This document shows positions 1 through 64,000 of a stretch of DNA of 64,000 nt, in pieces (within the stretch, counting starts at the first letter, position 1; each line of letters opens with the position of its first letter). Below the pieces are notes generated by a model that was not told the origin of the DNA, searched no databases, and saw only the letters and a list, made by a program, of their open reading frames with translations. The DNA lies in NCBI RefSeq assembly GCF_002899715.1, contig NZ_PPEK01000008.1, forward strand, positions 1-64,000. The letters are read 5' to 3'. The DNA is from Enteroscipio rubneri (lineage in GTDB: Bacteria; Actinomycetota; Coriobacteriia; Coriobacteriales; Eggerthellaceae). The position numbers and the translations under genes are program-made.

Positions 1-2
1 AG

Positions 3-65
3 TACGTGGCCGAGAGCGAGTGGGGCTCGAGGCGCTATCTGGACGTGACTCTGCTGGAGGGGTAG
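3..65 (+). CDS. C-terminal end of an unidentified protein (cut by left edge)
   Basis: An open frame runs from the left edge to a TAG at 63-65 and would encode the last 20 residues of a plus-strand protein ending in RYLDVTLLEG. It is opposite in direction to the conjugation operon that follows and would converge on the small membrane peptide gene at 148-246. The residue mix looks protein-like, but the piece is too short to name a family, and chance openness cannot be excluded. Confidence 0.3.
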   Translation, partial: YVAESEWGSRRYLDVTLLEG

Positions 66-147
66 CCGCACCGGACGGCGGGCTTATGAGGCTGTCGGAA
101 AAGTGCGCAAGATTCTTGACGGTACCGCTCAAAATTATCGTGCTCCG

Positions 148-246
148 CTACTCGTCCTCGTCCAAAGACCCCACCTTGAGGCAGCACCATGCGAGGATTG
201 CATTGCACATGAGGAACATCCCGAACACGAAAAGAAACGCCTTCAT
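148..246 (-). CDS. 32-residue hydrophobic membrane peptide downstream of sortase
   Basis: This short gene begins MKAFLFVFGMF and ends KVGSLDEDE. Its ATG (244-246) overlaps the TGA of the sortase gene as ATGA, the same stop/start coupling used elsewhere in this operon, and AGGAG lies a few bases upstream. Residues 2-23 form one hydrophobic segment rich in Phe, Leu and Met, with two adjacent Cys at its end, followed by an acidic tail, so it is probably a single-pass membrane peptide. It is the last gene seen in the conjugation operon. Its function is unknown; a partner of the sortase or of the surface protein would be a guess from position. Confidence 0.5.
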   Translation of the reverse strand: MKAFLFVFGMFLMCNAILAWCCLKVGSLDEDE

Positions 247-1016
247 TCCCATCTCCTATCCTCGACCGCATAGACCACCGTCCGCGAGTTCCAGGTCTGG
301 TAGCTGCACGTGGCGAAGGCCCAGACCTTGGAAACCGACAGGTCGGGTTCTTCGAGCGTCAGGTCGCTTTGCGATATCCTCTCGCCGAGGCGGGCTGCCC
401 GCTCTTCATCGTTCGCGAACGTCACCTGGACCCGCTCGCCGCTCGCATCCACCACGTCCGCTGCGACGACGCGCAGCTCGTGCATCTCCCCATCCGCGCG
501 GGTCCAGACGAGGATGTCCCTGTGCCCTTCCGCGTAGGCGCGGTCGGAGAAGCGCGCGAAATCGGCGAACACGCTGCCGTCGTCCATGTGATGCCCGTAG
601 ACTATTGAGAAGGCGGACTCCGGCGTGCATTCCCAGTCCAGATAGGGCGTTCCGTACGATCCCCGTTCCAACGCGTCGACGTGGAGGTATCGATCGGGCG
701 TGTCGGCCGTCGCCTGGGCGATGGGCTCGTCGATGGAGGTGCCGGGCACCTCCATCCATGCGACGACCGCCTCGGGGAGCTCCGCCCAATCGATCGAACG
801 GCCCTCCGCGCCCCCTTGATCGCCCGAGACGCCGTCGAAGAGGGCGGGCAGGGACGGGGAGGCGCCCTCGCTGCTCTCGGGCAGCATAGTCTGATGCAGG
901 GCGAAGGCGAGCAGGGCCGCCGCGAGAAGCGTCAGGGCGATGCGCGGGGCGGCGCCCAGAGGGCGGGCCTTTCGCCCGCCCTCCCTGCCGGCATGCGTAT
1001 GGCAGGATTTAAACAT
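243..1016 (-). CDS. Class B sortase of the conjugative element
   Basis: Sortases cleave sorting signals and join proteins to the cell wall or to each other. This 257-residue protein has a basic N-terminus, one membrane segment (about residues 22-41, LTLLAAALLAFAL), then an extracellular sortase domain. The catalytic His is in VYGHHMDDGSVF, the Cys in FATCSYQTW and the Arg in NSRTVVYA, which together fit class B. ATG at 1016 is chosen over a TTG at 1037 because it follows GGGCGAAG; it overlaps the end of the surface protein gene by 8 nt. It directly follows the VaFE surface protein ending in a YPKTG signal, which is its most likely substrate (inference). A 10-bp perfect hairpin (959-983) lies early in the coding sequence. 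Confidence 0.88.
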   Translation of the reverse strand: MFKSCHTHAGREGGRKARPLGAAPRIALTLLAAALLAFALHQTMLPESSEGASPSLPALFDGVSGDQGGAEGRSIDWAELPEAVVAWMEVPGTSIDEPIAQATADTPDRYLHVDALERGSYGTPYLDWECTPESAFSIVYGHHMDDGSVFADFARFSDRAYAEGHRDILVWTRADGEMHELRVVAADVVDASGERVQVTFANDEERAARLGERISQSDLTLEEPDLSVSKVWAFATCSYQTWNSRTVVYAVEDRRWE

Positions 1017-4000
1017 CTTCGCCCTGGTCGTCCGCAACGTCCTTGCGACGCTTCAGAAGGCCGTTCGCCGCACCGGCCAGGCCGTATGCAGCCAGGGCGA
1101 GGCCGCTGGCTCCCGCCGCCGCCGCGGTCGCTGCTGCGCCGGTCTTGGGATAGCCCTTGCCGAGCGCATCCTCTTCGGGCTCGACGATCGCCACCGTCTG
1201 GGCCTCGTCATCGATGTCCGCGTGCGTCGCGACCTCGATGCCGTCCTTCACGAGCGACTCGAACACGACGGCGCTCCTGCCCGCGAGGCCCGTGGCGTCG
1301 AACCCGAAGGCCACCTCGACCTCCCCGTCGGGCGATTCGGGCGTGAACGCGGCCGAGGCGGATACGCCGTTGCCCTGCGCGTCCTTCAAAGGCTCTCCCG
1401 TGGCCTTGTCCATGAGCACGCCCGTTGCGACGTACTCCTTGCCGGGGATGAGGTTCTCGTAGGTCACGGTGTCGACGATCACCGCGGACTCGCCCGCGAC
1501 GAGGTTCTTGTCCCCATCAGCCCCGTCGACCGCGTTGGTGCGGATCATGGGGAAAAAGATCGACTGGTTCGCGTCTGTCATGTCGTCATGCACCGCGATG
1601 ATGTTCCCTTCGGAGTCGGAGAGCGTCTCCGTGAACACGGTAGTCTTGCCGGAGAGCGCGCTCGCGTCGATCTCGAAGGCGACCTCGACGGTTCCATCGG
1701 CTTCCTCGGGCGAGAACGCGACCTCCTGGACGTAGGCGTCACCGTCACCGTCCATGAGCAGCTCGCCCGTCTCGGCGTCCGCGATATGGCCCGTCATCGT
1801 ATAGGTGTTTCCTGGCGTGAGCCCCGTGTACTCGACCGTGTCGACGAGCTCGAGCCCCTCGTCCGCGATGCCGGTGGCATCCCCGGTCTCGGGGTTCACG
1901 GCCGTCGTGGCGATGTCGACGACGGCCACCGTCTGGCCTCCGTCTTCGATGTCGGCGTGGACCATGTACTCCTCGCCCCCGCACGTCATGGTCTCGAAGG
2001 CGACGAGCCTCTTGCCCGCGAGTCCGGCGCCGCTGAAGGCGAAGGTCATCTCGACGCTTCCTGTGAAGTCCTCCGCAACGAAGGTCGCCTGGGCGGTGAT
2101 CTCGTTGCCGTCGTCGTCGAGCGCGGGCTCGCCCGTCTCGGCGTCCATCAAGACGCCCTCGACCGTGTACTCGTCTCCGGGGATGCAGCCGGTGTACTCG
2201 ACGACATCGACGATCGCGAGGTCCTCGCGCGCCTGTCCTTCGTGGGTGCCGCTCGCGGCGTCGGTGGCAGTGGTGCCCATGGTCTTGGGCATGTTGGCGA
2301 TCTCGACCTCGAAGACCGCGCTCATGGTGCCGTCCTCCCGCTCGAACATGCCCTGGTCGTTCACGAAGAGCTCGTGGACGGCGGCGTTGCCCTCGTCGTC
2401 CACGTCGCTCACGACGTAGCCTTCGGGGGCCGAGGTTTCCTGCAGATGGTAGGCGCCGTGCAGGAGGTACGGGACGCTGATGACGCCGTCCTCGCCGGTG
2501 ACGAGCTCCTCGTCGTAGGTCCCCTCGTCGTTCCATAGCCTGAAGATCGCGCCCGCGACGGGCTTGCCGGGGTCGAGGGCGTCGACCTTCTTGACCTTGA
2601 GCTCGGTGGGGGCGTCCTCGGTTTCGAGCATCTCGTCGAACACGGCGACGTCCTGGCCTTGGTATTCGAGCGTCACGGTCTTCTCGGCGACGTCGAGCGC
2701 GTAGCCGTCTTTGGCCTTGGCCTCATAGACGGTGTAGGTCCCGAGGTAGAGCTCGCCGCTCGTGGCGCGGCCCGCCTCGTCGGTCTCGATCGTGGCCACG
2801 ATGTCGCCGGCGTGGGCACGCACGGCGCCGTCGCCGGTGACGATGTCGGATGCCGCCTCCACGACGTAGACGGAGTCGGAAACCGGCTCGCCCGTCGCGG
2901 AGTCGTGCTTGACGACGCTGATCGTGCCCTTCTGGGGCATGTCGGCGAACTCGACCTCGATGGGGTCGTCCCAATCGTTGTAGACCGCCCCGACCGTGAT
3001 GGTCTTGCCTTCGAGCGCCTTGACGTAGCCCTCTGGCGCCTGCACCTCGACGAGCGTGTAGTCGCCCTGTTCGAGCAGCATCGGCAGCGTCACCTCGCCG
3101 CGTTCGTTGGTGGTCCAGGTGTCCATGATGTGGGTTTCGGGATAGTGGCTCTCGTAGGTGACGAGCTCTCCGTCGTCATCGAGCAGCTGGAAGGAGCAGG
3201 GAAGCGGGATCTGGCGTCCCGTCTCTGCGTCCGTCTTGACGACCTTGAGCGGCGTCTGCGGGATGTGGTTATTCACGAGCGTCGGCGGGTCGTACTGCCC
3301 CTCCTCGGAGATGGTCGTCTTCCAGTCGGGGACCGGGATGATGTCGTGGCCGTACTCCGCCTTGAAGTCCTCCGCCACGGAGTCCGGGATGACCTCGTGT
3401 ACCGTGTAGGTGCCGTATGCCAGGGCCCCCGACCAGCCTTGCGGGATGTCCCATCCGTTGACGGCGAGGCCGCCTCGGGTCGATGCGAGGCCGTTCTCGT
3501 CGGTGGTGATGGTGCAGACCACCTCGCCGGGCTCGGCCTTCTCGCCGGTCTCGGGAGAGACGATCGGATTCTCGGATGCGTTGATCAGCTGGAACTGCAC
3601 GCCGGGCAGCAGCACGCGGTCGGCCTCCTGCACTATGCCGGATTCGTCCTCCGCCTCGATGGGGATTTCCTTGACCAGGCGGAAGTCGCCGCGCTCGACC
3701 GTGTCGGGCGCCTTGGGCGTGTTGTAGGTGTAGACGGCCTCGCCCATGGCGCCGCTGTCGGTTATCTGGATGCAGAAAGCCTTGGGCTCGCCGCCCGCCC
3801 CGTCGTCGAGGTTGTAGCCGGCGGGCGCTTTGGTTTCCTGTATGACGGCCGTGCCCAAAGGAAGGGTGGGATCCCCGTTGCTCATATGGTAGAGGTCGGG
3901 GCCCGCCACCTTGTAGGCGTCGGCGTAGTCCGCGAAGCCGTCGGCGTCGGTTGCGAACACCCAGGTTCGCGCGGGATCTCCGGACGCCTCCGCCTCCTCG

Positions 4001-5100
4001 GCGCTGGCGTAGAGGCCCTCGTAGAATCGCACCGTGAACTCGGCGCCGGCAAGCGACGCCGATCCCTGGGGGGAGCTCTCCCCGGTCGTCGCGTCGACCT
4101 TCATGACGAGCATGCCGACCGGGTCGGACTTGGGGTAGTCGGCGACGCCCGCGGCGCCGTTGACGGCGCTCGCCATGTCGGGATGGACCTCGACCTCGTA
4201 GACCGTCTCGTCGAGGGCGTAGCCCTTGGCGGGGACGGTCTCCTTCACCCAGTAGGTGCCGGGGACGAGCTCGCCGAGCCTGCCCGACCCGTTGTCGTCG
4301 GTCTCGATCGAGCCGACCCTCGAGGCGAGCCCGCCGTCCGAGTAGACCCCGTAGACCGCGCCGGCGAGGCTGTAGCAGGGGTTCGACCCGCTGACCTCGG
4401 GCAGCGCCGAGCCCTTCTGGAGCACGATCTCGCCGAAGGGGGTGTACTCGAAGGACAGGATGATCTGCGTGCCGGCTCCCGTGCTCATCTGGAAGGCCTC
4501 GAAGTTCCGGGGCACCTCGCCCGTCCGCGCCGCGATCTGGCGGCCGGTCGCGTCCGGGTTGGTCACCTCCCCCGAGTCCCCGAATCCGAGCACGTTGTAC
4601 TGCACCCAGTCCTTGAACTGCTCGGTGCAGCCGTACATGGCGTAGTTGCCGTCGGAGGTGTAGGTGTCGGACAGGAGGATGTGGGTGAGGGCGGCGTAGT
4701 GGTTGTCGCTCATCGCCGACCCGTCGTACCACCTATCCGGCCACATGGAGGCGTCGAAGCCGGGGGAGCCGTAGCCGAACCACAGGTCCGCCACGGCCTC
4801 GGCGGTGCGTCCGGAGGGAGCGCTGAGCGCGGATTTGGGGTAGGTTCCGGATGCCGGCGTCGAGGCGGAGGGGTTGCCGCAGTAGGCGATCTCGCCGTCC
4901 GCCCACATCCAGTTGGTCGAGTAGCCGCCGTAGTAGATGCTCGACCCGACGGTCAGCTTCGCCGTCTGCGCCGCATGGGCCTCCTCGGCGAACGCCGGCG
5001 ACAGCGTGGCGAGAAGTCCGGAAAATGCGAGCAGGACGGCGAGGATCGCCCTAAGCGGAGCGGAGCGGTCGACTGCGCCGATGGGGCTTGATTTGCGCAT
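1009..5100 (-). CDS. VaFE-repeat / Cna-B (SpaA-like) LPXTG-type surface protein
   Basis: This 1363-residue secreted protein is probably an adhesin or pilus-like shaft displayed by the conjugative element, perhaps helping mating contact (inference). A signal peptide covers about residues 1-40 (IGAVDRSAPLRAILAVLLAF, ending SPAFAEEA). A thioester-like domain follows (IAYCGNPS...GTYP and GTQIILSF). Next comes a long series of Cna-B/SpaA domains with KxD...G-type starts and TYTVxE ends. Near the C-terminus are three VaFE-type repeats (LVAFETMTCGG, VFTETLSDSEG, VVFESLVKDG, each followed by HxD). The end is YPKTG, a hydrophobic segment and KRRK. ATG at 5100 is chosen because AGGAGGTGC precedes it and the signal peptide starts there. 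Neighbours are a class B sortase downstream and a small soluble protein upstream. Confidence 0.88.
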   Translation of the reverse strand: MRKSSPIGAVDRSAPLRAILAVLLAFSGLLATLSPAFAEEAHAAQTAKLTVGSSIYYGGYSTNWMWADGEIAYCGNPSASTPASGTYPKSALSAPSGRTAEAVADLWFGYGSPGFDASMWPDRWYDGSAMSDNHYAALTHILLSDTYTSDGNYAMYGCTEQFKDWVQYNVLGFGDSGEVTNPDATGRQIAARTGEVPRNFEAFQMSTGAGTQIILSFEYTPFGEIVLQKGSALPEVSGSNPCYSLAGAVYGVYSDGGLASRVGSIETDDNGSGRLGELVPGTYWVKETVPAKGYALDETVYEVEVHPDMASAVNGAAGVADYPKSDPVGMLVMKVDATTGESSPQGSASLAGAEFTVRFYEGLYASAEEAEASGDPARTWVFATDADGFADYADAYKVAGPDLYHMSNGDPTLPLGTAVIQETKAPAGYNLDDGAGGEPKAFCIQITDSGAMGEAVYTYNTPKAPDTVERGDFRLVKEIPIEAEDESGIVQEADRVLLPGVQFQLINASENPIVSPETGEKAEPGEVVCTITTDENGLASTRGGLAVNGWDIPQGWSGALAYGTYTVHEVIPDSVAEDFKAEYGHDIIPVPDWKTTISEEGQYDPPTLVNNHIPQTPLKVVKTDAETGRQIPLPCSFQLLDDDGELVTYESHYPETHIMDTWTTNERGEVTLPMLLEQGDYTLVEVQAPEGYVKALEGKTITVGAVYNDWDDPIEVEFADMPQKGTISVVKHDSATGEPVSDSVYVVEAASDIVTGDGAVRAHAGDIVATIETDEAGRATSGELYLGTYTVYEAKAKDGYALDVAEKTVTLEYQGQDVAVFDEMLETEDAPTELKVKKVDALDPGKPVAGAIFRLWNDEGTYDEELVTGEDGVISVPYLLHGAYHLQETSAPEGYVVSDVDDEGNAAVHELFVNDQGMFEREDGTMSAVFEVEIANMPKTMGTTATDAASGTHEGQAREDLAIVDVVEYTGCIPGDEYTVEGVLMDAETGEPALDDDGNEITAQATFVAEDFTGSVEMTFAFSGAGLAGKRLVAFETMTCGGEEYMVHADIEDGGQTVAVVDIATTAVNPETGDATGIADEGLELVDTVEYTGLTPGNTYTMTGHIADAETGELLMDGDGDAYVQEVAFSPEEADGTVEVAFEIDASALSGKTTVFTETLSDSEGNIIAVHDDMTDANQSIFFPMIRTNAVDGADGDKNLVAGESAVIVDTVTYENLIPGKEYVATGVLMDKATGEPLKDAQGNGVSASAAFTPESPDGEVEVAFGFDATGLAGRSAVVFESLVKDGIEVATHADIDDEAQTVAIVEPEEDALGKGYPKTGAAATAAAAGASGLALAAYGLAGAANGLLKRRKDVADDQGEDV

Positions 5101-5110
5101 GCCGCACCTC

Positions 5111-5602
5111 CTATCGTGCTGGTTTCTCAAAAGGGGCTTTGCCCTCGGAGAGGGCGGAAGCGCCCTCGCGGGCATGCTCGGCGCGCGAGCTGAGCGATTG
5201 CTCCCTGGATTCGCGCTGCGCGAGGTACTCCCTGCGGGCCTCGTCGAGGGCAGTCTTGAGCTGCGCTGGCATGACCTTGACCGTGTCCTTCGCCGCACGC
5301 CCCGTCCGCTCGTCTATGACGGGATTGCCCTCGGCGTCGAGGATGGAGCGCTGCAGCCAGACCTCCCTGTTCGTCAGAAGCGGTATGTCGACGAAGTTCT
5401 CGCCTCGGTACTTCGAGGGGTTCACGAACATGGGCGAGAACTGGTAGTAGCTCACGTCGCGCCCTTCGATCACCGTCCCCTTCGGCAGCGTCACGGAGTT
5501 GAAGGTCCTCTTCTCGCCGCTCTTGGGGTCGGTGTACTCGATATCGGCCTTGACGAAGTTCCTGTGCAGGGTGATGTAGGTGTTCTTCTTCTCTTCGGCC
5601 AT
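5111..5602 (-). CDS. Unknown soluble protein of the conjugation operon
   Basis: A 163-residue protein starting MAEEKKNTYITLHRNF; AGGAG precedes the ATG at 5602. It has no signal peptide or membrane segment. The first 100 residues contain an ordered stretch (DIEYTDPKSGEKRTF, SYYQFSPMFVNP, NREVWLQRS), while the C-terminus is a charged, probably helical tail rich in Arg, Glu and Ser. It sits between the VirB6-like gene and the surface protein, with 10 nt to the latter. I do not recognise the family. Its position suggests an accessory role in DNA transfer or in surface protein production, but nothing in the sequence proves this. Confidence 0.75.
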   Translation of the reverse strand: MAEEKKNTYITLHRNFVKADIEYTDPKSGEKRTFNSVTLPKGTVIEGRDVSYYQFSPMFVNPSKYRGENFVDIPLLTNREVWLQRSILDAEGNPVIDERTGRAAKDTVKVMPAQLKTALDEARREYLAQRESREQSLSSRAEHAREGASALSEGKAPFEKPAR

Positions 5603-5729
5603 CGTCTCTTCTCCTTTCCTTGGTATCGGGATGGCGCCGGCCCTTCTCTTTGTTGACCGGGCCCGGGCCGGCGGCAAGGCCCGCAGGGTCTCATCCCGAG
5701 GGACGAGGTGTGCCTGCGCGCTTCCATGG

Positions 5730-6740
5730 TCAGAACCCGCTCACGATGTCGCGGGCCCACGTGCCGCTCTTCACGAGCGAGAGGATGAGCAGGACGCACA
5801 TGGCCAGGTACTGGAGCGCGTAGGTGAGGCCGTTCGCGATGCTGTCTATCGGCGTCCCCGTGCCGGGGTTGACGGCGACGAGCCCGCCCAGGATGAGGGG
5901 GAACGAGACGAGCAGGATGAGGATGATCAGCCCCGCGATGCAGACCGCGGCGAAGTTCTTGATGTAGCCGACGCCGATCTGGCGCGTGTCGTCGAGTGCC
6001 ATGAGGGACAGCGGTATCGGGCTGAAGGACGCCATGATGTAGAGCTGCAGGGCCCGCGCCCAGCAGACCACAAGACTCACGATGTAGGCCACCAGCACGA
6101 CGAGCCAGCTGACGAGCGAGACGAGGAGCATCGCGATGAGCGAGGGCAGGTCGTCGTCCCCCGTGACGATGGAGACCTCGCCTAGGTCGAGCGCGCCCCC
6201 CGTGCCGAACAGCGCGATCGTCCTGTCTATCGCCAGCCCCACCACCTCGTAGATCGCCTGCATGAGCTCGAAGCTGTTCTGGATCAGAAAGAGGAACACG
6301 GCGAAGAACACGAGCAGGAACACCACCTCCTTCACGCCCGGCAGCGACTGGCTGCCGTCCATGCGCTGGGAGATCTGGATGAGCTTGATGGTGAACACGA
6401 GCGAGAGCACCCCGCAGCCGATGGGCAGGATCGCGACCTGCCACACGGCGTGCACGATGTCGTACATGGAGGTCCCACCCGCCGTCGTGAGCATGCTGCC
6501 GAAGTCGGCTCCCAGGATCCCCTCGTAGCCGATCGACTCCAGGACGTTCGCCTGCTGGGAGAAAATCCAGTTGCAGCAGTCGCGCAGCACGCCGCAGAGC
6601 CACCCGTTGATGTCGTCGGCGATGCTCGCCCAGGCGGGCCGCGCCGGCAGGAAGATCGCCGCGCAGACGATGAAGGAGAGCAGGGACGCCCTCGCGAAGC
6701 GCTCCCTGCCGCCCTGCTTTGCCTCGATGCGCGCGATCAT
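5730..6740 (-). CDS. VirB6/TrbL-like polytopic conjugation channel protein
   Basis: A 336-residue membrane protein with a cleavable-looking N-terminal segment (SLLSFIVCAAIFLPARPAWA) and about six further hydrophobic helices. Among them are a long double helix near LIAMLLVSLVSWLVVLVAYIVS, the conserved-looking ALQLYIMASFSPIPLSLMALDDTR segment, and GLIILILLVSFPLILGG. This arrangement and the operon context match the VirB6/TrbL-like membrane component of Gram-positive type IV secretion systems, which would form the transfer pore. ATG at 6740 overlaps the upstream gene's TGA as ATGA, so translation is probably coupled. Assignment rests on topology and neighbours rather than a catalytic motif. Confidence 0.75.
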   Translation of the reverse strand: MIARIEAKQGGRERFARASLLSFIVCAAIFLPARPAWASIADDINGWLCGVLRDCCNWIFSQQANVLESIGYEGILGADFGSMLTTAGGTSMYDIVHAVWQVAILPIGCGVLSLVFTIKLIQISQRMDGSQSLPGVKEVVFLLVFFAVFLFLIQNSFELMQAIYEVVGLAIDRTIALFGTGGALDLGEVSIVTGDDDLPSLIAMLLVSLVSWLVVLVAYIVSLVVCWARALQLYIMASFSPIPLSLMALDDTRQIGVGYIKNFAAVCIAGLIILILLVSFPLILGGLVAVNPGTGTPIDSIANGLTYALQYLAMCVLLILSLVKSGTWARDIVSGF

Positions 6741-7486
6741 CGGAACGTCAGCTCCCCGGACCCGTCGTCGACCACGGTGACGGGGGTGTTCGCCGCGTCG
6801 TCGAGGGTGAAGTTCGTGAGCTTGGTGCCCGCGTTGAAGTCGAGCCAGACCTCGCCGTCCCAGGTCGCCTCGGTCGCATGGGGGGATGCCCCCTTCGCGA
6901 ACTCGCCGAGGACCGCCTCGAACTCGTCGCGGGTGTGCCCGAACGCGTCGAACAGCGCCTCGTCCGGGTTCCCGATCGACACGTGCGCTTCCTCGGCGAC
7001 ATCGCGCACGAAGGCGCCGCCCAGCTCGTCGCATACAATCCTCTGGGAACCGTCTGGGCCGCTGGTGACGAAGAGCACCGCGAGCTGCTGCGGGCCGTTT
7101 ACGGTTTGGGAGACGGAGAGCGTCGCGGAGAGGCTCCCGTCCGCGGAGGACTCCTCGTCGAGCGCGTAGTAGAGGACCGTCGTGCCCTCCGGGGACGTCA
7201 CGACGAGGTTCGTCGGGGTGATGGACAGCGAGGACCCGCCGTCCTCGCTCGTCCAGGACGATCCGGCTAGCGCGGAGAAGCCCTTGGGCGCGCCGCCGGC
7301 GGCTCCGGCATCCTCTTCCTCGTCGCCTCGCCCGGCCTCCTGCGGGCTCGCCTGCTCCTGCGAAACGGGATCGGGCCCCGCCTCGCCGCCGTCCTGCGCG
7401 AGCGTGCAGCGCGCTACGCTCGATCCGACGAGGATCGCCAGCGCCCCTGCCGCCAAGACGGCGATGATCTTCGTTTTCCTATCCAT
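6737..7486 (-). CDS. Secreted or membrane-anchored protein of the conjugation operon
   Basis: A 249-residue protein with a basic start (MDRKTK), one hydrophobic segment (IIAVLAAGALAILVGSSVA) and then an Ala/Gly/Glu-rich acidic linker to about residue 70. A compact, mostly beta extracellular domain follows (SSLSITPTNLVVTSPEGTTV, LAVLFVTSGPDG), then a helical DEALFDAFGHTRDEFEAVL region and a final beta part. A Cys follows the hydrophobic segment (VARC), but the lipobox is poor. AGGAGGAGG precedes the ATG. It lies between the cell-wall hydrolase and the VirB6-like protein. A VirB8-like assembly role would fit the position and topology, but no family match is visible to me. Confidence 0.75.
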   Translation of the reverse strand: MDRKTKIIAVLAAGALAILVGSSVARCTLAQDGGEAGPDPVSQEQASPQEAGRGDEEEDAGAAGGAPKGFSALAGSSWTSEDGGSSLSITPTNLVVTSPEGTTVLYYALDEESSADGSLSATLSVSQTVNGPQQLAVLFVTSGPDGSQRIVCDELGGAFVRDVAEEAHVSIGNPDEALFDAFGHTRDEFEAVLGEFAKGASPHATEATWDGEVWLDFNAGTKLTNFTLDDAANTPVTVVDDGSGELTFR

Positions 7487-7498
7487 TCTTTCCTCCTC

Positions 7499-9163
7499 CT
7501 ATCCGATGACCTTGATCGCCGCGGTGAAGTAGCCGACGCCCGACGCTTCCCTGCAGACCTCGCCCGAGTAGGGCTCGTGGATGTACTTGTCGTCCCCGAT
7601 GAAGATGGCGACGTGCCCCGGGCGCCACAGGATGTCCCCGGGCTCCGCGAGCGAGACGGGGACCTTGGTGCCGAACGCGGCCTGGTCCTCGGAGTTTCGC
7701 GGGATGGAGATCCCCGCCTGGGCGTAGCAGTACTGGGTGAGCCCCGAGCAGTCGAGCCCGACGCCGGGCGTGGTCCCGCCCCAGACGTAGGGCACGCCGA
7801 GCTGGCTGCGCGCCGCCGCGACCACGGTCGACCTCGCCTGGTCCAGGCTCCGGAACTCCTCCAGGCTCATGCCGTCGAAGCGGCGCAGGCCGTAGGCGTC
7901 CATGGCCGACTTGAGGCTCTCGACGTAGGACGAGCTCGTCGCCCATCCCGCGTCCTTGAGGCCTTCGGCCATCTTGTCCGAGTCGCGTTCCTCGATCGCC
8001 TCGCGGATGAGCGGGTTGTTCGCGTAGTGGCCCGCCTGCAGGAAGACGCGGCTCCTGAAGCGGATGCAGTCCACGTCCGAGGCGAACGAGGTGAAGTACG
8101 CCGTGATCGCCACCGCCTCGCCCCCGTACTCCTCGTTGGTAGCCCAGGCCGACTTGCCGGTCACCTCTGGGCAGGCGGCGAACGACGAGGACCATTTCAT
8201 CCCGAAGAGGTTGTGGTCGCGCTCCGCGAGCTGGCTCATGTGGTCACCCTGGCCCGATTCGCAGATGATCTGGGCTATCGTGCAGCCCGCCGGATGCCCG
8301 TAGTCCTCCTGGCACTCGATTGCCTCCTCCACCATCTCGTAGGTAATGTAGGGGGGAAGGCCCGCGAGGCTCTGCTTCGCCGCCTCGTTCTGCCAGAAGC
8401 CGAACAGCGCCGCGACGAGCTGGCTTACGGCGAGCGCGACGAGGATGAACGCGAGCACTCCCGCGAAAACGCCTCCCAAGGGGGCGGCTGCGCTCGCGAT
8501 GGCGCCGCCTATCGCCTTCGCCGATGTGCTCTTCGCCGCTGCCGCCGCCTTGGCGCCGCCTGCAGCCTCGGCCGCCTTCGCCTGGACGGCAGCCTGGGCG
8601 CGGACGGCCGAGGCGCTTGCGCCCTTGGCCGCGCCCTTCCCCTTGGCGGATCCCGCGGCGCGCGACGCCTTCTTGGAGGACGCGCCGGGGCGCTTGCCGG
8701 ATCCCGCCTGCCGGACGGGGCCGTTCGCCTTGCCCGCGGCACGGGCCCTGTTGGAGAGGCGCTTGGCCAAGACGGCCTTGTCGCGGACGCCGGCGGCTCC
8801 CGAGAACTCCTCGGTGTCGTCGAGCTCGTCCACCGCCGCGTTCCCAATCGCCGCCTTCGCTCCGATCGGGGAGCGATGCCCGCCGAGGCGCCCGGGTTGC
8901 GCGGCGGTCTGATCCGAAACGGCCGATCCTTCGGCGGCTCCGCAGGATCGCTCGCGTCCCCTCGATGCGCCCTTCGGGACGCGTCCCGCTTTTGCGGCGG
9001 CGAGCGGGCTTGCCTTCCGTGCCGCCGTGGACCTTTCCGCGAGCGTCGAGAGCGCCTGGTCGTCGGCGGATTTGACCGTCCCCGAGTTGAGGACCGTCTC
9101 CTTCTCGGCCGCCACGAGCTCGCGCATCCCAGCATCCTGGTATGTCTGGCCCTGGCCGCTCAT
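7499..9163 (-). CDS. Glucosaminidase + NlpC/P60 cell-wall hydrolase (VirB1-like)
   Basis: A 554-residue protein that should open peptidoglycan locally for the transfer channel. Residues 1 to about 215 are a low-complexity Ala/Lys/Arg/Gly region on the cytoplasmic side. One membrane helix follows (AFILVALAVSQLVAALFGF, about 233-255), then an extracellular glucosaminidase-like domain (ICESGQGDH, HNLFGMKW, AITAYFTSF). The C-terminus is an NlpC/P60 peptidase with Cys in LDCSGLTQYCY (about residue 470) and His in RPGHVAIF (about 516). The ATG overlaps the VirB4 stop as ATGA. Paired muramidase/NlpC hydrolases are standard in Gram-positive ICEs. The long basic N-terminal region is unusual and could bind DNA or the ATPase (inference). 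Confidence 0.87.
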   Translation of the reverse strand: MSGQGQTYQDAGMRELVAAEKETVLNSGTVKSADDQALSTLAERSTAARKASPLAAAKAGRVPKGASRGRERSCGAAEGSAVSDQTAAQPGRLGGHRSPIGAKAAIGNAAVDELDDTEEFSGAAGVRDKAVLAKRLSNRARAAGKANGPVRQAGSGKRPGASSKKASRAAGSAKGKGAAKGASASAVRAQAAVQAKAAEAAGGAKAAAAAKSTSAKAIGGAIASAAAPLGGVFAGVLAFILVALAVSQLVAALFGFWQNEAAKQSLAGLPPYITYEMVEEAIECQEDYGHPAGCTIAQIICESGQGDHMSQLAERDHNLFGMKWSSSFAACPEVTGKSAWATNEEYGGEAVAITAYFTSFASDVDCIRFRSRVFLQAGHYANNPLIREAIEERDSDKMAEGLKDAGWATSSSYVESLKSAMDAYGLRRFDGMSLEEFRSLDQARSTVVAAARSQLGVPYVWGGTTPGVGLDCSGLTQYCYAQAGISIPRNSEDQAAFGTKVPVSLAEPGDILWRPGHVAIFIGDDKYIHEPYSGEVCREASGVGYFTAAIKVIG

Positions 9164-11679
9164 CGCTCAGGGCTCTCCTCGCCATCCGCATCCCGAGATC
9201 CGGAGCTCGCCCGCCTGTTCGCCTCGAAGACGGCCTTGCGCTTGAGCTCGGCGATCTCGTCGGGCTTGGTGTTGAACAGGTCGTAGAGCGCGCCCTTCGG
9301 GAAGTCGTCCATGATCGGCACGCGCACGCCGCCCGCGACGAGCAGGCCCTCGCCGGCCTTGATGGAATCGTCTATGTAGCCCGCCTCGGTGTCGGAAAGG
9401 GTGAGCAGGTCCACCCAGCTCTTGCGGTCGAGCGCGGACTGCTTGTGCAGCAGGCAGAAATCCGAGTTCAGGACCATGTTGCGGGCGGACTCGTGCGTGA
9501 GCATGTAGGTCGAGTTCTGCGTGATTCCGGTGCAGATGAGGTTGAACTTGCGCCCCTCGGCCCAGAACTTGGAGAAGTACTCGATGATGGCGGGATGCCC
9601 GAAGAGGCTCTGCACCTCGTCGATGTAGAGCCAGGTGGTGACGCCCCGCTCGAAGTTCTCGTACATGCGGTTTCGCACCGCCTCGAGCGCGGTGAGCATG
9701 CCGAAGACGCGCATGTTGCTGGAGAGGTCGTGCAGATCGACGTTGGTGACGCGGTTCTTGAACGCCACGTTGCTCTGGCGGTTGAAGAACGAGAGCGCCC
9801 CCTTCACGAAGCGCTCGTAGCGAAGCGCGATGTCGCGCGCCTCCCGTTCGGGCTGCTCGACGAGCACACGGTAGAAGTCCTCGAGGGTCGGGATGCGGTC
9901 TCCCGCCTGGGCGTAGGCGGCCTCGACGCAGCGCGTGATGATGGACTTGTCCGCTTCGGGGAGCCCCTCTGCGCCCTCCGCCATCATGGCGGAGGAGAGG
10001 GCCAGGAACGCGTCGATCTTGAAGGCCATCTGGGCGGCGTCCGCCTTGCCTTCGACGTCCGTGAGGTCGAAGGGGTTCATGGACGTGTCCGAGTCGGGCG
10101 CGAGGCGGATGTTCTGGCCACTGCAGCTTCCGACGAGGGTTGAGTACTCGCCGGCGGGGTCGAAGATGACGACCTCGTCTTCGGGGAAGGCGAGCACCGT
10201 GTTCAGGATCTCGCGCTTGACGCTGAACGACTTGCCCGAGCCGGGCTTGCCGCAGACGAACCCCATGGGGCTCGCGAGCCGTTTGCGGTTGCAGATGACG
10301 AGGTTGCCCGACTGCTTGGACTGGCCGTAGTAGCCGCCGCCTTCCTGGTTGAGCTCCTGGGAGGCGAAGGGCATCTGCATCGCGATCTGGCCTGTGGTGA
10401 GGTGCCTGGAGACGTTCACGTGGTTGCGCCCCAAGGGGAGCATGGAGTTGAGCGCGTGCTTCTGGCGGTAGTCGAGCCCGACGATCCCGAGGGAGTTCCC
10501 CTGGGCCACGGAGACCACCTGCTCCACCTGGCGGTCGAGCTCCTCCAGGCTGTCGGCATAGGTGTAGACGAGCCCGGTGTAGACGAAGAGGCGCTCGTTC
10601 TTGTTGCGCAGGAAGTCGAGCAGCTCCTCCGCCTCCTCCTTCGAGTAGCGCAGCTCGGGCGGGAGGATCGAGTAGTCGTAGCCCTTCTTCACCGCCGCCA
10701 TCTGCTCGTCGATGATCTCCTTGTCCATCCAGTCGAGCTGGCGCTTCACCATCGCGAGCGCGTCGCTTTGCGCGATGGGCTGGATGTGCAGCGTCACGAC
10801 GAGCGGGATGGGCAGGTCGATGATGTTCGCGAGGTAGTAGTCCTCGAGCATGCTCCCGAAGTCGCGTATGGCCAGCACGCTGCCGAACACCCCGTCGGAC
10901 TCGAAGCAGTCCGCCCGTCCCTCGGGCGCGAAGTCCATGAGGTTCGGGGCGATGAGGTTCTTCGTGCGCAGGCCGCGGAACTGGGACAGTTTGTCCCAGC
11001 TGAACTCGAAGCGCTTCTTGGGGCGGACGATGGAGTCCATCGCGCGCAGGCGCTCCTCGCCGTCGACCGGGCGCGCGTCGCACCGGATGCGCGCGAGCGT
11101 CTGGCACACGTCGGCGCGGATGCGCGCGAGCTTCGGCGTCGCCGCGTCCACGTCGTCTGCGCCGACCATGTAGGTGAGGTAGCGGTGGCGCTCGAGGTTG
11201 GACACGCCCTCGCGCAGCTTGTCGTTGAGGATCCGGTTGTACTCGTCCACGAGCCCGTCGTCGACGTCGGCGACGTGGCGGAAGAAGCGCTTGGACCCGA
11301 TCACGTCGGCGGGGATGGGCGTGTTGGCGATCGAGAGCTGCACCGAGGTGTCCGCGTTGAAGTAGTTGTAGAGGCTCGAGAGGACGGAGAAGATGTTCTC
11401 CTGGGCGTCCCTTCGCGCCGATTGGTAGCTGATGTCGGAGAACTCGACCGTCTGGCTGAAGAGCCCTTCCTCCACCTGGGCGATGCCGTTTTTGTACATG
11501 GCGTCGTATCCGATGTAGTCGAGCTGGCGCTTCGCGGAGTTGCGGGCCTTGGACGTGCGCCTGGCCTTCTCCTCGCGGGCCTTCGCCTCGGCGCCCGTCG
11601 CCTTCCTGCCGCCGAGAAGGAGCCCCATGAGGCTCGACTTCCTGGCGGGCGCCTTTTTCCTAGAACTGTTCTGGGCCAT
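9160..11679 (-). CDS. virB4: VirB4-family conjugation ATPase
   Basis: An 839-residue cytoplasmic ATPase that powers assembly and transfer by the type IV secretion system. The N-terminal half carries the VirB4/TraC-type domain (YKNGIAQVEEGLFSQTVEF onward). Walker A is GKPGSGKS at about residues 476-483 and Walker B is LYIDEVQ at about 686, followed by FSKFWAEGRKFN and GITQNSTYML sensor-type motifs. The length is normal for the family. It begins inside the last 20 nt of the PrgI-like gene and ends in an ATGA overlap with the cell-wall hydrolase. One copy of the 17-bp palindrome TGGGACA-N3-TGTCCCA lies inside the gene at 10982-10998. Confidence 0.93.
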   Translation of the reverse strand: MAQNSSRKKAPARKSSLMGLLLGGRKATGAEAKAREEKARRTSKARNSAKRQLDYIGYDAMYKNGIAQVEEGLFSQTVEFSDISYQSARRDAQENIFSVLSSLYNYFNADTSVQLSIANTPIPADVIGSKRFFRHVADVDDGLVDEYNRILNDKLREGVSNLERHRYLTYMVGADDVDAATPKLARIRADVCQTLARIRCDARPVDGEERLRAMDSIVRPKKRFEFSWDKLSQFRGLRTKNLIAPNLMDFAPEGRADCFESDGVFGSVLAIRDFGSMLEDYYLANIIDLPIPLVVTLHIQPIAQSDALAMVKRQLDWMDKEIIDEQMAAVKKGYDYSILPPELRYSKEEAEELLDFLRNKNERLFVYTGLVYTYADSLEELDRQVEQVVSVAQGNSLGIVGLDYRQKHALNSMLPLGRNHVNVSRHLTTGQIAMQMPFASQELNQEGGGYYGQSKQSGNLVICNRKRLASPMGFVCGKPGSGKSFSVKREILNTVLAFPEDEVVIFDPAGEYSTLVGSCSGQNIRLAPDSDTSMNPFDLTDVEGKADAAQMAFKIDAFLALSSAMMAEGAEGLPEADKSIITRCVEAAYAQAGDRIPTLEDFYRVLVEQPEREARDIALRYERFVKGALSFFNRQSNVAFKNRVTNVDLHDLSSNMRVFGMLTALEAVRNRMYENFERGVTTWLYIDEVQSLFGHPAIIEYFSKFWAEGRKFNLICTGITQNSTYMLTHESARNMVLNSDFCLLHKQSALDRKSWVDLLTLSDTEAGYIDDSIKAGEGLLVAGGVRVPIMDDFPKGALYDLFNTKPDEIAELKRKAVFEANRRASSGSRDADGEESPER
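10982..10998. repeat. TGGGACA-N3-TGTCCCA palindrome inside virB4
   Basis: TGGGACA-GTT-TGTCCCA, with one further C/G pair outside, within the virB4 coding sequence. It has the same arms and spacer length as the sites at 14851 and 16848. Confidence 0.5.
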
Positions 11680-12076
11680 GGACCTCGGCCCCCTTCCTCT
11701 TGGCCCTGCGGCGCGCCTTGCGGGAGGGCTTTCCTGCGACGGGGCCCGTGCATGCGCAGCCGGCGAGCGCGTCGCCGGTGTCGTAGAGCATCGTCTGGCT
11801 GTTCATGGAGTGCTCCCAGAGAAGGGGGAGGAACTCCTCCAGCTTCATCCCGAAGGGGCGCCAGAACCCGGCGAGCCAGAACGGCAGCGCCGCTGCCATG
11901 ACGGGAAGCGTCGCGTTGCCGACCTCGATTCCGAGCCCGAAGTAGACGATCGCCGCCGCCGCGATGGCGGACGCGAAGCCGAGGGACACGCACGCGAGCG
12001 TGCGCAGGCTCATCTTGCCGACGATCTTCTCCTGGTACTCGCCGATGTCCTTCTGAATCGGTATCTGCAATGACAT
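11660..12076 (-). CDS. PrgI/VirB3-like inner membrane conjugation protein
   Basis: A 138-residue protein with two closely spaced membrane helices (ACVSLGFASAIAAAAIVYFGLG and ATLPVMAAALPFWLAGF) after a conserved-looking start MSLQIPIQKDIGEYQEKIVGKMSLRTL. That layout, and the place directly before virB4, are typical of PrgI family proteins, which correspond to VirB3. ATG at 12076 is used because AGGTGG lies just upstream; a GTG two codons earlier is possible. The C-terminus is basic (KPSRKARRRAKRK) with a short Cys motif (AGCAC), a feature I cannot explain from the family. Confidence 0.8.
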   Translation of the reverse strand: MSLQIPIQKDIGEYQEKIVGKMSLRTLACVSLGFASAIAAAAIVYFGLGIEVGNATLPVMAAALPFWLAGFWRPFGMKLEEFLPLLWEHSMNSQTMLYDTGDALAGCACTGPVAGKPSRKARRRAKRKGAEVHGPEQF

Positions 12077-12085
12077 GCCGACCAC

Positions 12086-12304
12086 CTACGCTGGGAGCCA
12101 GGATGTGTCGAGCATGCCGAAGTAGACGGCGGCCGCGATGATGATCGCGCCGCCCGCGATGGTCGAGATGGCGCTCGCGATCTGGGAGCCTCCCTGCTGC
12201 TCGCGGATGGCGAGGCCGAGCGAGACCGCGCCCCACACGACGAGGAACCCGCCGAGGAAGGTAACGCAGCCCGATACGAGCGTGATTATCTGGGTTAGCA
12301 TCAT
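12086..12304 (-). CDS. Maff2/VirB2-like small membrane protein (pilin-type)
   Basis: A 72-residue, two-helix membrane protein (MMLTQIITLVSGCVTFLGGF and STIAGGAIIIAAAVYFGML) with a short polar loop IREQQGGSQ between the helices. Size, topology and location just before prgI/virB4 match the Maff2 / TrbC-VirB2-like group of Gram-positive ICEs, which is thought to supply a pilin-like or channel subunit. AAGGAAACC precedes ATG 12304. The 143-nt gap upstream carries two strong palindromes, so this gene could be expressed or stabilised separately from virD4. Confidence 0.75.
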   Translation of the reverse strand: MMLTQIITLVSGCVTFLGGFLVVWGAVSLGLAIREQQGGSQIASAISTIAGGAIIIAAAVYFGMLDTSWLPA

Positions 12305-12447
12305 GGTTTCCTTTCTTCTTCTCGCCGCGATCGCGGCGATGTGCCCTGGTCGATCCCGAGAGGCGCATGCGGGCGGCGGCCCCATGCGCGGTCGCCCGCG
12401 CATGGGCCGGGTCTCCGGGCGCCGCCGCCCCTAGGCTCTTCTTTCCC
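12305..12447 (-). other. Intercistronic gap with two strong palindromes
   Basis: Between virD4 and the pilin-like gene. A perfect 16-bp palindrome (CGCCGCGATCGCGGCG) is at 12323-12338, and a 10-bp perfect stem (CCATGCGCGG / CCGCGCATGG, loop of 4) at 12382-12405. Neither is followed by a T-run, so a processing or mRNA-stability element is more likely than a terminator. A six-codon ORF with an excellent ribosome site (AAGGAGGAGG, ATG at 12449-12451, stop at 12431) also lies here; it is too short to call. Confidence 0.6.
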
Positions 12448-14283
12448 TCATGCCTCCTCCTTTTGACGTATCCGATAGGACGCGAAGCCGAACCGCTCGG
12501 CATGCCTTGCCCCTGGACGGCCGGGATCGATATGCCTGTAACGGGGATGCCGCTCGAGCGGGTACTTCTTGTCCTTGAACGGGAAGGCTCCCGTGATGAG
12601 CACGATCGCCTCGTCCCTGGGAAGCCTTCCGACCTCGGACGGTTGGATGAGGTCGCGCTCCTGCCTGTTGTAGTTGCGGGTCCGGCTCGAGCTGGAGCCG
12701 CGGGAGTCGTTGAAGGTGATCGTGGAGACGGTCTGCTTTCCGACCGCCTCCGAGATCTCCTTGTTGGTCTCGCCCGACTTCCCGCCGAGGAAGAGCGTCG
12801 TGTCGCAGCAGTCCTGGATGGTCTGCGCGTCGTCCTTGTAGCGGCTCTTGAGCTGGGCGAGGGACTGCAGGATGATCGAGCAGGATATGTTGCGGCTGCG
12901 CACGACCGCGATGGTCCGCTCGAAGTCCGGGACGTGGCCGATGTTGGCGAACTCGTCCAGGATGAAGTGGACGTGCGTGGGGAGATGGCCCGCATGCCGC
13001 CTCAGCGCGACGTTGCAGAGCACGTCGAGCGTCTGCCACATGAGGATCGCGAAGAGGAAGTCGAAGGTCGAGTTGGTGTCCGGCATGCTCGCGAAGACGA
13101 CCGTCCTCTTGCCCTCCTCGCCGAGCTCGTCGAGGCCCATCTCGTCGCGCTCGAGGAGCTTCGAGACCTCCTTGATGGACAGGGGCTTCAGGCGCACGTT
13201 GCAGCTGATGATGATCGACTTGAGCGTCTTGCCTGCGGCGGTCTTGAACGCCTTGTAGTTCGACAGCGAGAAGTCGTCCTCGGGCGGCACCGGCTCGCCG
13301 GTCCTCACCCACGTAAACCCTCCGGCACCACTCGAGAACGCCCTGCTCTCGAAGTCCTCCTCGGCTGCCTCGCCGGTCTTCACGAGCTTCTTTCCCGTCT
13401 CGAGCTCGGCGAAGAGGATGTCGAGCGGGCTCATGTACGATTCGTCCTCCTCCTTCGCCTCCGCGAGCCCGAGCAGGACGAGCAGCCCGGGGAGGTTGCG
13501 GTCCTCCTCGGGGCAGTGCGCGAGCAGGTAGGAGACGAGCGCGGTGTAGAGCAGGCGCTCCGCGTTCTCCCAGAACGGGTCTCCGGCATGGTCCTTGTCG
13601 CCCGTGGTGTTCTTGATGAGGCATTCGACGAAGGTGAGGACGTCGGCCTCGCTCCTCACGTAGCGAAGCGGGTTGTAGCGGTTCGATTCGGCGAAGTCGA
13701 TGGTGTTGAAGGAGCGGATCTCGTATCCCGCCTCCGCGAAGAGATGCCCTATCTCGCCGATGAGGGTCCCCTTGGGATCCGTCACGAAGTAGCTGGAGTT
13801 GAGCTGCATGAGGTTGGGCTTCACGTAGTAGCGCGTCTTGCCGGAGCCCGAGCCGCCCACGACCACGACGTTGTGGTTGCGGTCGGTCTTGAGGTCGAAC
13901 CTCCCGCGGTCGAGCGCGAGCCGCGCGTTCTTCGCGAGGATGATGTTGTTGTCGGGCGCTTTCGCGTCCCCGAACGCCCTCATCTCGGTCCTGGTCGCCC
14001 AGCGGGCGCTGCCGTGCTCCTCGCCGTTCCTGGTCCCCTTGGCCGTCAGGCGGTACGACCAGGCGATCCACACCGCGCAGACGAGCAGGACGCCGACGCA
14101 GATCCCCGCAGGCTCTCCGGTGAAACCGCCGCCTTTCGCGACGAAGCCCGGCAGCGTGACGGCGGCAGTCGCCAGGTTCGTGATCGGCTCTCCTGGGAGC
14201 GACGCCAGGTTCGACGCGTAGAGGTTCCCGGCCGCGAACGCGATCGGCGTCGCCATCAGGGCCGCGATGAGGGAAGGGCTCAT
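12448..14283 (-). CDS. virD4: VirD4/PcfC-type coupling ATPase (T4CP)
   Basis: A 611-residue membrane ATPase that brings the relaxase-DNA complex to the transfer channel. Two N-terminal membrane helices (SLIAALMATPIAFAAGNL and AGICVGVLLVCAVWIAWSY) are followed by the TraG/VirD4 domain. Walker A is VVGGSGSGKTRYYV (about residue 146); Walker B is HFILDEFANIGH (about 443), followed by VVRSRNISCSIILQSLAQLKS. The C-terminal PSEVGRLPRDEAIVLI motif is typical of the family. ATG at 14283 overlaps the PcfB-like gene's stop as ATGA, supporting this start and coupled synthesis of the two proteins. Confidence 0.93.
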   Translation of the reverse strand: MSPSLIAALMATPIAFAAGNLYASNLASLPGEPITNLATAAVTLPGFVAKGGGFTGEPAGICVGVLLVCAVWIAWSYRLTAKGTRNGEEHGSARWATRTEMRAFGDAKAPDNNIILAKNARLALDRGRFDLKTDRNHNVVVVGGSGSGKTRYYVKPNLMQLNSSYFVTDPKGTLIGEIGHLFAEAGYEIRSFNTIDFAESNRYNPLRYVRSEADVLTFVECLIKNTTGDKDHAGDPFWENAERLLYTALVSYLLAHCPEEDRNLPGLLVLLGLAEAKEEDESYMSPLDILFAELETGKKLVKTGEAAEEDFESRAFSSGAGGFTWVRTGEPVPPEDDFSLSNYKAFKTAAGKTLKSIIISCNVRLKPLSIKEVSKLLERDEMGLDELGEEGKRTVVFASMPDTNSTFDFLFAILMWQTLDVLCNVALRRHAGHLPTHVHFILDEFANIGHVPDFERTIAVVRSRNISCSIILQSLAQLKSRYKDDAQTIQDCCDTTLFLGGKSGETNKEISEAVGKQTVSTITFNDSRGSSSSRTRNYNRQERDLIQPSEVGRLPRDEAIVLITGAFPFKDKKYPLERHPRYRHIDPGRPGARHAERFGFASYRIRQKEEA

Positions 14284-14828
14284 TTGGACCTCACCGCCGC
14301 GATCTCGACCTCATGGGCCTTGCCGCGCGCCGCCTCCATCGCCTTCGCGCTCTCGCGGGCGGACGCCGCGCGCTCCTCGAGCGGCTGGGCGTCCCTTATC
14401 TGCTCGCGGGTCTTTCCGCGCGCCTCGAGCGCCCTGTCGAGGGCGATGTCCGCCTGCTTCTCCAGGTCGCCGAACGCGCGAGAGACGCTTGGGGCGTCCT
14501 CCACCTTGAAGAGAAGGTACTCCTTCCCTTTGTCCTCGAAGAAGGCGTGCTCGATGCCCTCGCCCGTAAGCTTCCCGTCGATGATCTCCTTGATGCTCCG
14601 GTATTCGGGGAGGGACGCGAACTGCTCCATGCTGAGTTTCGCCCACTCGGAAGGCTGCTCCACGGCATCCTCCGGGCCCTTTCCCCCTATCTCCCCGCGG
14701 GCGTTTCGCAATGCGTTCTTCAGCTTCTCGGCGCTCGCGAGCATCGCCTGCTCGCTTGCGTCCTGACCGATCCTCAGCACCCAGTCGAACAGCTTCTCGC
14801 CGCTTTCGTCCCCGAAATCAGTGGCCAT
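14280..14828 (-). CDS. PcfB-like (DUF3801-type) conjugation accessory protein
   Basis: A 182-residue soluble protein starting MATDFGDESGEKLF; GGAGGTAG precedes ATG 14828. The N-terminus is helical (DWVLRIGQDASEQAMLASAEKL). The middle carries a MEQFASLPEYRSIKEIIDG...EYLLFKVEDAPSVSRAF segment that resembles the fold of PcfB proteins, which bind the coupling protein PcfC and help recruit substrate. The last 60 residues are a charged helix. Placement immediately before virD4, with translational coupling, is exactly the pcfB-pcfC order. A palindrome related to two others in the element lies 23-39 bases upstream of the start. Family assignment is by pattern and context. Confidence 0.65.
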   Translation of the reverse strand: MATDFGDESGEKLFDWVLRIGQDASEQAMLASAEKLKNALRNARGEIGGKGPEDAVEQPSEWAKLSMEQFASLPEYRSIKEIIDGKLTGEGIEHAFFEDKGKEYLLFKVEDAPSVSRAFGDLEKQADIALDRALEARGKTREQIRDAQPLEERAASARESAKAMEAARGKAHEVEIAAVRSK

Positions 14829-14850
14829 CGGTTCTACCTCCGTTTCTCGC

Positions 14851-14867
14851 TGGGACGATCTGTCCCA
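14851..14867. promoter_or_regulatory. Operator-like palindrome upstream of pcfB-like gene
   Basis: TGGGACG-ATC-TGTCCCA, a 17-bp near-palindrome in the gap before the pcfB-like gene. Two closely matching palindromes with the same 3-nt spacer occur in the element at 10982-10998 and 16848-16864. This is the only intergenic copy, so it is the best candidate for a regulator binding site. Confidence 0.45.
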
Positions 14868-14876
14868 CTTCGCAAA

Positions 14877-14932
14877 ACGACAAAGCACGCTCCAGCGGCA
14901 TCGAATGCCTTGCTAGGAACGTGCTTTGCCGT
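14877..14932 (-). terminator. Compound hairpin at end of unknown gene (attenuator-like)
   Basis: A 13-bp outer stem with one mismatch (14877-14889 with 14920-14932; CGTGCTTTG core) encloses an inner perfect hairpin GGCAT-CGA-ATGCC (14897-14909). Read on the minus strand it is followed by TTTT. It overlaps the last codons of the gene ending at 14913 and lies before the pcfB-like gene, so it could partly separate replication genes from transfer genes. Confidence 0.5.
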
Positions 14933-15761
14933 TTCTTCCCGTTGCGTTTGAAGGGGGGTTGATCGCCGACGACGATTCGCAGGCTTCCGACGAAGCGTCT
15001 CTGAGGCTCCTGAGCCTGCTTCTCGCCGCCTCCGACCTCGATCTTCCATCGCTTTCCCGCGACCCCTCAATCAGGGAGGACAATGCATCGCGGGCTCTGC
15101 CCGAAGCGGAGACGATGCTGTCGCATGCCCCGTCATGGAACACGAGGGCGCGGGAGGCGCGGTCGGATATCTCGAGCATCGCGCCGTCGAAGCTCGGGCG
15201 CTCGTACGCCTTCACCGCGTAGTCGCCGCAACGGCTCTCGAGGATCTTGCATTCAACCTGATCGCCCGCCCGGTTCTCGGAGCAGGCGGTCATGAGGCTC
15301 CAGGGCTCGTCGAGCATGGGAAGCCTGTATTCGAGCCTCTCGCATTCGCTCGCGGAAGCCGCGCTCATGCCCACGATGAGATCGTTGAAGCCGTGCCGGT
15401 CCCGGCTCAGGCCGCCGAACGAGCAGTTCTCGAACGCCAGCCAATCGCCGGGCTCGCCCTCGTCGCCGATCTTCTTGAGGGTCCACCACTCGTCGCCGCC
15501 GTCGACCTGCTGGACGAAGGCCAGATCGCGGTAGACCACGCCCTGCCGTATCGCCCAGTTTCCGCGCCGGAAAAAAGAGCGAAGCTCCTCCATCGAGGAT
15601 GCTTCGCGGATGTCGTAAGGATAGTCTTCGAGGTAGGGGTCGTCTTGCCAGGCGTATCCGCCGGCTCTCAGCCAGCCGTTCTCCTGGCATTTCGCCGCCA
15701 AGGATTCCTGGACGGATGCGTCGGCCCGGTCGGCCCCGATATGCGTCGCAGCGTGCGCCAA
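14913..15761 (-). CDS. Unknown protein of the conjugative element
   Basis: An open frame of 282 residues with no signal peptide or membrane helix. The first 230 residues are rich in Trp, Asp, Glu and Tyr and contain fold-like segments (NGWLRAGGYAWQDDPYLEDY, GDEWWTLKKIGDEGEPGDWLAFENC, RPSFDGAMLEISDRASRAL). The last 60 are Ser/Arg/Ala-rich and look disordered. The start is uncertain: a TTG at 15759-15761 follows GCGAGG, and no better ATG is near. It lies between the DnaC-like loader and the pcfB-like gene. I recognise no family; defence, entry-exclusion or replication accessory roles are all possible. Confidence 0.6.
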   Translation of the reverse strand: MAHAATHIGADRADASVQESLAAKCQENGWLRAGGYAWQDDPYLEDYPYDIREASSMEELRSFFRRGNWAIRQGVVYRDLAFVQQVDGGDEWWTLKKIGDEGEPGDWLAFENCSFGGLSRDRHGFNDLIVGMSAASASECERLEYRLPMLDEPWSLMTACSENRAGDQVECKILESRCGDYAVKAYERPSFDGAMLEISDRASRALVFHDGACDSIVSASGRARDALSSLIEGSRESDGRSRSEAARSRLRSLRDASSEACESSSAINPPSNATGRNGKARS

Positions 15762-15881
15762 CGACCTCGCCCCCTTTCGCTGCCCCCCGGATCGGCGCCG
15801 TCGGCGTCGGCGGGAGGACGGTTCGCGCCCATTGAACCATCGGGCGGGAGCGGTCGAGGTCGGTGGGCGGCGCGCTCGGTT

Positions 15882-16715
15882 CTATTCGGTTCCGCTGGTC
15901 GCTCGGCCTCCCGGATACCCTCCGGGAAGGCTCCTGAAGTCGACGTCGGGACGCTCGATGCGCGTGCAGGTCTCCTTCAGGCGGGACAGGATGGCGGTCG
16001 CCGGATCGCCGAACCCCTGCCGGCTCATTCGCCTCCCGAGGTTCGGGGGGTCGTATTCGCTCGTGACGATCGTCGAGCGCATCTCCCCATACCTCGCGTT
16101 CAGGATCTGGAACAGGGTGCGGACAGCCCAGTCCCCCGCGCTCTCCTTGCCCATGTCGTCGATGACGAGGAGGTCGCATTCGACGTACCTCCTCACGACG
16201 TCGAGGGTTGGGCTCGAGTCGTCGAACGTCCGCTGGATCTCCCCGAGCATGTCTATCGCCGTGGTAACGAGCACGCGCTTCTTCGCGTCGAAGAGCCTGC
16301 GCGCCAGCGCGCAGGCAAGGGACGTCTTCCCCGATCCGCACGTGCCTTGGATGTAGAGCCCGCTGCCGGGACGGGAGTCGAAGTCGGCGAGGAACATGGC
16401 GGCCTCGTTGCTGTCGATGACCGCATTCTGGTAGCGCGGAGGTATGCCGACCGCGCGGAGCTTTTCCGTGTAGCGCCGGTCTTTCTCGGCAGCCCTCCTG
16501 GCCTCCTCCTCTTCCTTCGCCGCCCTCTCCTGGTCGCAACCGCACCCTCCGCTGATCCAGACGACCTTTCCGGCGATCAGAAGGGCGAAAGGGGCCTTCC
16601 GCCTCCCGCAATGCAGGCATCGGACCTCGGGAGGGGGAGGGTACTCCATCCCCATTTCGGCAAGCTGCGCTTCGGTGAAGCGGCTTGGCTCAGAAGCTGT
16701 ATCTGTCGAAGCCAT
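15882..16715 (-). CDS. DnaC/IstB-like helicase loader ATPase
   Basis: A 277-residue AAA+ protein of the DnaC/DnaI group, which loads replicative helicase at an origin. The N-terminus has a possible zinc site with four Cys (CLHCGRRK and GCGCDQ). The ATPase core has Walker A GTCGSGKT (about residues 126-133), Walker B CDLLVIDDMGKE, and a sensor-type IVTSEYDPP segment with a basic SRLKETCTRI end. It overlaps the preceding winged-helix gene by 26 nt. Initiator plus loader implies that the element can replicate as a circle after excision (inference). IstB-type transposition helpers share this fold, but no transposase is adjacent. Confidence 0.85.
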   Translation of the reverse strand: MASTDTASEPSRFTEAQLAEMGMEYPPPPEVRCLHCGRRKAPFALLIAGKVVWISGGCGCDQERAAKEEEEARRAAEKDRRYTEKLRAVGIPPRYQNAVIDSNEAAMFLADFDSRPGSGLYIQGTCGSGKTSLACALARRLFDAKKRVLVTTAIDMLGEIQRTFDDSSPTLDVVRRYVECDLLVIDDMGKESAGDWAVRTLFQILNARYGEMRSTIVTSEYDPPNLGRRMSRQGFGDPATAILSRLKETCTRIERPDVDFRSLPGGYPGGRATSGTE

Positions 16716-17166
16716 CCTCGGCTTTCCTCTCCCTGGGGTTTTTCATCTCTATACTCTCTGGCGGAACTCGATTCGGAGGGCGTCGTCGTGGCCGTTCGGG
16801 CAGGGGGCGCTGCCCTTCGGAACTTTGTTCGGCGAAGTCCGTTCCGGTGGGACAGATTGTCCCACCAGCGCCCTTGAGCGGGTTCACGGCGCGGAAGACC
16901 TTGGTCGAGCGCCCGTTTCGCAGGCGATGCGAGCCGACCTCGACGACCAGCCCCTTCTCCCTGAGGATTCTGAGGGCCTTGCCGATCGCCCTCTCGCTCA
17001 CGCCGAGGCTCTCGGCCATGGACCTCTGGGATTCGTAGCAGCCCGCGCCCCCTCCGACCGTGAAGCCGTATATCCTTGCGTACAGCAGCAGGGGGACCCC
17101 TTGCAGCTTCAACTGCTTTATCATGAACCTCCGGATCACGATGAAGCCTTCCTCGCCGCCCGCCAT
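16690..17166 (-). CDS. Winged-helix replication-initiator-type protein
   Basis: A 158-residue protein whose first 110 residues form a winged-helix domain (LYARIYGFTVGGGAGCYESQ, RSMAESLGVSERAIGKALRILREKGLVVEV). It resembles the N-terminal domain of RepA/DnaD-like initiators; the rest is a charged, Pro/Arg-rich tail. ATG at 17166 is chosen because it leaves a 14-nt gap to the upstream gene, whereas the alternative start at 17226 would overlap it by 46 nt. The next gene encodes a DnaC-like loader, a pairing common in ICE and plasmid replication modules. A perfect 9-bp-arm palindrome containing TGGGACA-N3-TGTCCCA (16848-16864) lies inside it. A transcription factor role is the alternative. Confidence 0.65.
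   Translation of the reverse strand: MAGGEEGFIVIRRFMIKQLKLQGVPLLLYARIYGFTVGGGAGCYESQRSMAESLGVSERAIGKALRILREKGLVVEVGSHRLRNGRSTKVFRAVNPLKGAGGTICPTGTDFAEQSSEGQRPLPERPRRRPPNRVPPESIEMKNPRERKAEDGFDRYSF
16848..16864. repeat. TGGGACA-N3-TGTCCCA palindrome inside initiator gene
   Basis: The core TGGGACA-GAT-TGTCCCA extends by two more pairs on each side (GG..CC). It is the most perfect of three copies in the element. Its position inside the replication gene would suit an origin-binding or regulator site, but its function is not shown. Confidence 0.5.
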
Positions 17167-17180
17167 GGCCAGCCTCGCCC

Positions 17181-17471
17181 TTATCTCTCGGGGCTTCCGA
17201 GCAGAGGAGCGTTGCGCTCCACCCACTCGTTCAGCTCCCGCCTCGTGACGAGGTAGCCCCTCGTCCTGAACCTGAGCTGGCGGGCGGGCAGCGGGTCCTC
17301 AGGCAGCTTGATCAGCTTGTACGCCAGATGCTTGTTGATGTGGAGCATCTCGGCGACCTCTTCTATCGTGTAGATGTCCTTCTCGGTGCAGATGAGCTTG
17401 ATCTCCGCGACCTGCCTTCTCCCGGCGCCTTCCTCTTTGGCCTTTATCTTCTTCACTCCAGCGTCCGACAT
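17181..17471 (-). CDS. Excisionase-like helix-turn-helix protein
   Basis: A 96-residue protein starting MSDAGVKKIKAKEE with AAGGAG upstream of ATG 17471. After a basic, probably disordered first 35 residues comes a MerR/excisionase-type helix-turn-helix (DIYTIEEVAEMLHINKHLAYKLIK) and a wing with RFRTRGYLVTRRELNEWVE. Such proteins bind attachment-site DNA to steer excision, or regulate the operon. A second protein of the same general type lies upstream at 17606-17923, so one may be a true excisionase and the other a regulator. Confidence 0.75.
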   Translation of the reverse strand: MSDAGVKKIKAKEEGAGRRQVAEIKLICTEKDIYTIEEVAEMLHINKHLAYKLIKLPEDPLPARQLRFRTRGYLVTRRELNEWVERNAPLLGSPER

Positions 17472-17605
17472 GCACGCACTCCTTTCCGACACGCTTCTGC
17501 TGAAGCGAACGCGACCGTATGGGCATATGCACATTCAACGGCGGAAGGCGGCTGAACGGACGAGGGGCAGCAGTCGCGGATCCTGTAAAACGCTAAGACG
17601 TTCGC

Positions 17606-17923
17606 TTAAGCAAGCAAGCCGTCCTTGATGCACCGGTCGAGCGTCTCCCTGCAGATCAGGATTCGCCCCCTTACGCGGTGGGACGGTAGCTTGCCCTCCC
17701 TGACGAGCCTGTACATGGTCGTGCGCGAGACGTGCACGTAGTCGCACGCCGCCTGTACAGAGAGCCACTCCTCGCCCGCGGGCCCTTTGGAACCCGCATC
17801 GCGGCGCGGCTCGGCATCGGCGGGGGACGGCTCCTCGGCGGCCCGGAGTCGCGCCATGACGCCGAGCATCTCGGCAAGCAGGTCCTGCCGATCGTTGGTG
17901 CTGCCGGTCTTTCTTGTCTCCAT
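17606..17923 (-). CDS. Excisionase-family DNA-binding protein next to the attachment region
   Basis: A 105-residue protein with a polar N-terminal half and a C-terminal HTH_17-type domain: WLSVQAACDYVHVSRTTMYRLVREGKLPSHRVRGRILI. The REGKLP...R pattern is characteristic of Xis/MerR-like binding domains. It is the element gene nearest the tRNA and the TTAGCCCAAA repeats, which suits a directionality factor for excision. No integrase gene is adjacent. The ribosome site is weak (GAGCAGGC). Confidence 0.8.
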   Translation of the reverse strand: METRKTGSTNDRQDLLAEMLGVMARLRAAEEPSPADAEPRRDAGSKGPAGEEWLSVQAACDYVHVSRTTMYRLVREGKLPSHRVRGRILICRETLDRCIKDGLLA

Positions 17924-18156
17924 GCCTGCTCATTTCTCTGTCTTCGTGCTTTCCGAAAAGAGACATCTCCTAATCGATGCCTGGCTAGATTATTGGGAAT
18001 GGGCAGGTGAGCGGCAAACGAGAGGGGCGTTTTTCAGTTCTATTCGGTTCTATTCGCCCCATCGGAGGGGCACGGGAGAATTTCTCCGCGAAAGAAGGAG
18101 GACGTGAAACTTTGTGTTCGCAATGTGGAATCGCTGGATCGCCGATCGGCCCATTT

Positions 18157-18337
18157 TTGGGCTAATGGCCCTGGCGTTTCATGGGGTTTCCCCAGGTTGC
18201 AGATTGTTTCATTGTATTTTAGCCCAAAATTAGCCCATAACCTCATCTCGAAGGGCGCTTCGACGGCGGAAAAAAGTGCCGACGTAGAGGTTCGGGCAAG
18301 GGCCAAAGGAGGGCATTTTAGCCCAAATTAGCCCAAA
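18157..18337 (+). repeat. TTAGCCCAAA direct repeats resembling integrase arm sites
   Basis: TTAGCCCAAA occurs at 18219-18228 and, in immediate tandem, at 18318-18327 and 18328-18337. A TTAGCCCAT variant is at 18230-18238 and an inverted copy (TTGGGCTAA) at 18157-18165. Short, closely spaced direct repeats between an excisionase-type gene and a tRNA are typical of tyrosine-recombinase arm-binding sites. Confidence 0.6.
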
Positions 18338-18351
18338 AACAGCCTGATTTG

Positions 18352-18387
18352 GGAAATAAAAAAGGCCAGAGGATTTAGCCTCTGACC
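18352..18387 (-). terminator. Rho-independent terminator of tRNA-fMet
   Basis: On the minus strand GGTCAGAGG pairs with CCTCTGGCC (one G-T pair) around the loop CTAAAT, and TTTTTT follows directly. It lies 10 nt beyond the CCA end of the tRNA. Confidence 0.8.
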
Positions 18388-18397
18388 TGGTGTTTTA

Positions 18398-18474
<77 letters not shown>

Positions 18475-18787
18475 ATTTCTAGAAACTAAGTTGTCAATGT
18501 TGCTGGGTTATGAGCCCGGCGAGCTACCAGACTGCTCCACCCCGCACTATTTGCGCCTGCCCCTCCTGCTCGGTTAACTGCAAACAGGAAAAGCGGCGAG
18601 ATTGAATGTTACTCTTGCACCGCACCTTACGCAAATCATTTCTTGATCTATCACAAAACGCACACGTTCTTGCCCGCTCGAAAGGCTTACGTTCTATCCA
18701 ATGGCAAGACTAAATTGGACCGGTCTTAAACATGCAATTCAATCAAGGGCCCCAAAAGCTCGAAAGGCACGCTCATCTGCTGCTTGC
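18475..18787. other. Chromosomal junction with tRNA fragment, otherwise empty
   Basis: Apart from the partial tRNA copy at 18505-18546, no gene is seen between the tRNA and the end of the CoA-transferase gene. The sequence is mixed and AT-richer than average near 18600-18720. The tRNA promoter should lie to the right of the fragment, but I cannot point to clear -35/-10 boxes. Confidence 0.5.
18505..18546 (-). pseudogene. Truncated copy of the tRNA-fMet 5' half
   Basis: These 42 nt match the tRNA-fMet gene from its first base through the 3' arm of the anticodon stem with one mismatch (41/42). They are in the same orientation, 72 nt from the intact copy. The match stops exactly at the base of the anticodon stem, and no variable arm, T arm or CCA follows. 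It may be an old attachment-site half or a decayed tandem tRNA. Confidence 0.85.
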
Positions 18788-20095
18788 TCAGTACAGCAAT
18801 CCCAGCCGCTTGGCTTCGAAGGTCAGCTCGTCGCGGAAGTCGGGATGAGCAATGGCAATCAGGCGCTTCGCTCGCGTCGGAACGTCCTGAAACGCCAGAT
18901 CAGCCACGCCGTACTCGGTCACCACGTACTGCACGTCATTGCGCAGCGTGGTCACGGCGCTACCGGACGCCAACATGGGCACGATCTTGGACGTGGGACC
19001 TTGCCTGGTGTGCGCCACGCTCGTGACGGCAATGAACGATCGACCGTTCTTCGCCATGCGCGCACCGCGCACGAAGTCGGCCTGCCCGCCGCTTGCGGAA
19101 TACTGACGCGAGCCGATGCTCTCGGCGCATACTTGGCCTGTCAGGTCGATGGATATGGCGGTGTTGATGGATACCATGTTGTCGTTCTTCGCGATGCAGT
19201 ACGGGTTGGTGACCGTATCGTAGCTGCAATAGTACACCTCGGGGTTGCGGTCGATGAACTCGTACAGACGCGCTGCGCCCGTGGAGTAGCCGCCCACCGA
19301 GCGCCCCGGAAAGTAGCTGTTTCGACTGTTGTCGATGACGCCCGCCTGTTGCAACGGCACGAGTGCATTCGAGTACATCTCCGTGAAGCAGCCCAGATGG
19401 CGCTTCGACATAAGGCCCTCGGCCACCGCGTTGAGGATGCCGCCGATGCCCAGCTGAATGCAGTCGCCGTCGTCGATGCGGTCCACGATGAGCGCCGCAC
19501 ACGCGCGCTCCTCGGACGTGGCGGGCTTGACGGCGATGTCTTCAAGATCCTCGTCGCACACGATGAAGGCGTCGATCTCGTCTATCGAAAAATCGTGGGA
19601 ATCGCCGAATACGCGCGGAAGCTTTGAGTTGACCTGCGCAATGATCCCTTTACAGGCACGGATGCTGCCAGGCTCGAAGCCCAGCGGCCCAATATTGCAC
19701 ATCCCGCGTGCATCCGGCGGGGTCATCTGCACCACAGCGTAATCGGGGTTGACGCTGCGCATAAGCGCGCTCACCTGGCTGAAATGCGCTGGGATATGCG
19801 CGACGCACGTACCGAAACCGGCGCGCTCATTCGGTCCGGCGAAATAGGTGTGATACCGAAACCGCTCGGGGCCGACGTCCAAGCTCTTGAAGTCGAAATC
19901 GCCGTTCATCCAGTTGCCGTAGATGTCGATGCCCTCCACCCGGCCGTCGGCGACGCGCGCCATTAGCTCGTGGATGATCGCGGAGGGCACATGGAGACCG
20001 CCTGTGTACATTGACGTTCCCGATACGATGAACTGGTCGAACAGCTCGTCGAGCGAAAGCGTTTTGCGGACGTAGGCATCCTGTACAGTCTCCAT
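18788..20095 (-). CDS. Acetyl-CoA hydrolase/transferase family CoA-transferase
   Basis: A 435-residue cytoplasmic enzyme that moves CoA between acids (for example acetate, butyrate or 4-hydroxybutyrate). It has the two-lobed family layout, including QLGIGGILNAVAEGL, GCFTEMYSNALVPLQQAGVI, ASGGQADFVRGA and the C-terminal EYGVADLAFQDVPTRAKRLIAIAHPDFRDEL signature. ATG 20095 is chosen because GAGGGGG precedes it, giving a normal length. It is divergent from the amidohydrolase gene. The acid substrate cannot be read from the sequence. Confidence 0.88.
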   Translation of the reverse strand: METVQDAYVRKTLSLDELFDQFIVSGTSMYTGGLHVPSAIIHELMARVADGRVEGIDIYGNWMNGDFDFKSLDVGPERFRYHTYFAGPNERAGFGTCVAHIPAHFSQVSALMRSVNPDYAVVQMTPPDARGMCNIGPLGFEPGSIRACKGIIAQVNSKLPRVFGDSHDFSIDEIDAFIVCDEDLEDIAVKPATSEERACAALIVDRIDDGDCIQLGIGGILNAVAEGLMSKRHLGCFTEMYSNALVPLQQAGVIDNSRNSYFPGRSVGGYSTGAARLYEFIDRNPEVYYCSYDTVTNPYCIAKNDNMVSINTAISIDLTGQVCAESIGSRQYSASGGQADFVRGARMAKNGRSFIAVTSVAHTRQGPTSKIVPMLASGSAVTTLRNDVQYVVTEYGVADLAFQDVPTRAKRLIAIAHPDFRDELTFEAKRLGLLY

Positions 20096-20303
20096 GGCAA
20101 CCCCCTCGTTCTTTCCTCTGCGCGTCATCCAGTATACCAGGAGGTCTTCTTCTGACGCCCGGTCGGGCACGCGAGTTTGAGTGATGCGAACCGCCTCTCG
20201 TTGCGCTAGAATTGAGCACGTTGCCTGCAACCCGGACCGACGCCTTGCACGCCGATGCCGGGCGATCGCACACGTACGCAACCATCAATAAGGAGCGCGA
20301 CTC

Positions 20304-21110
20304 ATGGCAGTCATCGACGTCCATGCCCATATCTATCCCAACAAGATCGCCTCGAAAGCCGTCGACGCTGTAGGCGATTTCTACAACATCGAGATGTACG
20401 GGGAGGGAACGGCCGAGCACCTGCTGGCCGCCCAGGATCGTGCACCCATCACGAACTTCGTCGTGCATTCCGTGGCCACCTCGCCCCGCGCTGTCGAAAC
20501 CATCAACGACTTCATTGCCGAGCAATGCCGCATCCATCCCGAATTCATCGGCTTCATGACCATGCACCAGGATTACCCCGATCCAGAAAAAGAGATCGAG
20601 CGTGCCATCGGACTGGGCCTGAAGGGCATGAAGCTGCATCCCGACTCGCAGCACGTGGATATGGACGACCCGCGTCTCATGGAAGTCTACGAGATCATCG
20701 CCGGCCGTCTGCCTGTCATCATCCACACGGGCGATTACCGCTACGACCACTCGCATCCGCGCCGCCTCGTGGAAATCCTGCGCGCCTTCCCCGACCTCGT
20801 GGTGGATGCTGCGCACTTCGGCTGCTGGTCGCGCTACGACGTGGGCTATGACGTGCTGCGCGACACCATCCTCAGCAACGACCATGTATACTGCGACGCG
20901 TCGAGCGCCCAGCTGTACCTGGGGCAGCGTCACACGCGCGAGCTTACGCGCCTGTGGGGAACCGATCGCGTGATGTTCGGCTCGGACTATCCCATGTGGG
21001 ATCCGGCAAGCGAATACGAGCAGTTCGTGGGCGCGAACTTTACCGACGACGAACTCGAGAACCTGCTGTGGCACAACGCCGAGCGGTTCCTGGGCATGAC
21101 CGTGTCGTAG
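20304..21110 (+). CDS. Amidohydrolase-2 family metal-dependent hydrolase
   Basis: A 268-residue TIM-barrel hydrolase or decarboxylase. The metal motif is VHAH near the N-terminus (residues 6-9), followed by GMKLHPDSQ, VIIHTGD and the C-terminal GSDYPMW. This is the pattern of the amidohydrolase-related family that includes aminocarboxymuconate-semialdehyde decarboxylase-like enzymes. AAGGAG precedes the ATG. It is transcribed away from the CoA-transferase, so a shared control region (20096-20303) is likely. Substrate unknown. Confidence 0.85.
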   Translation: MAVIDVHAHIYPNKIASKAVDAVGDFYNIEMYGEGTAEHLLAAQDRAPITNFVVHSVATSPRAVETINDFIAEQCRIHPEFIGFMTMHQDYPDPEKEIERAIGLGLKGMKLHPDSQHVDMDDPRLMEVYEIIAGRLPVIIHTGDYRYDHSHPRRLVEILRAFPDLVVDAAHFGCWSRYDVGYDVLRDTILSNDHVYCDASSAQLYLGQRHTRELTRLWGTDRVMFGSDYPMWDPASEYEQFVGANFTDDELENLLWHNAERFLGMTVS

Positions 21111-21155
21111 CCCTCCGCTCCGAGCGTAGCCCTCCGCTCGGAGGCGCGCCCTGCC

Positions 21156-22484
21156 CTAGCGATCCTCGTCGACGTCCGCATCCTCATTGTGCTCGACAAC
21201 CACGCGTATCTTGTCGATGCGGTGGCGATCCATGTCCACGACGGTGAACGAGGCTTCGTCCGCGCCGTTCTCGAGCGTGGCGGTGTCGCCTTCTGCGGGA
21301 ATGCGATCGAACACGTTGAGCAGCAAGCCGCCCGCCGTCTCGCACTCCTCGGCCTCCTCGGGCTCGAAGCCGATGAGCTCGCCCACCTCGTCGATGGGAA
21401 GAGACCCGTCGATCAAGTAGCTTCCATCGTCCAACTGGACCACTTCGTCCGGGCCGCCGTGCTGATATTCGTCGTCGATGCGGCCGACGATCTGTTCCAT
21501 GATGTCGCTCATGGTGACGATGCCCGACGTACCGCCGTGCTCGTCGATGACGACGGCGATCTTCGTATGCTTGGCCTGAAGCGTCTGCAACAGCTTCGCG
21601 ATGGGTATGCCCTCGGGCACGGCCTCGATCGCTCGGACGCGCAGATCGTCTATCGTGCTGTTCTTGGGCAGGGTGTAGAGATCCTTCACATGCACGAAGC
21701 CAACGATGCGGTCCTTGCTGCCACGACACGCGGGATAGCGGGTGTACTTGTAGGTCTGGATGATGGCAAGATTCTCCTCAAGCGTATCCTCCAGATCTAC
21801 GCAGATCACGTTCGTGCGCGGCGTCATGATGGCCTCGGCGTCTTTATCGCCCAAATCGAAGATGTTGTCAACGTACTCATTCTGGTCGGGATCGATGAGG
21901 CCGCTTTCGGTGCTCTCGTCGATAAGCAGGCGAATCTCCTCATCGGTGTACACCTCGTGCTCGTTTGCGATGTCGTGCCCCAACAGCTTCATGACGCCGT
22001 TCGTGATGGAGTTGAACAGCCACATGATGGGATACGTGATGCGATAGAACCATACGAGGGGCGCGGCCGTGAACAGAGCGTAGCGCTCCGTGGAGAAAAT
22101 GGCGAGCGATTTGGGGATGAGCTCGCCCACCACAATGTGCAACGCCGTGATAATGATGAATCCCACGGCGACGGCGATGGCGTGGATGGCGGCCTCGGGA
22201 AGGCCGATAAGCGTGAGGCCAGGGGCGATCAGCGCCGAAACGGCCGGCTCGCCCAACCAGCCCAGAGCAAGCGAAGCAAGCGTGATGCCCAGCTGGCAGG
22301 CGGAAAGATAGGCGTTGACGTTGTCGGCGACGGTCTTGGCGTACTTGGCGCCGGATCGGCCCTCGTCGAGAAGAATATCGACCTGGGACTTGCGCACGCG
22401 CACGAGCGAAAACTCGGCCACGACGAAGAACGCATTCATTAGAAGGAAGAACAGGACGAGTACGAGGCTTAACGCAACGGGCAT
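21156..22484 (-). CDS. CNNM/CorC-type transporter with CBS domains (HlyC/CorC family)
   Basis: A 442-residue membrane protein. The N-terminal CNNM (DUF21) domain has four hydrophobic segments (LSLVLVLFFLLMNAFFVVAEF, LGITLASLALGWLG, AVAVGFIIITALHIVVGELIPKSLAI). A CBS pair follows (MTPRTNVICVDLEDTLEENL and KTLQ-type AKHTKIAVVIDEHGGTSGIVTMSDIMEQIVG). The C-terminal CorC/HlyC domain (YLIDGSLPIDEVGELIGF to FTVVDMDRHRIDKIRVV) completes it. Family members affect Mg2+ or other cation movement; the old hemolysin label is not informative. AAGGAGAC precedes the ATG. Confidence 0.9.
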   Translation of the reverse strand: MPVALSLVLVLFFLLMNAFFVVAEFSLVRVRKSQVDILLDEGRSGAKYAKTVADNVNAYLSACQLGITLASLALGWLGEPAVSALIAPGLTLIGLPEAAIHAIAVAVGFIIITALHIVVGELIPKSLAIFSTERYALFTAAPLVWFYRITYPIMWLFNSITNGVMKLLGHDIANEHEVYTDEEIRLLIDESTESGLIDPDQNEYVDNIFDLGDKDAEAIMTPRTNVICVDLEDTLEENLAIIQTYKYTRYPACRGSKDRIVGFVHVKDLYTLPKNSTIDDLRVRAIEAVPEGIPIAKLLQTLQAKHTKIAVVIDEHGGTSGIVTMSDIMEQIVGRIDDEYQHGGPDEVVQLDDGSYLIDGSLPIDEVGELIGFEPEEAEECETAGGLLLNVFDRIPAEGDTATLENGADEASFTVVDMDRHRIDKIRVVVEHNEDADVDEDR

Positions 22485-22861
22485 TAAAGCGTGTCTCCTT
22501 TATAGATAGGCTGCCGATCGCCGCGGCCGCCTCTCGAGTGCAGCGCCGCGACGAAATTCAATGTCCTCACACTTTGTACCATCAGCAACGCCGCACACGA
22601 GGAAAAACTATCCTATATACAGAAGTTTACGACGTTTTGCAACAAATAGGAGCGGCTCCGGCAACGTTTTGCGCACACGGCTCCGACCGTGTTACACAAC
22701 AGCGCATTCAGCCAGTCACAATGCACTTGTGGACGCTTTACAACATGGGGGTGTGTTATATTGTGATCATTCAACGAAAATGAGAAGCTTCGCCGTGCAG
22801 CCGTACGGTACCTCCTGTCGGCAGATACGTCGAAACCCTTTATGGGAAAAGGGAGTGTCGA
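22485..22861. other. Promoter region of the large surface protein; no gene
   Basis: A relatively AT-rich intergenic stretch between divergent genes. A possible plus-strand promoter is TTTACA (22737-22742) with TATTGT (22759-22764) 16 nt downstream, leaving a leader of about 100 nt. No gene or strong hairpin was recognised. Confidence 0.35.
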
Positions 22862-25800
22862 ATGGGTTCATGGAGACAGGTCATTGCAGGGACGTTGGCA
22901 ACGTTGGCCCTCTCTTTTGGAGGACTGGCCAGCATGGGCTATGCCGACACAGCGAATAATACAAGCCCCCCCCCGACACGCTTCGTCATTGATTCCTCGG
23001 CCACGGCAGATCCTAGCTCCAACACCTTCATAAACCTCTCGACCGCGTTCGCGGCGCTGCCCGACGATGCAGGCGATGTCACTTTCGTCGTGAACAGCGA
23101 TTTCCTTACGGATGAAGGTGTTTACGAGGTGCCTACCGACAAAGGCATCACCTCGTTCACTATCGCAACCGAATCCCCTACTGGCGTGCAGATTAGCCAG
23201 ATGAACTGGCGGATCACCCTCTTCGCAAACGGAATCCCCCTGATCGTCGATAAAAACATCGAGATATTTGGTTACGTTTACGGCGGCGGAATACACGACA
23301 TCGTCGACGACTCGTCCATCACAGTTCGAGAGTCTGCCTATGTCGAATACATTCACGGCGGTGGCCGTAATGCCACATTGACCGGAGACAGCGAGATCGT
23401 CGTCGAGGGCGAAACCCGCCTGGTGGCCGGAGGCGGCCATGCAAAATCGTCTACGCAAAAACCTCAGGCGGTTGCGGACGTGACGGGATCTACCTCGATC
23501 CTCGTGAGCAAAACCGGGTCGTCGCAAAATATATACGGGGGTGGTCACGCCGAATCCCCCTCGAGCGGCAGCACCACCACACAGGCGCAGGCAAACGTCG
23601 GCGAATCAACCAACATTACCATTGCGGGCAAGGCGAGCGAAAGCGTCGGGGGTGGCTACGCCACGTGCGGCGGCAGCTACGCCAGCCCCGTCACGAACGC
23701 GTCGGTGGTCGCTCATGTCGTGGGAGACACGAACCTGACGTATGAGGCTTCGGGACGGTCTGTAAGCAATACCGGCATGGGAGCGTACGGTGGCGGCTAC
23801 GCAGAGAGCACGAGCAGCAACACCAACAGCGCCGTTGCCAACGTTGGCGGCAGCACGCATCTTGCCGCTTTGGAAGACGACGAGGCCAACGGCACGGGTT
23901 ACCAAAAGGGCTACAAGGCATTCTCCTACTTCGTTGGCGGCGGATATGCAATGAGAAGCAACGCCCAGGCCGCTGTAGGAGGCGACGTCTTCGCCAAGAC
24001 GGCGCGCGCGGCCGAAAACAGTCGACAGGGAACTATCGGAGGCGGCGAGGCGCTCTACGGCGCAACAGCAAACGTACTAGGAACCGTCCACCTTGAGGTG
24101 GCACCCGCAGCAAATCAGGGATCGAAGTACGAAAACGCCTATCGAGTTGTTGGCGGAGGATGGGCAACCTGCGGCAGCGACGACCTTGACGAAACACAGG
24201 CCCGGGTCGGAAGCACCGACGTTATCGTGCGCTCTGGCGTAAAGTTTTCCACAACATACGACTCGTCCATCAGCGCAAACGTTGTGGGAGGCGGCTTCGC
24301 GACGAGCAGCCACTCCAACGTAAGCGTGGTGGGAACGACCTCGGTGACGGTAGAATCAGGCGTCTCCGTTCTCGAAGACATCGTCGGCGGCGGCGCCGTC
24401 TGCACCATCGGCTCAGGCGGCGATTTTTCTGGAAGCACCGGAGCATCTGCCGATGTCGGGGCAACGCGCATCACCCTTGGCGACAACGTCACGGTAAAAA
24501 ATCTCATTGGCGGCAGCAAAATGATAACCGCTCCCCAAAGTCACGCTCACGTTGGCTTGACGGAAACCGCAGACAGCGACGCCATCACGGTTGAAACGGG
24601 AGCGAACTTCTCCACAGGCTCCTACTACGGCGGGTGCTTCATAAAAGACACAGGCGGGGCGAAGAACGACATCGGCATGCGCTCGCACGTAACCGGTTCG
24701 ATAACGTCGAGCATCCAGGGCGGAAAGCTGAGCGGCACCTTCTTCGGCGGCTCGTACATCAACAACAGCATGGCGTATGCGAATATCAGCGGAAACATAA
24801 CGAACGTGTTGTCGGATTACTCGTTTGCCAGTTCGCCCAACAGCTACTCGGCCAAAGTGGTGGGCGGCGGAACCATCATGGGCAACAGCAGCAGCGTTCC
24901 CGACCAGATCGTCGTTTCCGGCAACGTGACAACGCACCTGAGAAACGGCACTCTCAACGGCACGGGCAACAACGCGAACAGCAGCCCGTGGCCCGGCGGT
25001 CGAACGGGAGCGAAGGTGGCCGGATCCGTCGAGCTGATCTTCGAGAACATGGCCTTCAGCAACCAGCCCATCTATGCCCAGAAAAGTTACTCGGGCACCG
25101 TAGACGGCGATTTGACCATTACCCTGTTGGGCGCCATCGACACCGATCTCAATCTGTATCCCACCTGGTCGGGTGGAAACACCACCGTGGTAGTCGGCGA
25201 CGGCAACACCGCCACCACCGTCACCTTACCGTGCATCGCGGCGACAAAGGATACTCCTGCAACAGACGTGGAAATACACGATCACGCAAGCCTTACGCTT
25301 GATGCAGCCGATCCCGCTCCTGTTCTTGAGCACGTACGCAACGTTGCCCTCTCACAAGACGGCTCTCTGTCTGTGCAACATTCGAAGGCTCTGGTCACCA
25401 TTGCTGGCAACCTCACTGGGGGCGGCACCGTGGTGCTGCCAGCGGGCGGGTCTATCGCGGGCGCCGGCGCATTGAACGGCAACCTGACGCTTGAGGTGAA
25501 CGGCGACCTTGTCGCCGGGCAGACGTACTTCGACTTCTCAGACCAAAGCGCAGGCAGCGTCGCCTTCACCGAGCCGAGCGGGAAGTTCGTTCTGGGAACA
25601 AACACGCAAACCGCCGGCCACAAGAAGTGGCTAATGCACGAGCAGTTCACCGTGTTGTTCGACTCGAAGGGAGGCTCGACCGTCGAGGCGCAGGAGGTCG
25701 TATCAGACGAGAAAGCCACGAAGCCGGATGACCCGACGCGCGCAGGATACATCTTCGCAGGCTGGTACGCAAGCCCCGACTTCTCGGGCGATGCCTGGGA

Positions 25801-27994
25801 CTTCGACGCCAACGCCGTGACGGCCGACGTCACGCTGTATGCGAAGTGGGTCGACGGCATCAAGGTGACGGTCACTGCCGGAAACAACGGCTCGGTCGAT
25901 CCCTCCGACACGGAACTCGTCTTCACGGGCACGCCGATCGAGCTTCGCATCATGCCCGATTACGGCTACAAGATCGACAGCGTGACGACGAACGGCGTTG
26001 CCGCTCAATACGACAAGGTAGGCTTGCGCGAGGGCGTGCTCACGCTTTCCCCCACAGAGGCCACCACTGTCGCAGTGACGTTCGCTCAGCTGGACAAGGC
26101 CTCCGTCGATGAGATCATCGACAGCCTGCCCACCATCAATCCTGAAGACGCCCCAGCGGTCGTCGAGCAAAAGCAGGACGACGTCTTGGATGCGAAGCTC
26201 GACTTCGAGTCGATGACGCCCGAAGAGAAGCAAGCCGTAAGCCAAGACGCCGTCAACAAACTCAACGAGGCCGTTGTGCAGGTGCCCAAGGTCGAAATTG
26301 AGGTGAAACTGGCAATAAGCACCGAGGTGGGTGCGAACGTCGCCATTCCCTCCAAGCAGGAGTCGCGCTTCATCGGCGCGGTCGGCAAAGACGAAGTCGA
26401 AGCCCTTAAAAATGGCGACGCCGACCTGCTCAGAGTGATCGTGCAAATCCAAAACATCGACGCACCCAGCGAAGACGACGAGCGTGAAGCCCTTGAAGGC
26501 ATCCTGGGTACCAATCAAGTGGGCCAGCATTTCGCGGCGAGCGTAACCAAGGAGCTGAGCAACGGCACCACCATGCTTACGTCCGAGCCGATCACCGCAC
26601 TACCCGCGCCGGTGCAGCTGGTGTTCGACGTGCCGCAAGCGCTGCTCGGCGTGGGCGACGGCACCACGCGCGAGTTTGCCATGACCAGGACGCACCACAA
26701 CGGCACGCAGTGGGAGGCGCAGCTACTCGATGACGAAGACGGCAACAAGGGCAACGAAACCATCCTCATATCCACCGACCGCTTCTCCACGTATTCCATC
26801 GTGTACGTAGACACGCATACCGTGACGTTCGAGACGAACGGCGGCAGCGCCGTCGATGCACAGCCCGTCGCGGACAGCGCGACGGTCACGGAGCCCACCG
26901 CGCCCACGCGCGAAGGCTTCACGTTCGACGGCTGGTTCACCGATGCCGCGTGCACGAACACCTATAATTTCACCACGCCGGTGACCAAGCCTTTCACGCT
27001 GTATGCGAAGTGGAACCCCGTGGCTCCCCCGCAGCCCGTCGAGCACACCGTCTTGTTCGAGGCGAACGGCGGCAGCGCCGTGGCCCCCCTGACGACGGTG
27101 GTCGACGGCTCGAAGATCACCGCGCCCGCCGCACCCAAGAAGGACGGCTTCACCTTTGGCGGCTGGCACACCGACCAGGGGCTCACAACGCCGTGGAACT
27201 TCGAGTCGGACACCGTCACCGGCGACATCACGCTGTACGCGAAGTGGCTGAACAGTCCTGATCCTCAGCCAAATCTGTACGAGGTGGTCTTCGTTACGGG
27301 CGAGAGTGCGTCGAAGATAGAGACGCAGCTCATAACGAAAGACAACGCAGCAAGCGAGCCTACCGCGCCCACGCGCACAGGCTACGAGTTCGGCGGCTGG
27401 TTCACCGATGACACGTATGCACAGGCCTGGGATTTCTCCACACCTGTGACCGCACCGCTCACGCTGTACGCGCAGTGGACTGAGGTCGTCCCACCCGCGC
27501 CCGTCAAGCATTACGTGGCCTTCGAGACAAACGGCGGGTCGCCCTCGCCTGCCGCCCAGGAGATCGTGAACGGCGGCTTCGCAACAAAACCCGCCGTCGA
27601 TCCGACGCGCAACGGCTTCGTGTTCGCCGGCTGGTTTGCCGATGTCGCGCTCACGCAAGCGTATTCCTTCGACACACCGGTGACGCAAGACCTGACGCTG
27701 TTCGCAAAGTGGAGCGAACAGCAGGTTCCTCAACCGCCCGTCGGCGACGACCCCGCCGGATCCACTGACGACGATCCCACCGCAGAAGGCGGAGCAGACA
27801 CCCCACAGTCCACCAAACCGTCTGCCGTCATTGACGATGCAACGAAGCGAGCCTCACTCGCTCCCACTGGCGACAATACCGCCACCTTGACGGGGGCCGT
27901 TGCAATTTCGCTCGGGTTTGCGATCGCAGCCGCCATGCTCGCCTGGAACAGGCTGCGGAATCGGCAGTCAGGCGCGCGTCTGCAGCGACGCTGA
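22862..27994 (+). CDS. Giant repeat-rich surface protein with InlB B-repeats and LAPTG sorting signal
   Basis: A 1710-residue secreted protein. A signal peptide (about residues 1-29, ending SMGYADTA) follows GGGAG and the ATG. Residues about 35-900 are a beta-solenoid-like region in which VGGG-Y/F-A turns recur about every 30-50 residues. Then come one InlB B-type (Listeria-Bacteroides, Flg_new) repeat (GWYASPDFSGDAWDF...LYAKW), a GNNGSVDPSD beta repeat, a helical region (about 1070-1290), and four more B-repeats separated by PP-rich linkers. It ends LAPTGD, one membrane helix and RLRNRQ. LAPTG is a variant signal of the LAXTG type linked to actinobacterial class E sortases. An adhesin or surface-coat role is inferred. 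Confidence 0.85.
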   Translation: MGSWRQVIAGTLATLALSFGGLASMGYADTANNTSPPPTRFVIDSSATADPSSNTFINLSTAFAALPDDAGDVTFVVNSDFLTDEGVYEVPTDKGITSFTIATESPTGVQISQMNWRITLFANGIPLIVDKNIEIFGYVYGGGIHDIVDDSSITVRESAYVEYIHGGGRNATLTGDSEIVVEGETRLVAGGGHAKSSTQKPQAVADVTGSTSILVSKTGSSQNIYGGGHAESPSSGSTTTQAQANVGESTNITIAGKASESVGGGYATCGGSYASPVTNASVVAHVVGDTNLTYEASGRSVSNTGMGAYGGGYAESTSSNTNSAVANVGGSTHLAALEDDEANGTGYQKGYKAFSYFVGGGYAMRSNAQAAVGGDVFAKTARAAENSRQGTIGGGEALYGATANVLGTVHLEVAPAANQGSKYENAYRVVGGGWATCGSDDLDETQARVGSTDVIVRSGVKFSTTYDSSISANVVGGGFATSSHSNVSVVGTTSVTVESGVSVLEDIVGGGAVCTIGSGGDFSGSTGASADVGATRITLGDNVTVKNLIGGSKMITAPQSHAHVGLTETADSDAITVETGANFSTGSYYGGCFIKDTGGAKNDIGMRSHVTGSITSSIQGGKLSGTFFGGSYINNSMAYANISGNITNVLSDYSFASSPNSYSAKVVGGGTIMGNSSSVPDQIVVSGNVTTHLRNGTLNGTGNNANSSPWPGGRTGAKVAGSVELIFENMAFSNQPIYAQKSYSGTVDGDLTITLLGAIDTDLNLYPTWSGGNTTVVVGDGNTATTVTLPCIAATKDTPATDVEIHDHASLTLDAADPAPVLEHVRNVALSQDGSLSVQHSKALVTIAGNLTGGGTVVLPAGGSIAGAGALNGNLTLEVNGDLVAGQTYFDFSDQSAGSVAFTEPSGKFVLGTNTQTAGHKKWLMHEQFTVLFDSKGGSTVEAQEVVSDEKATKPDDPTRAGYIFAGWYASPDFSGDAWDFDANAVTADVTLYAKWVDGIKVTVTAGNNGSVDPSDTELVFTGTPIELRIMPDYGYKIDSVTTNGVAAQYDKVGLREGVLTLSPTEATTVAVTFAQLDKASVDEIIDSLPTINPEDAPAVVEQKQDDVLDAKLDFESMTPEEKQAVSQDAVNKLNEAVVQVPKVEIEVKLAISTEVGANVAIPSKQESRFIGAVGKDEVEALKNGDADLLRVIVQIQNIDAPSEDDEREALEGILGTNQVGQHFAASVTKELSNGTTMLTSEPITALPAPVQLVFDVPQALLGVGDGTTREFAMTRTHHNGTQWEAQLLDDEDGNKGNETILISTDRFSTYSIVYVDTHTVTFETNGGSAVDAQPVADSATVTEPTAPTREGFTFDGWFTDAACTNTYNFTTPVTKPFTLYAKWNPVAPPQPVEHTVLFEANGGSAVAPLTTVVDGSKITAPAAPKKDGFTFGGWHTDQGLTTPWNFESDTVTGDITLYAKWLNSPDPQPNLYEVVFVTGESASKIETQLITKDNAASEPTAPTRTGYEFGGWFTDDTYAQAWDFSTPVTAPLTLYAQWTEVVPPAPVKHYVAFETNGGSPSPAAQEIVNGGFATKPAVDPTRNGFVFAGWFADVALTQAYSFDTPVTQDLTLFAKWSEQQVPQPPVGDDPAGSTDDDPTAEGGADTPQSTKPSAVIDDATKRASLAPTGDNTATLTGAVAISLGFAIAAAMLAWNRLRNRQSGARLQRR

Positions 27995-28305
27995 GAGAGC
28001 TTCCTCGAGGTTCCAACACCTGAGAAGGAGGACTGTAGCAGAAGTAGGTTTTCACAGTCGGCGACAAGCGCCCTATGCTTGCCGCCGACTGTGAAAACGT
28101 TGCGGGTCCAGCGATAAGCGCAAGGTGCTTGCCCAACGAAACCCACGAAACCTCGACTCCGGTTGCAGCCTTTCGCTTCTGTCTTCTCCCCAACGCAATC
28201 TGACAAAACTGTTAGATGCTTCAAAGGTACCTGCAAGGTTACCGCAAGGTGGCAGGGATATCGTATTCCCATGACATCGTTCCGCAATTCGCAAAGGAGC
28301 ACCCC
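27995..28305. other. Intergenic region with a long hairpin
   Basis: Holds the 16-bp-arm hairpin at 28048-28098 and a second, weaker AAGC/GCTT stem near 28112-28130. No gene is seen before the short membrane peptide at 28306. Confidence 0.5.
28048..28098. terminator. Long perfect inverted repeat after the surface protein gene
   Basis: GTTTTCACAGTCGGCG (28048-28063) pairs perfectly with 28083-28098 around a 19-nt loop that itself contains CAAGC/GCTTG. It begins 54 nt after the surface protein stop. There is no T-run on either strand, so it may be a 3'-end stabiliser or rho-assisted terminator rather than a classical terminator. Confidence 0.5.
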
Positions 28306-28404
28306 ATGAAACGAGCCCTCGTCACGCTTGCCACCCTCGCCGCCATGGGCGGGCTGTTCGTCTGCGTCGCCCTTCAGGTGCCGCGGCTAGAGAAGATCCG
28401 GTAG
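28306..28404 (+). CDS. 32-residue membrane peptide (DUF6893-like small protein)
   Basis: MKRALVTLATLAAMGGLFVC and then VALQVPRLEKIR: one hydrophobic helix followed by a VPxLxKIR-type basic tail. AAAGGAG precedes the ATG by a good distance. The length and the helix-then-PxLxRxxKI pattern recall the DUF6893 group of tiny actinobacterial membrane proteins. Function unknown. It stands alone, converging on the permease gene. Confidence 0.6.
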   Translation: MKRALVTLATLAAMGGLFVCVALQVPRLEKIR

Positions 28405-28418
28405 CGGCCGCGCACAGG

Positions 28419-29795
28419 CTACGCGGACGCCAGATCGCCTTCATCCGGACTGGTTGCAGACCCGGAGGGCACCGCGTCGGGCGCATCCCCCGCCTGCGCT
28501 TCCCGCGGCAGCACGAGGTTCGCCACCACGGCCACCAGAAACACCACGGCCACGCAGTTCTGCGCGAACACGCTCTGCACGATCTCGGGGAACACCGCGA
28601 ACAGCGCCGACGCCTGCGTGAAGCCGATCCCCACGGCCAGCGACAGCGCGGCGATGGTGATGTTGCGCTGCGTGAAGCCGGCACGCGCGATCATCTGGAA
28701 GCCGCTCACGATAATGTTGCCGAACATCATGATGGTGCAGCCGCCCAACACCGCCTCGGGCAACGACGAGAACACCACGCTGATGACCGGCAAAAACGCA
28801 GCCAGCACCATGATGACGGCTCCGGTGGCGATGGCGCGCCGGTTCACCACCTTCGTCATGGCCACCAGGCCCACGTTCTGCGAGAACGACGTGATGGGCA
28901 AGCAGCCAAAGCAGGCCGAAAGCGAGCTGACGAAGCCGTCGCACGCGATGGAGCCGGTGAGCTCCTTCTCCTTCACCTCGCGGTTCAAGCCCACCATCGT
29001 GAGCGCCGACGTGTCGCCGATGGTCTCGGTGGCCGACACGAGGAAGATGAGCGTGACCGACACGATGGCGCCCAGGTTGAACTCCGGGGTGAACGGCATG
29101 AGCTGCGGCAGCGCGAACAGCTGCATGCCCGCGAACCCGCTGAAGTCCACCGCCCCCATGAACAGCGCCACCACGTAGCCTATCACCAGGCCGAACAGCA
29201 CGGAGAGCTGCTTGGCCTTCCCCTTGGCCAGCACTTGGAACACCAAGCACGACACGAGGGAGACGGTGCCCAACGCCAGGTTCTGCGGCGACCCGAAGTC
29301 CGGCACGCCGCTGCCACCGCCGAACGACGTGGCACCCACGCCCAGCAGCGAGAACCCGATGGACGTGACCACCACGGCCGCCACGATGGGCGAGATAATG
29401 CGCCGCCAATACTTCGCGAACAGGCCCAGCACGCCCTCGATGATGCCGCCCACCATGATGGCGCCGATGGCCGTGCTGTAGCCGTACGTGGCCACGATGC
29501 CGCAGAGCACGGTGACGAACGTGAAGCTGATGCCCATGACGATGGGTAGCCCCGAGCCGATGCGCCCGAGCGGGAACAGCTGGATGAGCGTGCCGATGCC
29601 GGCGATGAGCATAGCGCTCTGGATGAGCGAGCCCGTCTGGTCGGTGCCGAGGCCTGCTGCGCCCGCCACGATGACGATAGGCGCGAGGTTGGCCACGAAC
29701 ATGGCCAGGATGTGCTGGACGCCGTAGGGCACGGCACGCAAAAGCGGGATAGCGCCGTCGAGCTTGAACAGCTCCTCGGTTGCGAACGGCTTCAT
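28419..29795 (-). CDS. Xanthine/uracil permease (NCS2 family)
   Basis: A 458-residue, polytopic nucleobase transporter. Family features are the start [20 protein letters not shown], the [12 protein letters not shown] motif carrying the substrate-binding Glu region, and [31 protein letters not shown] 29795 overlaps the stop of xpt as ATGA, so importer and salvage enzyme are co-translated; xanthine is therefore the likely substrate (inference from pairing). The C-terminus is a polar tail. Confidence 0.92.
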
Positions 29796-30370
29796 CGGCG
29801 AAACTCGATCTCGCCGGTTGCCGGGTTCATGGCGTCCACGATGGCGAGCGATTCCAGACGGTAGCCGCGCTCGCGCAGGCCGTCGCCGCCGGGCTGGAAG
29901 CCTTTCTCGATGGCGATGCCGATGCCCTCCACCGTGGCACCCGCCTCGTCCACCAGCTCGATGAGGCCGTTCAGGGCGCAGCCGTTCGCCAGGAAGTCGT
30001 CGATGATGAGCACGTGGTCGTCCGGCCCCAGAAACTTCTTCGACACGATAACGTCGTAGACGCGGCCGTGCGTGAACGATTCGATGCGCGTAGTGTGCAT
30101 GTCGCCGTCCAGATTGATGGACTGCGCCTTCTTCGCGAACACCACCGGGACGCCGAAATGCCGCGCAACCACGCACGCGATGCCGATGCCCGATGCCTCT
30201 ATCGTGAGGATCTTCGTGACGGGCGCATCGGCGAACAGGCGCTTGAACTCGGCTCCCATAGCATCGAACAGGCCGATGTCCAACTGGTGGTTCAGGAAGC
30301 TGTCCACCTTCAGGACGCCCTCCGACTTCACTACCCCGTCGCGCCTGATGCGCTCCTCCAAAAGCTCCAT
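29792..30370 (-). CDS. xpt: Xanthine phosphoribosyltransferase
   Basis: A 192-residue enzyme converting xanthine and PRPP to XMP in purine salvage. The PRPP loop is [12 protein letters not shown] (about residues 120-131), preceded by [26 protein letters not shown] and the family start [14 protein letters not shown]. The length is standard. GGAGGAC precedes the ATG. It is the first gene of an xpt-permease operon. I see no purine riboswitch in the short upstream gap, only a GCTTGGG/CCCAAGC hairpin (30437-30466). Confidence 0.95.
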
Positions 30371-30493
30371 TACGTCCTCCGTGCATGCTCGTAACCCCGT
30401 GGAACATCGTTCCGTTCAGTGTAAACGAGCAGATGGAGCTTGGGGAGGCCCTGTTCACTCCCAAGCATCAAAAAGGAGGGTTCGGCGCGCTGG

Positions 30494-32023
30494 CTAGATG
30501 ACGACAACCCCCGTCGCGATAAGCACGATAGAAGCCACGGCGGCGGCCAGAATGACGGCCACCACCACCTTATCAAGCGTGCTTTGCAAGTACGGCTCGC
30601 CGCGCTCCTTCTTTCCCTTGACGTACATGAGGATGCCCGGCGCGTACAGAAGCGACATGATGGTAAGCCCCACCGCACCCGACGCCCAAGCCAAGAAGAA
30701 GCTGTATACGACGCCGAAGATGCCGAAGATGCGCCACAATACGATATTTCCGCCAATCTTGCCCTTGAACGCGCCGGGTTCGGTGAAGGTGAGCTTGGCG
30801 AAGTAGGCCGCCGACAGCAGGTACGGCAGAAGGATCATGCCCGCGGAAAGCGTATAGAAGAACTGGTAGGTGCTGTCCGAGAACAACATGATGATGAGGA
30901 ATGCCTCGATGACGATGTTCGTTACGACGAGCGTGACGATAGGAGCGCCCTTCTTATTCGTCTTAGCGAAGGCTTTGATGAACACGCCCTGCTCAGCCGC
31001 CTCGTACGGGGACTCGCTGGAAAGCACCGTGTAGCCGAGCATCGCCCCGACAAGCGAGAGCACGACGCCGCCGTTAATGAGGATGGCGCCCCATTGGCCC
31101 ACCGCATGTTCCATAACGCCCGCAAGTGCAGGGTTCGGCAGATTGGCGAGCTCCGAAAGCGGCATGACGCCCATGCTGAGCGTGCTCACCATGAGATAGA
31201 TGGAGAGCACGCAGACGAACGCGATGATGGTGGCCTTCCCCACGTCCTTGTCCTTCTTCGCGCGGCCCGAGATGGCGACCGCGCCCTCGATGCCCACGAA
31301 CACCCAGATGGTGATCATCATGGTATTGCTCACCTGGTCGAAGAACGGCAGGCCTGGTTCGGCACCCTGCGCGAGGTTCGCCATGAAGATGGCCGGATCG
31401 AATTTCTGCAGGAAGATGATGGCCGTGATAGCCACGAAGATGGGCACGAACTTCGAGATGGTGATGACGGCGTTCACACCCGTTGCCTCTTTGATGCCGC
31501 GCGATACGAGGAACACGTAAAACCAGATAAGGCAGCTTGCCCCGATGACCGACGGGAGGTTCGTGCCGCCACCGAATACGGGGAAGAAGTACGTGAGCGC
31601 GCCGAAGAGAAGCGCCGAGAAGCTCACCGTGCACAGAAGCGCGCTGATCCAATAGCCCCAGGCGCTGTTGAAACCTAAGAAATCGCCGAAGCCCGCATTC
31701 GCATAGCTGTAGATGCCGCCTTTAAGCTCGGGCTTGATGCGAGAGAGCGCAAAAAACGTCAGCACCAGGCACAGCACGCCCACGCCCGAGATGCCCCATG
31801 CGGTGAGGATGGCGGCGCCGCTCGCGCCGCCGGCAGCTTGGTCTCCGGCCAGCGTGAACACCCCGCCGCCCACGATAAGCGTGATAACGGTGGTGACGAG
31901 TCGGAAGATTCCCATGCCGCCCTGATGAGGCTTAGCGATAGCAGGGGACGAATCCGCGCTCAAGGGTCGGGCGGGGGACGCGACGGCCACCGTCGCAGCC
32001 GGTCGATGCGCAGAATCACTCAT
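30494..32023 (-). CDS. APC-family amino acid permease/antiporter
   Basis: A 509-residue polytopic transporter of the amino acid-polyamine-organocation superfamily. The first helix (FRLVTTVITLIVGGGVFTLAGDQAAGG) has the unwound GGG motif typical of the family. Further features are KPELKGGIYSYANAGFGDFLGFNSAWGYW and VGIEGAVAISGRAKKDKDVGKAT. The pattern is like basic amino acid:product antiporters (arginine/ornithine type), but substrate is not certain. The start is uncertain: ATG 32023 (MSDSAHRP) gives a polar leader of about 35 residues, and an internal ATG exists before the first helix. Confidence 0.88.
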   Translation of the reverse strand: MSDSAHRPAATVAVASPARPLSADSSPAIAKPHQGGMGIFRLVTTVITLIVGGGVFTLAGDQAAGGASGAAILTAWGISGVGVLCLVLTFFALSRIKPELKGGIYSYANAGFGDFLGFNSAWGYWISALLCTVSFSALLFGALTYFFPVFGGGTNLPSVIGASCLIWFYVFLVSRGIKEATGVNAVITISKFVPIFVAITAIIFLQKFDPAIFMANLAQGAEPGLPFFDQVSNTMMITIWVFVGIEGAVAISGRAKKDKDVGKATIIAFVCVLSIYLMVSTLSMGVMPLSELANLPNPALAGVMEHAVGQWGAILINGGVVLSLVGAMLGYTVLSSESPYEAAEQGVFIKAFAKTNKKGAPIVTLVVTNIVIEAFLIIMLFSDSTYQFFYTLSAGMILLPYLLSAAYFAKLTFTEPGAFKGKIGGNIVLWRIFGIFGVVYSFFLAWASGAVGLTIMSLLYAPGILMYVKGKKERGEPYLQSTLDKVVVAVILAAAVASIVLIATGVVVI

Positions 32024-32113
32024 TATGACCACCGTTCCTCGTTTTCCGTTCAGAGCATCATACTCCACGACCCTCATATCGGGCAGTCCGTTATGCAATA
32101 TTTTGGATGCCGA

Positions 32114-35080
32114 CTACGAGGCGAAAGACGTTCGTGCGGCGCCGCTCGAGCGGTCGATGACGGTGCGATCAACCAGAACGCTCGACAGCGCCGCCCGATC
32201 GAGCGAGCAGCCCAGACCGGAAGGGTCGCCTTCGCGATTGAGAGTTACGAGTCCCCGCTCCACGGTATAGGGCGGCGCGGTTACGTCGGTGGCGAAATAG
32301 CGCGACGTGGCGCCGATGTCCCCGGGAGCATTCACACCGGGCAGGGTTTCGAACGCCGCATGCATGCGCTTCGAGACACCGGTATCGTACATGCCGCCCA
32401 TCCACACATCGATGCCGCGGCTCTGCGCCAGGCGAACGAAATCGATGGAAGGCTGGATGCCTCCGAATTTGCCGATCTTGACCGAATAGCAGCGCAGCTC
32501 CGCGTGCGCAAGCGCACGCATCACGTCGCGCGGACGGGCGACGGATTCGTCGATGCACAGCGGCGTGCGCATACTGCGCTGCAGCCGCGCCAGTCGGGCG
32601 AACAGGTCCGTCGGAGCGCCGGCGGGAATGCGCCGCGGATCGAGCGGCTCCTCGATCCAGGCAGCGCCGCAGGCGTCGAGCGCGCGCAGCTCGTCGGTAT
32701 CGCGCTCCGTGAAACTCTGGTTCGCATCGAGCGTGATCAGAGCGTTCGGAGCGGCAGCTTGAGCGGCGCGCACGCATGCAACGGCAGTTCCGGGCTTGAT
32801 CTTCAGTTTGACGCGCGCATAGCCCGCTTCCGCGCAGCGGCGTACAGCAGCGGCCGTTTCGCTCGGGGATCCCGCGCCCACCACGGCGCCGGCCGGCACC
32901 GAGATGCTCGCATCGAGCGCGGACGAAGGCGAGACCGAGGAAGCAAGCACATCCGCCACCGAAGCTGCGCGCGCGGCGGAAACCGATGTCGGCGACCCCG
33001 GAGACGCAAACGCCTCGCCGACAAGCTGCCACAGCGGCTTGTTCACGATCTTGCCGTACAGGTCCCACAACGCCGGTTCGAGGGCGCCGCACGCCATGGG
33101 ATGCCTGGCGGCCTCGGCGCAGGCGGTGAACAGCGAGCTTGCCTCACCGGGATGCAGAAGCGCCTCGTTCAGCACGAGAGGCGCCAGCACGTCCTTCAAC
33201 ACGCACAGATCCTGATCGAGCGTCTCAGGAAGGTACCAATCGGTGGAGAAGGCCACGCACTCGCCCAGGCCCGTCCTGCCCGCATGGTCGGTCACCTCCA
33301 CGATGATCGACTCTCGCTGCGACAAGGTGCCTTTCGCCGTCTCGAACGGGGTGATGAACGGCACGCTGATGCGGTGGAGGGCGACCCGGGTCACTTCGAT
33401 GCGCTCCTCGTAGAGGCGCTCGAGCACGGCGCGATCGATTTTTCCGATGCCGCTGCGCGGGAACGCATCAAGCACGTGCACGTGCTTAGGCTGGTAGATT
33501 TTCGAAAGCTGGGACGCGACGCTCTCCCTTGCGAACACGGCGAACTCATGGTCCCCCGAGCGCGCAGGCGCTTCCCGCAGGCGGCCCGAGACATCGGAAG
33601 CCGTCGGGGGCGCAGCGGCCGGCTCGGGGGCACGCTCGATGAACGCAATGGGCCGGCGTCCCCAGAGGGCATCGCGGGCGCCAAACACGTAAGCGTCCGA
33701 CACGCCAGGTACGCGCAGCAGCTTTTCGCGGATCTCGGCCGGGTAGACGTTCTCTCCGCCGGAGACGAACATATCGTCGGTGCGTTCTTTTACGTAGAGC
33801 AGCCCATCGATGAGCGCGGCGGTGTCGCCCGTGAGGAAGTATCCGTCCACCGTGAGCGCGGCGCGCGCGTTCAGGTAGCCGCGGAACAGGCCCGGACCTC
33901 GCACCGCCAAACGGCCGAAGCCATCCTCGCCCGGATCGACAATGCGCGCATGGTATCCGGGAAGCAGCCGCAGACCGCCTGCATACGATGGCGTGAGCAG
34001 GGAGTTCGCTATCTGGCTCGACGTTTCGGTCATGCCATAGCTCACGAATACGCGCAGCCGGAGAGCGCGGGCGCGCTCGATGGTGCTGGGATTCGTCGCG
34101 CCGCCGCCCAGCAAGATGCAGCCGTAGCGACGCAGCGCCTCGCCGCGCCCCGTGGCTATCATATCCTGCAGCATCTTGTCGACCACCGACACATGCGTCG
34201 CGCCCTTGCGCGCCCCATCGGATACAAGGCGGTCTGCATCAAAACGCCGGTAAAGGATGAAGGGGCAGCAGTTCAGAAAGCTGCGCACGATCACTTGGAA
34301 TCCGCCAACATGGTACAGGGGCAACGCGGCCTGCCACAGTCCCTCGCCCTGCCGGTTGAGCACCGCATTCGACACCTCTGCAGAACGGCAGAGGTTCTCC
34401 CAGTTCAGCGTCACGGCTTTCGCACGGCCCGACGTACCCGACGTGAACATGACCACCGCGCGGGCCTCGCGGTCGAACACGTGCGCCGCATGCTCGGCGA
34501 AGTGGATGACCCCTTCGATCGCATCCTGGCGCGCCACCTCGTTGCGACGTCGGAGAGCGGCCCGACTTGACGAGGCGCGGCCTAATCCGCGCGCCGATCG
34601 AGGTTCCGCCTCCGCCATGCTCGCACGCGAGGAGAACGTGGTGCGGGAGACGCGCGTTTGCATAAGGTTGCCTCCGCGCACCACCAGCTCGCCAGAGAGC
34701 AGTGCCATCGCTTTGCTCACGTAGCGCTCGACGTTCGCCTCGTTGATGCGCACGGCGATACCTGCGCCGGTGGCGCGCTCGACGTCCATGAGACGGGACG
34801 CCTTCTCGCTCTCGGTCAGGCGATTGTTGAGCACGACAAGCGTGAAACCGCCATAGGCGGCAGCCAGCATGAGCTGCACATAGGCGGGGCAATTCGGCAA
34901 ATCGACCGCGACGTAGTCGCCTGGCCGCACGCCTCGATCCCTCAGATAGCGCGCGAGCGCCGCGGACAGCAGGCGCGTCTCCCGATAGGAGTACGCCGTC
35001 TCTTCGCCAGCCTCATCGACATAGGTGAAGCATGTGCGCTGGGGGCACCGTCGCACCATGCTTTCGAACATGCCGATCAT
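32114..35080 (-). CDS. menE-menC: Fused O-succinylbenzoate-CoA ligase (MenE) and O-succinylbenzoate synthase (MenC)
   Basis: A single 988-residue protein for two steps of menaquinone synthesis. Residues 1 to about 545 are an ANL-superfamily ligase: MFTSGTSGRAK (211-221), FVSYGMTETSS, YFLTGDTAALIDGLLYVKERTDD and the catalytic-lysine GIGKIDR. From about 560 on is an enolase-superfamily OSBS: catalytic KLKIKPG, metal ligands in TLDANQS, WIEEPLD and CIDES, then VKIGKFGG. All key residues of both halves are present in one uninterrupted frame. The ligase has an Arg/Ser/Ala-rich insertion at about 142-180. It is the last gene of the men operon. Confidence 0.93.
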   Translation of the reverse strand: MIGMFESMVRRCPQRTCFTYVDEAGEETAYSYRETRLLSAALARYLRDRGVRPGDYVAVDLPNCPAYVQLMLAAAYGGFTLVVLNNRLTESEKASRLMDVERATGAGIAVRINEANVERYVSKAMALLSGELVVRGGNLMQTRVSRTTFSSRASMAEAEPRSARGLGRASSSRAALRRRNEVARQDAIEGVIHFAEHAAHVFDREARAVVMFTSGTSGRAKAVTLNWENLCRSAEVSNAVLNRQGEGLWQAALPLYHVGGFQVIVRSFLNCCPFILYRRFDADRLVSDGARKGATHVSVVDKMLQDMIATGRGEALRRYGCILLGGGATNPSTIERARALRLRVFVSYGMTETSSQIANSLLTPSYAGGLRLLPGYHARIVDPGEDGFGRLAVRGPGLFRGYLNARAALTVDGYFLTGDTAALIDGLLYVKERTDDMFVSGGENVYPAEIREKLLRVPGVSDAYVFGARDALWGRRPIAFIERAPEPAAAPPTASDVSGRLREAPARSGDHEFAVFARESVASQLSKIYQPKHVHVLDAFPRSGIGKIDRAVLERLYEERIEVTRVALHRISVPFITPFETAKGTLSQRESIIVEVTDHAGRTGLGECVAFSTDWYLPETLDQDLCVLKDVLAPLVLNEALLHPGEASSLFTACAEAARHPMACGALEPALWDLYGKIVNKPLWQLVGEAFASPGSPTSVSAARAASVADVLASSVSPSSALDASISVPAGAVVGAGSPSETAAAVRRCAEAGYARVKLKIKPGTAVACVRAAQAAAPNALITLDANQSFTERDTDELRALDACGAAWIEEPLDPRRIPAGAPTDLFARLARLQRSMRTPLCIDESVARPRDVMRALAHAELRCYSVKIGKFGGIQPSIDFVRLAQSRGIDVWMGGMYDTGVSKRMHAAFETLPGVNAPGDIGATSRYFATDVTAPPYTVERGLVTLNREGDPSGLGCSLDRAALSSVLVDRTVIDRSSGAARTSFAS

Positions 35081-35156
35081 CGCTGCTCGCGTCCAGCCTC
35101 TCTGCGTCCGTCATCGTCAACAGTCATTCGAGCGCCTCATTCGCCCATAAGCCGCA

Positions 35157-35996
35157 TCAGGGAAACTTCGGGAACTGGTCGAAGTCGGGCGCGCGCTTCT
35201 CCTTGAACGCGTCGCGTCCCTCCTTCGCCTCGTCGGTGGTGTAGTAGAGCAGCGTCGCGTCGCCTGCGAGCTGCTGGATGCCGGCCAGGCCGTCGGTTGC
35301 CGCGTTGAACGACGCCTTCATGAAGCGCAGCGCCGTGGGGCTCAGGCGCAGCATGTCGCGCGCCCAGCTGACGCATTCGGCCTCCAGCTGGTCGAACGGC
35401 ACCACCTTGTTCACCAAACCCATCTCCAGCGCCTCCGCGGCCGTGTACTGGCGGCAGAGGTACCAGATCTCGCGAGCCTTCTTCTGGCCGACGATGGCGG
35501 CCAGATACCCCGCGCCATAGCCCGCATCGAAGCTGCCCACTTTGGGGCCGGTCTGGCCGAACTTGGCCGTGTCGGCGGCCAGGGACAAGTCGCATAGGAT
35601 GTGCAGCACGTGGCCGCCGCCGATGGCGTAGCCGTTCACCATGGCGATGACGGGCTTGGGCACCACACGGATGAGGCGCTGGAGGTCCAGCACGTTGAGG
35701 CGCGGGATGTTGTCCTCGCCCACGTAGCCGCCGTTGCCGCGGATCTTCTGGTCGCCGCCCGAGCAGAACGCCTGGTCCTCGGGGCGCCCATCGTGGTTGG
35801 CGCCGGTGAGGATGATCACGCCGATCTCCGCGTCGTCGCGTGCGACGGTGAACGCGTCGTAGAGCTCGTTCACCGTGAGCGGAGTGAAGGCGTTGCGGCG
35901 CTCGGGCCGGTTGATGGTGATCTTGGCGATGCCATCGCAGGTTTCGTAGATGATCTCGCGATACGCCTTGCCCGCCTGCCATGCGATGTCGCTCAC
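35157..35996 (-). CDS. menB: 1,4-dihydroxy-2-naphthoyl-CoA synthase
   Basis: A 279-residue crotonase-fold enzyme closing the second ring of the naphthoquinone. Family features are the start [32 protein letters not shown], then [52 protein letters not shown], and the C-terminal [18 protein letters not shown]. The GTG at 35996 is chosen over a longer ATG frame because AAAGGACG precedes it and the length then matches MenB. Confidence 0.96.
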
Positions 35997-36166
35997 TGCA
36001 CGTCCTTTCGATACGCGCGAACCAAGACCTTGGAGGATCCGATCGCGCGCTGCATTGAGAGGGGTTTTGATACGATCATCTCTATAGTACACCAACTCAA
36101 CATATTGTAGGCTTTACCGAAGAATATCCCCACATAGAGCAACCGCTTCAACCAACCGCTCAATCG

Positions 36167-37039
36167 CTATACCCGCAGAGAGGCGACGAAGTCCCCCGGA
36201 GCTTCGAGATGAACATTGTGACCAGCGCCTTCGATGATGCGGGTCTCGCAGACCCCGTTCGACGCCAGGCCTTCGGCGAGGATGCAGTACTTCGCATCGC
36301 GCGCGCCGGCCAGGTAGAGCACGGGCGCTCCGCTTTCGCACATCGACGCCAGCGCGGCGAGCGCCTCGGGCCGGGACGGCATGGCATGTTGGCCTGCGCC
36401 CTCGAACGTGCGGGCCAGAGCCTCGGCGTCGTTGGCCAGACGGCCGGCGCGCACGCGCTCGCGGACGGCAGCGGGCAGATCGCTCTGGGTGGCGAACAGG
36501 GGGAGGCGTTCCCATGCGTCCATGAAGGCGGTCAGGCCTTCGGTGCGCAGCCGCATGGCTTGGGCGGCGTCGCGTTCGCGGGCAGCGGCGCGTTCACGCG
36601 CATTCGCCGGGCCCAGGCCGGCGCTTTCAAGGACGAGGGCAGCGAAGGCCTGCGGGTCCCGAACAGCGGCCGCAAGAGCGACGCGACCGCCAAGGGAGTA
36701 CCCGATTACGGCAGGCTTGCGGCTTTCTCGGCCGCCCTCGCCATCCGAGACGGCGCTGATGAATGCGAGCAGGGCTTCGGCCTGCGCATGGAGCGCGTAG
36801 ACTTGCGGACTATCGGGGCGGTCGCTGCGCCCGTGGCCGACGAGGTCGAGCGCGTAGACGGCGCGATCACGAGCGAGCCGCCCCGCAACCTCGTCCCACG
36901 ACGCGACGCTCTGCGCGAATCCGTGCACGAGCACGAGCGGGGCGCCATAGGCGGAGGAACCGCTGTTTGCGGACCGATCACCCCAGCAGCGTACTCCGTA
37001 CCGCACACCCGCATGCTCGAAACGAGGTTCCGTCGTCAT
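36167..37039 (-). CDS. menH: MenH-type alpha/beta hydrolase (SHCHC synthase)
   Basis: A 290-residue alpha/beta hydrolase: oxyanion HGFAQS, nucleophile GYSLGGR, acid in AGARDAKY and catalytic His in GAGHNVHLEAP. In menaquinone synthesis MenH removes pyruvate from the MenD product to give SHCHC. The assignment combines the fold with its location between menD and menB; by fold alone it could be another hydrolase. AAAGGATG precedes the ATG. A 113-nt GC-rich gap with repeats of GTGCGC separates it from menD. Confidence 0.85.
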   Translation of the reverse strand: MTTEPRFEHAGVRYGVRCWGDRSANSGSSAYGAPLVLVHGFAQSVASWDEVAGRLARDRAVYALDLVGHGRSDRPDSPQVYALHAQAEALLAFISAVSDGEGGRESRKPAVIGYSLGGRVALAAAVRDPQAFAALVLESAGLGPANARERAAARERDAAQAMRLRTEGLTAFMDAWERLPLFATQSDLPAAVRERVRAGRLANDAEALARTFEGAGQHAMPSRPEALAALASMCESGAPVLYLAGARDAKYCILAEGLASNGVCETRIIEGAGHNVHLEAPGDFVASLRV

Positions 37040-37152
37040 CCGTCATCCTTTCTCAAGCGCTGCCGTGCGCGTGCGCACGAAGCGCCACGTCCCACACGCC
37101 AGGCTGCGCGAAAGCCCCAACGCCGCCGTTCGCGCGTGCGCACAAAGCGCCC

Positions 37153-38982
37153 CTACCAGTACGGGCGGTAGCGCTCCTTGAGTCCTTCCAGAGGCACGCG
37201 AACCTCAATGAGCGAGATGCCGGGCGTGCCCAATGCGGTGCGGTACGCCTCGTCGAACGCCGCCGCCGTGCCGGCCCGTTCGTACGGCACGGCGAAGGCG
37301 CGCGCCGCCGCCTCGAAATCCACGTCCTGCGGTGTGAGGAACAGGCGCTCGAAGTAAGCGTCGTCGGATTTCTGCGGCAGCATGTCGAAGATGGCGCCGC
37401 CGTTGTTGTTGAGCAGAACGATCGCGATGCACGGCGCCGCATCGGATATGCCGTCGCGTGCAGCGCTCGCTTCCCGTTGCACGCGCAGCTCGCGTTGGAG
37501 CGCGAGCGCATTCAGGTCGTGCAGGAGCGTCAGATCGCCGGTGATGAACGTGGTCTGGGCGAACCATTGCGCCGCCCCGATGGCTGCGGACACCGTGCCG
37601 TCGATGCCGTTGAGACCGCGATTACACAGCACGGTCAGGCGTTTCGCGCTCTTGAGGTAGAACGTGTCCAGCGCGCGAACGCTCATGGAATTGGCGGCGA
37701 ACAGGCATGACCCTTCGGGCGCACGTTCCACGACGCGTCGAACGAACGCCCCTTCGAAGCCGGCCTCCCGATCGTCCACCGCCGCGATGCGCGCGCGGGC
37801 GGCGTCGTTTGCATCGATCCACGCGCGGGCGAAGGCGCGCTGGGCATCATCGGGTTCGTACTCGATGGTCTGCAGGTCGTACGCCATCCCAAGCGATCCC
37901 GCAAACTCCGACGGCCTGCATTGCACGAACAGGTCGGTTGCCGCATTGCAGTCGCGCGTCTCCAGCGGATCGACGACGATCTGCATCGGGTGCGCAGCGG
38001 CAATCAGCTGCGTCGCTTTCTTCGACACGGGGAAGCGCCCGAAGCGGACGACCGCCTCCGGCGCAAGACCCTCGGGCGCCAAGCCGCCCGCGCCGAGCAC
38101 GGAATCGTAGTTGTCGATGACCAAGTCCTCGTCGAACGAGCGCAAGCCGGACAAGGGATCCGCCAGGAGGGGAAGGCTAAACGACCGCGCCCAGCCGAGC
38201 ACCTTGCCTGCCTCGAGCTCATTCTCGCAGGTTCCCTCGCCCGCATACACGAGCGCGCGGCGCCCCGCGAGCATTGCTGCAAGGCTCTGAGCATCCTGCA
38301 TGCCAATCGACCTGCGCGGACTCACGATGGGCGCCCCTTCGAGCGCGCTCCGCCCGCTTTCGAACAGCCCCTCGACGCCAAGATCGGGCTTGAGTGGCTC
38401 GTCGAACGGAAAATTCACGTGCACGGGTCCGCCCAGGCACGCCCCCGCGATGCGCGCAGGCCCCGCAGCGGGAGCATTCCCGCCTGCGGCGATGCACGCC
38501 TCGCGGGCCGCCTGGCGGGCGAAGGCGAGCGACGACGCGCTTTCGGTCGGCAGCGGCATCTGGCGAAACGCACGCACGTGATCGCCGAACGCCTTGAGCT
38601 GGTCGCACGTTTGCGGAGCCCCAAGGCCCTGCAGGCGCGGCGGCCGATCGCCCGTGAGCATCACGAGCGGCACACGCGACGACTCCGCCTCGAGCACAGC
38701 CGGATAGTAGTTCCCCACCGCCGTGCCCGAGGTGCAGATGACCGCCGTGGGTCGGCCGCTCGCCTTGGCCAGTCCGAGCGCGAAGAAGGCCGCACCGCGC
38801 TCGTCCACGTCCACGAACAGCCGCAGCCTATGGGGATGCCGTCGCGCCAGCTCGTAAGCGCACATGGCGAGCGGGGTCGAGCGCGAACCGGGGCTCGCCA
38901 CCACATCCCGCACGCCCCAACGCGCGAGCTCGTCCAGAAATGCACCCACGAACAACGCCGTTACAGCCGGGTCTGCGCTCAT
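37153..38982 (-). CDS. menD: SEPHCHC synthase (2-oxoglutarate decarboxylase)
   Basis: A 609-residue thiamine-diphosphate enzyme that adds a succinyl-semialdehyde unit to isochorismate. Family features: DELARWGVRDVVASPGSRSTPLA at the start, the glutamate region of VDVDERGAAFFALGLAKASG, TSGTAVGNYYPAVLEA, LTGDRPPRLQGLGAPQT, then the C-terminal NRGLNGIDGTVSAAIGAA and TFITGDLTLLHDLNAL with the LNNNGGAIFDMLPQ Mg-ThDP motif. The ATG overlaps the menF stop as ATGA. Confidence 0.96.
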   Translation of the reverse strand: MSADPAVTALFVGAFLDELARWGVRDVVASPGSRSTPLAMCAYELARRHPHRLRLFVDVDERGAAFFALGLAKASGRPTAVICTSGTAVGNYYPAVLEAESSRVPLVMLTGDRPPRLQGLGAPQTCDQLKAFGDHVRAFRQMPLPTESASSLAFARQAAREACIAAGGNAPAAGPARIAGACLGGPVHVNFPFDEPLKPDLGVEGLFESGRSALEGAPIVSPRRSIGMQDAQSLAAMLAGRRALVYAGEGTCENELEAGKVLGWARSFSLPLLADPLSGLRSFDEDLVIDNYDSVLGAGGLAPEGLAPEAVVRFGRFPVSKKATQLIAAAHPMQIVVDPLETRDCNAATDLFVQCRPSEFAGSLGMAYDLQTIEYEPDDAQRAFARAWIDANDAARARIAAVDDREAGFEGAFVRRVVERAPEGSCLFAANSMSVRALDTFYLKSAKRLTVLCNRGLNGIDGTVSAAIGAAQWFAQTTFITGDLTLLHDLNALALQRELRVQREASAARDGISDAAPCIAIVLLNNNGGAIFDMLPQKSDDAYFERLFLTPQDVDFEAAARAFAVPYERAGTAAAFDEAYRTALGTPGISLIEVRVPLEGLKERYRPYW

Positions 38983-40394
38983 CGGATGGTTCCTTTTTCA
39001 ACGCGCTGGTTGTTCGTAGAGCCAGCGAGGGTTTCCGCAGTGCCCGAGATGCAATCGATGGCGGAGGCGTAGCGTGCTTCGCTCCGTGAGCCTTCGTCAG
39101 CGGCCGCAGATCGAGTACTGCGGGAAGCCGCAGTGTCGGCTCCATCCTCTCCGCTGAAAGCGGAGAGGATGGTCATGAGCTTCATATCGATTTCGTCGTA
39201 TTCGGCATCGGCATCGCTGCCGGCCACCACGCCGCAGCCGGCGTACAGCCAGCCGATCTCGCCGTCGAACACGCCGGTGCGCAGCGCGACCGAGAACTCG
39301 CCATCCCCATCGCCGTCCACGTAGCCGCACGCCCCGGCGAAGAACCCGCGGTTGTACGGCTCGATGCGCCGCAACAGCATCTTCGCCTCGCCCACCGGCG
39401 TGCCGGCTACGGCCGGCGTTGGATGCAAATCCTCCATCATCGACCACAGATCGACGCCCTCCAGCAGGCGCGCCCGCGCAGGCGTGCACAGGTGCTGCAC
39501 GTGCGTGAGCGGAAGTATTCCCGGCTCGGAAGGCACGTCCACATCGTGGCATGTGCGGTTGAATACTTCGCGGATGAAGCGCACCACGTAATCGTGCTCG
39601 GAGCGGTTCTTGGAATCGGCCATGAGCTCGGCTGCCAGCCGCATGCGGTCCTCTTCGGAGCTGCCGGCCGGACACGTGCCGGCCAGGCACATGCTCTCCA
39701 GGTTGGATCCGCGCTTGCGCACCAAAAGCTCGGGCGTGCACCCGCAGAAGAACACGTCGGCGTAGCGGTAGAGCAGCACCGTGCCGCGGGCGGACCCGTC
39801 GATGAGGTTCACCAGCAGGTCCTTCGACGAGAAGGGGTGTTCGGCGACGAGTTTGAGGCGCCTCGACGGCACCACCTTCTCCACGCGTCCCTCGGCGATG
39901 GCGTGCAGGCCGGCGTCCAGAACTTGCCGCCACGCCGCACGCGAATCGGGTTCGATGCGATAGGGTATCGTCTCGCGCCGGCGCGCGGGCGCAGCCAGCG
40001 CCTGGCGAGCGAACCGCTCGATACGCCCCGGATACACCGGCCCAAGCGAGTTCACCTGCAGCAGCGTGCCCCGCTCGTTCTCGATGAGCACGATCTCCGG
40101 CAACATGAACTTGAGGCGCGGAAACGCCTCGAACAGCTCGTCGGGAGGCGCTGGGTTCTCCGCATCGAAACGGTTGAACGAAAAGAACACGGGCGGCTGT
40201 GCCGTCGGCCCTTCGAGTTCGCTCTCGGCATCGTCGAGCGTCGGCAACGCAATGCAGCGTCCCAACCCCATGTAGCGGCATGCCCGCTGCTTGTCGTAGT
40301 ACACGAACTGGTCCGTGAAGCCCTTCTGCAGCAGGCAGAATGCGTCTACTATGTCGGCCTCGATCGGACGTGTGTGCGAGAATATCCTGGTCAT
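38979..40394 (-). CDS. menF: Isochorismate synthase
   Basis: A 471-residue chorismate-utilising enzyme making isochorismate, the entry to menaquinone. C-terminal signatures are VLLYRYADVFFCGCTPELLVRKRG, SMCLAGTCPAGSSEEDRMRLAAELM, KNRSEHDYVVRFIREVF, HLCTPARARL, MEDLHPTPAVAGTPVGEA and GFFAGACGYVDGDGDGEFSVALRTG. AGGAGAG precedes the ATG. It is the first gene of the men operon, menF-menD-menH-menB-menE/C. The C-terminal 40 residues are Ser/Ala-rich and probably disordered. Confidence 0.95.
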   Translation of the reverse strand: MTRIFSHTRPIEADIVDAFCLLQKGFTDQFVYYDKQRACRYMGLGRCIALPTLDDAESELEGPTAQPPVFFSFNRFDAENPAPPDELFEAFPRLKFMLPEIVLIENERGTLLQVNSLGPVYPGRIERFARQALAAPARRRETIPYRIEPDSRAAWRQVLDAGLHAIAEGRVEKVVPSRRLKLVAEHPFSSKDLLVNLIDGSARGTVLLYRYADVFFCGCTPELLVRKRGSNLESMCLAGTCPAGSSEEDRMRLAAELMADSKNRSEHDYVVRFIREVFNRTCHDVDVPSEPGILPLTHVQHLCTPARARLLEGVDLWSMMEDLHPTPAVAGTPVGEAKMLLRRIEPYNRGFFAGACGYVDGDGDGEFSVALRTGVFDGEIGWLYAGCGVVAGSDADAEYDEIDMKLMTILSAFSGEDGADTAASRSTRSAAADEGSRSEARYASAIDCISGTAETLAGSTNNQRVEKGTIR

Positions 40395-40625
40395 AGGCTC
40401 TCCTGCCGCACCAGCTCAACGCAGAGCTTCAATTTTGGCAGTACGGCCTTAACCTTGTCCATGGGCATCCTCCGATCGCATACGCCTGGTGCGCACCGGG
40501 CATCGGGCGCGCCTGACAGTATACCCGTGTACGGCCGTGAGCTCGACCAGCCTCGGAGGGACGGAGCACGAAAGCGGGCGATCGTACGTTCCGGACCCTT
40601 TCCGGCACTCGCGTGCCTCCCCGCG

Positions 40626-40976
40626 CTACGCCACGCCGTGCTTGACTCGATCGGCTTCCTCGGAGGTCTTCGCGTCGTTCCAACGATCCATGGTGCCCAC
40701 CAGATAGCCCGTAATGCGCCGGATGCGATCGAACGGCGCTGCCGCAAGCTCGTAGCGGATGCCCACGTCCTCGCCATCGACTTCGAGGGCGAGTCCCGTG
40801 ACGGAACTGTTCGGATGGTGGGAGTTGCCGCGATCAAGATAGGCGCGGATTTCAGCGTCGCTCACCGGGGCATCGTCGGGATTGACGTATGCGATATCGA
40901 CCGCAACGCCGTCGGTCGTTCGCTGCTCGCGTCGCTCTGCCGCGCATTCGACCTTCGATTCTCGTATCGCTTTCAT
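40626..40976 (-). CDS. Small protein with a class III ribonucleotide reductase tail-like motif
   Basis: A 116-residue soluble protein with an N-terminal basic/acidic helix, a middle VTGLALEVDGEDVGIRYELAA region and a C-terminal RRITGYLVGTMDRWNDAK then EEADRVKHG. The last part resembles the tail of anaerobic ribonucleotide reductases (GYL..., WN.gK..E..DR), but the zinc Cys pairs and glycyl radical site are absent, so it is not an active reductase. GGAAGGACC precedes the ATG. It lies upstream of menF in the same direction, with a 231-nt gap. Function unknown. Confidence 0.6.
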   Translation of the reverse strand: MKAIRESKVECAAERREQRTTDGVAVDIAYVNPDDAPVSDAEIRAYLDRGNSHHPNSSVTGLALEVDGEDVGIRYELAAAPFDRIRRITGYLVGTMDRWNDAKTSEEADRVKHGVA

Positions 40977-41010
40977 GCTGGTCCTTCCGCTCGTCTTTGC
41001 GTTCGATTAA

Positions 41011-41031
41011 ATGATATCTTAATACTATCAT
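41011..41031. promoter_or_regulatory. AT-rich inverted repeat upstream of the 116-residue protein
   Basis: ATGATA-N9-TATCAT lies in an unusually AT-rich island (about 41005-41035) 35-55 nt upstream of ATG 40976 on the minus strand. The same island offers TATA-like -10 boxes, so the repeat would overlap the promoter. The rest of 40977-41274 holds no gene I can support. Confidence 0.4.
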
Positions 41032-41274
41032 ATAGCCGTACTCGCGAGACGCGGTGCTCGGCAACGGTTTCGTACGCCGGCAAACGCACGAGCGCAGGCT
41101 CAAGCGCAGCAAACTCGGCGTGCGGCTTGCAACCGCGCACGCGCAATCGGGGCTCTGCGCAAATAATCGCTGCCCGAACCAAAGCCGCACGAATGCGACG
41201 CTACCACGGCTCGGCGAGAGGGTCATACGACGGCCGGAAGCCTCTTCGAGCGTCTGAGAAGGCGCACCGCAGCC

Positions 41275-42717
41275 TCACGCTTCGACAAGCTCCACGAGGT
41301 CGATGAGCTCCTGGCGGGAGTGCACCCCCGTTTTCGCGAAGATGCTCTTGATATGGCTGCGAACCGTGTTTTTGGATATCACGAGCTCCTCGGCAATGTA
41401 GGGCACGTCGCGCCCGCGCGCCAGAAGATCGAGCACGTCGGCCTCTCGGCGCGACAGCCGGTAGCGGTTCACCACGACCACGCATCCCGCCGATACCGCA
41501 TCCTTCCCTTCGGCGCCTCCCGAGGACAGAGCGGGTTCTGCCAGGATCGCCGGACCGGCCGCGCGCCGGAGGCGCTTTCCATGCGGTGCCACCATGGCGA
41601 TTGAAAGCAGGTACACCGCCACCAGCGCCACGACCGACAGCTCGGCCAGACCGACGCCGCGCCCCGCTCCCACGAACAGACCCACAACCGAGCCCACCAG
41701 CTGACTCGCGTACACGACGCCGGCAAACAGGCCGTAGACGAGCACCGGCGGAAGCGTTTGATTACGCGCAGTGCGGGCGCAGGACACGACCATAAGCGAG
41801 GACGTGACCGAGAACACCAGAAACACGAACGACAGCACTATCTGGCGAAACGCACCCTCGAGCAGCGGCAGCAACAAGAACGCCGTTGCGGTGAGAGGAA
41901 ACAGGATCTGGTACAGCCGCATCAGCGTGACGCGCTCGTACAGAAGCTTCCACGATGCCAACAACACGATGGAGGCGACGAGCAGCCCTATCATATTGCT
42001 CGCATTCGTCTGGCCGATCGACCCGCCACCCGACGCCGACCCGATGCGCACGATACCCACGATGAACGCAGAAAACGCAACACATAACAGCGGCCGCCAA
42101 AGCTCTGCCACAGCCTCGCGGCACCGATCGCGCCTCTGGGAGGGAACAATTTCGAACATCGGGTGGGTTTTCGGCGCGCGGCGCCTCGCCACCGCGACGA
42201 GCACGGTGGCTGCGGGAGCGAGTGCGAACAGAGAGGCTCCGGGGACGATGCTCTCGGGCAGCAGTTCGACGGCGAAAAACAGAAGTGCGGATACGCCGGC
42301 GGCAAGGAACACGACGATGCCTGCGGCGAATACCTTCTGTGCGGCTACGATCTCTTGCAATGTGCAGAACATGAGACCGCTTCCCCAGCCGAAGCAGAAA
42401 CCTACAGCGACGAGTGACCATCCCGAGGACAACATATTCGTCTGCCCCAAGACGACCAACACGGCCCCCGTCAAGAAAAGCCCCAGTGCGAAAAACGGAG
42501 AACGCCAGGCGCGCGCCTTCGGTCGGCGGTAGGCCGCCACCCCAGCTACCGCAAGCGAGGCGGGAAATGCGGCCGTACGCGCGAAGTACTCCGCTATGAG
42601 CGCGCCCGGGCTTTCGATCCCCGTGAGAAAACGCAGATACCCGCCCCAGAGCATCACCGAGGTGCATGCCAGGAAAAACCCGTATGCAAGTGCGGCCAGC
42701 ATCTGCTCGCGCTTCAC
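41275..42717 (-). CDS. LuxR-family regulator with polytopic membrane sensor (1)
   Basis: A protein of about 480 residues: roughly a dozen hydrophobic helices (GFFLACTSVMLWGG onward to VVALVAVYLLSIAMV), then a cytoplasmic LuxR helix-turn-helix (SRREADVLDLLARGRD, ISKNTVRSHIKSIFAKTGVHS, ELIDLVE). The membrane part presumably senses a ligand and the HTH activates transcription. The start is uncertain: GTG 42717 begins three bases after a perfect 14-bp-arm inverted repeat (42721-42770), while ATG 42702 is also possible; longer frames would put the repeat in coding DNA. It is divergent from the reductase at 43067, its likely target. Confidence 0.85.
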   Translation of the reverse strand: MKREQMLAALAYGFFLACTSVMLWGGYLRFLTGIESPGALIAEYFARTAAFPASLAVAGVAAYRRPKARAWRSPFFALGLFLTGAVLVVLGQTNMLSSGWSLVAVGFCFGWGSGLMFCTLQEIVAAQKVFAAGIVVFLAAGVSALLFFAVELLPESIVPGASLFALAPAATVLVAVARRRAPKTHPMFEIVPSQRRDRCREAVAELWRPLLCVAFSAFIVGIVRIGSASGGGSIGQTNASNMIGLLVASIVLLASWKLLYERVTLMRLYQILFPLTATAFLLLPLLEGAFRQIVLSFVFLVFSVTSSLMVVSCARTARNQTLPPVLVYGLFAGVVYASQLVGSVVGLFVGAGRGVGLAELSVVALVAVYLLSIAMVAPHGKRLRRAAGPAILAEPALSSGGAEGKDAVSAGCVVVVNRYRLSRREADVLDLLARGRDVPYIAEELVISKNTVRSHIKSIFAKTGVHSRQELIDLVELVEA

Positions 42718-42720
42718 GTT

Positions 42721-42770
42721 GTCGCCCGAAAAACGCGGTTTCGGCTTCGATTCCGTGTTTTTCGGGCGAC
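42721..42770. promoter_or_regulatory. Perfect 14-bp inverted repeat at the start of the LuxR gene
   Basis: GTCGCCCGAAAAAC (42721-42734) and its exact complement (42757-42770) flank 22 nt. In mRNA it would fold directly before the GTG at 42717, affecting initiation; on DNA it could be an autoregulatory operator. Confidence 0.6.
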
Positions 42771-42927
42771 GAGCTTTGAACCCCACCGGTCCGCACCTCC
42801 CTCTCCCTCGCACGGATAGCGCCGACATTCGAGCGCATCGACGCCCGCGCGGCGCATGTCCATTGTACCGCACGCTCCGAACGGCCCGACGCAAGGAAGG
42901 GCGCCGCGCGGCTTCTGGGCGAAAAAC

Positions 42928-42942
42928 CACCCAGGCTGGGTG
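42928..42942. promoter_or_regulatory. Operator-like CACCC-N5-GGGTG upstream of reductase 1
   Basis: CACCCAGGCTGGGTG followed by A, in the divergent region 42718-43066 between regulator and reductase, about 125 nt before the reductase ATG. Nearly the same sequence (CACCCACGCCGGGTG then A) lies at 54588 before reductase 4. No gene is seen elsewhere in this 349-nt gap. Confidence 0.55.
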
Positions 42943-43066
42943 AGCCATTGTTTTGCCTGATCGGATACGCTTCGGACAACTCGGAACCCGCTCGCTGCCG
43001 CACGGCCCGTTCGCGCAGTAGCTCGTTCCCGGGAGCGTTCGTCACACACAAGGAAGGGAGATTGTC

Positions 43067-44791
43067 ATGGAGGGTACTCTGAACCGACGCAGCTTCGTCA
43101 AAGGCGCCGCCCTGGGCGCCGCGGGTCTGGTGGCGGGAGGGGCGCTGGCGGCATGCTCGCCCCAGGCAGACGCGCCGAAGAGCGAATCCGACGCCGCACA
43201 GGCGACGGCCACGAACAGCGCCGAGCAGCAGTGGAGCTTCGAGATTGCGCCCGAGCCTATCGCCGACGCCGACATCAAGGAGACGGTGGAGTCCGACGTC
43301 GTGGTAGTGGGCGGCGGCATGTCCGGTATGGTAACTGCGGCCTCATGCGCCGAGAACGGCCTCAAGGTGACGCTCATCAGCGCGTCCACCGCACCGGTCA
43401 GCCGCGGCGGATCCAACAACGGCGTGTACTCCACGGTCATGGAGCAGATGGGCATCCCGCGCATGGATCCCACCTGGTTCTACCGCATGCAGTATGCGGC
43501 CAACGGCGGCAACTTCAGGCCGGGGCTATGGTATAAGTTCTACAACAATTCAGAAGAAGCCATCAACTGGATCATTGACATCGCAGCCAAGGCGAACATC
43601 AAAACGACGATCGAATCCGGTCCAGCGTACAAGGAAGGCGACCCCATGTACACGCCCACGGCGGCCCACGCCTTCTACGTGGACGACGAGGAGCTGCATG
43701 GCGCTATCGGCAACGGCGAGGGATACATCGCCGCGGAGATGGGACGCTACATCACCGAGGACTTGGGCGTGGACGTCCGCTGGAACGTGAAGGGCGAGCA
43801 GCTGGTGCGCGGCGGCGTGGCGAACGGCACGAGCGGGCGCGTGGACGCCATCATCGCTTCCAACGCCGACGGCGCGTACACCAAGTACGTGGGTACCAAG
43901 GCTGTGGTCATGGCGACCGGCGACTTCTCCCACGATAGGAACATGATGGAGAAGTACTGCCCACAGGCCGTGGAGCTGTGCGATTTCACAACCGACATCA
44001 ACTACGACCAGGGCATCTGGATGGGCGGCCTCATGCCCGGCGACGGTCACAAAATGGAACTGTGGGTGGGCGGCGCATGGCAGAAGGAGCCCAACAACAT
44101 CATGCTCGGCCGTCCCAACCTGCCCGGCGACCAGCCCTACACGAGCCACACCGGCCTCATGGTGGACAAGAACGGCCAGCGCTTCATGAATGAGGACGTG
44201 CTGGGCGGCCTTGCATGCGCCACGATCATGCACCTGCCCGAAAAGACCGCCTACTGCATCTGGGGCCAGAACCGAGCCGAAGCGGGCGGTCCCTGGGGCG
44301 CCATCAACTATGCGCACGGCGAATACTTTACAACCGAAGAGGTTATCGAGCGCTGGGACACCGACGCCGACGGATTCGGCATCGTCAAGGCCGACACGCG
44401 CGAAGAGGTTATCTCGAAGCTGGGGCTGCCCGCCGAGACCATCGATACCGTCAACCGTTACAACGAGATGTGCGCGAGCGGTGTGGACACCGATTTCTAC
44501 AAGACCGCCGACAAGCTCATCCCCATCGGCGAAGGCGACGGCCCTTTCTATGGCGCATCGTTCACACCCGGCTTCCTAACCTCCCTCGGCGGCCTGCGCA
44601 CCGACGTCAACCTGCGTGTGCTCGACGAGAACGACGAGCCCATCGAAGGTCTGTTCAACGCGGGCTGCATGATTGGCAACTTCTACTCAGCCACCTACAC
44701 GTTCGCCATGGAGGGCATGAACTACGGCGCCACCTGCATCACCCTGCCCTACGTGCTGGGCAAAGATCTGGCCGCGGGCAAACTCGGGTAA
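43067..44791 (+). CDS. Tat-exported FAD reductase, fumarate-reductase-like (1)
   Basis: A 574-residue flavoprotein with Tat signal (NRRSFVKGAALGAAGLVAGG) ending in a lipobox LAACS, so probably a lipoprotein outside the membrane. The FAD-binding motif is VVVVGGGMSGM (about residues 77-87); later come MVDKNGQRFMNED and the C-terminal EPIEGLFNAGCMIGNFYSATYTFAMEGMNYGAT. It should reduce an organic acceptor with electrons from the quinone pool through an unseen cytochrome or other donor. No heme motif is present. The divergent LuxR protein is the likely regulator. Substrate unknown. Confidence 0.88.
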   Translation: MEGTLNRRSFVKGAALGAAGLVAGGALAACSPQADAPKSESDAAQATATNSAEQQWSFEIAPEPIADADIKETVESDVVVVGGGMSGMVTAASCAENGLKVTLISASTAPVSRGGSNNGVYSTVMEQMGIPRMDPTWFYRMQYAANGGNFRPGLWYKFYNNSEEAINWIIDIAAKANIKTTIESGPAYKEGDPMYTPTAAHAFYVDDEELHGAIGNGEGYIAAEMGRYITEDLGVDVRWNVKGEQLVRGGVANGTSGRVDAIIASNADGAYTKYVGTKAVVMATGDFSHDRNMMEKYCPQAVELCDFTTDINYDQGIWMGGLMPGDGHKMELWVGGAWQKEPNNIMLGRPNLPGDQPYTSHTGLMVDKNGQRFMNEDVLGGLACATIMHLPEKTAYCIWGQNRAEAGGPWGAINYAHGEYFTTEEVIERWDTDADGFGIVKADTREEVISKLGLPAETIDTVNRYNEMCASGVDTDFYKTADKLIPIGEGDGPFYGASFTPGFLTSLGGLRTDVNLRVLDENDEPIEGLFNAGCMIGNFYSATYTFAMEGMNYGATCITLPYVLGKDLAAGKLG

Positions 44792-44968
44792 GCGCTACGA
44801 CCTTGACCAAAGCACAGTGAGGCGAAACGGCGGATGCGCGAAAGCGTCGCCCCGTACCCCCTCTCCCCGAACCTTGCGAGAGGGCGCTCAGGCTTTCGAA
44901 CATATCCGACGCAGCCCTGTATCCCCTCCTAGGCAGGGCTGCGCCACTCACCTGCTGCTCGCAGAAAA

Positions 44969-44998
44969 GCCCGGCCCTGCAGGGAAACAGGACCGGGC
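44969..44998 (-). terminator. Terminator of reductase 2 (convergent gap)
   Basis: GCCCGG-C-CCTG pairs with CAGG-A-CCGGGC (one mismatch), loop of 8. On the minus strand it is followed by CTTTTC. It lies in the 276-nt gap between convergent reductase genes 1 and 2, which otherwise holds nothing recognised. Confidence 0.55.
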
Positions 44999-45067
44999 GA
45001 TCGAATCGCGCCGCAGCGAACAAGGGAGGGAAGGCTTGCCGCGGCGCAGCGGGAATGGCGTTCGAGG

Positions 45068-46759
45068 CTATGAGGCAATCAGCTCGGTGAGCACGGAGTC
45101 CTTTGCCAACGCCTCGCCCACCAGCTGGCCAAACGTGACACAGCGGCCATGGCTGATGCCGGGGCAGTGCACCGGATAGTCCTTGCCAAAGAAATCGCCC
45201 TGCACGTTGCCGAGGGCGAACAGGCCCTTGATAGGAGCATCTTCCTCGGTGCACACCTGCGAGTCCTCGTTCACATGAAGACCGAACGGGATGGTCAGCG
45301 TCGAGCACACGAGCGGCGTCGCGTAGAACGGAGCCGTCTTCACCTCGGACAGGAACTGCGCCGGGACGCCGAACCGAGTGTCCTCGCCCTTCTGGTACAT
45401 GGCGTTGTAGCCCTCGACGGATTCTTTCAGCTTGTCGGCAGGCACGCCGATCTGCTCGGCCAGCTCTTCGAGCGTGTCGGCCTTGTACAGCTCGCCGCTT
45501 TCGATGCGCTTCTCCATCTCCTCCTCGATGCCGTCAAGCCACGTCTCGTACTTCGTGGGCCACTGCTGCTGCACGTACTTCGGATAGTCGGCATCGAAGA
45601 CGGACCACGCCATATCGCCCGGCGTGTTCATGCGGGCGTTCGTCAGGTACGGCTCGAACGGGATCTCGGCGCCGTAGCGCTCGCCGTTCTTGTTGACTGC
45701 AAGCCAGCTCATGATGAAGACCGTAAGATTGAAGGTGTATGAGCTGGGTGTGAACTGGTGCACCATGGGCGCTGCCGGGCTCTTCGATATAGCCGCACCG
45801 GCCCAGCTGCCCATGAGGATGCCGTCGCCGGTGTTGGCGCCTTGCGGCGTGTAGATGAACGCGTCGGAGCGGTTGCAGATGGGAGCCCAGGCGTCGACCA
45901 TCTCCTGGTTTCCGCTGATGTCGCCCGTTGCCAGGATAACGCCCTTGGATGCGTTGAACTGCACGTACTTGCCGTCCTCGCCGGTGGCGATAACGCCTGT
46001 GATGCCGCCCTCGGCATTGCCAACCAGCTGCTCGGCATGCGTGTTGAAGAAGTATTCGGCTCCGCTGTCGGTGGCGGACTTGTTGAGCGCCTCGCCCAAG
46101 GTCCAGTTGACTTCCTTACCATCGGGGCGCACGGTGCCCACTTCGTCACCCTTCACGAACGAGACGGCATCGGGATAGATGCGCCAGCGCTCAGGGAGCG
46201 TCTCCCAACCGTACTTGGCCGTGCCGGACAGGGCGGACACCATCGAGATGCCCTGCTTGCCCACCATCTCCTCGATGTAGTTGAACACGGGACCGGTCTG
46301 CTCGGCCCAGGTGCGCAGCAGATTGTAGTTGACCGTCTGGTTGGACCACTGATACAGCAACATGCACGCCGTATCGATGTCGATGTTCACGCCGTTCTCA
46401 AGCTTCCAGTTGCTGCCGATAGCGGCCACGTCCACGCCGCGAATCTGAATGCTTTCGGTGCGCTCAAGCAAAGCGACCTTTGCGCCGTTGCGCGCCGCCG
46501 CCTCGGCGGCCGAGTTGCCCGCGAGGCCGCCTCCGACGATGACAATGTCGTAGTCCTTCGTCTCAGCGATATCGGTAATAGGCTCGGGCGCGACTTCCCA
46601 CGTGTGCTTGCCGATGCCGTTCGACGAACCCGCAGCCGACGTCGAACCGGAGCCTCCCTCGGAAGCGGCGGGGGCGCATCCTCCCAGCGCGGCAGCCGCA
46701 GCGGCACCGGCGCCGGCAACGATCGAGCCTTTCAGAAACGTCCTACGTGAAATACCCAT
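45068..46759 (-). CDS. Tat-exported FAD reductase, fumarate-reductase-like (2)
   Basis: A 563-residue flavoprotein. Tat signal ISRRTFLKGSIVAGAGAAAAA, lipobox LGGCAP, FAD motif DIVIVGGGLAGN. The substrate-side segment reads VNKNGERYGAEIPFEPYLTNAR, and the C-terminal cap reads APIKGLFALGNVQGDFFGKDYP then PGISHGRCVTFGQLVGEALAKD. That cap is very like reductase 3 (50215-51885), so the two are recent paralogues or share a substrate class. The LuxR gene directly upstream (46931) runs the same way, with a long inverted repeat between them. Confidence 0.88.
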   Translation of the reverse strand: MGISRRTFLKGSIVAGAGAAAAAALGGCAPAASEGGSGSTSAAGSSNGIGKHTWEVAPEPITDIAETKDYDIVIVGGGLAGNSAAEAAARNGAKVALLERTESIQIRGVDVAAIGSNWKLENGVNIDIDTACMLLYQWSNQTVNYNLLRTWAEQTGPVFNYIEEMVGKQGISMVSALSGTAKYGWETLPERWRIYPDAVSFVKGDEVGTVRPDGKEVNWTLGEALNKSATDSGAEYFFNTHAEQLVGNAEGGITGVIATGEDGKYVQFNASKGVILATGDISGNQEMVDAWAPICNRSDAFIYTPQGANTGDGILMGSWAGAAISKSPAAPMVHQFTPSSYTFNLTVFIMSWLAVNKNGERYGAEIPFEPYLTNARMNTPGDMAWSVFDADYPKYVQQQWPTKYETWLDGIEEEMEKRIESGELYKADTLEELAEQIGVPADKLKESVEGYNAMYQKGEDTRFGVPAQFLSEVKTAPFYATPLVCSTLTIPFGLHVNEDSQVCTEEDAPIKGLFALGNVQGDFFGKDYPVHCPGISHGRCVTFGQLVGEALAKDSVLTELIAS

Positions 46760-46854
46760 GTCTCATCCCTTCCCGTAACCTTCGCACGCCCCTTGCGTGC
46801 AAAGCGCTTCTTCAAGCGCCCTTGCAGTCTAGGGATGAAAGGAAGCGGGCGAAA

Positions 46855-46898
46855 CGCACGAATCCTGCCATTTTCCGAAAGATCGCAGGGTTCGTGCG
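46855..46898. promoter_or_regulatory. Long inverted repeat upstream of reductase 2
   Basis: CGCACGAATCCTGC (46855-46868) and GCAGGGTTCGTGCG (46885-46898) are complementary except for one base and are separated by 16 nt. The site lies about 95-140 nt before ATG 46759, between the regulator's stop and the reductase. Confidence 0.6.
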
Positions 46899-46930
46899 AC
46901 AAGGGCGACTCGGTCGCATGAATCGTGCGA

Positions 46931-48391
46931 CTATGCGTTTAGCACCAGGTCGATCAGCTCCTGTCTGCTGTGCACCCCCATTTTCTGGTAGATGCGGCGA
47001 ACGTGGGTGTTCACCGTGTTCTCGGATATACCCAGGCTCTCGGCAATCCATGGCTGCGTGCGGCCTACCGCCAACAACCGAATGATCTCCTGCTCGCGCT
47101 GCGTGAAACCCCACTCCTGGCAGCGCTCCTGCAGCACGTCGTCGGGCCGATCCTCGACGTTGGGAGAAACCTCCGCAACCGGGCGCACGAGCACCTGAGG
47201 TGCGAACAGCTCCCACACCTCCTTGCTGGTAAGCAGCAGCACGATGGCGACCGTCATCAAGTACCCGACGAACATAGCCTCCTCGTAACCATGAGCGTTC
47301 GTGGGCATCGCGAAGGACAGGACGATGGCGATCGCAGCTCCCGCCGCATAGCACGCGCCCACCGCCAGCCGCATGACGGCGATAGTCTTTACCGGCTCGC
47401 TCGAGCGCGTATGGGCGACCTGCGAGAAAATGACCCAACTGAGCACGTCGAATACCGTATATCCTCCGATAATGACAGCTCCCGACGCTTCAAACGACTG
47501 ACCGTCGTACAAAAACGGCATGAGCGAGAAACCGGCGACCATAGCCAGCAGCCCCAACCGATACATCCAGCTCGCACGCTTCGGCGCAACGAGCACGACC
47601 AAGAACGCGACCACCGCCACCATACCTCTGACAACCTGGATCAGAACGCCGCCGCCTATAGCCGACTCAACCGCTTGCGGGGCGAACGACGCAAGATGCT
47701 GGACGTATCCGAAGCCGATCATGATGAGCATCACGGCGCCAAGGGCTGGCAGCGACACGCCGAAGCTGGAGCGCAGGCGCTCGGCCAGGTTCTGCTCGGA
47801 CGATGTAGTCAATTCGTTGCGGAAGCCATAGGTGCTGAGTTTCGGATCCACTCGAGCGAGCATGAGCAGCGAAGCCGCCGGAAGCAGCGCGAAGAAGCAG
47901 GCGGAAGCCACCGGGATCATGAGAAGCAAAGGGACGTCGACCACGAACGCGAACGCGAAGCCTCCCGCGACGTAGACCATGGCGCTGCGAGCCCCGTCAC
48001 TGCTGTAAACCGCACCCCACGCCAAGCCGGCGAATCCCATGAAGATGGCGCAGAGCACGGCACCCGCGAACAGCAGCGTCCAGCTATCAGCGAACCCCGC
48101 GCATACGAGCACCAGTGAACCGACGGCGCCTGCGACCGCAACCGCCGCCATGATCTTCTTTCTCGCCAACAGCCGGCGCATCGCGTCGCTGCGACGCATT
48201 GTGACCACGTACAGCGGTACGCCGAATGCGAATATGCAGATCGCGGCGATCTCCGACATGAACCCTTGTTGGCCAGACGGACTGAAGAATACGCTCATGA
48301 ATAGAGCGTCGAACCACGCCCACAGGAAACCGGAACCGATAATAGCTTTTACATCGAACCGCGCGAAACCTTTGCGAACAGCGAACGGCAT
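46931..48391 (-). CDS. LuxR-family regulator with polytopic membrane sensor (2)
   Basis: A 486-residue protein with about twelve hydrophobic helices (for example AIIGSGFLWAWFDALFMSVFF, IMAAVAVAGAVGSLVLVCAGF, VVAFLVVLVAP) and a C-terminal LuxR HTH (TQREQEIIRLLAVGRT, PWIAESLGISENTVNTHVRRIYQKMGVHS, ELIDLVLN). GGGGAGGATCGC precedes the ATG. It lies immediately upstream of reductase 2, 171 nt apart and in the same direction, which pairs it with that gene. Confidence 0.9.
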   Translation of the reverse strand: MPFAVRKGFARFDVKAIIGSGFLWAWFDALFMSVFFSPSGQQGFMSEIAAICIFAFGVPLYVVTMRRSDAMRRLLARKKIMAAVAVAGAVGSLVLVCAGFADSWTLLFAGAVLCAIFMGFAGLAWGAVYSSDGARSAMVYVAGGFAFAFVVDVPLLLMIPVASACFFALLPAASLLMLARVDPKLSTYGFRNELTTSSEQNLAERLRSSFGVSLPALGAVMLIMIGFGYVQHLASFAPQAVESAIGGGVLIQVVRGMVAVVAFLVVLVAPKRASWMYRLGLLAMVAGFSLMPFLYDGQSFEASGAVIIGGYTVFDVLSWVIFSQVAHTRSSEPVKTIAVMRLAVGACYAAGAAIAIVLSFAMPTNAHGYEEAMFVGYLMTVAIVLLLTSKEVWELFAPQVLVRPVAEVSPNVEDRPDDVLQERCQEWGFTQREQEIIRLLAVGRTQPWIAESLGISENTVNTHVRRIYQKMGVHSRQELIDLVLNA

Positions 48392-48789
48392 GCGATCCTC
48401 CCCCTCCTGGGCGCATTATAGTGGAAGACCGTGAACCGTGCGCAGCGGAAAGCGAGGACGACGGCGCTGCCAGCTTCACTCGTCGTGCTTCGTACGGGCG
48501 CCGTCAGGGCGCTCTTCGATTCGCTCGCTCTTTTGAACAACCAGCGCGATAAGCTCCTAGCGCGTACGGACGCCTGTTTTCTGATAAATATGTCTGATAT
48601 GGGTTTTCACCGTGCTGTACGAAATGAATGCATCCGCCGCTATCGTCTTAGCGGTTTTTCAGCAAGATGGGTGAGGATACCCTCCGCGCACCGGTCGGCT
48701 CCCGTTCTCGAAGCGCGATGACGGCTCCTACCCTTCGCGGTCGGGTATACTTGACACCGGCTCATAGACGTTCTGCGAAAGAAACGCAC
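48392..48789. other. Gap holding a LuxR remnant and the promoter region of regulator 3
   Basis: No intact gene. The stretch contains the degraded LuxR C-terminus (48476-48658) and a GGGT-N6-ACCC inverted repeat (about 48669-48682) upstream of regulator 3. Confidence 0.6.
48476..48658 (-). pseudogene. Remnant of a LuxR regulator (HTH only, with internal amber)
   Basis: Conceptual translation gives KTIAADAFISYSTVKTHIRH, IYQKTGVRTR, then a TAG (48557-48559), then ELIALVVQKSE. This is clearly the second half of a LuxR DNA-binding domain, with the stop where Gln (CAG) stands in most sisters (HSRQEL). Upstream in frame a TGA (48659-48661) ends the match, and no membrane domain remains. It is therefore the 3' relic of a lost regulator gene. 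Confidence 0.85.
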
Positions 48790-50208
48790 ATGGAAAACCG
48801 CAAACTCATCGTGCTCGTCGGCTTGGGATACGGAACGTTCCTTGCCGTTAACATCGCTTTCATGTGGGGAGGACTGTCCTTCGCGATGGAAGCCGACGAG
48901 TCCGTGCGCAACCTCTCCCAGCTTTTCCGAATCGGCGCCACGGTCGCCATAGCACTCGCGCCTCTGACGGTTCTTGCAATTGCTGTGCTTACCGACTTCC
49001 GACGCTCCAGTCGATCACTCCGCGTTGTCTTCACCGCTCTCTTGGCTCTTTCGATGGCAATGTTTTTGGCCGCATCGTTGTGGTGCCCTTCGGCATCCGT
49101 CGTTTTCCTGATTGTCGGCGCGGTGTTCGGCATTACGAACGGCATGTACTTTCTACTCTGGGGAGAGGTGCTCTCTCGTTTGGAACCCCGGGCATCCTTC
49201 GCAGCCATGCTCATCATGGGAGGGGTGTCGAGTTTGTCCAGCATAGCCCTCTTCCAGATCGAGGGTTTCTTTACTCCCAGGATAGCGGCGTTCGCCTTGC
49301 TCGTACCCGCCTTCCTGCTCTTCGAACACTGCGCCAACGCCACCGAGGCGCTTTCTGAAAAGTCGACCGTGCACGCTCCGCGGTTAGGAAAATCCCCTGC
49401 GCGTTCGACGCTGCGCCCGGTCTTGGTACCGGTGCTCAGCGTGGCCGCCTTGGCCTTTGAGTTCAACGCTATCCGCGAAGTGGCCGCCAGCAACTTCAAC
49501 GGCACGCTCATCAACACGCTGTCGACGGCGGGAGTGCTGCTGGCCGCCGCGATACTCGGCGTTGCGTCGTTCGTCAAGAAGCGGCCGCCCGACATCGACA
49601 GCATATATCCCTGGGTAGCGCTCGGCTTGGCAACGCTACTCATTCCCACGCTCTTTCTCGAATCGTTCTACTGGCCCGTTCTCACGGCGCTCGTCAGCAT
49701 CGCGTACACGTTCATGGAGGTTCTGCTTCGCACCATTCTGGCAAAGATCGCGTACACTAGGCGCGACAACCCGTTCATCGTGTTCGGCTTCGGTGAAGGT
49801 ATGGTATTTTCAGCTATCGGGCTGGGAACGCTCGTCGGATCGCTCGTGTACTTGAGCGGCCTGTCCAAAGACGTGCTGGTCGCCATCGTGCTCATGGTCT
49901 GCATCTACCTGCTCGTCTTTCCTTTTGTCCTCGGCAAACTGGAGACGAAGAAGCGCCTATCCGACTTCGAAGGGGCGGCGCGCGGCAATTTGGAAACGCG
50001 TTGCGCCGCCCTGGCTGACACGAACGGCATCAGCCCGAGCGAGTTGAAGGTGATGGTCCTGCTCGCCCAGAAGCTGAGCTACGCCGCAATCGCACAGAAG
50101 CTTATGCTGAGCGAGAACACTGTGCGCAGCCACTGCAAATCGATCTACCGGAAGCTCGCCATCCACAGCAAGCAAGAGCTCTACGACCTTGCAATGCGGA
50201 AGCCCTGA
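48790..50208 (+). CDS. LuxR-family regulator with polytopic membrane sensor (3)
   Basis: A 472-residue protein: about twelve hydrophobic helices (LIVLVGLGYGTFLAVNIAFM to VLVAIVLMVCIYLLVFPFVLG) and a C-terminal HTH (SPSELKVMVLLAQKLS, AAIAQKLMLSENTVRSHCKS, IYRKLAIHSKQELYDL). The usual REaEVL start of the HTH is changed to SELKVM. ATG 48790 begins at the first helix; the ribosome site is weak (GAAAG). It converges on reductase 3 with only 6 nt between stop codons, which pairs them physically. Confidence 0.88.
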   Translation: MENRKLIVLVGLGYGTFLAVNIAFMWGGLSFAMEADESVRNLSQLFRIGATVAIALAPLTVLAIAVLTDFRRSSRSLRVVFTALLALSMAMFLAASLWCPSASVVFLIVGAVFGITNGMYFLLWGEVLSRLEPRASFAAMLIMGGVSSLSSIALFQIEGFFTPRIAAFALLVPAFLLFEHCANATEALSEKSTVHAPRLGKSPARSTLRPVLVPVLSVAALAFEFNAIREVAASNFNGTLINTLSTAGVLLAAAILGVASFVKKRPPDIDSIYPWVALGLATLLIPTLFLESFYWPVLTALVSIAYTFMEVLLRTILAKIAYTRRDNPFIVFGFGEGMVFSAIGLGTLVGSLVYLSGLSKDVLVAIVLMVCIYLLVFPFVLGKLETKKRLSDFEGAARGNLETRCAALADTNGISPSELKVMVLLAQKLSYAAIAQKLMLSENTVRSHCKSIYRKLAIHSKQELYDLAMRKP

Positions 50209-50214
50209 TAGCTG

Positions 50215-51885
50215 TTATTGCACAAGCGAGCCCTTCGCCACAGCTGCGCCCAGCAATGCGCCGAGCGTGATGCAGCGCCCATGGCTCAGCCCGGGAGCGC
50301 AGATGGGATAGTCGTTGGCGAAGAAGTTGCCCTGCACGTTACCGCAGGCGAACAGACCCTCGATCGGGCGCTCTTCAGAGTCGAGCACGCGCAGCTGATC
50401 GTCCACATTCAACCCTCCGGGAATGACCAGCAGTTTGGCCGGCACCTGCGAAGCGTAGAACGGAGCTTTCGCAATAGGCTTCAAGCAGGCCGGATCTTTG
50501 CCGAAGTCTTCGTCGACGCCGAGGTCGACGAGCTCGTTGTAGCGAGCGACCGTCGCCACAAGCGCATCGGCAGGAACATCGATCGTTGTCGCGAGCTCTT
50601 CGAGGGTCTGGCCCTCGAACGTGGCGCCTTCATCGATACCCATCTGCACGATTTCAGGCAGGGGCGGCACGGCATCGGGTGTCATGCTGCCGTCCATGAA
50701 ATACTTCGTCAGCGAGCCGGCAGTGTTGAAGTTGTACGTGCTCAGAGCAGACATGGAAGCCATCTGGCTCTCGTAGTCCGCGTCGAAGATGGTCCAGACA
50801 GTGCGTTTCGCGCTGCTCATCACCGCATCGGTAATGCCGGGCAGCGTTGTGTTCTCGTCGGCGAACCGCTTTCCGTTGGCATTTACCCGCAAGAAGGACG
50901 CAGTACACAGCGCACCGCCGCCTTGGATGGGATGAACCATGGGGCCATGATTGCCCGGCTGCATGGAAGCGCCCGCCCAGAGGGCCATGTTGATGCCGTC
51001 GCCCGTGTTGGCCTCGGGAGGAATGTAGGCGGTACCGTGCACGCGACCAACCAGCGGACACCACTCCGCCACCATGTCCTCATTTCCGCCATAGTCGCCC
51101 GTCGCTAGGATCACGCCTTTGGAAGCAGTGTACTTCACATACGAGGAACCCTGCGAAGCCACCACGCCAATAATATTGCCGCTCCCGTCTTTCAGCAGCT
51201 GTTCGGCCCTTGTTTTGTAGTACGACGCGCCACCGTTGGCAAGCGCGCGCTCCTGCATCCAGCCGACAAGGGCCTCCATGCACTCATGCACCCCGTATCC
51301 CGCCAGGTTATGATCGGTCGGATACGTGCGCGTGGTGAAATCGGGGGCATTCGCTGTTGCAGACGAGCCCATGCCCAGCACGAATTCGGCATCGTGATCG
51401 GCTGCAAGGTCGATTATGCGATCGAACACCTCGCCGGACTTGTCGGCCCACAGTTTGATGAGGCTGCCGTTCGCTTTGTAGCCCGATGCCTTCACCAAAT
51501 CGCTGACCAGCTGGCCTTTGTCGATCGAAACGCCCGCGGCCTTTTGCACCCGCGTGTTCACGGCGGCCATATCGAGTCCACGTGCGCTCGGCTGCGACAT
51601 CTTTTCGATGATGACCGCCTTCGCTCCCGCTTCGCACGCGTGCATGAACGCCGTCATACCGGCCACGCCGGCTCCGATGATGACCACGTCCGCCTCAACA
51701 GTTTCGGAGATGTCGTTTTCAGGAATAGGGTCGGGTACGGTTTCCCATGAACGGGCCTTCGTCGTCCCTGCCGTTGGCGAATCGTCCGCACCGCCTTGCG
51801 GCGCACATGCAGCCAGCGAACCCGCTCCCGCCAAGGCTCCCATGGTGACAGCACCTTTCAAAAAGTCGCGTCTGTTGATGCTCAT
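50215..51885 (-). CDS. Tat-exported FAD reductase, fumarate-reductase-like (3)
   Basis: A 556-residue flavoprotein. Tat signal INRRDFLKGAVTMGALAGAG, lipobox LAACAP, FAD motif DVVIIGAGVAGM, substrate-side segment VNANGKRFADENTTLPGITDAV. The C-terminal cap PIEGLFACGNVQGNFFANDYP then PGLSHGRCITLGALLGAAVAKG is closely related to reductase 2. ACGGAGGAGG precedes ATG 51885. Upstream lies a perfect 17-bp-arm inverted repeat. The paired regulator is probably the convergent LuxR gene ending at 50208. Confidence 0.88.
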   Translation of the reverse strand: MSINRRDFLKGAVTMGALAGAGSLAACAPQGGADDSPTAGTTKARSWETVPDPIPENDISETVEADVVIIGAGVAGMTAFMHACEAGAKAVIIEKMSQPSARGLDMAAVNTRVQKAAGVSIDKGQLVSDLVKASGYKANGSLIKLWADKSGEVFDRIIDLAADHDAEFVLGMGSSATANAPDFTTRTYPTDHNLAGYGVHECMEALVGWMQERALANGGASYYKTRAEQLLKDGSGNIIGVVASQGSSYVKYTASKGVILATGDYGGNEDMVAEWCPLVGRVHGTAYIPPEANTGDGINMALWAGASMQPGNHGPMVHPIQGGGALCTASFLRVNANGKRFADENTTLPGITDAVMSSAKRTVWTIFDADYESQMASMSALSTYNFNTAGSLTKYFMDGSMTPDAVPPLPEIVQMGIDEGATFEGQTLEELATTIDVPADALVATVARYNELVDLGVDEDFGKDPACLKPIAKAPFYASQVPAKLLVIPGGLNVDDQLRVLDSEERPIEGLFACGNVQGNFFANDYPICAPGLSHGRCITLGALLGAAVAKGSLVQ

Positions 51886-51951
51886 GTTGTCCTCCTCCGT
51901 ATTGGTCAATCAGACGAGATGCATTCTGCCCGGGAGGAGGCCGACGGCAAC

Positions 51952-51992
51952 CACATTTCTAGGGTGAAACCATGGTTCACCCTAGAAATGTG
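51952..51992. promoter_or_regulatory. Perfect 17-bp-arm inverted repeat upstream of reductase 3
   Basis: CACATTTCTAGGGTGAA (51952-51968) and its exact complement (51976-51992) flank ACCATGG. It starts 67 nt before ATG 51885. Its inner part contains GGGTGAA...TTCACCC, the half-site also seen in inverted order before reductases 1 and 4. Confidence 0.7.
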
Positions 51993-52088
51993 ATCGGAGA
52001 TATAGAAAAGAGAGGGTCGATAGTCCAAGAGACCGCAAAGCTCATCTTATTCGACGAATTCGAAGCGGACAATCTGTCGAAACTTGAG

Positions 52089-52298
52089 TTAAAGGCCTTC
52101 AGTAAGTTGCCCGACCGTGAGGTCGAAACCATTTGCAATACGCTCAATTGTTTTAATGCCGACGTTAATCTCGCCGTTCTCTATCGCAGCAAGATAGCTC
52201 CTATCAATGCCGGACGCTTCTGCAAAAGCACGCTGTGTCATACCGCGCTCATCGCGCAGCTCTTTTATCCTCAAACCCAGCGTCGTCTTGATATCCAT
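52089..52298 (-). CDS. Small XRE-family HTH regulator
   Basis: A 69-residue protein that is almost entirely a Cro/CI-type helix-turn-helix: LRIKELRDERGMTQRAFAEA, SGIDRSYLAAIENGEINVGI, KTIERIANGFDLTVGQL. It is likely a small repressor. It is divergent from a second small XRE gene 81 nt away, so the two may form a regulatory pair. The ribosome site is weak, and a longer start (52340) is possible. Confidence 0.8.
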   Translation of the reverse strand: MDIKTTLGLRIKELRDERGMTQRAFAEASGIDRSYLAAIENGEINVGIKTIERIANGFDLTVGQLTEGL

Positions 52299-52379
52299 AC
52301 CGAAGACGGTAAGGAAAGCTGCTAAACTAGGGTGTAGCAAATCAACAACAAATTGCTTTCTGATGCCAAGGAGTTCAAC

Positions 52380-52601
52380 ATGCCGGTAGTCTGGCGCCTC
52401 GATCGCATCATGGCCAAATACGAGATCAGTCTTAAGCAGCTAGCTGACCGAGTAGGCATTACTCAAGTTAATCTGTCTCGCATTAAAACTGGAAAATCAA
52501 CAGCGGCACGTTTCTCGACGCTCGGCGCTTTATGCGAGGCGCTCGATTGCCAACCAGGGGATCTGCTTGAGTACATTCCCGATGCGTCTTTTAATAAATA
52601 G
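52380..52601 (+). CDS. Small Cro/CI-type (YozG-like) HTH regulator
   Basis: A 73-residue protein, MPVVWRLDRIMAKYEISLKQ then LADRVGITQVNLSRIKTGKS and FSTLGALCEALDCQPGDLLEY. This is the YozG-like HTH_26 form common in Gram-positive bacteria. AAGGAG precedes the ATG at 52380. It is divergent from the other XRE gene; its target is unknown. Confidence 0.85.
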   Translation: MPVVWRLDRIMAKYEISLKQLADRVGITQVNLSRIKTGKSTAARFSTLGALCEALDCQPGDLLEYIPDASFNK

Positions 52602-53078
52602 GAAGCATGACTTGACTTGATCGATGATCACGATCTCTTGCCCGCATGCGCGTGCGGCCGCGCAACTGCCGCCACAAAAACGAACTGCGAAAGCGACGGT
52701 GACCCGTCGTGTTCCTCGAAATATGCCGAGAGCTCGTCTTTGTTGTGGATGCCCAATTTCTGATAGATATGAGAGATACGCGTGTTAACGGTGCCGAGGG
52801 AAAGGTACAGCTCCGCTTTGATTTGGGATCGCGATCGACCTAAAGCGAAAGCACGAGCACCTCCTCTTCCCGATCGGGCAAGCTACGCCGCGATTATATT
52901 ACCGACGAGGTATACGATAAAAAGACTGGCCACGATATCGGTTCCCCAAAGGTGGTATGTACAAGGGAGTCACGATCAAGCGGTACAACGAGCTAGCTGC
53001 AGCCGGCTACGATGAGGACTTCCATAAGTCGCCAACTGGTTACGAATCCCCCCCCCCCGCAACCGGTCGCCGCATGCG
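52602..53078. other. Gene graveyard between regulators: no intact gene
   Basis: Holds a frameshifted LuxR remnant (minus strand) and a probable reductase remnant (plus strand), plus an 11-base C run at 53048-53058. Confidence 0.6.
52628..52893 (-). pseudogene. Frameshifted LuxR HTH remnant
   Basis: On the minus strand, LPDREEEVLVLSL is followed by a stop. The adjacent frame then continues ALGRSRSQIKAELYLSLGTV, NTRISHIYQKLGIHNKDELS to AYFEEHDG and a stop at 52628-52630. Joined by one frameshift these make an almost complete LuxR DNA-binding domain. An in-frame TAA (52894-52896) lies just upstream, and no membrane region remains. Confidence 0.8.
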
Positions 53079-53097
53079 TCAGCCCAAAAGGCCTTGA
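52957..53097 (+). pseudogene. Probable remnant of an FAD reductase
   Basis: The frame reads GVTIKRYNELAAAGYDEDFH then KSPTGYES. This matches the segment of the flavoprotein family found in the intact neighbours (for example VARYNELVDLGVDEDFGKDP in reductase 3). Before it, another frame gives YITDEVYDKKTGHD with no join. Everything else of the gene is missing, and the following 11-C run shifts the end into unrelated residues. The fragment is short, so the call is moderate. Confidence 0.5.
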
Positions 53098-54512
53098 TGG
53101 GCGGAGTTTTCAAAATCTTCCACCATATCGGCAAGTTCCTGCCGCGAATGAATATCCACCTTACGATAGATGCGCTTGATGTGCGTTTTCACAGTGTTGG
53201 CCGAAATGCACAGCTCTTCGGAGATTGAGGGAGCGTCCCTGCCGAGCAACACCATGCGCAGCACTTCTTCTTCACGGCTTGTAAGCCCGTACTCTTCGGA
53301 GACGAGAGCCGCAAAATAGTCCCGACTTAAAAGCGTTGAAGGTGCTCCTCCTCCGTCATCGCCTTCCTGTCCGCTTCCCAAAACGATGTCGGAGTCGTAT
53401 GCGCTGCCATCATGCAAGCGAGCGGCTACCAGCAGAACCGCGAACACTGCGAATACCAGAACGTACATCCCCACGCCCGTATAGTCGCGCGGCAGCAATC
53501 CCACGACATATCCGAGCGTCGGAAAGATGTTCACCACGCCTGCCGCGGCAGCGTACAGCCCCGAAGCCGAGAACCCCTTGCGCTTCGCAATGGAGGCGCA
53601 CAGCGGCATGAGCAGTATGAGGCAGAGGTTGAACGCAGCGCTCACGATACCCATGCACAGCACCTGCAAAACGCCGGCCACGAACGCTTGCAGGACTATC
53701 AGCAAGCAGGCAATTGGACAGAGCAGGCGAAACACCCATGCAACGCTGAAGGAGCGCACACCCGGCATCGACGCCGCCAACAAAACGACCGAAACGGCAA
53801 ACGCCTCCCCGATGGCGAAGAACATACTGGCAAGCGCATCCAATCCGGCGACGGTCCATGAGTATTGGTAGGCGAACCCCAACGCCCCCGCGCAGATGAT
53901 CGGAACGAAAAGGCCTTTGATACCGGAAAGCAAGCGGACGTTATCGCGCTCTTTCTCGCCCGAGCTGTTTTTCGCAGGCATCGCAAGCTTTACAGAAAAA
54001 CCGGCGGATAAGACAAGGAAAAGGCATTTGGTGACCAGCACCGCCTCCGCCGATTGAAAGGCGCTAATGAAGATAACGGCGAACGATGCCATAAGGCTGC
54101 CTGCCAGAATGCAGAACTGAAAGCTGCGCCTGTCGAACAGATAAGCGACTCCTGCCCAGAACGCGAAAAGCACCGCGAACGAGGCGCCCGTCCCAACGTG
54201 CAATCCAGTCATAATTCCGAAAGGAATCGTCAGGATACCATGGTTGTGCAGGTAGAATACTCCTTGGCTCACCACGATTGTTCCTGCGGCGATCAATGCC
54301 AAACCAAGCGGAACACGCTTGATGCCGCGCGGCAAAAGCGCTGTAGCAACGAGAAAATACGCCATGAAGAACGCCGTGTTCTCCACGATGCGCGAGGATA
54401 TCGTCTCCGTAGCTAATTGCTGATACCCTTGAGAGACGAACACCTGCGTTGCAGAAGCTACGAATGCGGCATATCCAACGACTGCCACAAATACCCTTTT
54501 CCTCGAATCCAT
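53079..54512 (-). CDS. LuxR-family regulator with polytopic membrane sensor (4)
   Basis: A 477-residue protein: about twelve hydrophobic helices (VFVAVVGYAAFVASATQVFV to MYVLVFAVFAVLLVAARLH), a linker with GSGQEGDDGG, then HTH (LTSREEEVLRMVLLGRD, ISEELCISANTVKTHIKR, IYRKVDIHSRQELADMVED). GGGGAG precedes ATG 54512. It is divergent from reductase 4, with the shared CACCC-N5-GGGTG operator between them. Confidence 0.88.
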   Translation of the reverse strand: MDSRKRVFVAVVGYAAFVASATQVFVSQGYQQLATETISSRIVENTAFFMAYFLVATALLPRGIKRVPLGLALIAAGTIVVSQGVFYLHNHGILTIPFGIMTGLHVGTGASFAVLFAFWAGVAYLFDRRSFQFCILAGSLMASFAVIFISAFQSAEAVLVTKCLFLVLSAGFSVKLAMPAKNSSGEKERDNVRLLSGIKGLFVPIICAGALGFAYQYSWTVAGLDALASMFFAIGEAFAVSVVLLAASMPGVRSFSVAWVFRLLCPIACLLIVLQAFVAGVLQVLCMGIVSAAFNLCLILLMPLCASIAKRKGFSASGLYAAAAGVVNIFPTLGYVVGLLPRDYTGVGMYVLVFAVFAVLLVAARLHDGSAYDSDIVLGSGQEGDDGGGAPSTLLSRDYFAALVSEEYGLTSREEEVLRMVLLGRDAPSISEELCISANTVKTHIKRIYRKVDIHSRQELADMVEDFENSAHQGLLG

Positions 54513-54586
54513 GCCAGATCTCCCCGTCTTGCACAATTCCCTGACCCGATTGTAGCGGAGCGGCTTTGTTTCGCAGGCACGATCCG

Positions 54587-54603
54587 TCACCCACGCCGGG
54601 TGA
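54587..54603. promoter_or_regulatory. Operator-like TCACCC-N5-GGGTGA upstream of reductase 4
   Basis: TCACCCACGCCGGGTGA, in the divergent region between regulator 4 and reductase 4, about 90 nt before the reductase ATG. It differs from the site before reductase 1 (42928) by two central bases over the 16-base CACCC...GGGTGA overlap. Confidence 0.6.
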
Positions 54604-54693
54604 TCTTTCGGCACGCACCCGCCAAGCATGGTTACAGGCCGGCAATCGACGAGTACGGTTTGTGTCGTCTGTTATCGAAGGGAAGGGAAACCT

Positions 54694-56241
54694 ATGAAAC
54701 TCACGCGAAGGAATTTTTTGCAGGGAGCAGCGTGCGGCATTGCCGGAACAACGCTTGCAGGCGTCGTCGGCTGCTCACCCCAGGGCCAAACAGCATCCGA
54801 CCAAACCGCCGGCGAGGGCGGAGAATCCGCAAGCGCTACGGAAGAAAAGGATGTCGCCCAAACCTACGAATGCGACATATGCGTCGTCGGGGCAGGGTTT
54901 TCCGGCATGATAGCAGCGGTACAGGCGCATGAAGACGGAGCGAATGTCATCGTGCTGGAGGCGGCCGATATCACAGGCGGGGCCTCGGCGAACGGCGTAG
55001 AGGGGTCGTTCGGGGTGGATTCAAGCCTTTCAAAGGAGCTCGGCATCCAAGTGGATTTGAAGAACATCCTCATGAGCGAGATGGAGCAATCCCAATGGCG
55101 CGCAGACGGCCTTGCCTGGCTCGAGATGATGGAAAATTCTGGCCAGAATATCGATTGGCTCATTGAGCAGGGTGTAAAGTTCGACAAAGTGGACGACTAC
55201 CACGGCAAGGACTATCGAACCTTTCACTGGTATCAAGGCGGCATCACGGAAGGCTATATCAATCCGATGACGGCCAAACTAGAAGAACTTGGCATCCAGG
55301 TGGAGTTCTCGACCAAAGCCGAGGAGCTCATCCTCCACGATGGAAATGTATGCGGAGTGTATGCGCAGAATAAGTCCGAGTGGATACAGGTCAATGCGAA
55401 AGCCGTCATCTTGGCCACCGGAGGATTCGGCGCGAACTATGAGCTCTGCTCGAACATAGGCTACCCTGCCGATCGGCTCCTATCCGTCGGATCGCCTCAT
55501 GACGACGGGTCCGGGCATGACATGGCCATCACCGCCGGCGCAAAGGATTTCGCAGATTACGCAGCCGACAACTGCGGCTCCATCATCAAATCGTTCTCCT
55601 TCAGTATGACGAATCTCGGTTTCTGCATGGCACCTCAAATTCCATGGATCAATGAAAGCTGTGAGCGATTCTATAAGGAGGACAACTGCACGGTAAACCT
55701 CTCGCTGGCGAATCCGCCGAAATGGAACCAGGAACGCTCGTTCATGATCTGGGACGAAGCCATATTTGAAGCGTATGCCGCCACCCAGGAGGACGACATG
55801 CGCGCCCTCTTGGAAAGCGCGCTCGCCTCGGGTGAGGGAGACGTATTCAAAGCGGACACCTTCGCCGAGCTCGCCAAGGCCGCCGACTTGGATCCGGACC
55901 GGCTTGAGAGCTTTGCGAACGAGTACAACGCCATGTGCGCCACGGGCAAAGACGAGCTCTGGGACAAAGATCCTCGATTTCTCGTCCCTTTGCAGAATCC
56001 CCCTTACTACCTGGCTCAACCGATCAACGCCATGTTCACCACTATCGGAGGCGTGGCAACCAATCGCAATGCTCAGGCCATCGATGCCGACCATCATGCA
56101 ATCGAGGGGTTGTACGTGGTGGGCGTGGAAGGCTGCATGCTCTACCGCAATGTGTATACCATCGGCACGCCTGGCTCGTGCAGCGGCAATTCCATCAATA
56201 CCGCGAGAACCGCCGCGAAACACGCAGCGGCGAGACTCTAG
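54694..56241 (+). CDS. Tat-exported FAD reductase, fumarate-reductase-like (4)
   Basis: A 515-residue flavoprotein, the shortest of the set. Tat signal LTRRNFLQGAACGIAGTTLA, lipobox VVGCSP, FAD motif DICVVGAGFSGM. The substrate-side segment is unusual: WINESCERFYKEDNCTVNLSL, with two Cys. The C-terminal cap is AIEGLYVVGVEGCMLYRNVY then TPGSCSGNSINTARTAAKHA. GAAGGGAAGGG precedes ATG 54694. It is paired with the divergent LuxR 4. The different cap and substrate region suggest a different acceptor from reductases 2 and 3. Confidence 0.88.
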   Translation: MKLTRRNFLQGAACGIAGTTLAGVVGCSPQGQTASDQTAGEGGESASATEEKDVAQTYECDICVVGAGFSGMIAAVQAHEDGANVIVLEAADITGGASANGVEGSFGVDSSLSKELGIQVDLKNILMSEMEQSQWRADGLAWLEMMENSGQNIDWLIEQGVKFDKVDDYHGKDYRTFHWYQGGITEGYINPMTAKLEELGIQVEFSTKAEELILHDGNVCGVYAQNKSEWIQVNAKAVILATGGFGANYELCSNIGYPADRLLSVGSPHDDGSGHDMAITAGAKDFADYAADNCGSIIKSFSFSMTNLGFCMAPQIPWINESCERFYKEDNCTVNLSLANPPKWNQERSFMIWDEAIFEAYAATQEDDMRALLESALASGEGDVFKADTFAELAKAADLDPDRLESFANEYNAMCATGKDELWDKDPRFLVPLQNPPYYLAQPINAMFTTIGGVATNRNAQAIDADHHAIEGLYVVGVEGCMLYRNVYTIGTPGSCSGNSINTARTAAKHAAARL

Positions 56242-56367
56242 ATGATCGGAAGCAGGTGCGATCCTTCGCGAGAGAGCACGACCGGATGGTACCGGCAAAG
56301 CTTTAGAGAATCGGAAGCAGAGTGCGGCCCCTCCCCGAGCGCCACCGCTTCTGCTTTCTCGCCAGTA

Positions 56368-56402
56368 CGCGGGGGCCGCATCTCATCGATGCGGCCCCCG
56401 CG
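56368..56402. terminator. Strong hairpin between convergent reductase genes 4 and 5
   Basis: A perfect 15-bp stem (arms 56368-56382 and 56388-56402, CGCGGGGGCC core) with a TCATC loop. It lies between two convergent stop codons and can serve both strands, although neither side has a long T-run. Confidence 0.65.
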
Positions 56403-56403
56403 C

Positions 56404-56442
56404 TTTCGCCCTACAGGCTCTTGATTTCGCCTTACAGGCTCT
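56404..56442. repeat. Tandem 18-bp repeat across the stop codon of reductase 5
   Basis: TTTCGCCCTACAGGCTCT (56404-56421) and TTTCGCCTTACAGGCTCT (56425-56442), period 21 nt, one mismatch. The period preserves frame: the second copy holds the TAA of the reductase and the first a TAG seven codons further on. Confidence 0.7.
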
Positions 56443-58177
56443 CGCCGAGAATCGTGCGGACGGCATGGCGCGCGTAGGTCATCGTCCTTCCGCTGGCCAG
56501 ACCCGTGAACAGGTTGGGATACGAGTGCGCGAAGAATCCGCCCGACACGTCGCCCACCAAATGGAGGCCCGTGAACGGCACGCCTTGGGCATCGACCGGG
56601 TTCAGATCGGTGTTGACATGGACGCCGTCGAGCGTGCACAAGAGCCTGCTGCACGTGCGCAGCCCGTAGTACGGAGGCTGATCGAGCGCGATCAGGCGAT
56701 AAGGTTCTTTGTAGAAATCGTCGTCATGGCCCTTGGCGGCAAGCTCGTTGTAGCGCGCAACCGTTTGGGCGAACGTCTCGGGAGGTATGTTGAGTTTTGT
56801 CGCCAGTTCTTCGGGTGTGTCGGCGCTCTGCACGAAGCCGGCTTGCTCCCATTCGGCGATAGTGTCCGGCAGCGTTTCGTACTTGCCATCGGACGGAGCT
56901 CCATTGGGATACGGGTAGTGGCGCGCGCAGCCGACCGTTTCGAACTGCTTCATGTGCTCAAGGTAGTTGGCGTCCCAAATGGTGCACCAACAATGCTCGG
57001 GCTGATAGGCCGCCGCATGGACAATGTAGTCGTAGGGCGCCGATTCGTTGGCGAACCGCTCGCCGTTCAAGTTCACCTTGAGCCACGCCTGCGACCCGAA
57101 CCGGACCTGCTTTTTAAGTTCGGGCCATCCCAGGCCCTCGGTGCAGGTGAGAGGCGTCTCGTTGGGATACATGCCGGTGCGATCAAACACCATGCACGCA
57201 TGGGTCTCATCGAATGCGGCTCCCATCCACAAGCAGGCTTTGATCCCATCCCCGGCGGTCAGGCCGGCCGACGTGTAGCCTGCCGGCATGCTGGCAAGCG
57301 TCTGCGGCTGGAGAGCCCGCAGCATGTCTATGTTGTGCTGGTATCCGCCGGTTGCCAAAATGATGCCCTTCGTCGCCTTGAAGCGGATCACCTTGCCGTC
57401 GGCATCCTGGGCGAGAGCGGCGGTAACCGCGTGATCGTCGTGCTCGAACTTCACGAACGCCGTCTCGAAGCGGAACTCGCCGCCCAGTTCCTCCACGTAC
57501 TCGGGCCATACCACCTTGCTCGTCCGCTCAGGGTCGTCCCATACGGGGCTGTGCCCGGATTGGAACTTGGGATAAGCGCCGGGATCGTCGAACGTGGCGG
57601 AGTAGCCGCCCTCGAACAGCAAGTGCCCGACGTTGCGTCGTTCAAGCAGGTCGGCGTACCAGTCGATCGCTTCGTAGCTTTCGTCCAACCACAGCTTCAC
57701 CAGACGCTGGTCCATGTCGTTGGCGGCATACATGGTGATGTAGTGCAGGCACGCTGCCGGGTCGGGGCTGTTGTTTTCTGCCCGTTGCAGCTTCGAGCCG
57801 ATGCCTCCAACATCGTCACGCACCATGCCGGCCGCGCCGGTCTTTTCGATCGTGATGGTTTTCAAGCCCTTTTCCAGGCAGGTCATGGTCGCCACCATGC
57901 CGCCTGAGCCCGCGCCAATGATGAGAACATCCGTCTCCACCGTTTCCTCGGGCTCGCCAACATCGGGCTCGGCGCCAAGCCAGTCGGCCGCGGATGCGGC
58001 GTTGGCGGACGATCCTGTCTGGGTGACATCGTGCGAGCCGTCATCCGAGGCGCTGCTCGACCCACCGCCCGATGGCGAGCAGCTTCCCAAAACACCGAGG
58101 GCTGCAATGCCGGCTGTTCCCGCAACGGCCCCTTGCAAGAAGCTTCGGCGCGTCAGCTCATGTTCCATCTTCCCCAT
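56432..58177 (-). CDS. Tat-exported FAD reductase, fumarate-reductase-like (5)
   Basis: A 581-residue flavoprotein. Tat signal LTRRSFLQGAVAGTAGIAAL, lipobox VLGSCSP, then a Ser/Gly/Ala linker and the FAD motif DVLIIGAGSGGM. Substrate-side segment VNLNGERFANESAPYDYIVHA; C-terminal cap PFTGLHLVGDVSGGFFAHSYP then FTGLASGRTMTYARHAVR. GGAGGAG precedes ATG 58177. It is divergent from LuxR 5, with an inverted repeat between. The cap is intermediate between reductases 2/3 and the others. Confidence 0.88.
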   Translation of the reverse strand: MGKMEHELTRRSFLQGAVAGTAGIAALGVLGSCSPSGGGSSSASDDGSHDVTQTGSSANAASAADWLGAEPDVGEPEETVETDVLIIGAGSGGMVATMTCLEKGLKTITIEKTGAAGMVRDDVGGIGSKLQRAENNSPDPAACLHYITMYAANDMDQRLVKLWLDESYEAIDWYADLLERRNVGHLLFEGGYSATFDDPGAYPKFQSGHSPVWDDPERTSKVVWPEYVEELGGEFRFETAFVKFEHDDHAVTAALAQDADGKVIRFKATKGIILATGGYQHNIDMLRALQPQTLASMPAGYTSAGLTAGDGIKACLWMGAAFDETHACMVFDRTGMYPNETPLTCTEGLGWPELKKQVRFGSQAWLKVNLNGERFANESAPYDYIVHAAAYQPEHCWCTIWDANYLEHMKQFETVGCARHYPYPNGAPSDGKYETLPDTIAEWEQAGFVQSADTPEELATKLNIPPETFAQTVARYNELAAKGHDDDFYKEPYRLIALDQPPYYGLRTCSRLLCTLDGVHVNTDLNPVDAQGVPFTGLHLVGDVSGGFFAHSYPNLFTGLASGRTMTYARHAVRTILGESL

Positions 58178-58299
58178 CTTCTCCTCCTTCAACGTTCTTA
58201 GAAAGCGCGCGGCCTCATTTCGAACTACGGCCGCTGCGCCTGCGCAGCTAGCACGTTACGATTCCTCCGATGTGCTGTCACTCGGGCGCGTGGATCGGC

Positions 58300-58321
58300 G
58301 GGGATGATCTTGCTCATCCCC
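58300..58321. promoter_or_regulatory. Inverted repeat between reductase 5 and regulator 5
   Basis: GGGGATGA-TCTTGC-TCATCCCC, 8-bp perfect arms with 6-nt spacer, 123 nt before the reductase ATG and 131 nt before the regulator ATG. Confidence 0.55.
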
Positions 58322-58452
58322 CCTCATCCTTCTCCATCTACTACCCATTTCATCAGGTAATTCCATGCCTAACGAAAGCTTCGACTCGACGGATCGTCAC
58401 CGGCACTGCACGTATTTGCTATAGAATGGGAACGACGGCATGGGAGGGTCCT

Positions 58453-59928
58453 ATGGGGATATGCTCGACGTCGAAACAGCCGGGGCGCGATTCCGCCCCT
58501 CATGGAACCGGAGATGGCAAGACCGTCGGTCTCTTTGCCCGGCTGCCTTCCATCCCTCTTGCTTTTCTGGGGTTCGGCATCTATCGCGCGTGGATCGAAC
58601 TAGCCTTCGTCGGATCGTTTGTCGATTTTCCAGCCACGCAGTACAGCGGACATGATTGCTTCGATCTGACGATTCTTGCGACGGCGCTCGTCTTCGTCGC
58701 CGCCTCGCGGCGTCTCGGCACCCTGTACAACCGCAAGGTGCTCTACGGAGCGTGCGGGATCTCCTTGATCGGATCCACGCTGGGGCTGTTCGCTTCGCTG
58801 TACGCCCCGGAGTATGCCGCGACGCTCGCCGTGCCCTCTGCGGTGCTGGGCGGGTTCGGCATTGCCTTGAGCATCCTGTTCTGGTCAGAGCTGTACTGCT
58901 GCCTCAATCCAGTGCGCGTCGCGCTGTATTTCTGCGCATCCATTGTTGCGGGAGCGATGCTCATCTACATCTGCCGAGGATTCCTCATGCCGTGGCTTTT
59001 CGCTGCCATGCTGATCATGCCCCTCGCATCGCTCGCCTGCCTTCGAGCGAGCTTCCGCTCCCTCCCTCCCGAAGAACTCCCGCATCCGTACCGGGGTAGC
59101 TTCTCCTTCCCTTGGAAACCGATTCTGCTCATGGCCTTGTTCGCCTTCGCTTACGGATTAAAAGAGTCCTCGCTCTACGCAAGCACGTTCGGGCCGCATT
59201 CGGCATTCGGCACCGTCGTTATGGCATCTCTCGTATTCGTCGGCGTGGTGTTTCAGGGCGGCAAGTTCGACTTTAGGGTGATCTACCGGTTCGCCCTGCC
59301 GCTCATGGTGGGAACGTTCCTCATCCTGCCAAGCCTGGGATTTCTGGACAATGCAGCGGCTGACTTCTGCTTGACCGGCGCGTACACCGCCTTCTCCATC
59401 CTCATCATGATCATCCTGACCAGCCTGAGCTTCCGACAGGGCATATCCGCCATTTGGCTGTTCGGCATCGAACGCGCCATACGCGTCTCGTTCAACATGC
59501 TCGGACGGCAAACGGAATCGCTCGTTTCCGAAACCGATTTCATGGGCGGTCTTCCTCCGGACTTCGTTCTGAACGCGCTCGTCATCCTTCTGGTAGCCGT
59601 ACTCACCATGATGCTTCTGACGAGCAAGGGAATGCCGGATCGCTGGGGAGTCGCCTTTTTCGATAGCTCCGAGGACGCCGACGAAAGCTATCTCGTCAAC
59701 GACCAGCATCTTGCGGCGCTGTGCGGAAAGGTGGCGAAAGAGCGCCTGCTCTCGCAACGAGAAGAGGAGGTGCTGTTCCTGTTGGCTCAGCGAAAGTCGA
59801 TTGGCGCCGTTGAGAAGGAACTCGTGGTGGCCAAAGGAACCGCGAAGACCCACATCAGAAACGTGTACCGCAAGCTTGACGTGCACTCGCGCGACGAGCT
59901 TGTCGAATACCTGGAAATGCACGACTGA
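58453..59928 (+). CDS. LuxR-family regulator with polytopic membrane sensor (5)
   Basis: A 491-residue protein: a polar leader of about 28 residues, about twelve hydrophobic helices (IPLAFLGFGIYRAWIELAFV to FVLNALVILLVAVLTMMLL), then HTH (LSQREEEVLFLLAQRKS, EKELVVAKGTAKTHIRN, VYRKLDVHSRDELVEYLE). ATG 58453 is chosen because GGGAGGG precedes it; an earlier ATG exists. It is divergent from reductase 5, its probable target, and is followed by regulator 6. Confidence 0.87.
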   Translation: MGICSTSKQPGRDSAPHGTGDGKTVGLFARLPSIPLAFLGFGIYRAWIELAFVGSFVDFPATQYSGHDCFDLTILATALVFVAASRRLGTLYNRKVLYGACGISLIGSTLGLFASLYAPEYAATLAVPSAVLGGFGIALSILFWSELYCCLNPVRVALYFCASIVAGAMLIYICRGFLMPWLFAAMLIMPLASLACLRASFRSLPPEELPHPYRGSFSFPWKPILLMALFAFAYGLKESSLYASTFGPHSAFGTVVMASLVFVGVVFQGGKFDFRVIYRFALPLMVGTFLILPSLGFLDNAAADFCLTGAYTAFSILIMIILTSLSFRQGISAIWLFGIERAIRVSFNMLGRQTESLVSETDFMGGLPPDFVLNALVILLVAVLTMMLLTSKGMPDRWGVAFFDSSEDADESYLVNDQHLAALCGKVAKERLLSQREEEVLFLLAQRKSIGAVEKELVVAKGTAKTHIRNVYRKLDVHSRDELVEYLEMHD

Positions 59929-60052
59929 CGTTGCGACGACACCTGCCATCATAGCAGAGCCCGGCGGCGCGGACGCAAAAGTCATGCTACAGTATCGATG
60001 CCCCCTCGCCGATGTCTGTCATCGGCGAAACGAAGCCAGCAAGGAGAAATGC

Positions 60053-61513
60053 GTGCAAGAGGGTTCTGTATCCACGTTCGTTCGGGAAGCGAAGGGCCTG
60101 TGCGTCGATGCTTCGGCTGCGCTCAAAAGCAACCTCCTTCTCGTACTTGGAAGCATCGCATGGTGGGGCAGCCATTTTTTGTTGCTCTGGAACGTCCCCA
60201 TCGCAACGCTCGATTCGTTCATGAGCGGCTATGACGGCAGGTTCGTGCTCACCATCGCAGGAACCGTCGTCGCCCTCGGAGCCTTGGCCTTGCTTGCATG
60301 GCGCAAGCCGAACCTCAGCTTGTACGCGCATCCCGCCTCGTATGCGATGTTCGCCGGCTGCGCATCGCTTGCGCTCGTGCTGCTCGTGATACCATCCATC
60401 GTCGAAGCGGGCGCCTTCGCGGGCGCCGTCGGCGCGTTGCTTTCCGGTATCGGGAACAGCTTCGCACTGGTCCTGTACGGCGAGCTGCATGCGCGCATGG
60501 GCTACCGCTTCGTACCGCTGGCCTGCGCGGTCGAGACCGTCGCAGGGGTTGTCGTGTTCGCCCTGCTCTCGCAGCTGCCGATGATCGCGGAAATGGTTGC
60601 AGCCGCAATGCTCGTGCTGATTGCCGCCGCCCTCTATTTCACCTCCGCTCGCTCCCCTGAAAGATCCGCAGACGTTCCCGCTCCGACGCGCGTCGATATG
60701 ACCGTGCGGTCATTGGTGGCCCTCGCCATGCTCACCGGGTTCGCTTACGGCCTTCTGCGCACATTCGCTATCGGAGGTCTCGAAGCGGCCAGCATGCGTG
60801 CGGGAATGACCTCGGAAGCTATCGGTACCTGCCTGAGCGCACTTCTATTGGTCGCCGTCTTTTTTCTCCAATACCGGCAGTCGCTTTTCGAGCAGTGCCT
60901 GTTGTTCGTTGTTCCGCTCGTGGCCACAGGGATGCTGCTGATATCGGTACAGGGAGTGAGCGTGGTCGCCCCTATGGCCGTCAACACGGGGGGTTTCGCA
61001 TGCTTTTTCAACCTGATGTGGTATTTCGCAGCGGTTTTAGCCGCACGCAGCACACGGCATCGCGTTACTTTTCTCGTGGCATTGCTGTTCTTCGGCAGCC
61101 AATTCGGACAGCTGCTGGGAGCATTGGTGCCCGTGCAGTTCGCCAATGCGTTTTCCAGCGGACTGATGTATATGCTGCTGCTCGTCCTAACGCTTTTCCT
61201 CTACTGGCGCGCGAAATCGCTTCGAAGCGCTGCGGAGGCGCCGAATCAAGCGGCGGCGTTGTCCGCCGTTTACGGAGAAGACTCAGTGAGCAGCCAGTCT
61301 GCTGTTTGGGTGAAGCAGTTTGGCCTGAGCCCCCGTGAAGCGGAGATAGCCCAGTTGCTCGTGCAGAGGATCCCCTATAAACAGATAGGCGAAGAATTGT
61401 TCGTTTCGGGAAACACGGTGAAAACTCACGTGCGCAACATCTACAAAAAGGCTGACGTATCATCGCGCGAAGAGCTGCTCGAAAAGCTGAACGACCTCGC
61501 GAAAAAAGGGTGA
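60053..61513 (+). CDS. LuxR-family regulator with polytopic membrane sensor (6)
   Basis: A 486-residue protein starting at a GTG with AAGGAG at good spacing. About twelve hydrophobic helices (LLLVLGSIAWWGSHFLLLWN to LMYMLLLVLTLFLYW) precede the HTH (LSPREAEIAQLLVQRIP, GEELFVSGNTVKTHVRN, IYKKADVSSREELLEKL). It is the gene immediately before reductase 6, same strand, 136 nt apart, and is its probable activator. Confidence 0.88.
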   Translation: MQEGSVSTFVREAKGLCVDASAALKSNLLLVLGSIAWWGSHFLLLWNVPIATLDSFMSGYDGRFVLTIAGTVVALGALALLAWRKPNLSLYAHPASYAMFAGCASLALVLLVIPSIVEAGAFAGAVGALLSGIGNSFALVLYGELHARMGYRFVPLACAVETVAGVVVFALLSQLPMIAEMVAAAMLVLIAAALYFTSARSPERSADVPAPTRVDMTVRSLVALAMLTGFAYGLLRTFAIGGLEAASMRAGMTSEAIGTCLSALLLVAVFFLQYRQSLFEQCLLFVVPLVATGMLLISVQGVSVVAPMAVNTGGFACFFNLMWYFAAVLAARSTRHRVTFLVALLFFGSQFGQLLGALVPVQFANAFSSGLMYMLLLVLTLFLYWRAKSLRSAAEAPNQAAALSAVYGEDSVSSQSAVWVKQFGLSPREAEIAQLLVQRIPYKQIGEELFVSGNTVKTHVRNIYKKADVSSREELLEKLNDLAKKG

Positions 61514-61577
61514 CCCCGGAAATTTCTTTTTATTCTTCCTGATCAAAAGTACTATTTGAATTCACACTTTATTCGCG

Positions 61578-61595
61578 ATTGCCGCATGCGGCAAT
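61578..61595. promoter_or_regulatory. Perfect 18-bp palindrome upstream of reductase 6
   Basis: ATTGCCGCATGCGGCAAT with no spacer, 54 nt before ATG 61650, in an otherwise AT-rich promoter stretch. It is the only reductase-associated repeat here without a spacer. Confidence 0.6.
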
Positions 61596-61649
61596 GGTTC
61601 CTAGAATCCTTCAACGGTTTCGAAGCAATCGAAGAAGGAGGGAATCGCC

Positions 61650-63389
61650 ATGAGCGATAGTTCGAGAAATCTTGATCGGCGCACGTTCTTGAAGGGGGGA
61701 CTCGTTGCAGGCGCAGCCGCAGCAACCGGCTCCATGTTGGCGGCGTGCTCGCCGCAGTCCACCGGCGCATCCGGCGCGCACGACGATGCCGACGGCGGCA
61801 CGACAGCTTCCCCGGTGGGCGCCGGCTATGCCAACCCCGACGGCGTAGGCATTCCAGTCAATCCCGACTCGACCGAGGATGTGGATGTCGTCGTCATTGG
61901 CTCCGGCATGGGCGGTTTTACGGCTGCGATGCTCACCAAGGAGCAGGACCCTGATGCAAAGGTGGTGATGCTTGAAAAGCAAGACGCCCTCGGCGGCAAT
62001 ACGAACTTCGCCGAGGGCGGTGCCGGATTCCTCAACATGTCGCCGGAAGAGGCGCGCGCGGCGGTGCAGGCGGATATGATCCAGCGCAATTTCGTCGTGG
62101 ACGCATCGCTGTTCTACGCGCTGCGTACCCAGCAAGGAGATTGCGCCGACTGGCTGTTCGGGAAGCACGGAGTGCGGGTAAAAGACTACGGCAGCGGGCA
62201 GCCCCTCTACGAGGGCGGCACAGGCGCATCCGCCATCGCAACGCTCACCCCGCAGGCCGAACAGCTGGGCGTCGACATCCGCACCGGCTCCCGCGCGTTC
62301 GCGCTCGTTTTGGAAGACGAGTATGCCGTCACAGGCGTGCAGTACAAGGCTTCCGACAGCAGTGTCGTCCAGCTTAACGCCAAGGCCGTGGTGATCGCAT
62401 CGGGCGGAATGAACAGCAACCCCGAGCTGCTCAAGCTCTATTCGAACGTGGATCTGAACAAGGTCATGCCCCTTGGCGTCGGGCAGGACGGCGACGGCCA
62501 CCTCATGGTGGAGCAGACCGCGCATGGACGCACCGGGCTGCAGACTATCGATGGATTCTTCGCGGGCATCGGCACGGCCGACGATCCGTGCGGGTTCGAC
62601 TCCGACCTCAACACGGCTGCCGGATTCCAGTTCTCGAGCGTCTTTGTGAACCAGTACGGCAATCGCTTCTACGATGAGTCGTTCGGCTTCAACACCGGCT
62701 CACAGCTGTTCTTCACGTGCATCCCGCAGGTCGTCTTGTCGCAAAGCCAGGCGTTTTCGCTGTTCGATGAGTCCTATATCCAGAGATGGGAGGCCGGCGA
62801 ATGGCAGAACGGACACAACGGATTCGATAGCGCCACGAAAAAAGGAACCCCGCTCGAAATCCGATCGAACATCGAAAAGGTGCAGGACAAGGAGTGGTTC
62901 TACCAAGCCGATACCATCGAGGAACTGGGGGCGGCCATCGCGTCGGACGTGGAGAGCTTCGATGCGGCGGGATTCGTCAAAACCGTAGAGGCGTACAACG
63001 CCGCTGCGGACGGGGCTCCCGACGAGTACGGCAAACCGCAGGAATTCATCTGGCCGCTCAAGACCGCCCCGTTTTACGCGGCAAAGGTCGGCGTGAACGC
63101 CTACAACACCAACGGCGGCATCCACATTAACACCGATGCACAGGTGGTTGACCCCAACGGCAAGGCCATCACCGGCTTGTACGCCTCGGGCATCGCCACC
63201 GCCGGCTGGGACAGCCAGGTATACGGCGGCGGCACCAACCAGCCTGTAGCCCTGTGGTGCTCCTGCGCGGCAGCGCGCCATATCGTGGAGAGTCGTTTGA
63301 ACAAGACGGTCGCCGAAGACTGGATGGGAGATATTCCCATGGCATCGATTCTGGGGGAAGACTACGCGAACGCCAATCCGCTCGGTTGA
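61650..63389 (+). CDS. Tat-exported FAD reductase, fumarate-reductase-like (6)
   Basis: A 579-residue flavoprotein. Tat signal LDRRTFLKGGLVAGAAAATG, lipobox MLAACSP, FAD motif DVVVIGSGMGGF, then GGNTNFAEGGAGFLNMSPEE, typical of soluble fumarate reductases. Substrate-side segment VNQYGNRFYDESFGFNTGSQ; C-terminal TNGGIHINTDAQVVDPNGKA then ITGLYASGIATAGWDSQVYG. Of the six it looks closest to classical fumarate/urocanate-type reductases, judged by eye. AAGGAGGG precedes the ATG. No heme or FMN-linker domain is present. Confidence 0.9.
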   Translation: MSDSSRNLDRRTFLKGGLVAGAAAATGSMLAACSPQSTGASGAHDDADGGTTASPVGAGYANPDGVGIPVNPDSTEDVDVVVIGSGMGGFTAAMLTKEQDPDAKVVMLEKQDALGGNTNFAEGGAGFLNMSPEEARAAVQADMIQRNFVVDASLFYALRTQQGDCADWLFGKHGVRVKDYGSGQPLYEGGTGASAIATLTPQAEQLGVDIRTGSRAFALVLEDEYAVTGVQYKASDSSVVQLNAKAVVIASGGMNSNPELLKLYSNVDLNKVMPLGVGQDGDGHLMVEQTAHGRTGLQTIDGFFAGIGTADDPCGFDSDLNTAAGFQFSSVFVNQYGNRFYDESFGFNTGSQLFFTCIPQVVLSQSQAFSLFDESYIQRWEAGEWQNGHNGFDSATKKGTPLEIRSNIEKVQDKEWFYQADTIEELGAAIASDVESFDAAGFVKTVEAYNAAADGAPDEYGKPQEFIWPLKTAPFYAAKVGVNAYNTNGGIHINTDAQVVDPNGKAITGLYASGIATAGWDSQVYGGGTNQPVALWCSCAAARHIVESRLNKTVAEDWMGDIPMASILGEDYANANPLG

Positions 63390-63732
63390 GTTTTCGACCG
63401 CCCCGTCCGCAGCTGGAATCGACCGCCCCGCCCGCAGGCGGAAGAGAGCAAGTTTATCGGCGACTCCGCCTATGGGAAGGGGCGGAGTCGCCCCCATCGC
63501 ACGAGCGGCCGCCCTCCCGTCGCGCATACGGGCGCGGGCGGCTGCTTCGCGCGTGGCGCGTGCGGGCGGCTGCTTCCCACATGCTGCATGCCCTGCGAGC
63601 GGCTACACCCCGCGTGACGTTGCGACGGGCGGCTGCTTCGCGCGTGGCACGTGCGGTTGCCCCTCCCATTACGCGTGCGCCGTTGCGGTGGCTGCCCCCT
63701 GCGCTCTGCGCCATCAGCCGGAGCGGGCGCGC
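63390..63732. other. GC-rich repeat region with a terminator-like hairpin
   Basis: A perfect 12-bp stem GGCGACTCCGCC / GGCGGAGTCGCC (63459-63470 and 63481-63492) follows reductase 6 and is a plausible terminator. A doubled TCGACCGCCCCG lies at about 63395-63425. Beyond it are imperfect 30-bp direct repeats (63536-63565, 63627-63656, partial at 63564-63576). No gene was recognised. Confidence 0.6.
63536..63656 (+). repeat. Imperfect 30-bp direct repeats
   Basis: GGGCGGCTGCTTCGCGCGTG begins copies at 63536 and 63627 (29 of 30 identical over the full unit), and GGGCGGCTGCTTC recurs at 63564. The function is unknown; the repeats are too few and too irregular for a CRISPR array. Confidence 0.65.
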
Positions 63733-64000
63733 TTAAATCTTGTACATGTACTGGAACACGTCTTCGCGCTGGATGATCACCTGGACGCCCAGGTTCTCAC
63801 CCACGGCCTCTAGCTTCTCCTGCACGGTGTTGAAATCGGCGACCGCGGTATCGAGCGTGGTGAGCATCGTCATCGAGAAGATGTCGTCGAGGATGGTCTG
63901 GCTGATGTCGTCGATGTTCGCGCCGCATTCCGCAAGCGCCGTCGACACGGCGGCGACGATGCCACTGCGATCCTTACCCAGAACCGAGATAACGCACTTC
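63733..64000 (-). CDS. ACT-domain protein, UPF0237-like (cut at right edge)
   Basis: Eighty-eight residues are visible, running off the right edge and probably missing only the first one or few. They begin KCVISVLGKDRSGIVAAVST, then ALAECGANIDDISQTILDDI, FSMTMLTTLD and end DVFQYMYKI. This is a single ACT domain of the UPF0237 type (about 90 residues), a small ligand-binding regulatory fold. In related bacteria such genes often precede a DUF711-type gene, which cannot be checked here because the downstream side is the repeat region and the upstream side is off the window. Confidence 0.88.
   Translation of the reverse strand, partial: KCVISVLGKDRSGIVAAVSTALAECGANIDDISQTILDDIFSMTMLTTLDTAVADFNTVQEKLEAVGENLGVQVIIQREDVFQYMYKI

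Follow-up and report, generated by a model that had tools for sequence, protein, structure and literature searches.

The palindromes and their genes

The window, a stretch of 64,000 nucleotides from Enteroscipio rubneri, opens inside an ICE, in which three palindromes lie within or beside genes of conjugation and replication.

1 to 18548: ICE portion inside the window, continuing past base 1 onto contig C21
9160 to 11679, minus strand: virB4-like conjugation ATPase gene, hosting site 1; 47 of the 138 family genomes have homologues
10982 to 10998: candidate ParB-type site 1, TGGGACAGTTTGTCCCA, inside virB4
14280 to 14828, minus strand: pcfB-like gene (DUF3801, weak match), directly after site 2
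14851 to 14867: candidate ParB-type site 2, TGGGACGATCTGTCCCA, one arm base off (TGGGACG), immediately upstream of the pcfB-like gene's Shine-Dalgarno
16690 to 17226, minus strand: HTH_36 initiator-like gene (PF13730, E 4.2e-07), hosting site 3
16848 to 16864: candidate ParB-type site 3, TGGGACAGATTGTCCCA, in the 3' part of the initiator-like gene

An exact scan confirmed the copies of TGGGACA-N3-TGTCCCA that a sequence-only reading had reported at 10982, 14851 (one base off) and 16848, and their contexts, in virB4, in the gap before the pcfB-like gene and in the initiator-like gene, are as that reading gave them. Allowing up to one mismatch gives 3 matches in the window, against a mean of 0.00 and a largest value of 0 in 100 dinucleotide shuffles, and the same scan found no copy in the chromosomal part (18.5 to 64 kb, 45 kb), again as had been claimed. 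Read on the gene strand, site 1 codes for W-D-K-L-S, and the end of the initiator-like gene at site 3 codes for the peptide GGTICPT. The virB4 assignment rests on the earlier reading and on the position of the gene in a PrgI-VirB4-NlpC/P60 cassette; the pcfB-like gene is the head of a pcfB-virD4-prgI-virB4 cassette. In the near-identical element of genome G017 the A that the arm at 14851 lacks is present (TGGGACAATCTGTCCCA), so the copy in the window seems to have decayed by one base.

The location of site 2 immediately before the pcfB Shine-Dalgarno and of site 3 within the initiator gene, together with the small helix-turn-helix proteins encoded nearby in many such ICEs, would suit operators for another DNA-binding protein of the element (the HTH_36 initiator, the excisionase-like HTH_17 protein or PcfB) that coordinates T4SS and replication genes. 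This explanation is unlikely, and one point against it is that site 3, conserved in the G017 element, is missing from the corresponding place in the initiator gene of more distant ICEs. Replication iterons in the initiator gene were rejected as a general explanation, since the site there is common only to G017. A scan for sigma-70 promoters and terminators at site 2 found nothing, and the window contains no consensus terminator.

Distribution of the motif in the genome and the family

The distribution of the palindrome across the genome (2.83 Mb, 43 contigs, scanned with TGGGACRN3TGTCCCA) is restricted to two ICEs. The pattern occurs in 8 places, 3 in the window element and 5 in a second, related ICE, and its reversed control in none. 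Equal frequency across the chromosome, which the sequence-only reading had set as its own refuting test, was thus not seen, 8 of 8 copies being in the two ICEs. The second set lies within about 10 kb:

Contig C12, positions 55113, 57524, 58519, 60777 and 65224: sites of the second ICE

The VirB4 of this element is 69% identical to that of the window element, and its gene order is HTH_17, initiator, DnaC-like, 174-aa protein, pcfB, virD4, prgI, virB4. A count of exact matches to the 14 fixed bases across the family (138 genomes) gave 51 sites in 22 genomes, compared with 3 sites for the reversed control, and most of the 51, when fetched with their surroundings, fall in ICEs of the same T4SS family. 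Lone sites also occur outside ICEs (L147, L151-L156, L160, L167), and extended inverted repeats flank some of them. No report of the palindrome in ICEs was found in the open-access literature; the Bifidobacterium sequence GGGACAG-N15-TGTCCC (PMC5217627) differs in spacing from the N3 palindrome of the ICEs.

Two positions recur. In most motif-bearing ICEs one site starts 34-47 bp before the pcfB start codon, and another lies early in virB4, across the codons for W-D-K/N-L-S, some 3.9 kb apart from the first in most cases; in the C12 element and its sister in G024 the first site is displaced upstream by one gene and precedes the gene for the 174-aa protein. The virB4 position is kept in ICEs whose VirB4 proteins are 54-99% identical. 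Ser232 of VirB4 is encoded by TCC in 7 of 7 motif-bearing lineages compared, one codon being kept in only 2 of 16 invariant serine columns, which fits a conserved site, the test being biased and weak because the rows were picked for bearing the motif.

The spacer is purine-N-pyrimidine (R-N-Y) in 36 of 39 distinct sites while its three central bases vary, and 60 of 78 half-sites have a C before them, giving the full consensus CTGGGACA-RNY-TGTCCCAG. The candidate ICE ParB-site sequence form is TGGGACARNYTGTCCCA, and TGGGACAATTTGTCCCA and TGTGACAATTTGTCACA are 17-bp candidate site sequences.

These regularities bear on two further explanations. A REP- or MITE-like mobile palindrome might account for the lone copies with extended flanking inverted repeats outside ICEs (L153-L156), and chance coding conservation might account for the virB4 copy, as W-D is conserved as protein and fixes TGGGA(C/T). 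There is very little chance of either, given for the mobile palindrome that positions recur across diverged ICEs, that flanks are not conserved, that arms are conserved while central bases vary, and that enrichment is restricted to elements with parB. It is equally improbable that the palindromes act as RNA hairpins in the transfer mRNA (in processing, stability or antitermination) and not as DNA sites. Each can form a hairpin of 7-8 bp, and the pcfB site lies in a probable 5' leader and, in several ICEs, after a terminator-like hairpin (read by eye); against this, a loop has no need of an R-N-Y spacer, and the flanking pair of the Clostridial sites described below is C..A (unpaired) in 15 and T..G in 17 of 64, with gene orientation uncorrected. 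The tracking of ParB residues by motif type is also at odds with an RNA role.

The parA-parB operon of the element and the covariation of ParB with the motif

The window element encodes its own ParA and ParB. Stretches C8:127-18548 (98.8%), in the window, and C21:128-8041 (97.2%) align to adjoining stretches of a single 56-kb G017 contig, which places parAB about 5.7 kb beyond window base 1.

C21:5877-6785: parB, about 5.7 kb beyond window base 1, outside the window
C21:6772-7539: parA, upstream of parB, with overlapping ends

The G017 element is contained in a single contig, and there 17-23 kb separate parB from the three sites, with no site adjoining parAB. ParA is a small, Soj-like protein of 255 aa that starts at its Walker motif, KGGVGKTT (AISNYKGGVGKTT), and wherever neighbouring sequence was examined in Eggerthellaceae ICEs it is encoded directly upstream of ParB with overlapping ends. 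This pairing of a Walker-type ParA with a ParB is that of a ParABS system. Proteins about 50-97% identical to the C12 ParB are encoded in C12 itself and in G024, G062, G053, G017, G066, G076, G083, G089, G102, G116, G047 and G057; these genomes all carry motif-bearing ICEs, and the gene is mostly on the ICE's own contig. In three homologues the ParB_N domain (PF02195) reaches or exceeds its cutoff, the core SGHRRKAA contains the GxRR motif, and a Foldseek search with a model of the ICE ParB returned Noc and ParB-CDP at E 7e-9 to 1e-6, the fold matches being Noc, ParB-CDP, Spo0J and KorB.

The co-occurrence of ParB with the motif is marked. Among 38 genomes with a VirB4 at least 60% identical, the motif (GGGACA- or TGYGACA-type with an RNY spacer) is present in 21 of 22 genomes with ParB versus 3 of 16 without (Fisher p=1.3e-6), in a hand-compiled table that counts genomes, not elements, and leaves kinship in; the co-occurrence thus partly reflects shared ICE inheritance. 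In G025 ParB has been lost and so has the pcfB site, and in G137 ParB and motif are on separate contigs. A sister clade (G007, G068, G095, G096, G076b, G102b, G066b) with ParB at 61-63% keeps the core GGGACA-N3-TGTCCC and differs in the outer bases. No site was seen in G114 and G109, whose ParB has the expected type, G009 has variant sites and no ParB was found, and the ICE G058C2 has a parB with an altered helix and no recognisable site. G058C2 also carries a repeated TTAGCT palindrome.

The variant motif TGYGACA-N3-TGTCRCA occurs at 16 sites in the family versus 5 for the control, chiefly in one ICE clade (G005, G009, G058:C3, G080, G137). ParB position 181 is K in 23 of 23 GGGACA-type proteins and R in 4 of 4 TGYGACA-type proteins, and position 177 is K or R in the 23 former and A or Q in the latter. 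Eleven ParB columns separate the motif classes, of which three (177, 181, 188) are in the helix-turn-helix; such a placement of 3 of 11 within a 12-residue segment has p=0.007, for a segment picked after the data were seen. In an AlphaFold model (mean pLDDT 78), the recognition helix spans residues 180-196; residue 181 belongs to its first turn and residue 177 to the turn preceding the helix. In ParB and Noc, specificity is set by this region (PMC7383237). The G029 ParB (TGKAVSGRSI) would predict TGYGACA sites in the rest of its element.

The same pattern of invariant against invariant columns is also seen in VirB4 (2 columns) and DnaC (1). Simple co-occurrence was consequently tempered as proof, and the weight of the covariation rests on its position in the helix-turn-helix, where it is suggestive of ParB as the binder. 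In the initiator and the HTH_17 protein no invariant column separates the two motif types, which argues against another regulator, and these helix-turn-helix proteins of the window are the weaker candidates. Grouping of the four variant rows as one clade was rejected (p 2e-10), and with two sister rows of unknown motif added it was not (p=0.08); two independent origins of the variant motif are not secure.

ICEs of gut Clostridia, labelled Tn1549-like on gene content judged by eye, contain the same core in a longer form, RCTTYGGGACA-N3-TGTCCCRAAGY, with about 7-9 exact copies per examined element (more at one mismatch) and one at nearly every gene border. Their ParB-like protein is more distant, and copies stand on both sides of its gene, a further point against another regulator:

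G138 contig C4, 74754 and 75745: copies flanking the parB-like gene
G139 contig C9, 139860 and 140860: copies flanking the parB-like gene

No ParA motif was found near these genes in the fetched sequence. It is possible, if doubtful, that a large group of ICEs of gut Actinomycetota and Clostridia share a ParB-site code, GGGACA-N3-TGTCCC, at which many scattered ParB clamps over the transfer genes silence conjugation; if so, in the Clostridial elements, given the border copies, the flanked parB-like gene and this absence of ParA, ParB would regulate or coat DNA instead of segregating it.

Probable ParB loading sites and their relation to known systems

Together, the evidence suggests that the palindromes are scattered sites of the parS type, at which the ParB encoded by the ICE in a parA-parB operon about 17 kb from site 1 would load (probability about 0.78). 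The likeness of the half-sites to the SopB sites of F and N15 adds to the case; against it stand a spacing unlike that of sopC and N15, the lack of a site beside parAB in G017, the elements with ParB in which no site was seen, the split of ParB and motif between contigs in G137 and the lone sites outside ICEs. Proteins of the ParB type load onto palindromic DNA, close with CTP and then slide along it. In the ICE, a ParB dimer would read two half-sites, (C)TGGGACAR, through its helix-turn-helix, and by analogy with ParB and KorB would then close as a CTP-dependent clamp and slide into flanking DNA. Its sites would be scattered instead of forming one cluster beside parAB, with favoured places before pcfB and inside virB4. 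One outcome would be that ParA segregates the element after excision or during replication; another, which could coexist with it, would be that bound or sliding ParB damps transcription of the transfer genes, in the manner of KorB on RK2. An additional role in transfer control is plausible, given that a site stands at the head of the transfer cassette. This account draws on computed sites, ICE restriction, recurrent positions, parB co-occurrence, type-residue association and a complete parAB operon, from which we infer ParB binding, a CTP clamp and functions in partition and silencing by analogy. Of the options offered by the sequence-only reading, operators and partition sites may thus both hold, united through ParB, and the mobile palindrome is unsupported because two positions recur in ICEs with VirB4 54-80% identical and the motif tracks parB.

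For ICEs of gut bacteria, of which some carry tetracycline resistance, the system would provide a concrete candidate pair of protein and site, and would link element segregation with transfer control. The common half-site in unrelated-looking ParBs (F, N15, ICEs) and the association of K181R with TGYGACA may also offer a natural system for the evolution of ParB specificity, which has been studied likewise for ParB and Noc (PMC7383237).

Chromosomal ParABS (Spo0J/ParB) and Noc provide the best sequence and fold matches of the ICE ParB, and the former shares its small, Soj-like ParA. Their sites, parS (TGTTTCACGTGAAACA) and the Noc NBS (ATTTCCCGGGAAAT), differ in sequence from the ICE palindrome. 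The host has 48 perfect canonical parS of its own, none in the window, and host ParB was accordingly rejected as the binder.

The F plasmid SopB site is TGGGACC-AT-GGTCCCA, and its half-site TGGGAC(C) is like that of the GGGACA-type ICEs. However, sopC is a tandem array beside sopAB whereas the ICE sites are scattered, and F SopA is large with an N-terminal HTH whereas the 255-aa ICE ParA is without one. The site TGSGACC-N2-GGTCSCA and the large ParA of SopABC (type Ia) are both absent here, where half-sites are TG[G/Y]GACA. The third base, which distinguishes the two ICE motif classes, is also the one at which F and N15 differ.

N15 SopABC is similar to the ICEs in having four inverted repeats, IR1-IR4, far from sopAB, one of them in a replication gene; these lie at 33480, 35931, 41125 and 45562, 9-22 kb from sopAB at 22121-24315. 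Its sites, TGCGACC-N2-GGTCGCA (PMC7205306), have a half-site, TGCGAC, close to the ICE variant TGYGAC, but span 16 bp with a 2-bp centre as opposed to 17 bp with a 3-bp centre. N15 SopB is not detectably close in sequence to the ICE ParB, and N15, unlike the ICEs, is a prophage in the form of a linear plasmid.

Both RK2 and N15 are known to have scattered centromere sites (PMC5016525). The KorB-OB system of RK2/IncP resembles that of the ICEs in combining a ParB-fold CTPase clamp with scattered palindromic operators, including in transfer regions, although the OB sequence is unrelated to the ICE palindrome; KorB closes as a CTP clamp, slides and silences RK2 transfer and replication genes from up to 1.5 kb (PMC11790492). 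The position of the ICE site before pcfB would fit a KorB-like repression of transfer genes by the ICE ParB.

Probable right end of the integrated element

Two tRNA features bear on where the ICE in the window ends:

window 18398-18474, tRNA-Met, whole
window about 18506-18546, partial tRNA copy, following tRNA-Met

Homology to the near-identical element of genome G017 stops at 18548, and the stretch from 18398 to 18548 therefore appears to form the ICE's right end, its attachment site.

Chromosomal parS sites of the host

A scan of the whole Enteroscipio rubneri genome showed that the canonical parS TGTTTCACGTGAAACA occurs without mismatch 48 times in the host chromosome, an unusually high count, and 57 times when up to two mismatches were allowed (control, 0). 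Among the matches listed, the one closest to the window lies at C8:64108-64123, on the same contig, and none falls within window positions 1-64000.

Related elements and their palindromes

The region of the second ICE of this genome, on contig C12, carries the following gene:

G000:C12:89364-91283 (L174:15364-17283), gene for tetracycline resistance by ribosomal protection (match to NF033148, 1283 bits)

A palindrome copy adjoins a DUF6508 gene of this ICE, and locus L160 (G056:C43) has, within 8.5 kb, four sites that match the palindrome fully or nearly so, alongside DUF6508 genes. At L157:1068-2852 (G047:C15) a single 594-aa open frame spans parA and parB, possibly a natural ParA-ParB fusion. 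The ICE G058C2, which is without the GGGACA site, holds two TTAGCT-N3-AGCTAA palindromes 37 bp apart (L230, 10974-11031). In Clostridial Tn1549-like ICEs (loci L179, L180, L176, L177, L182, L183, L188 and L192), GGGACA-N3-TGTCCC occurs at nearly all gene borders, some copies overlapping start codons.
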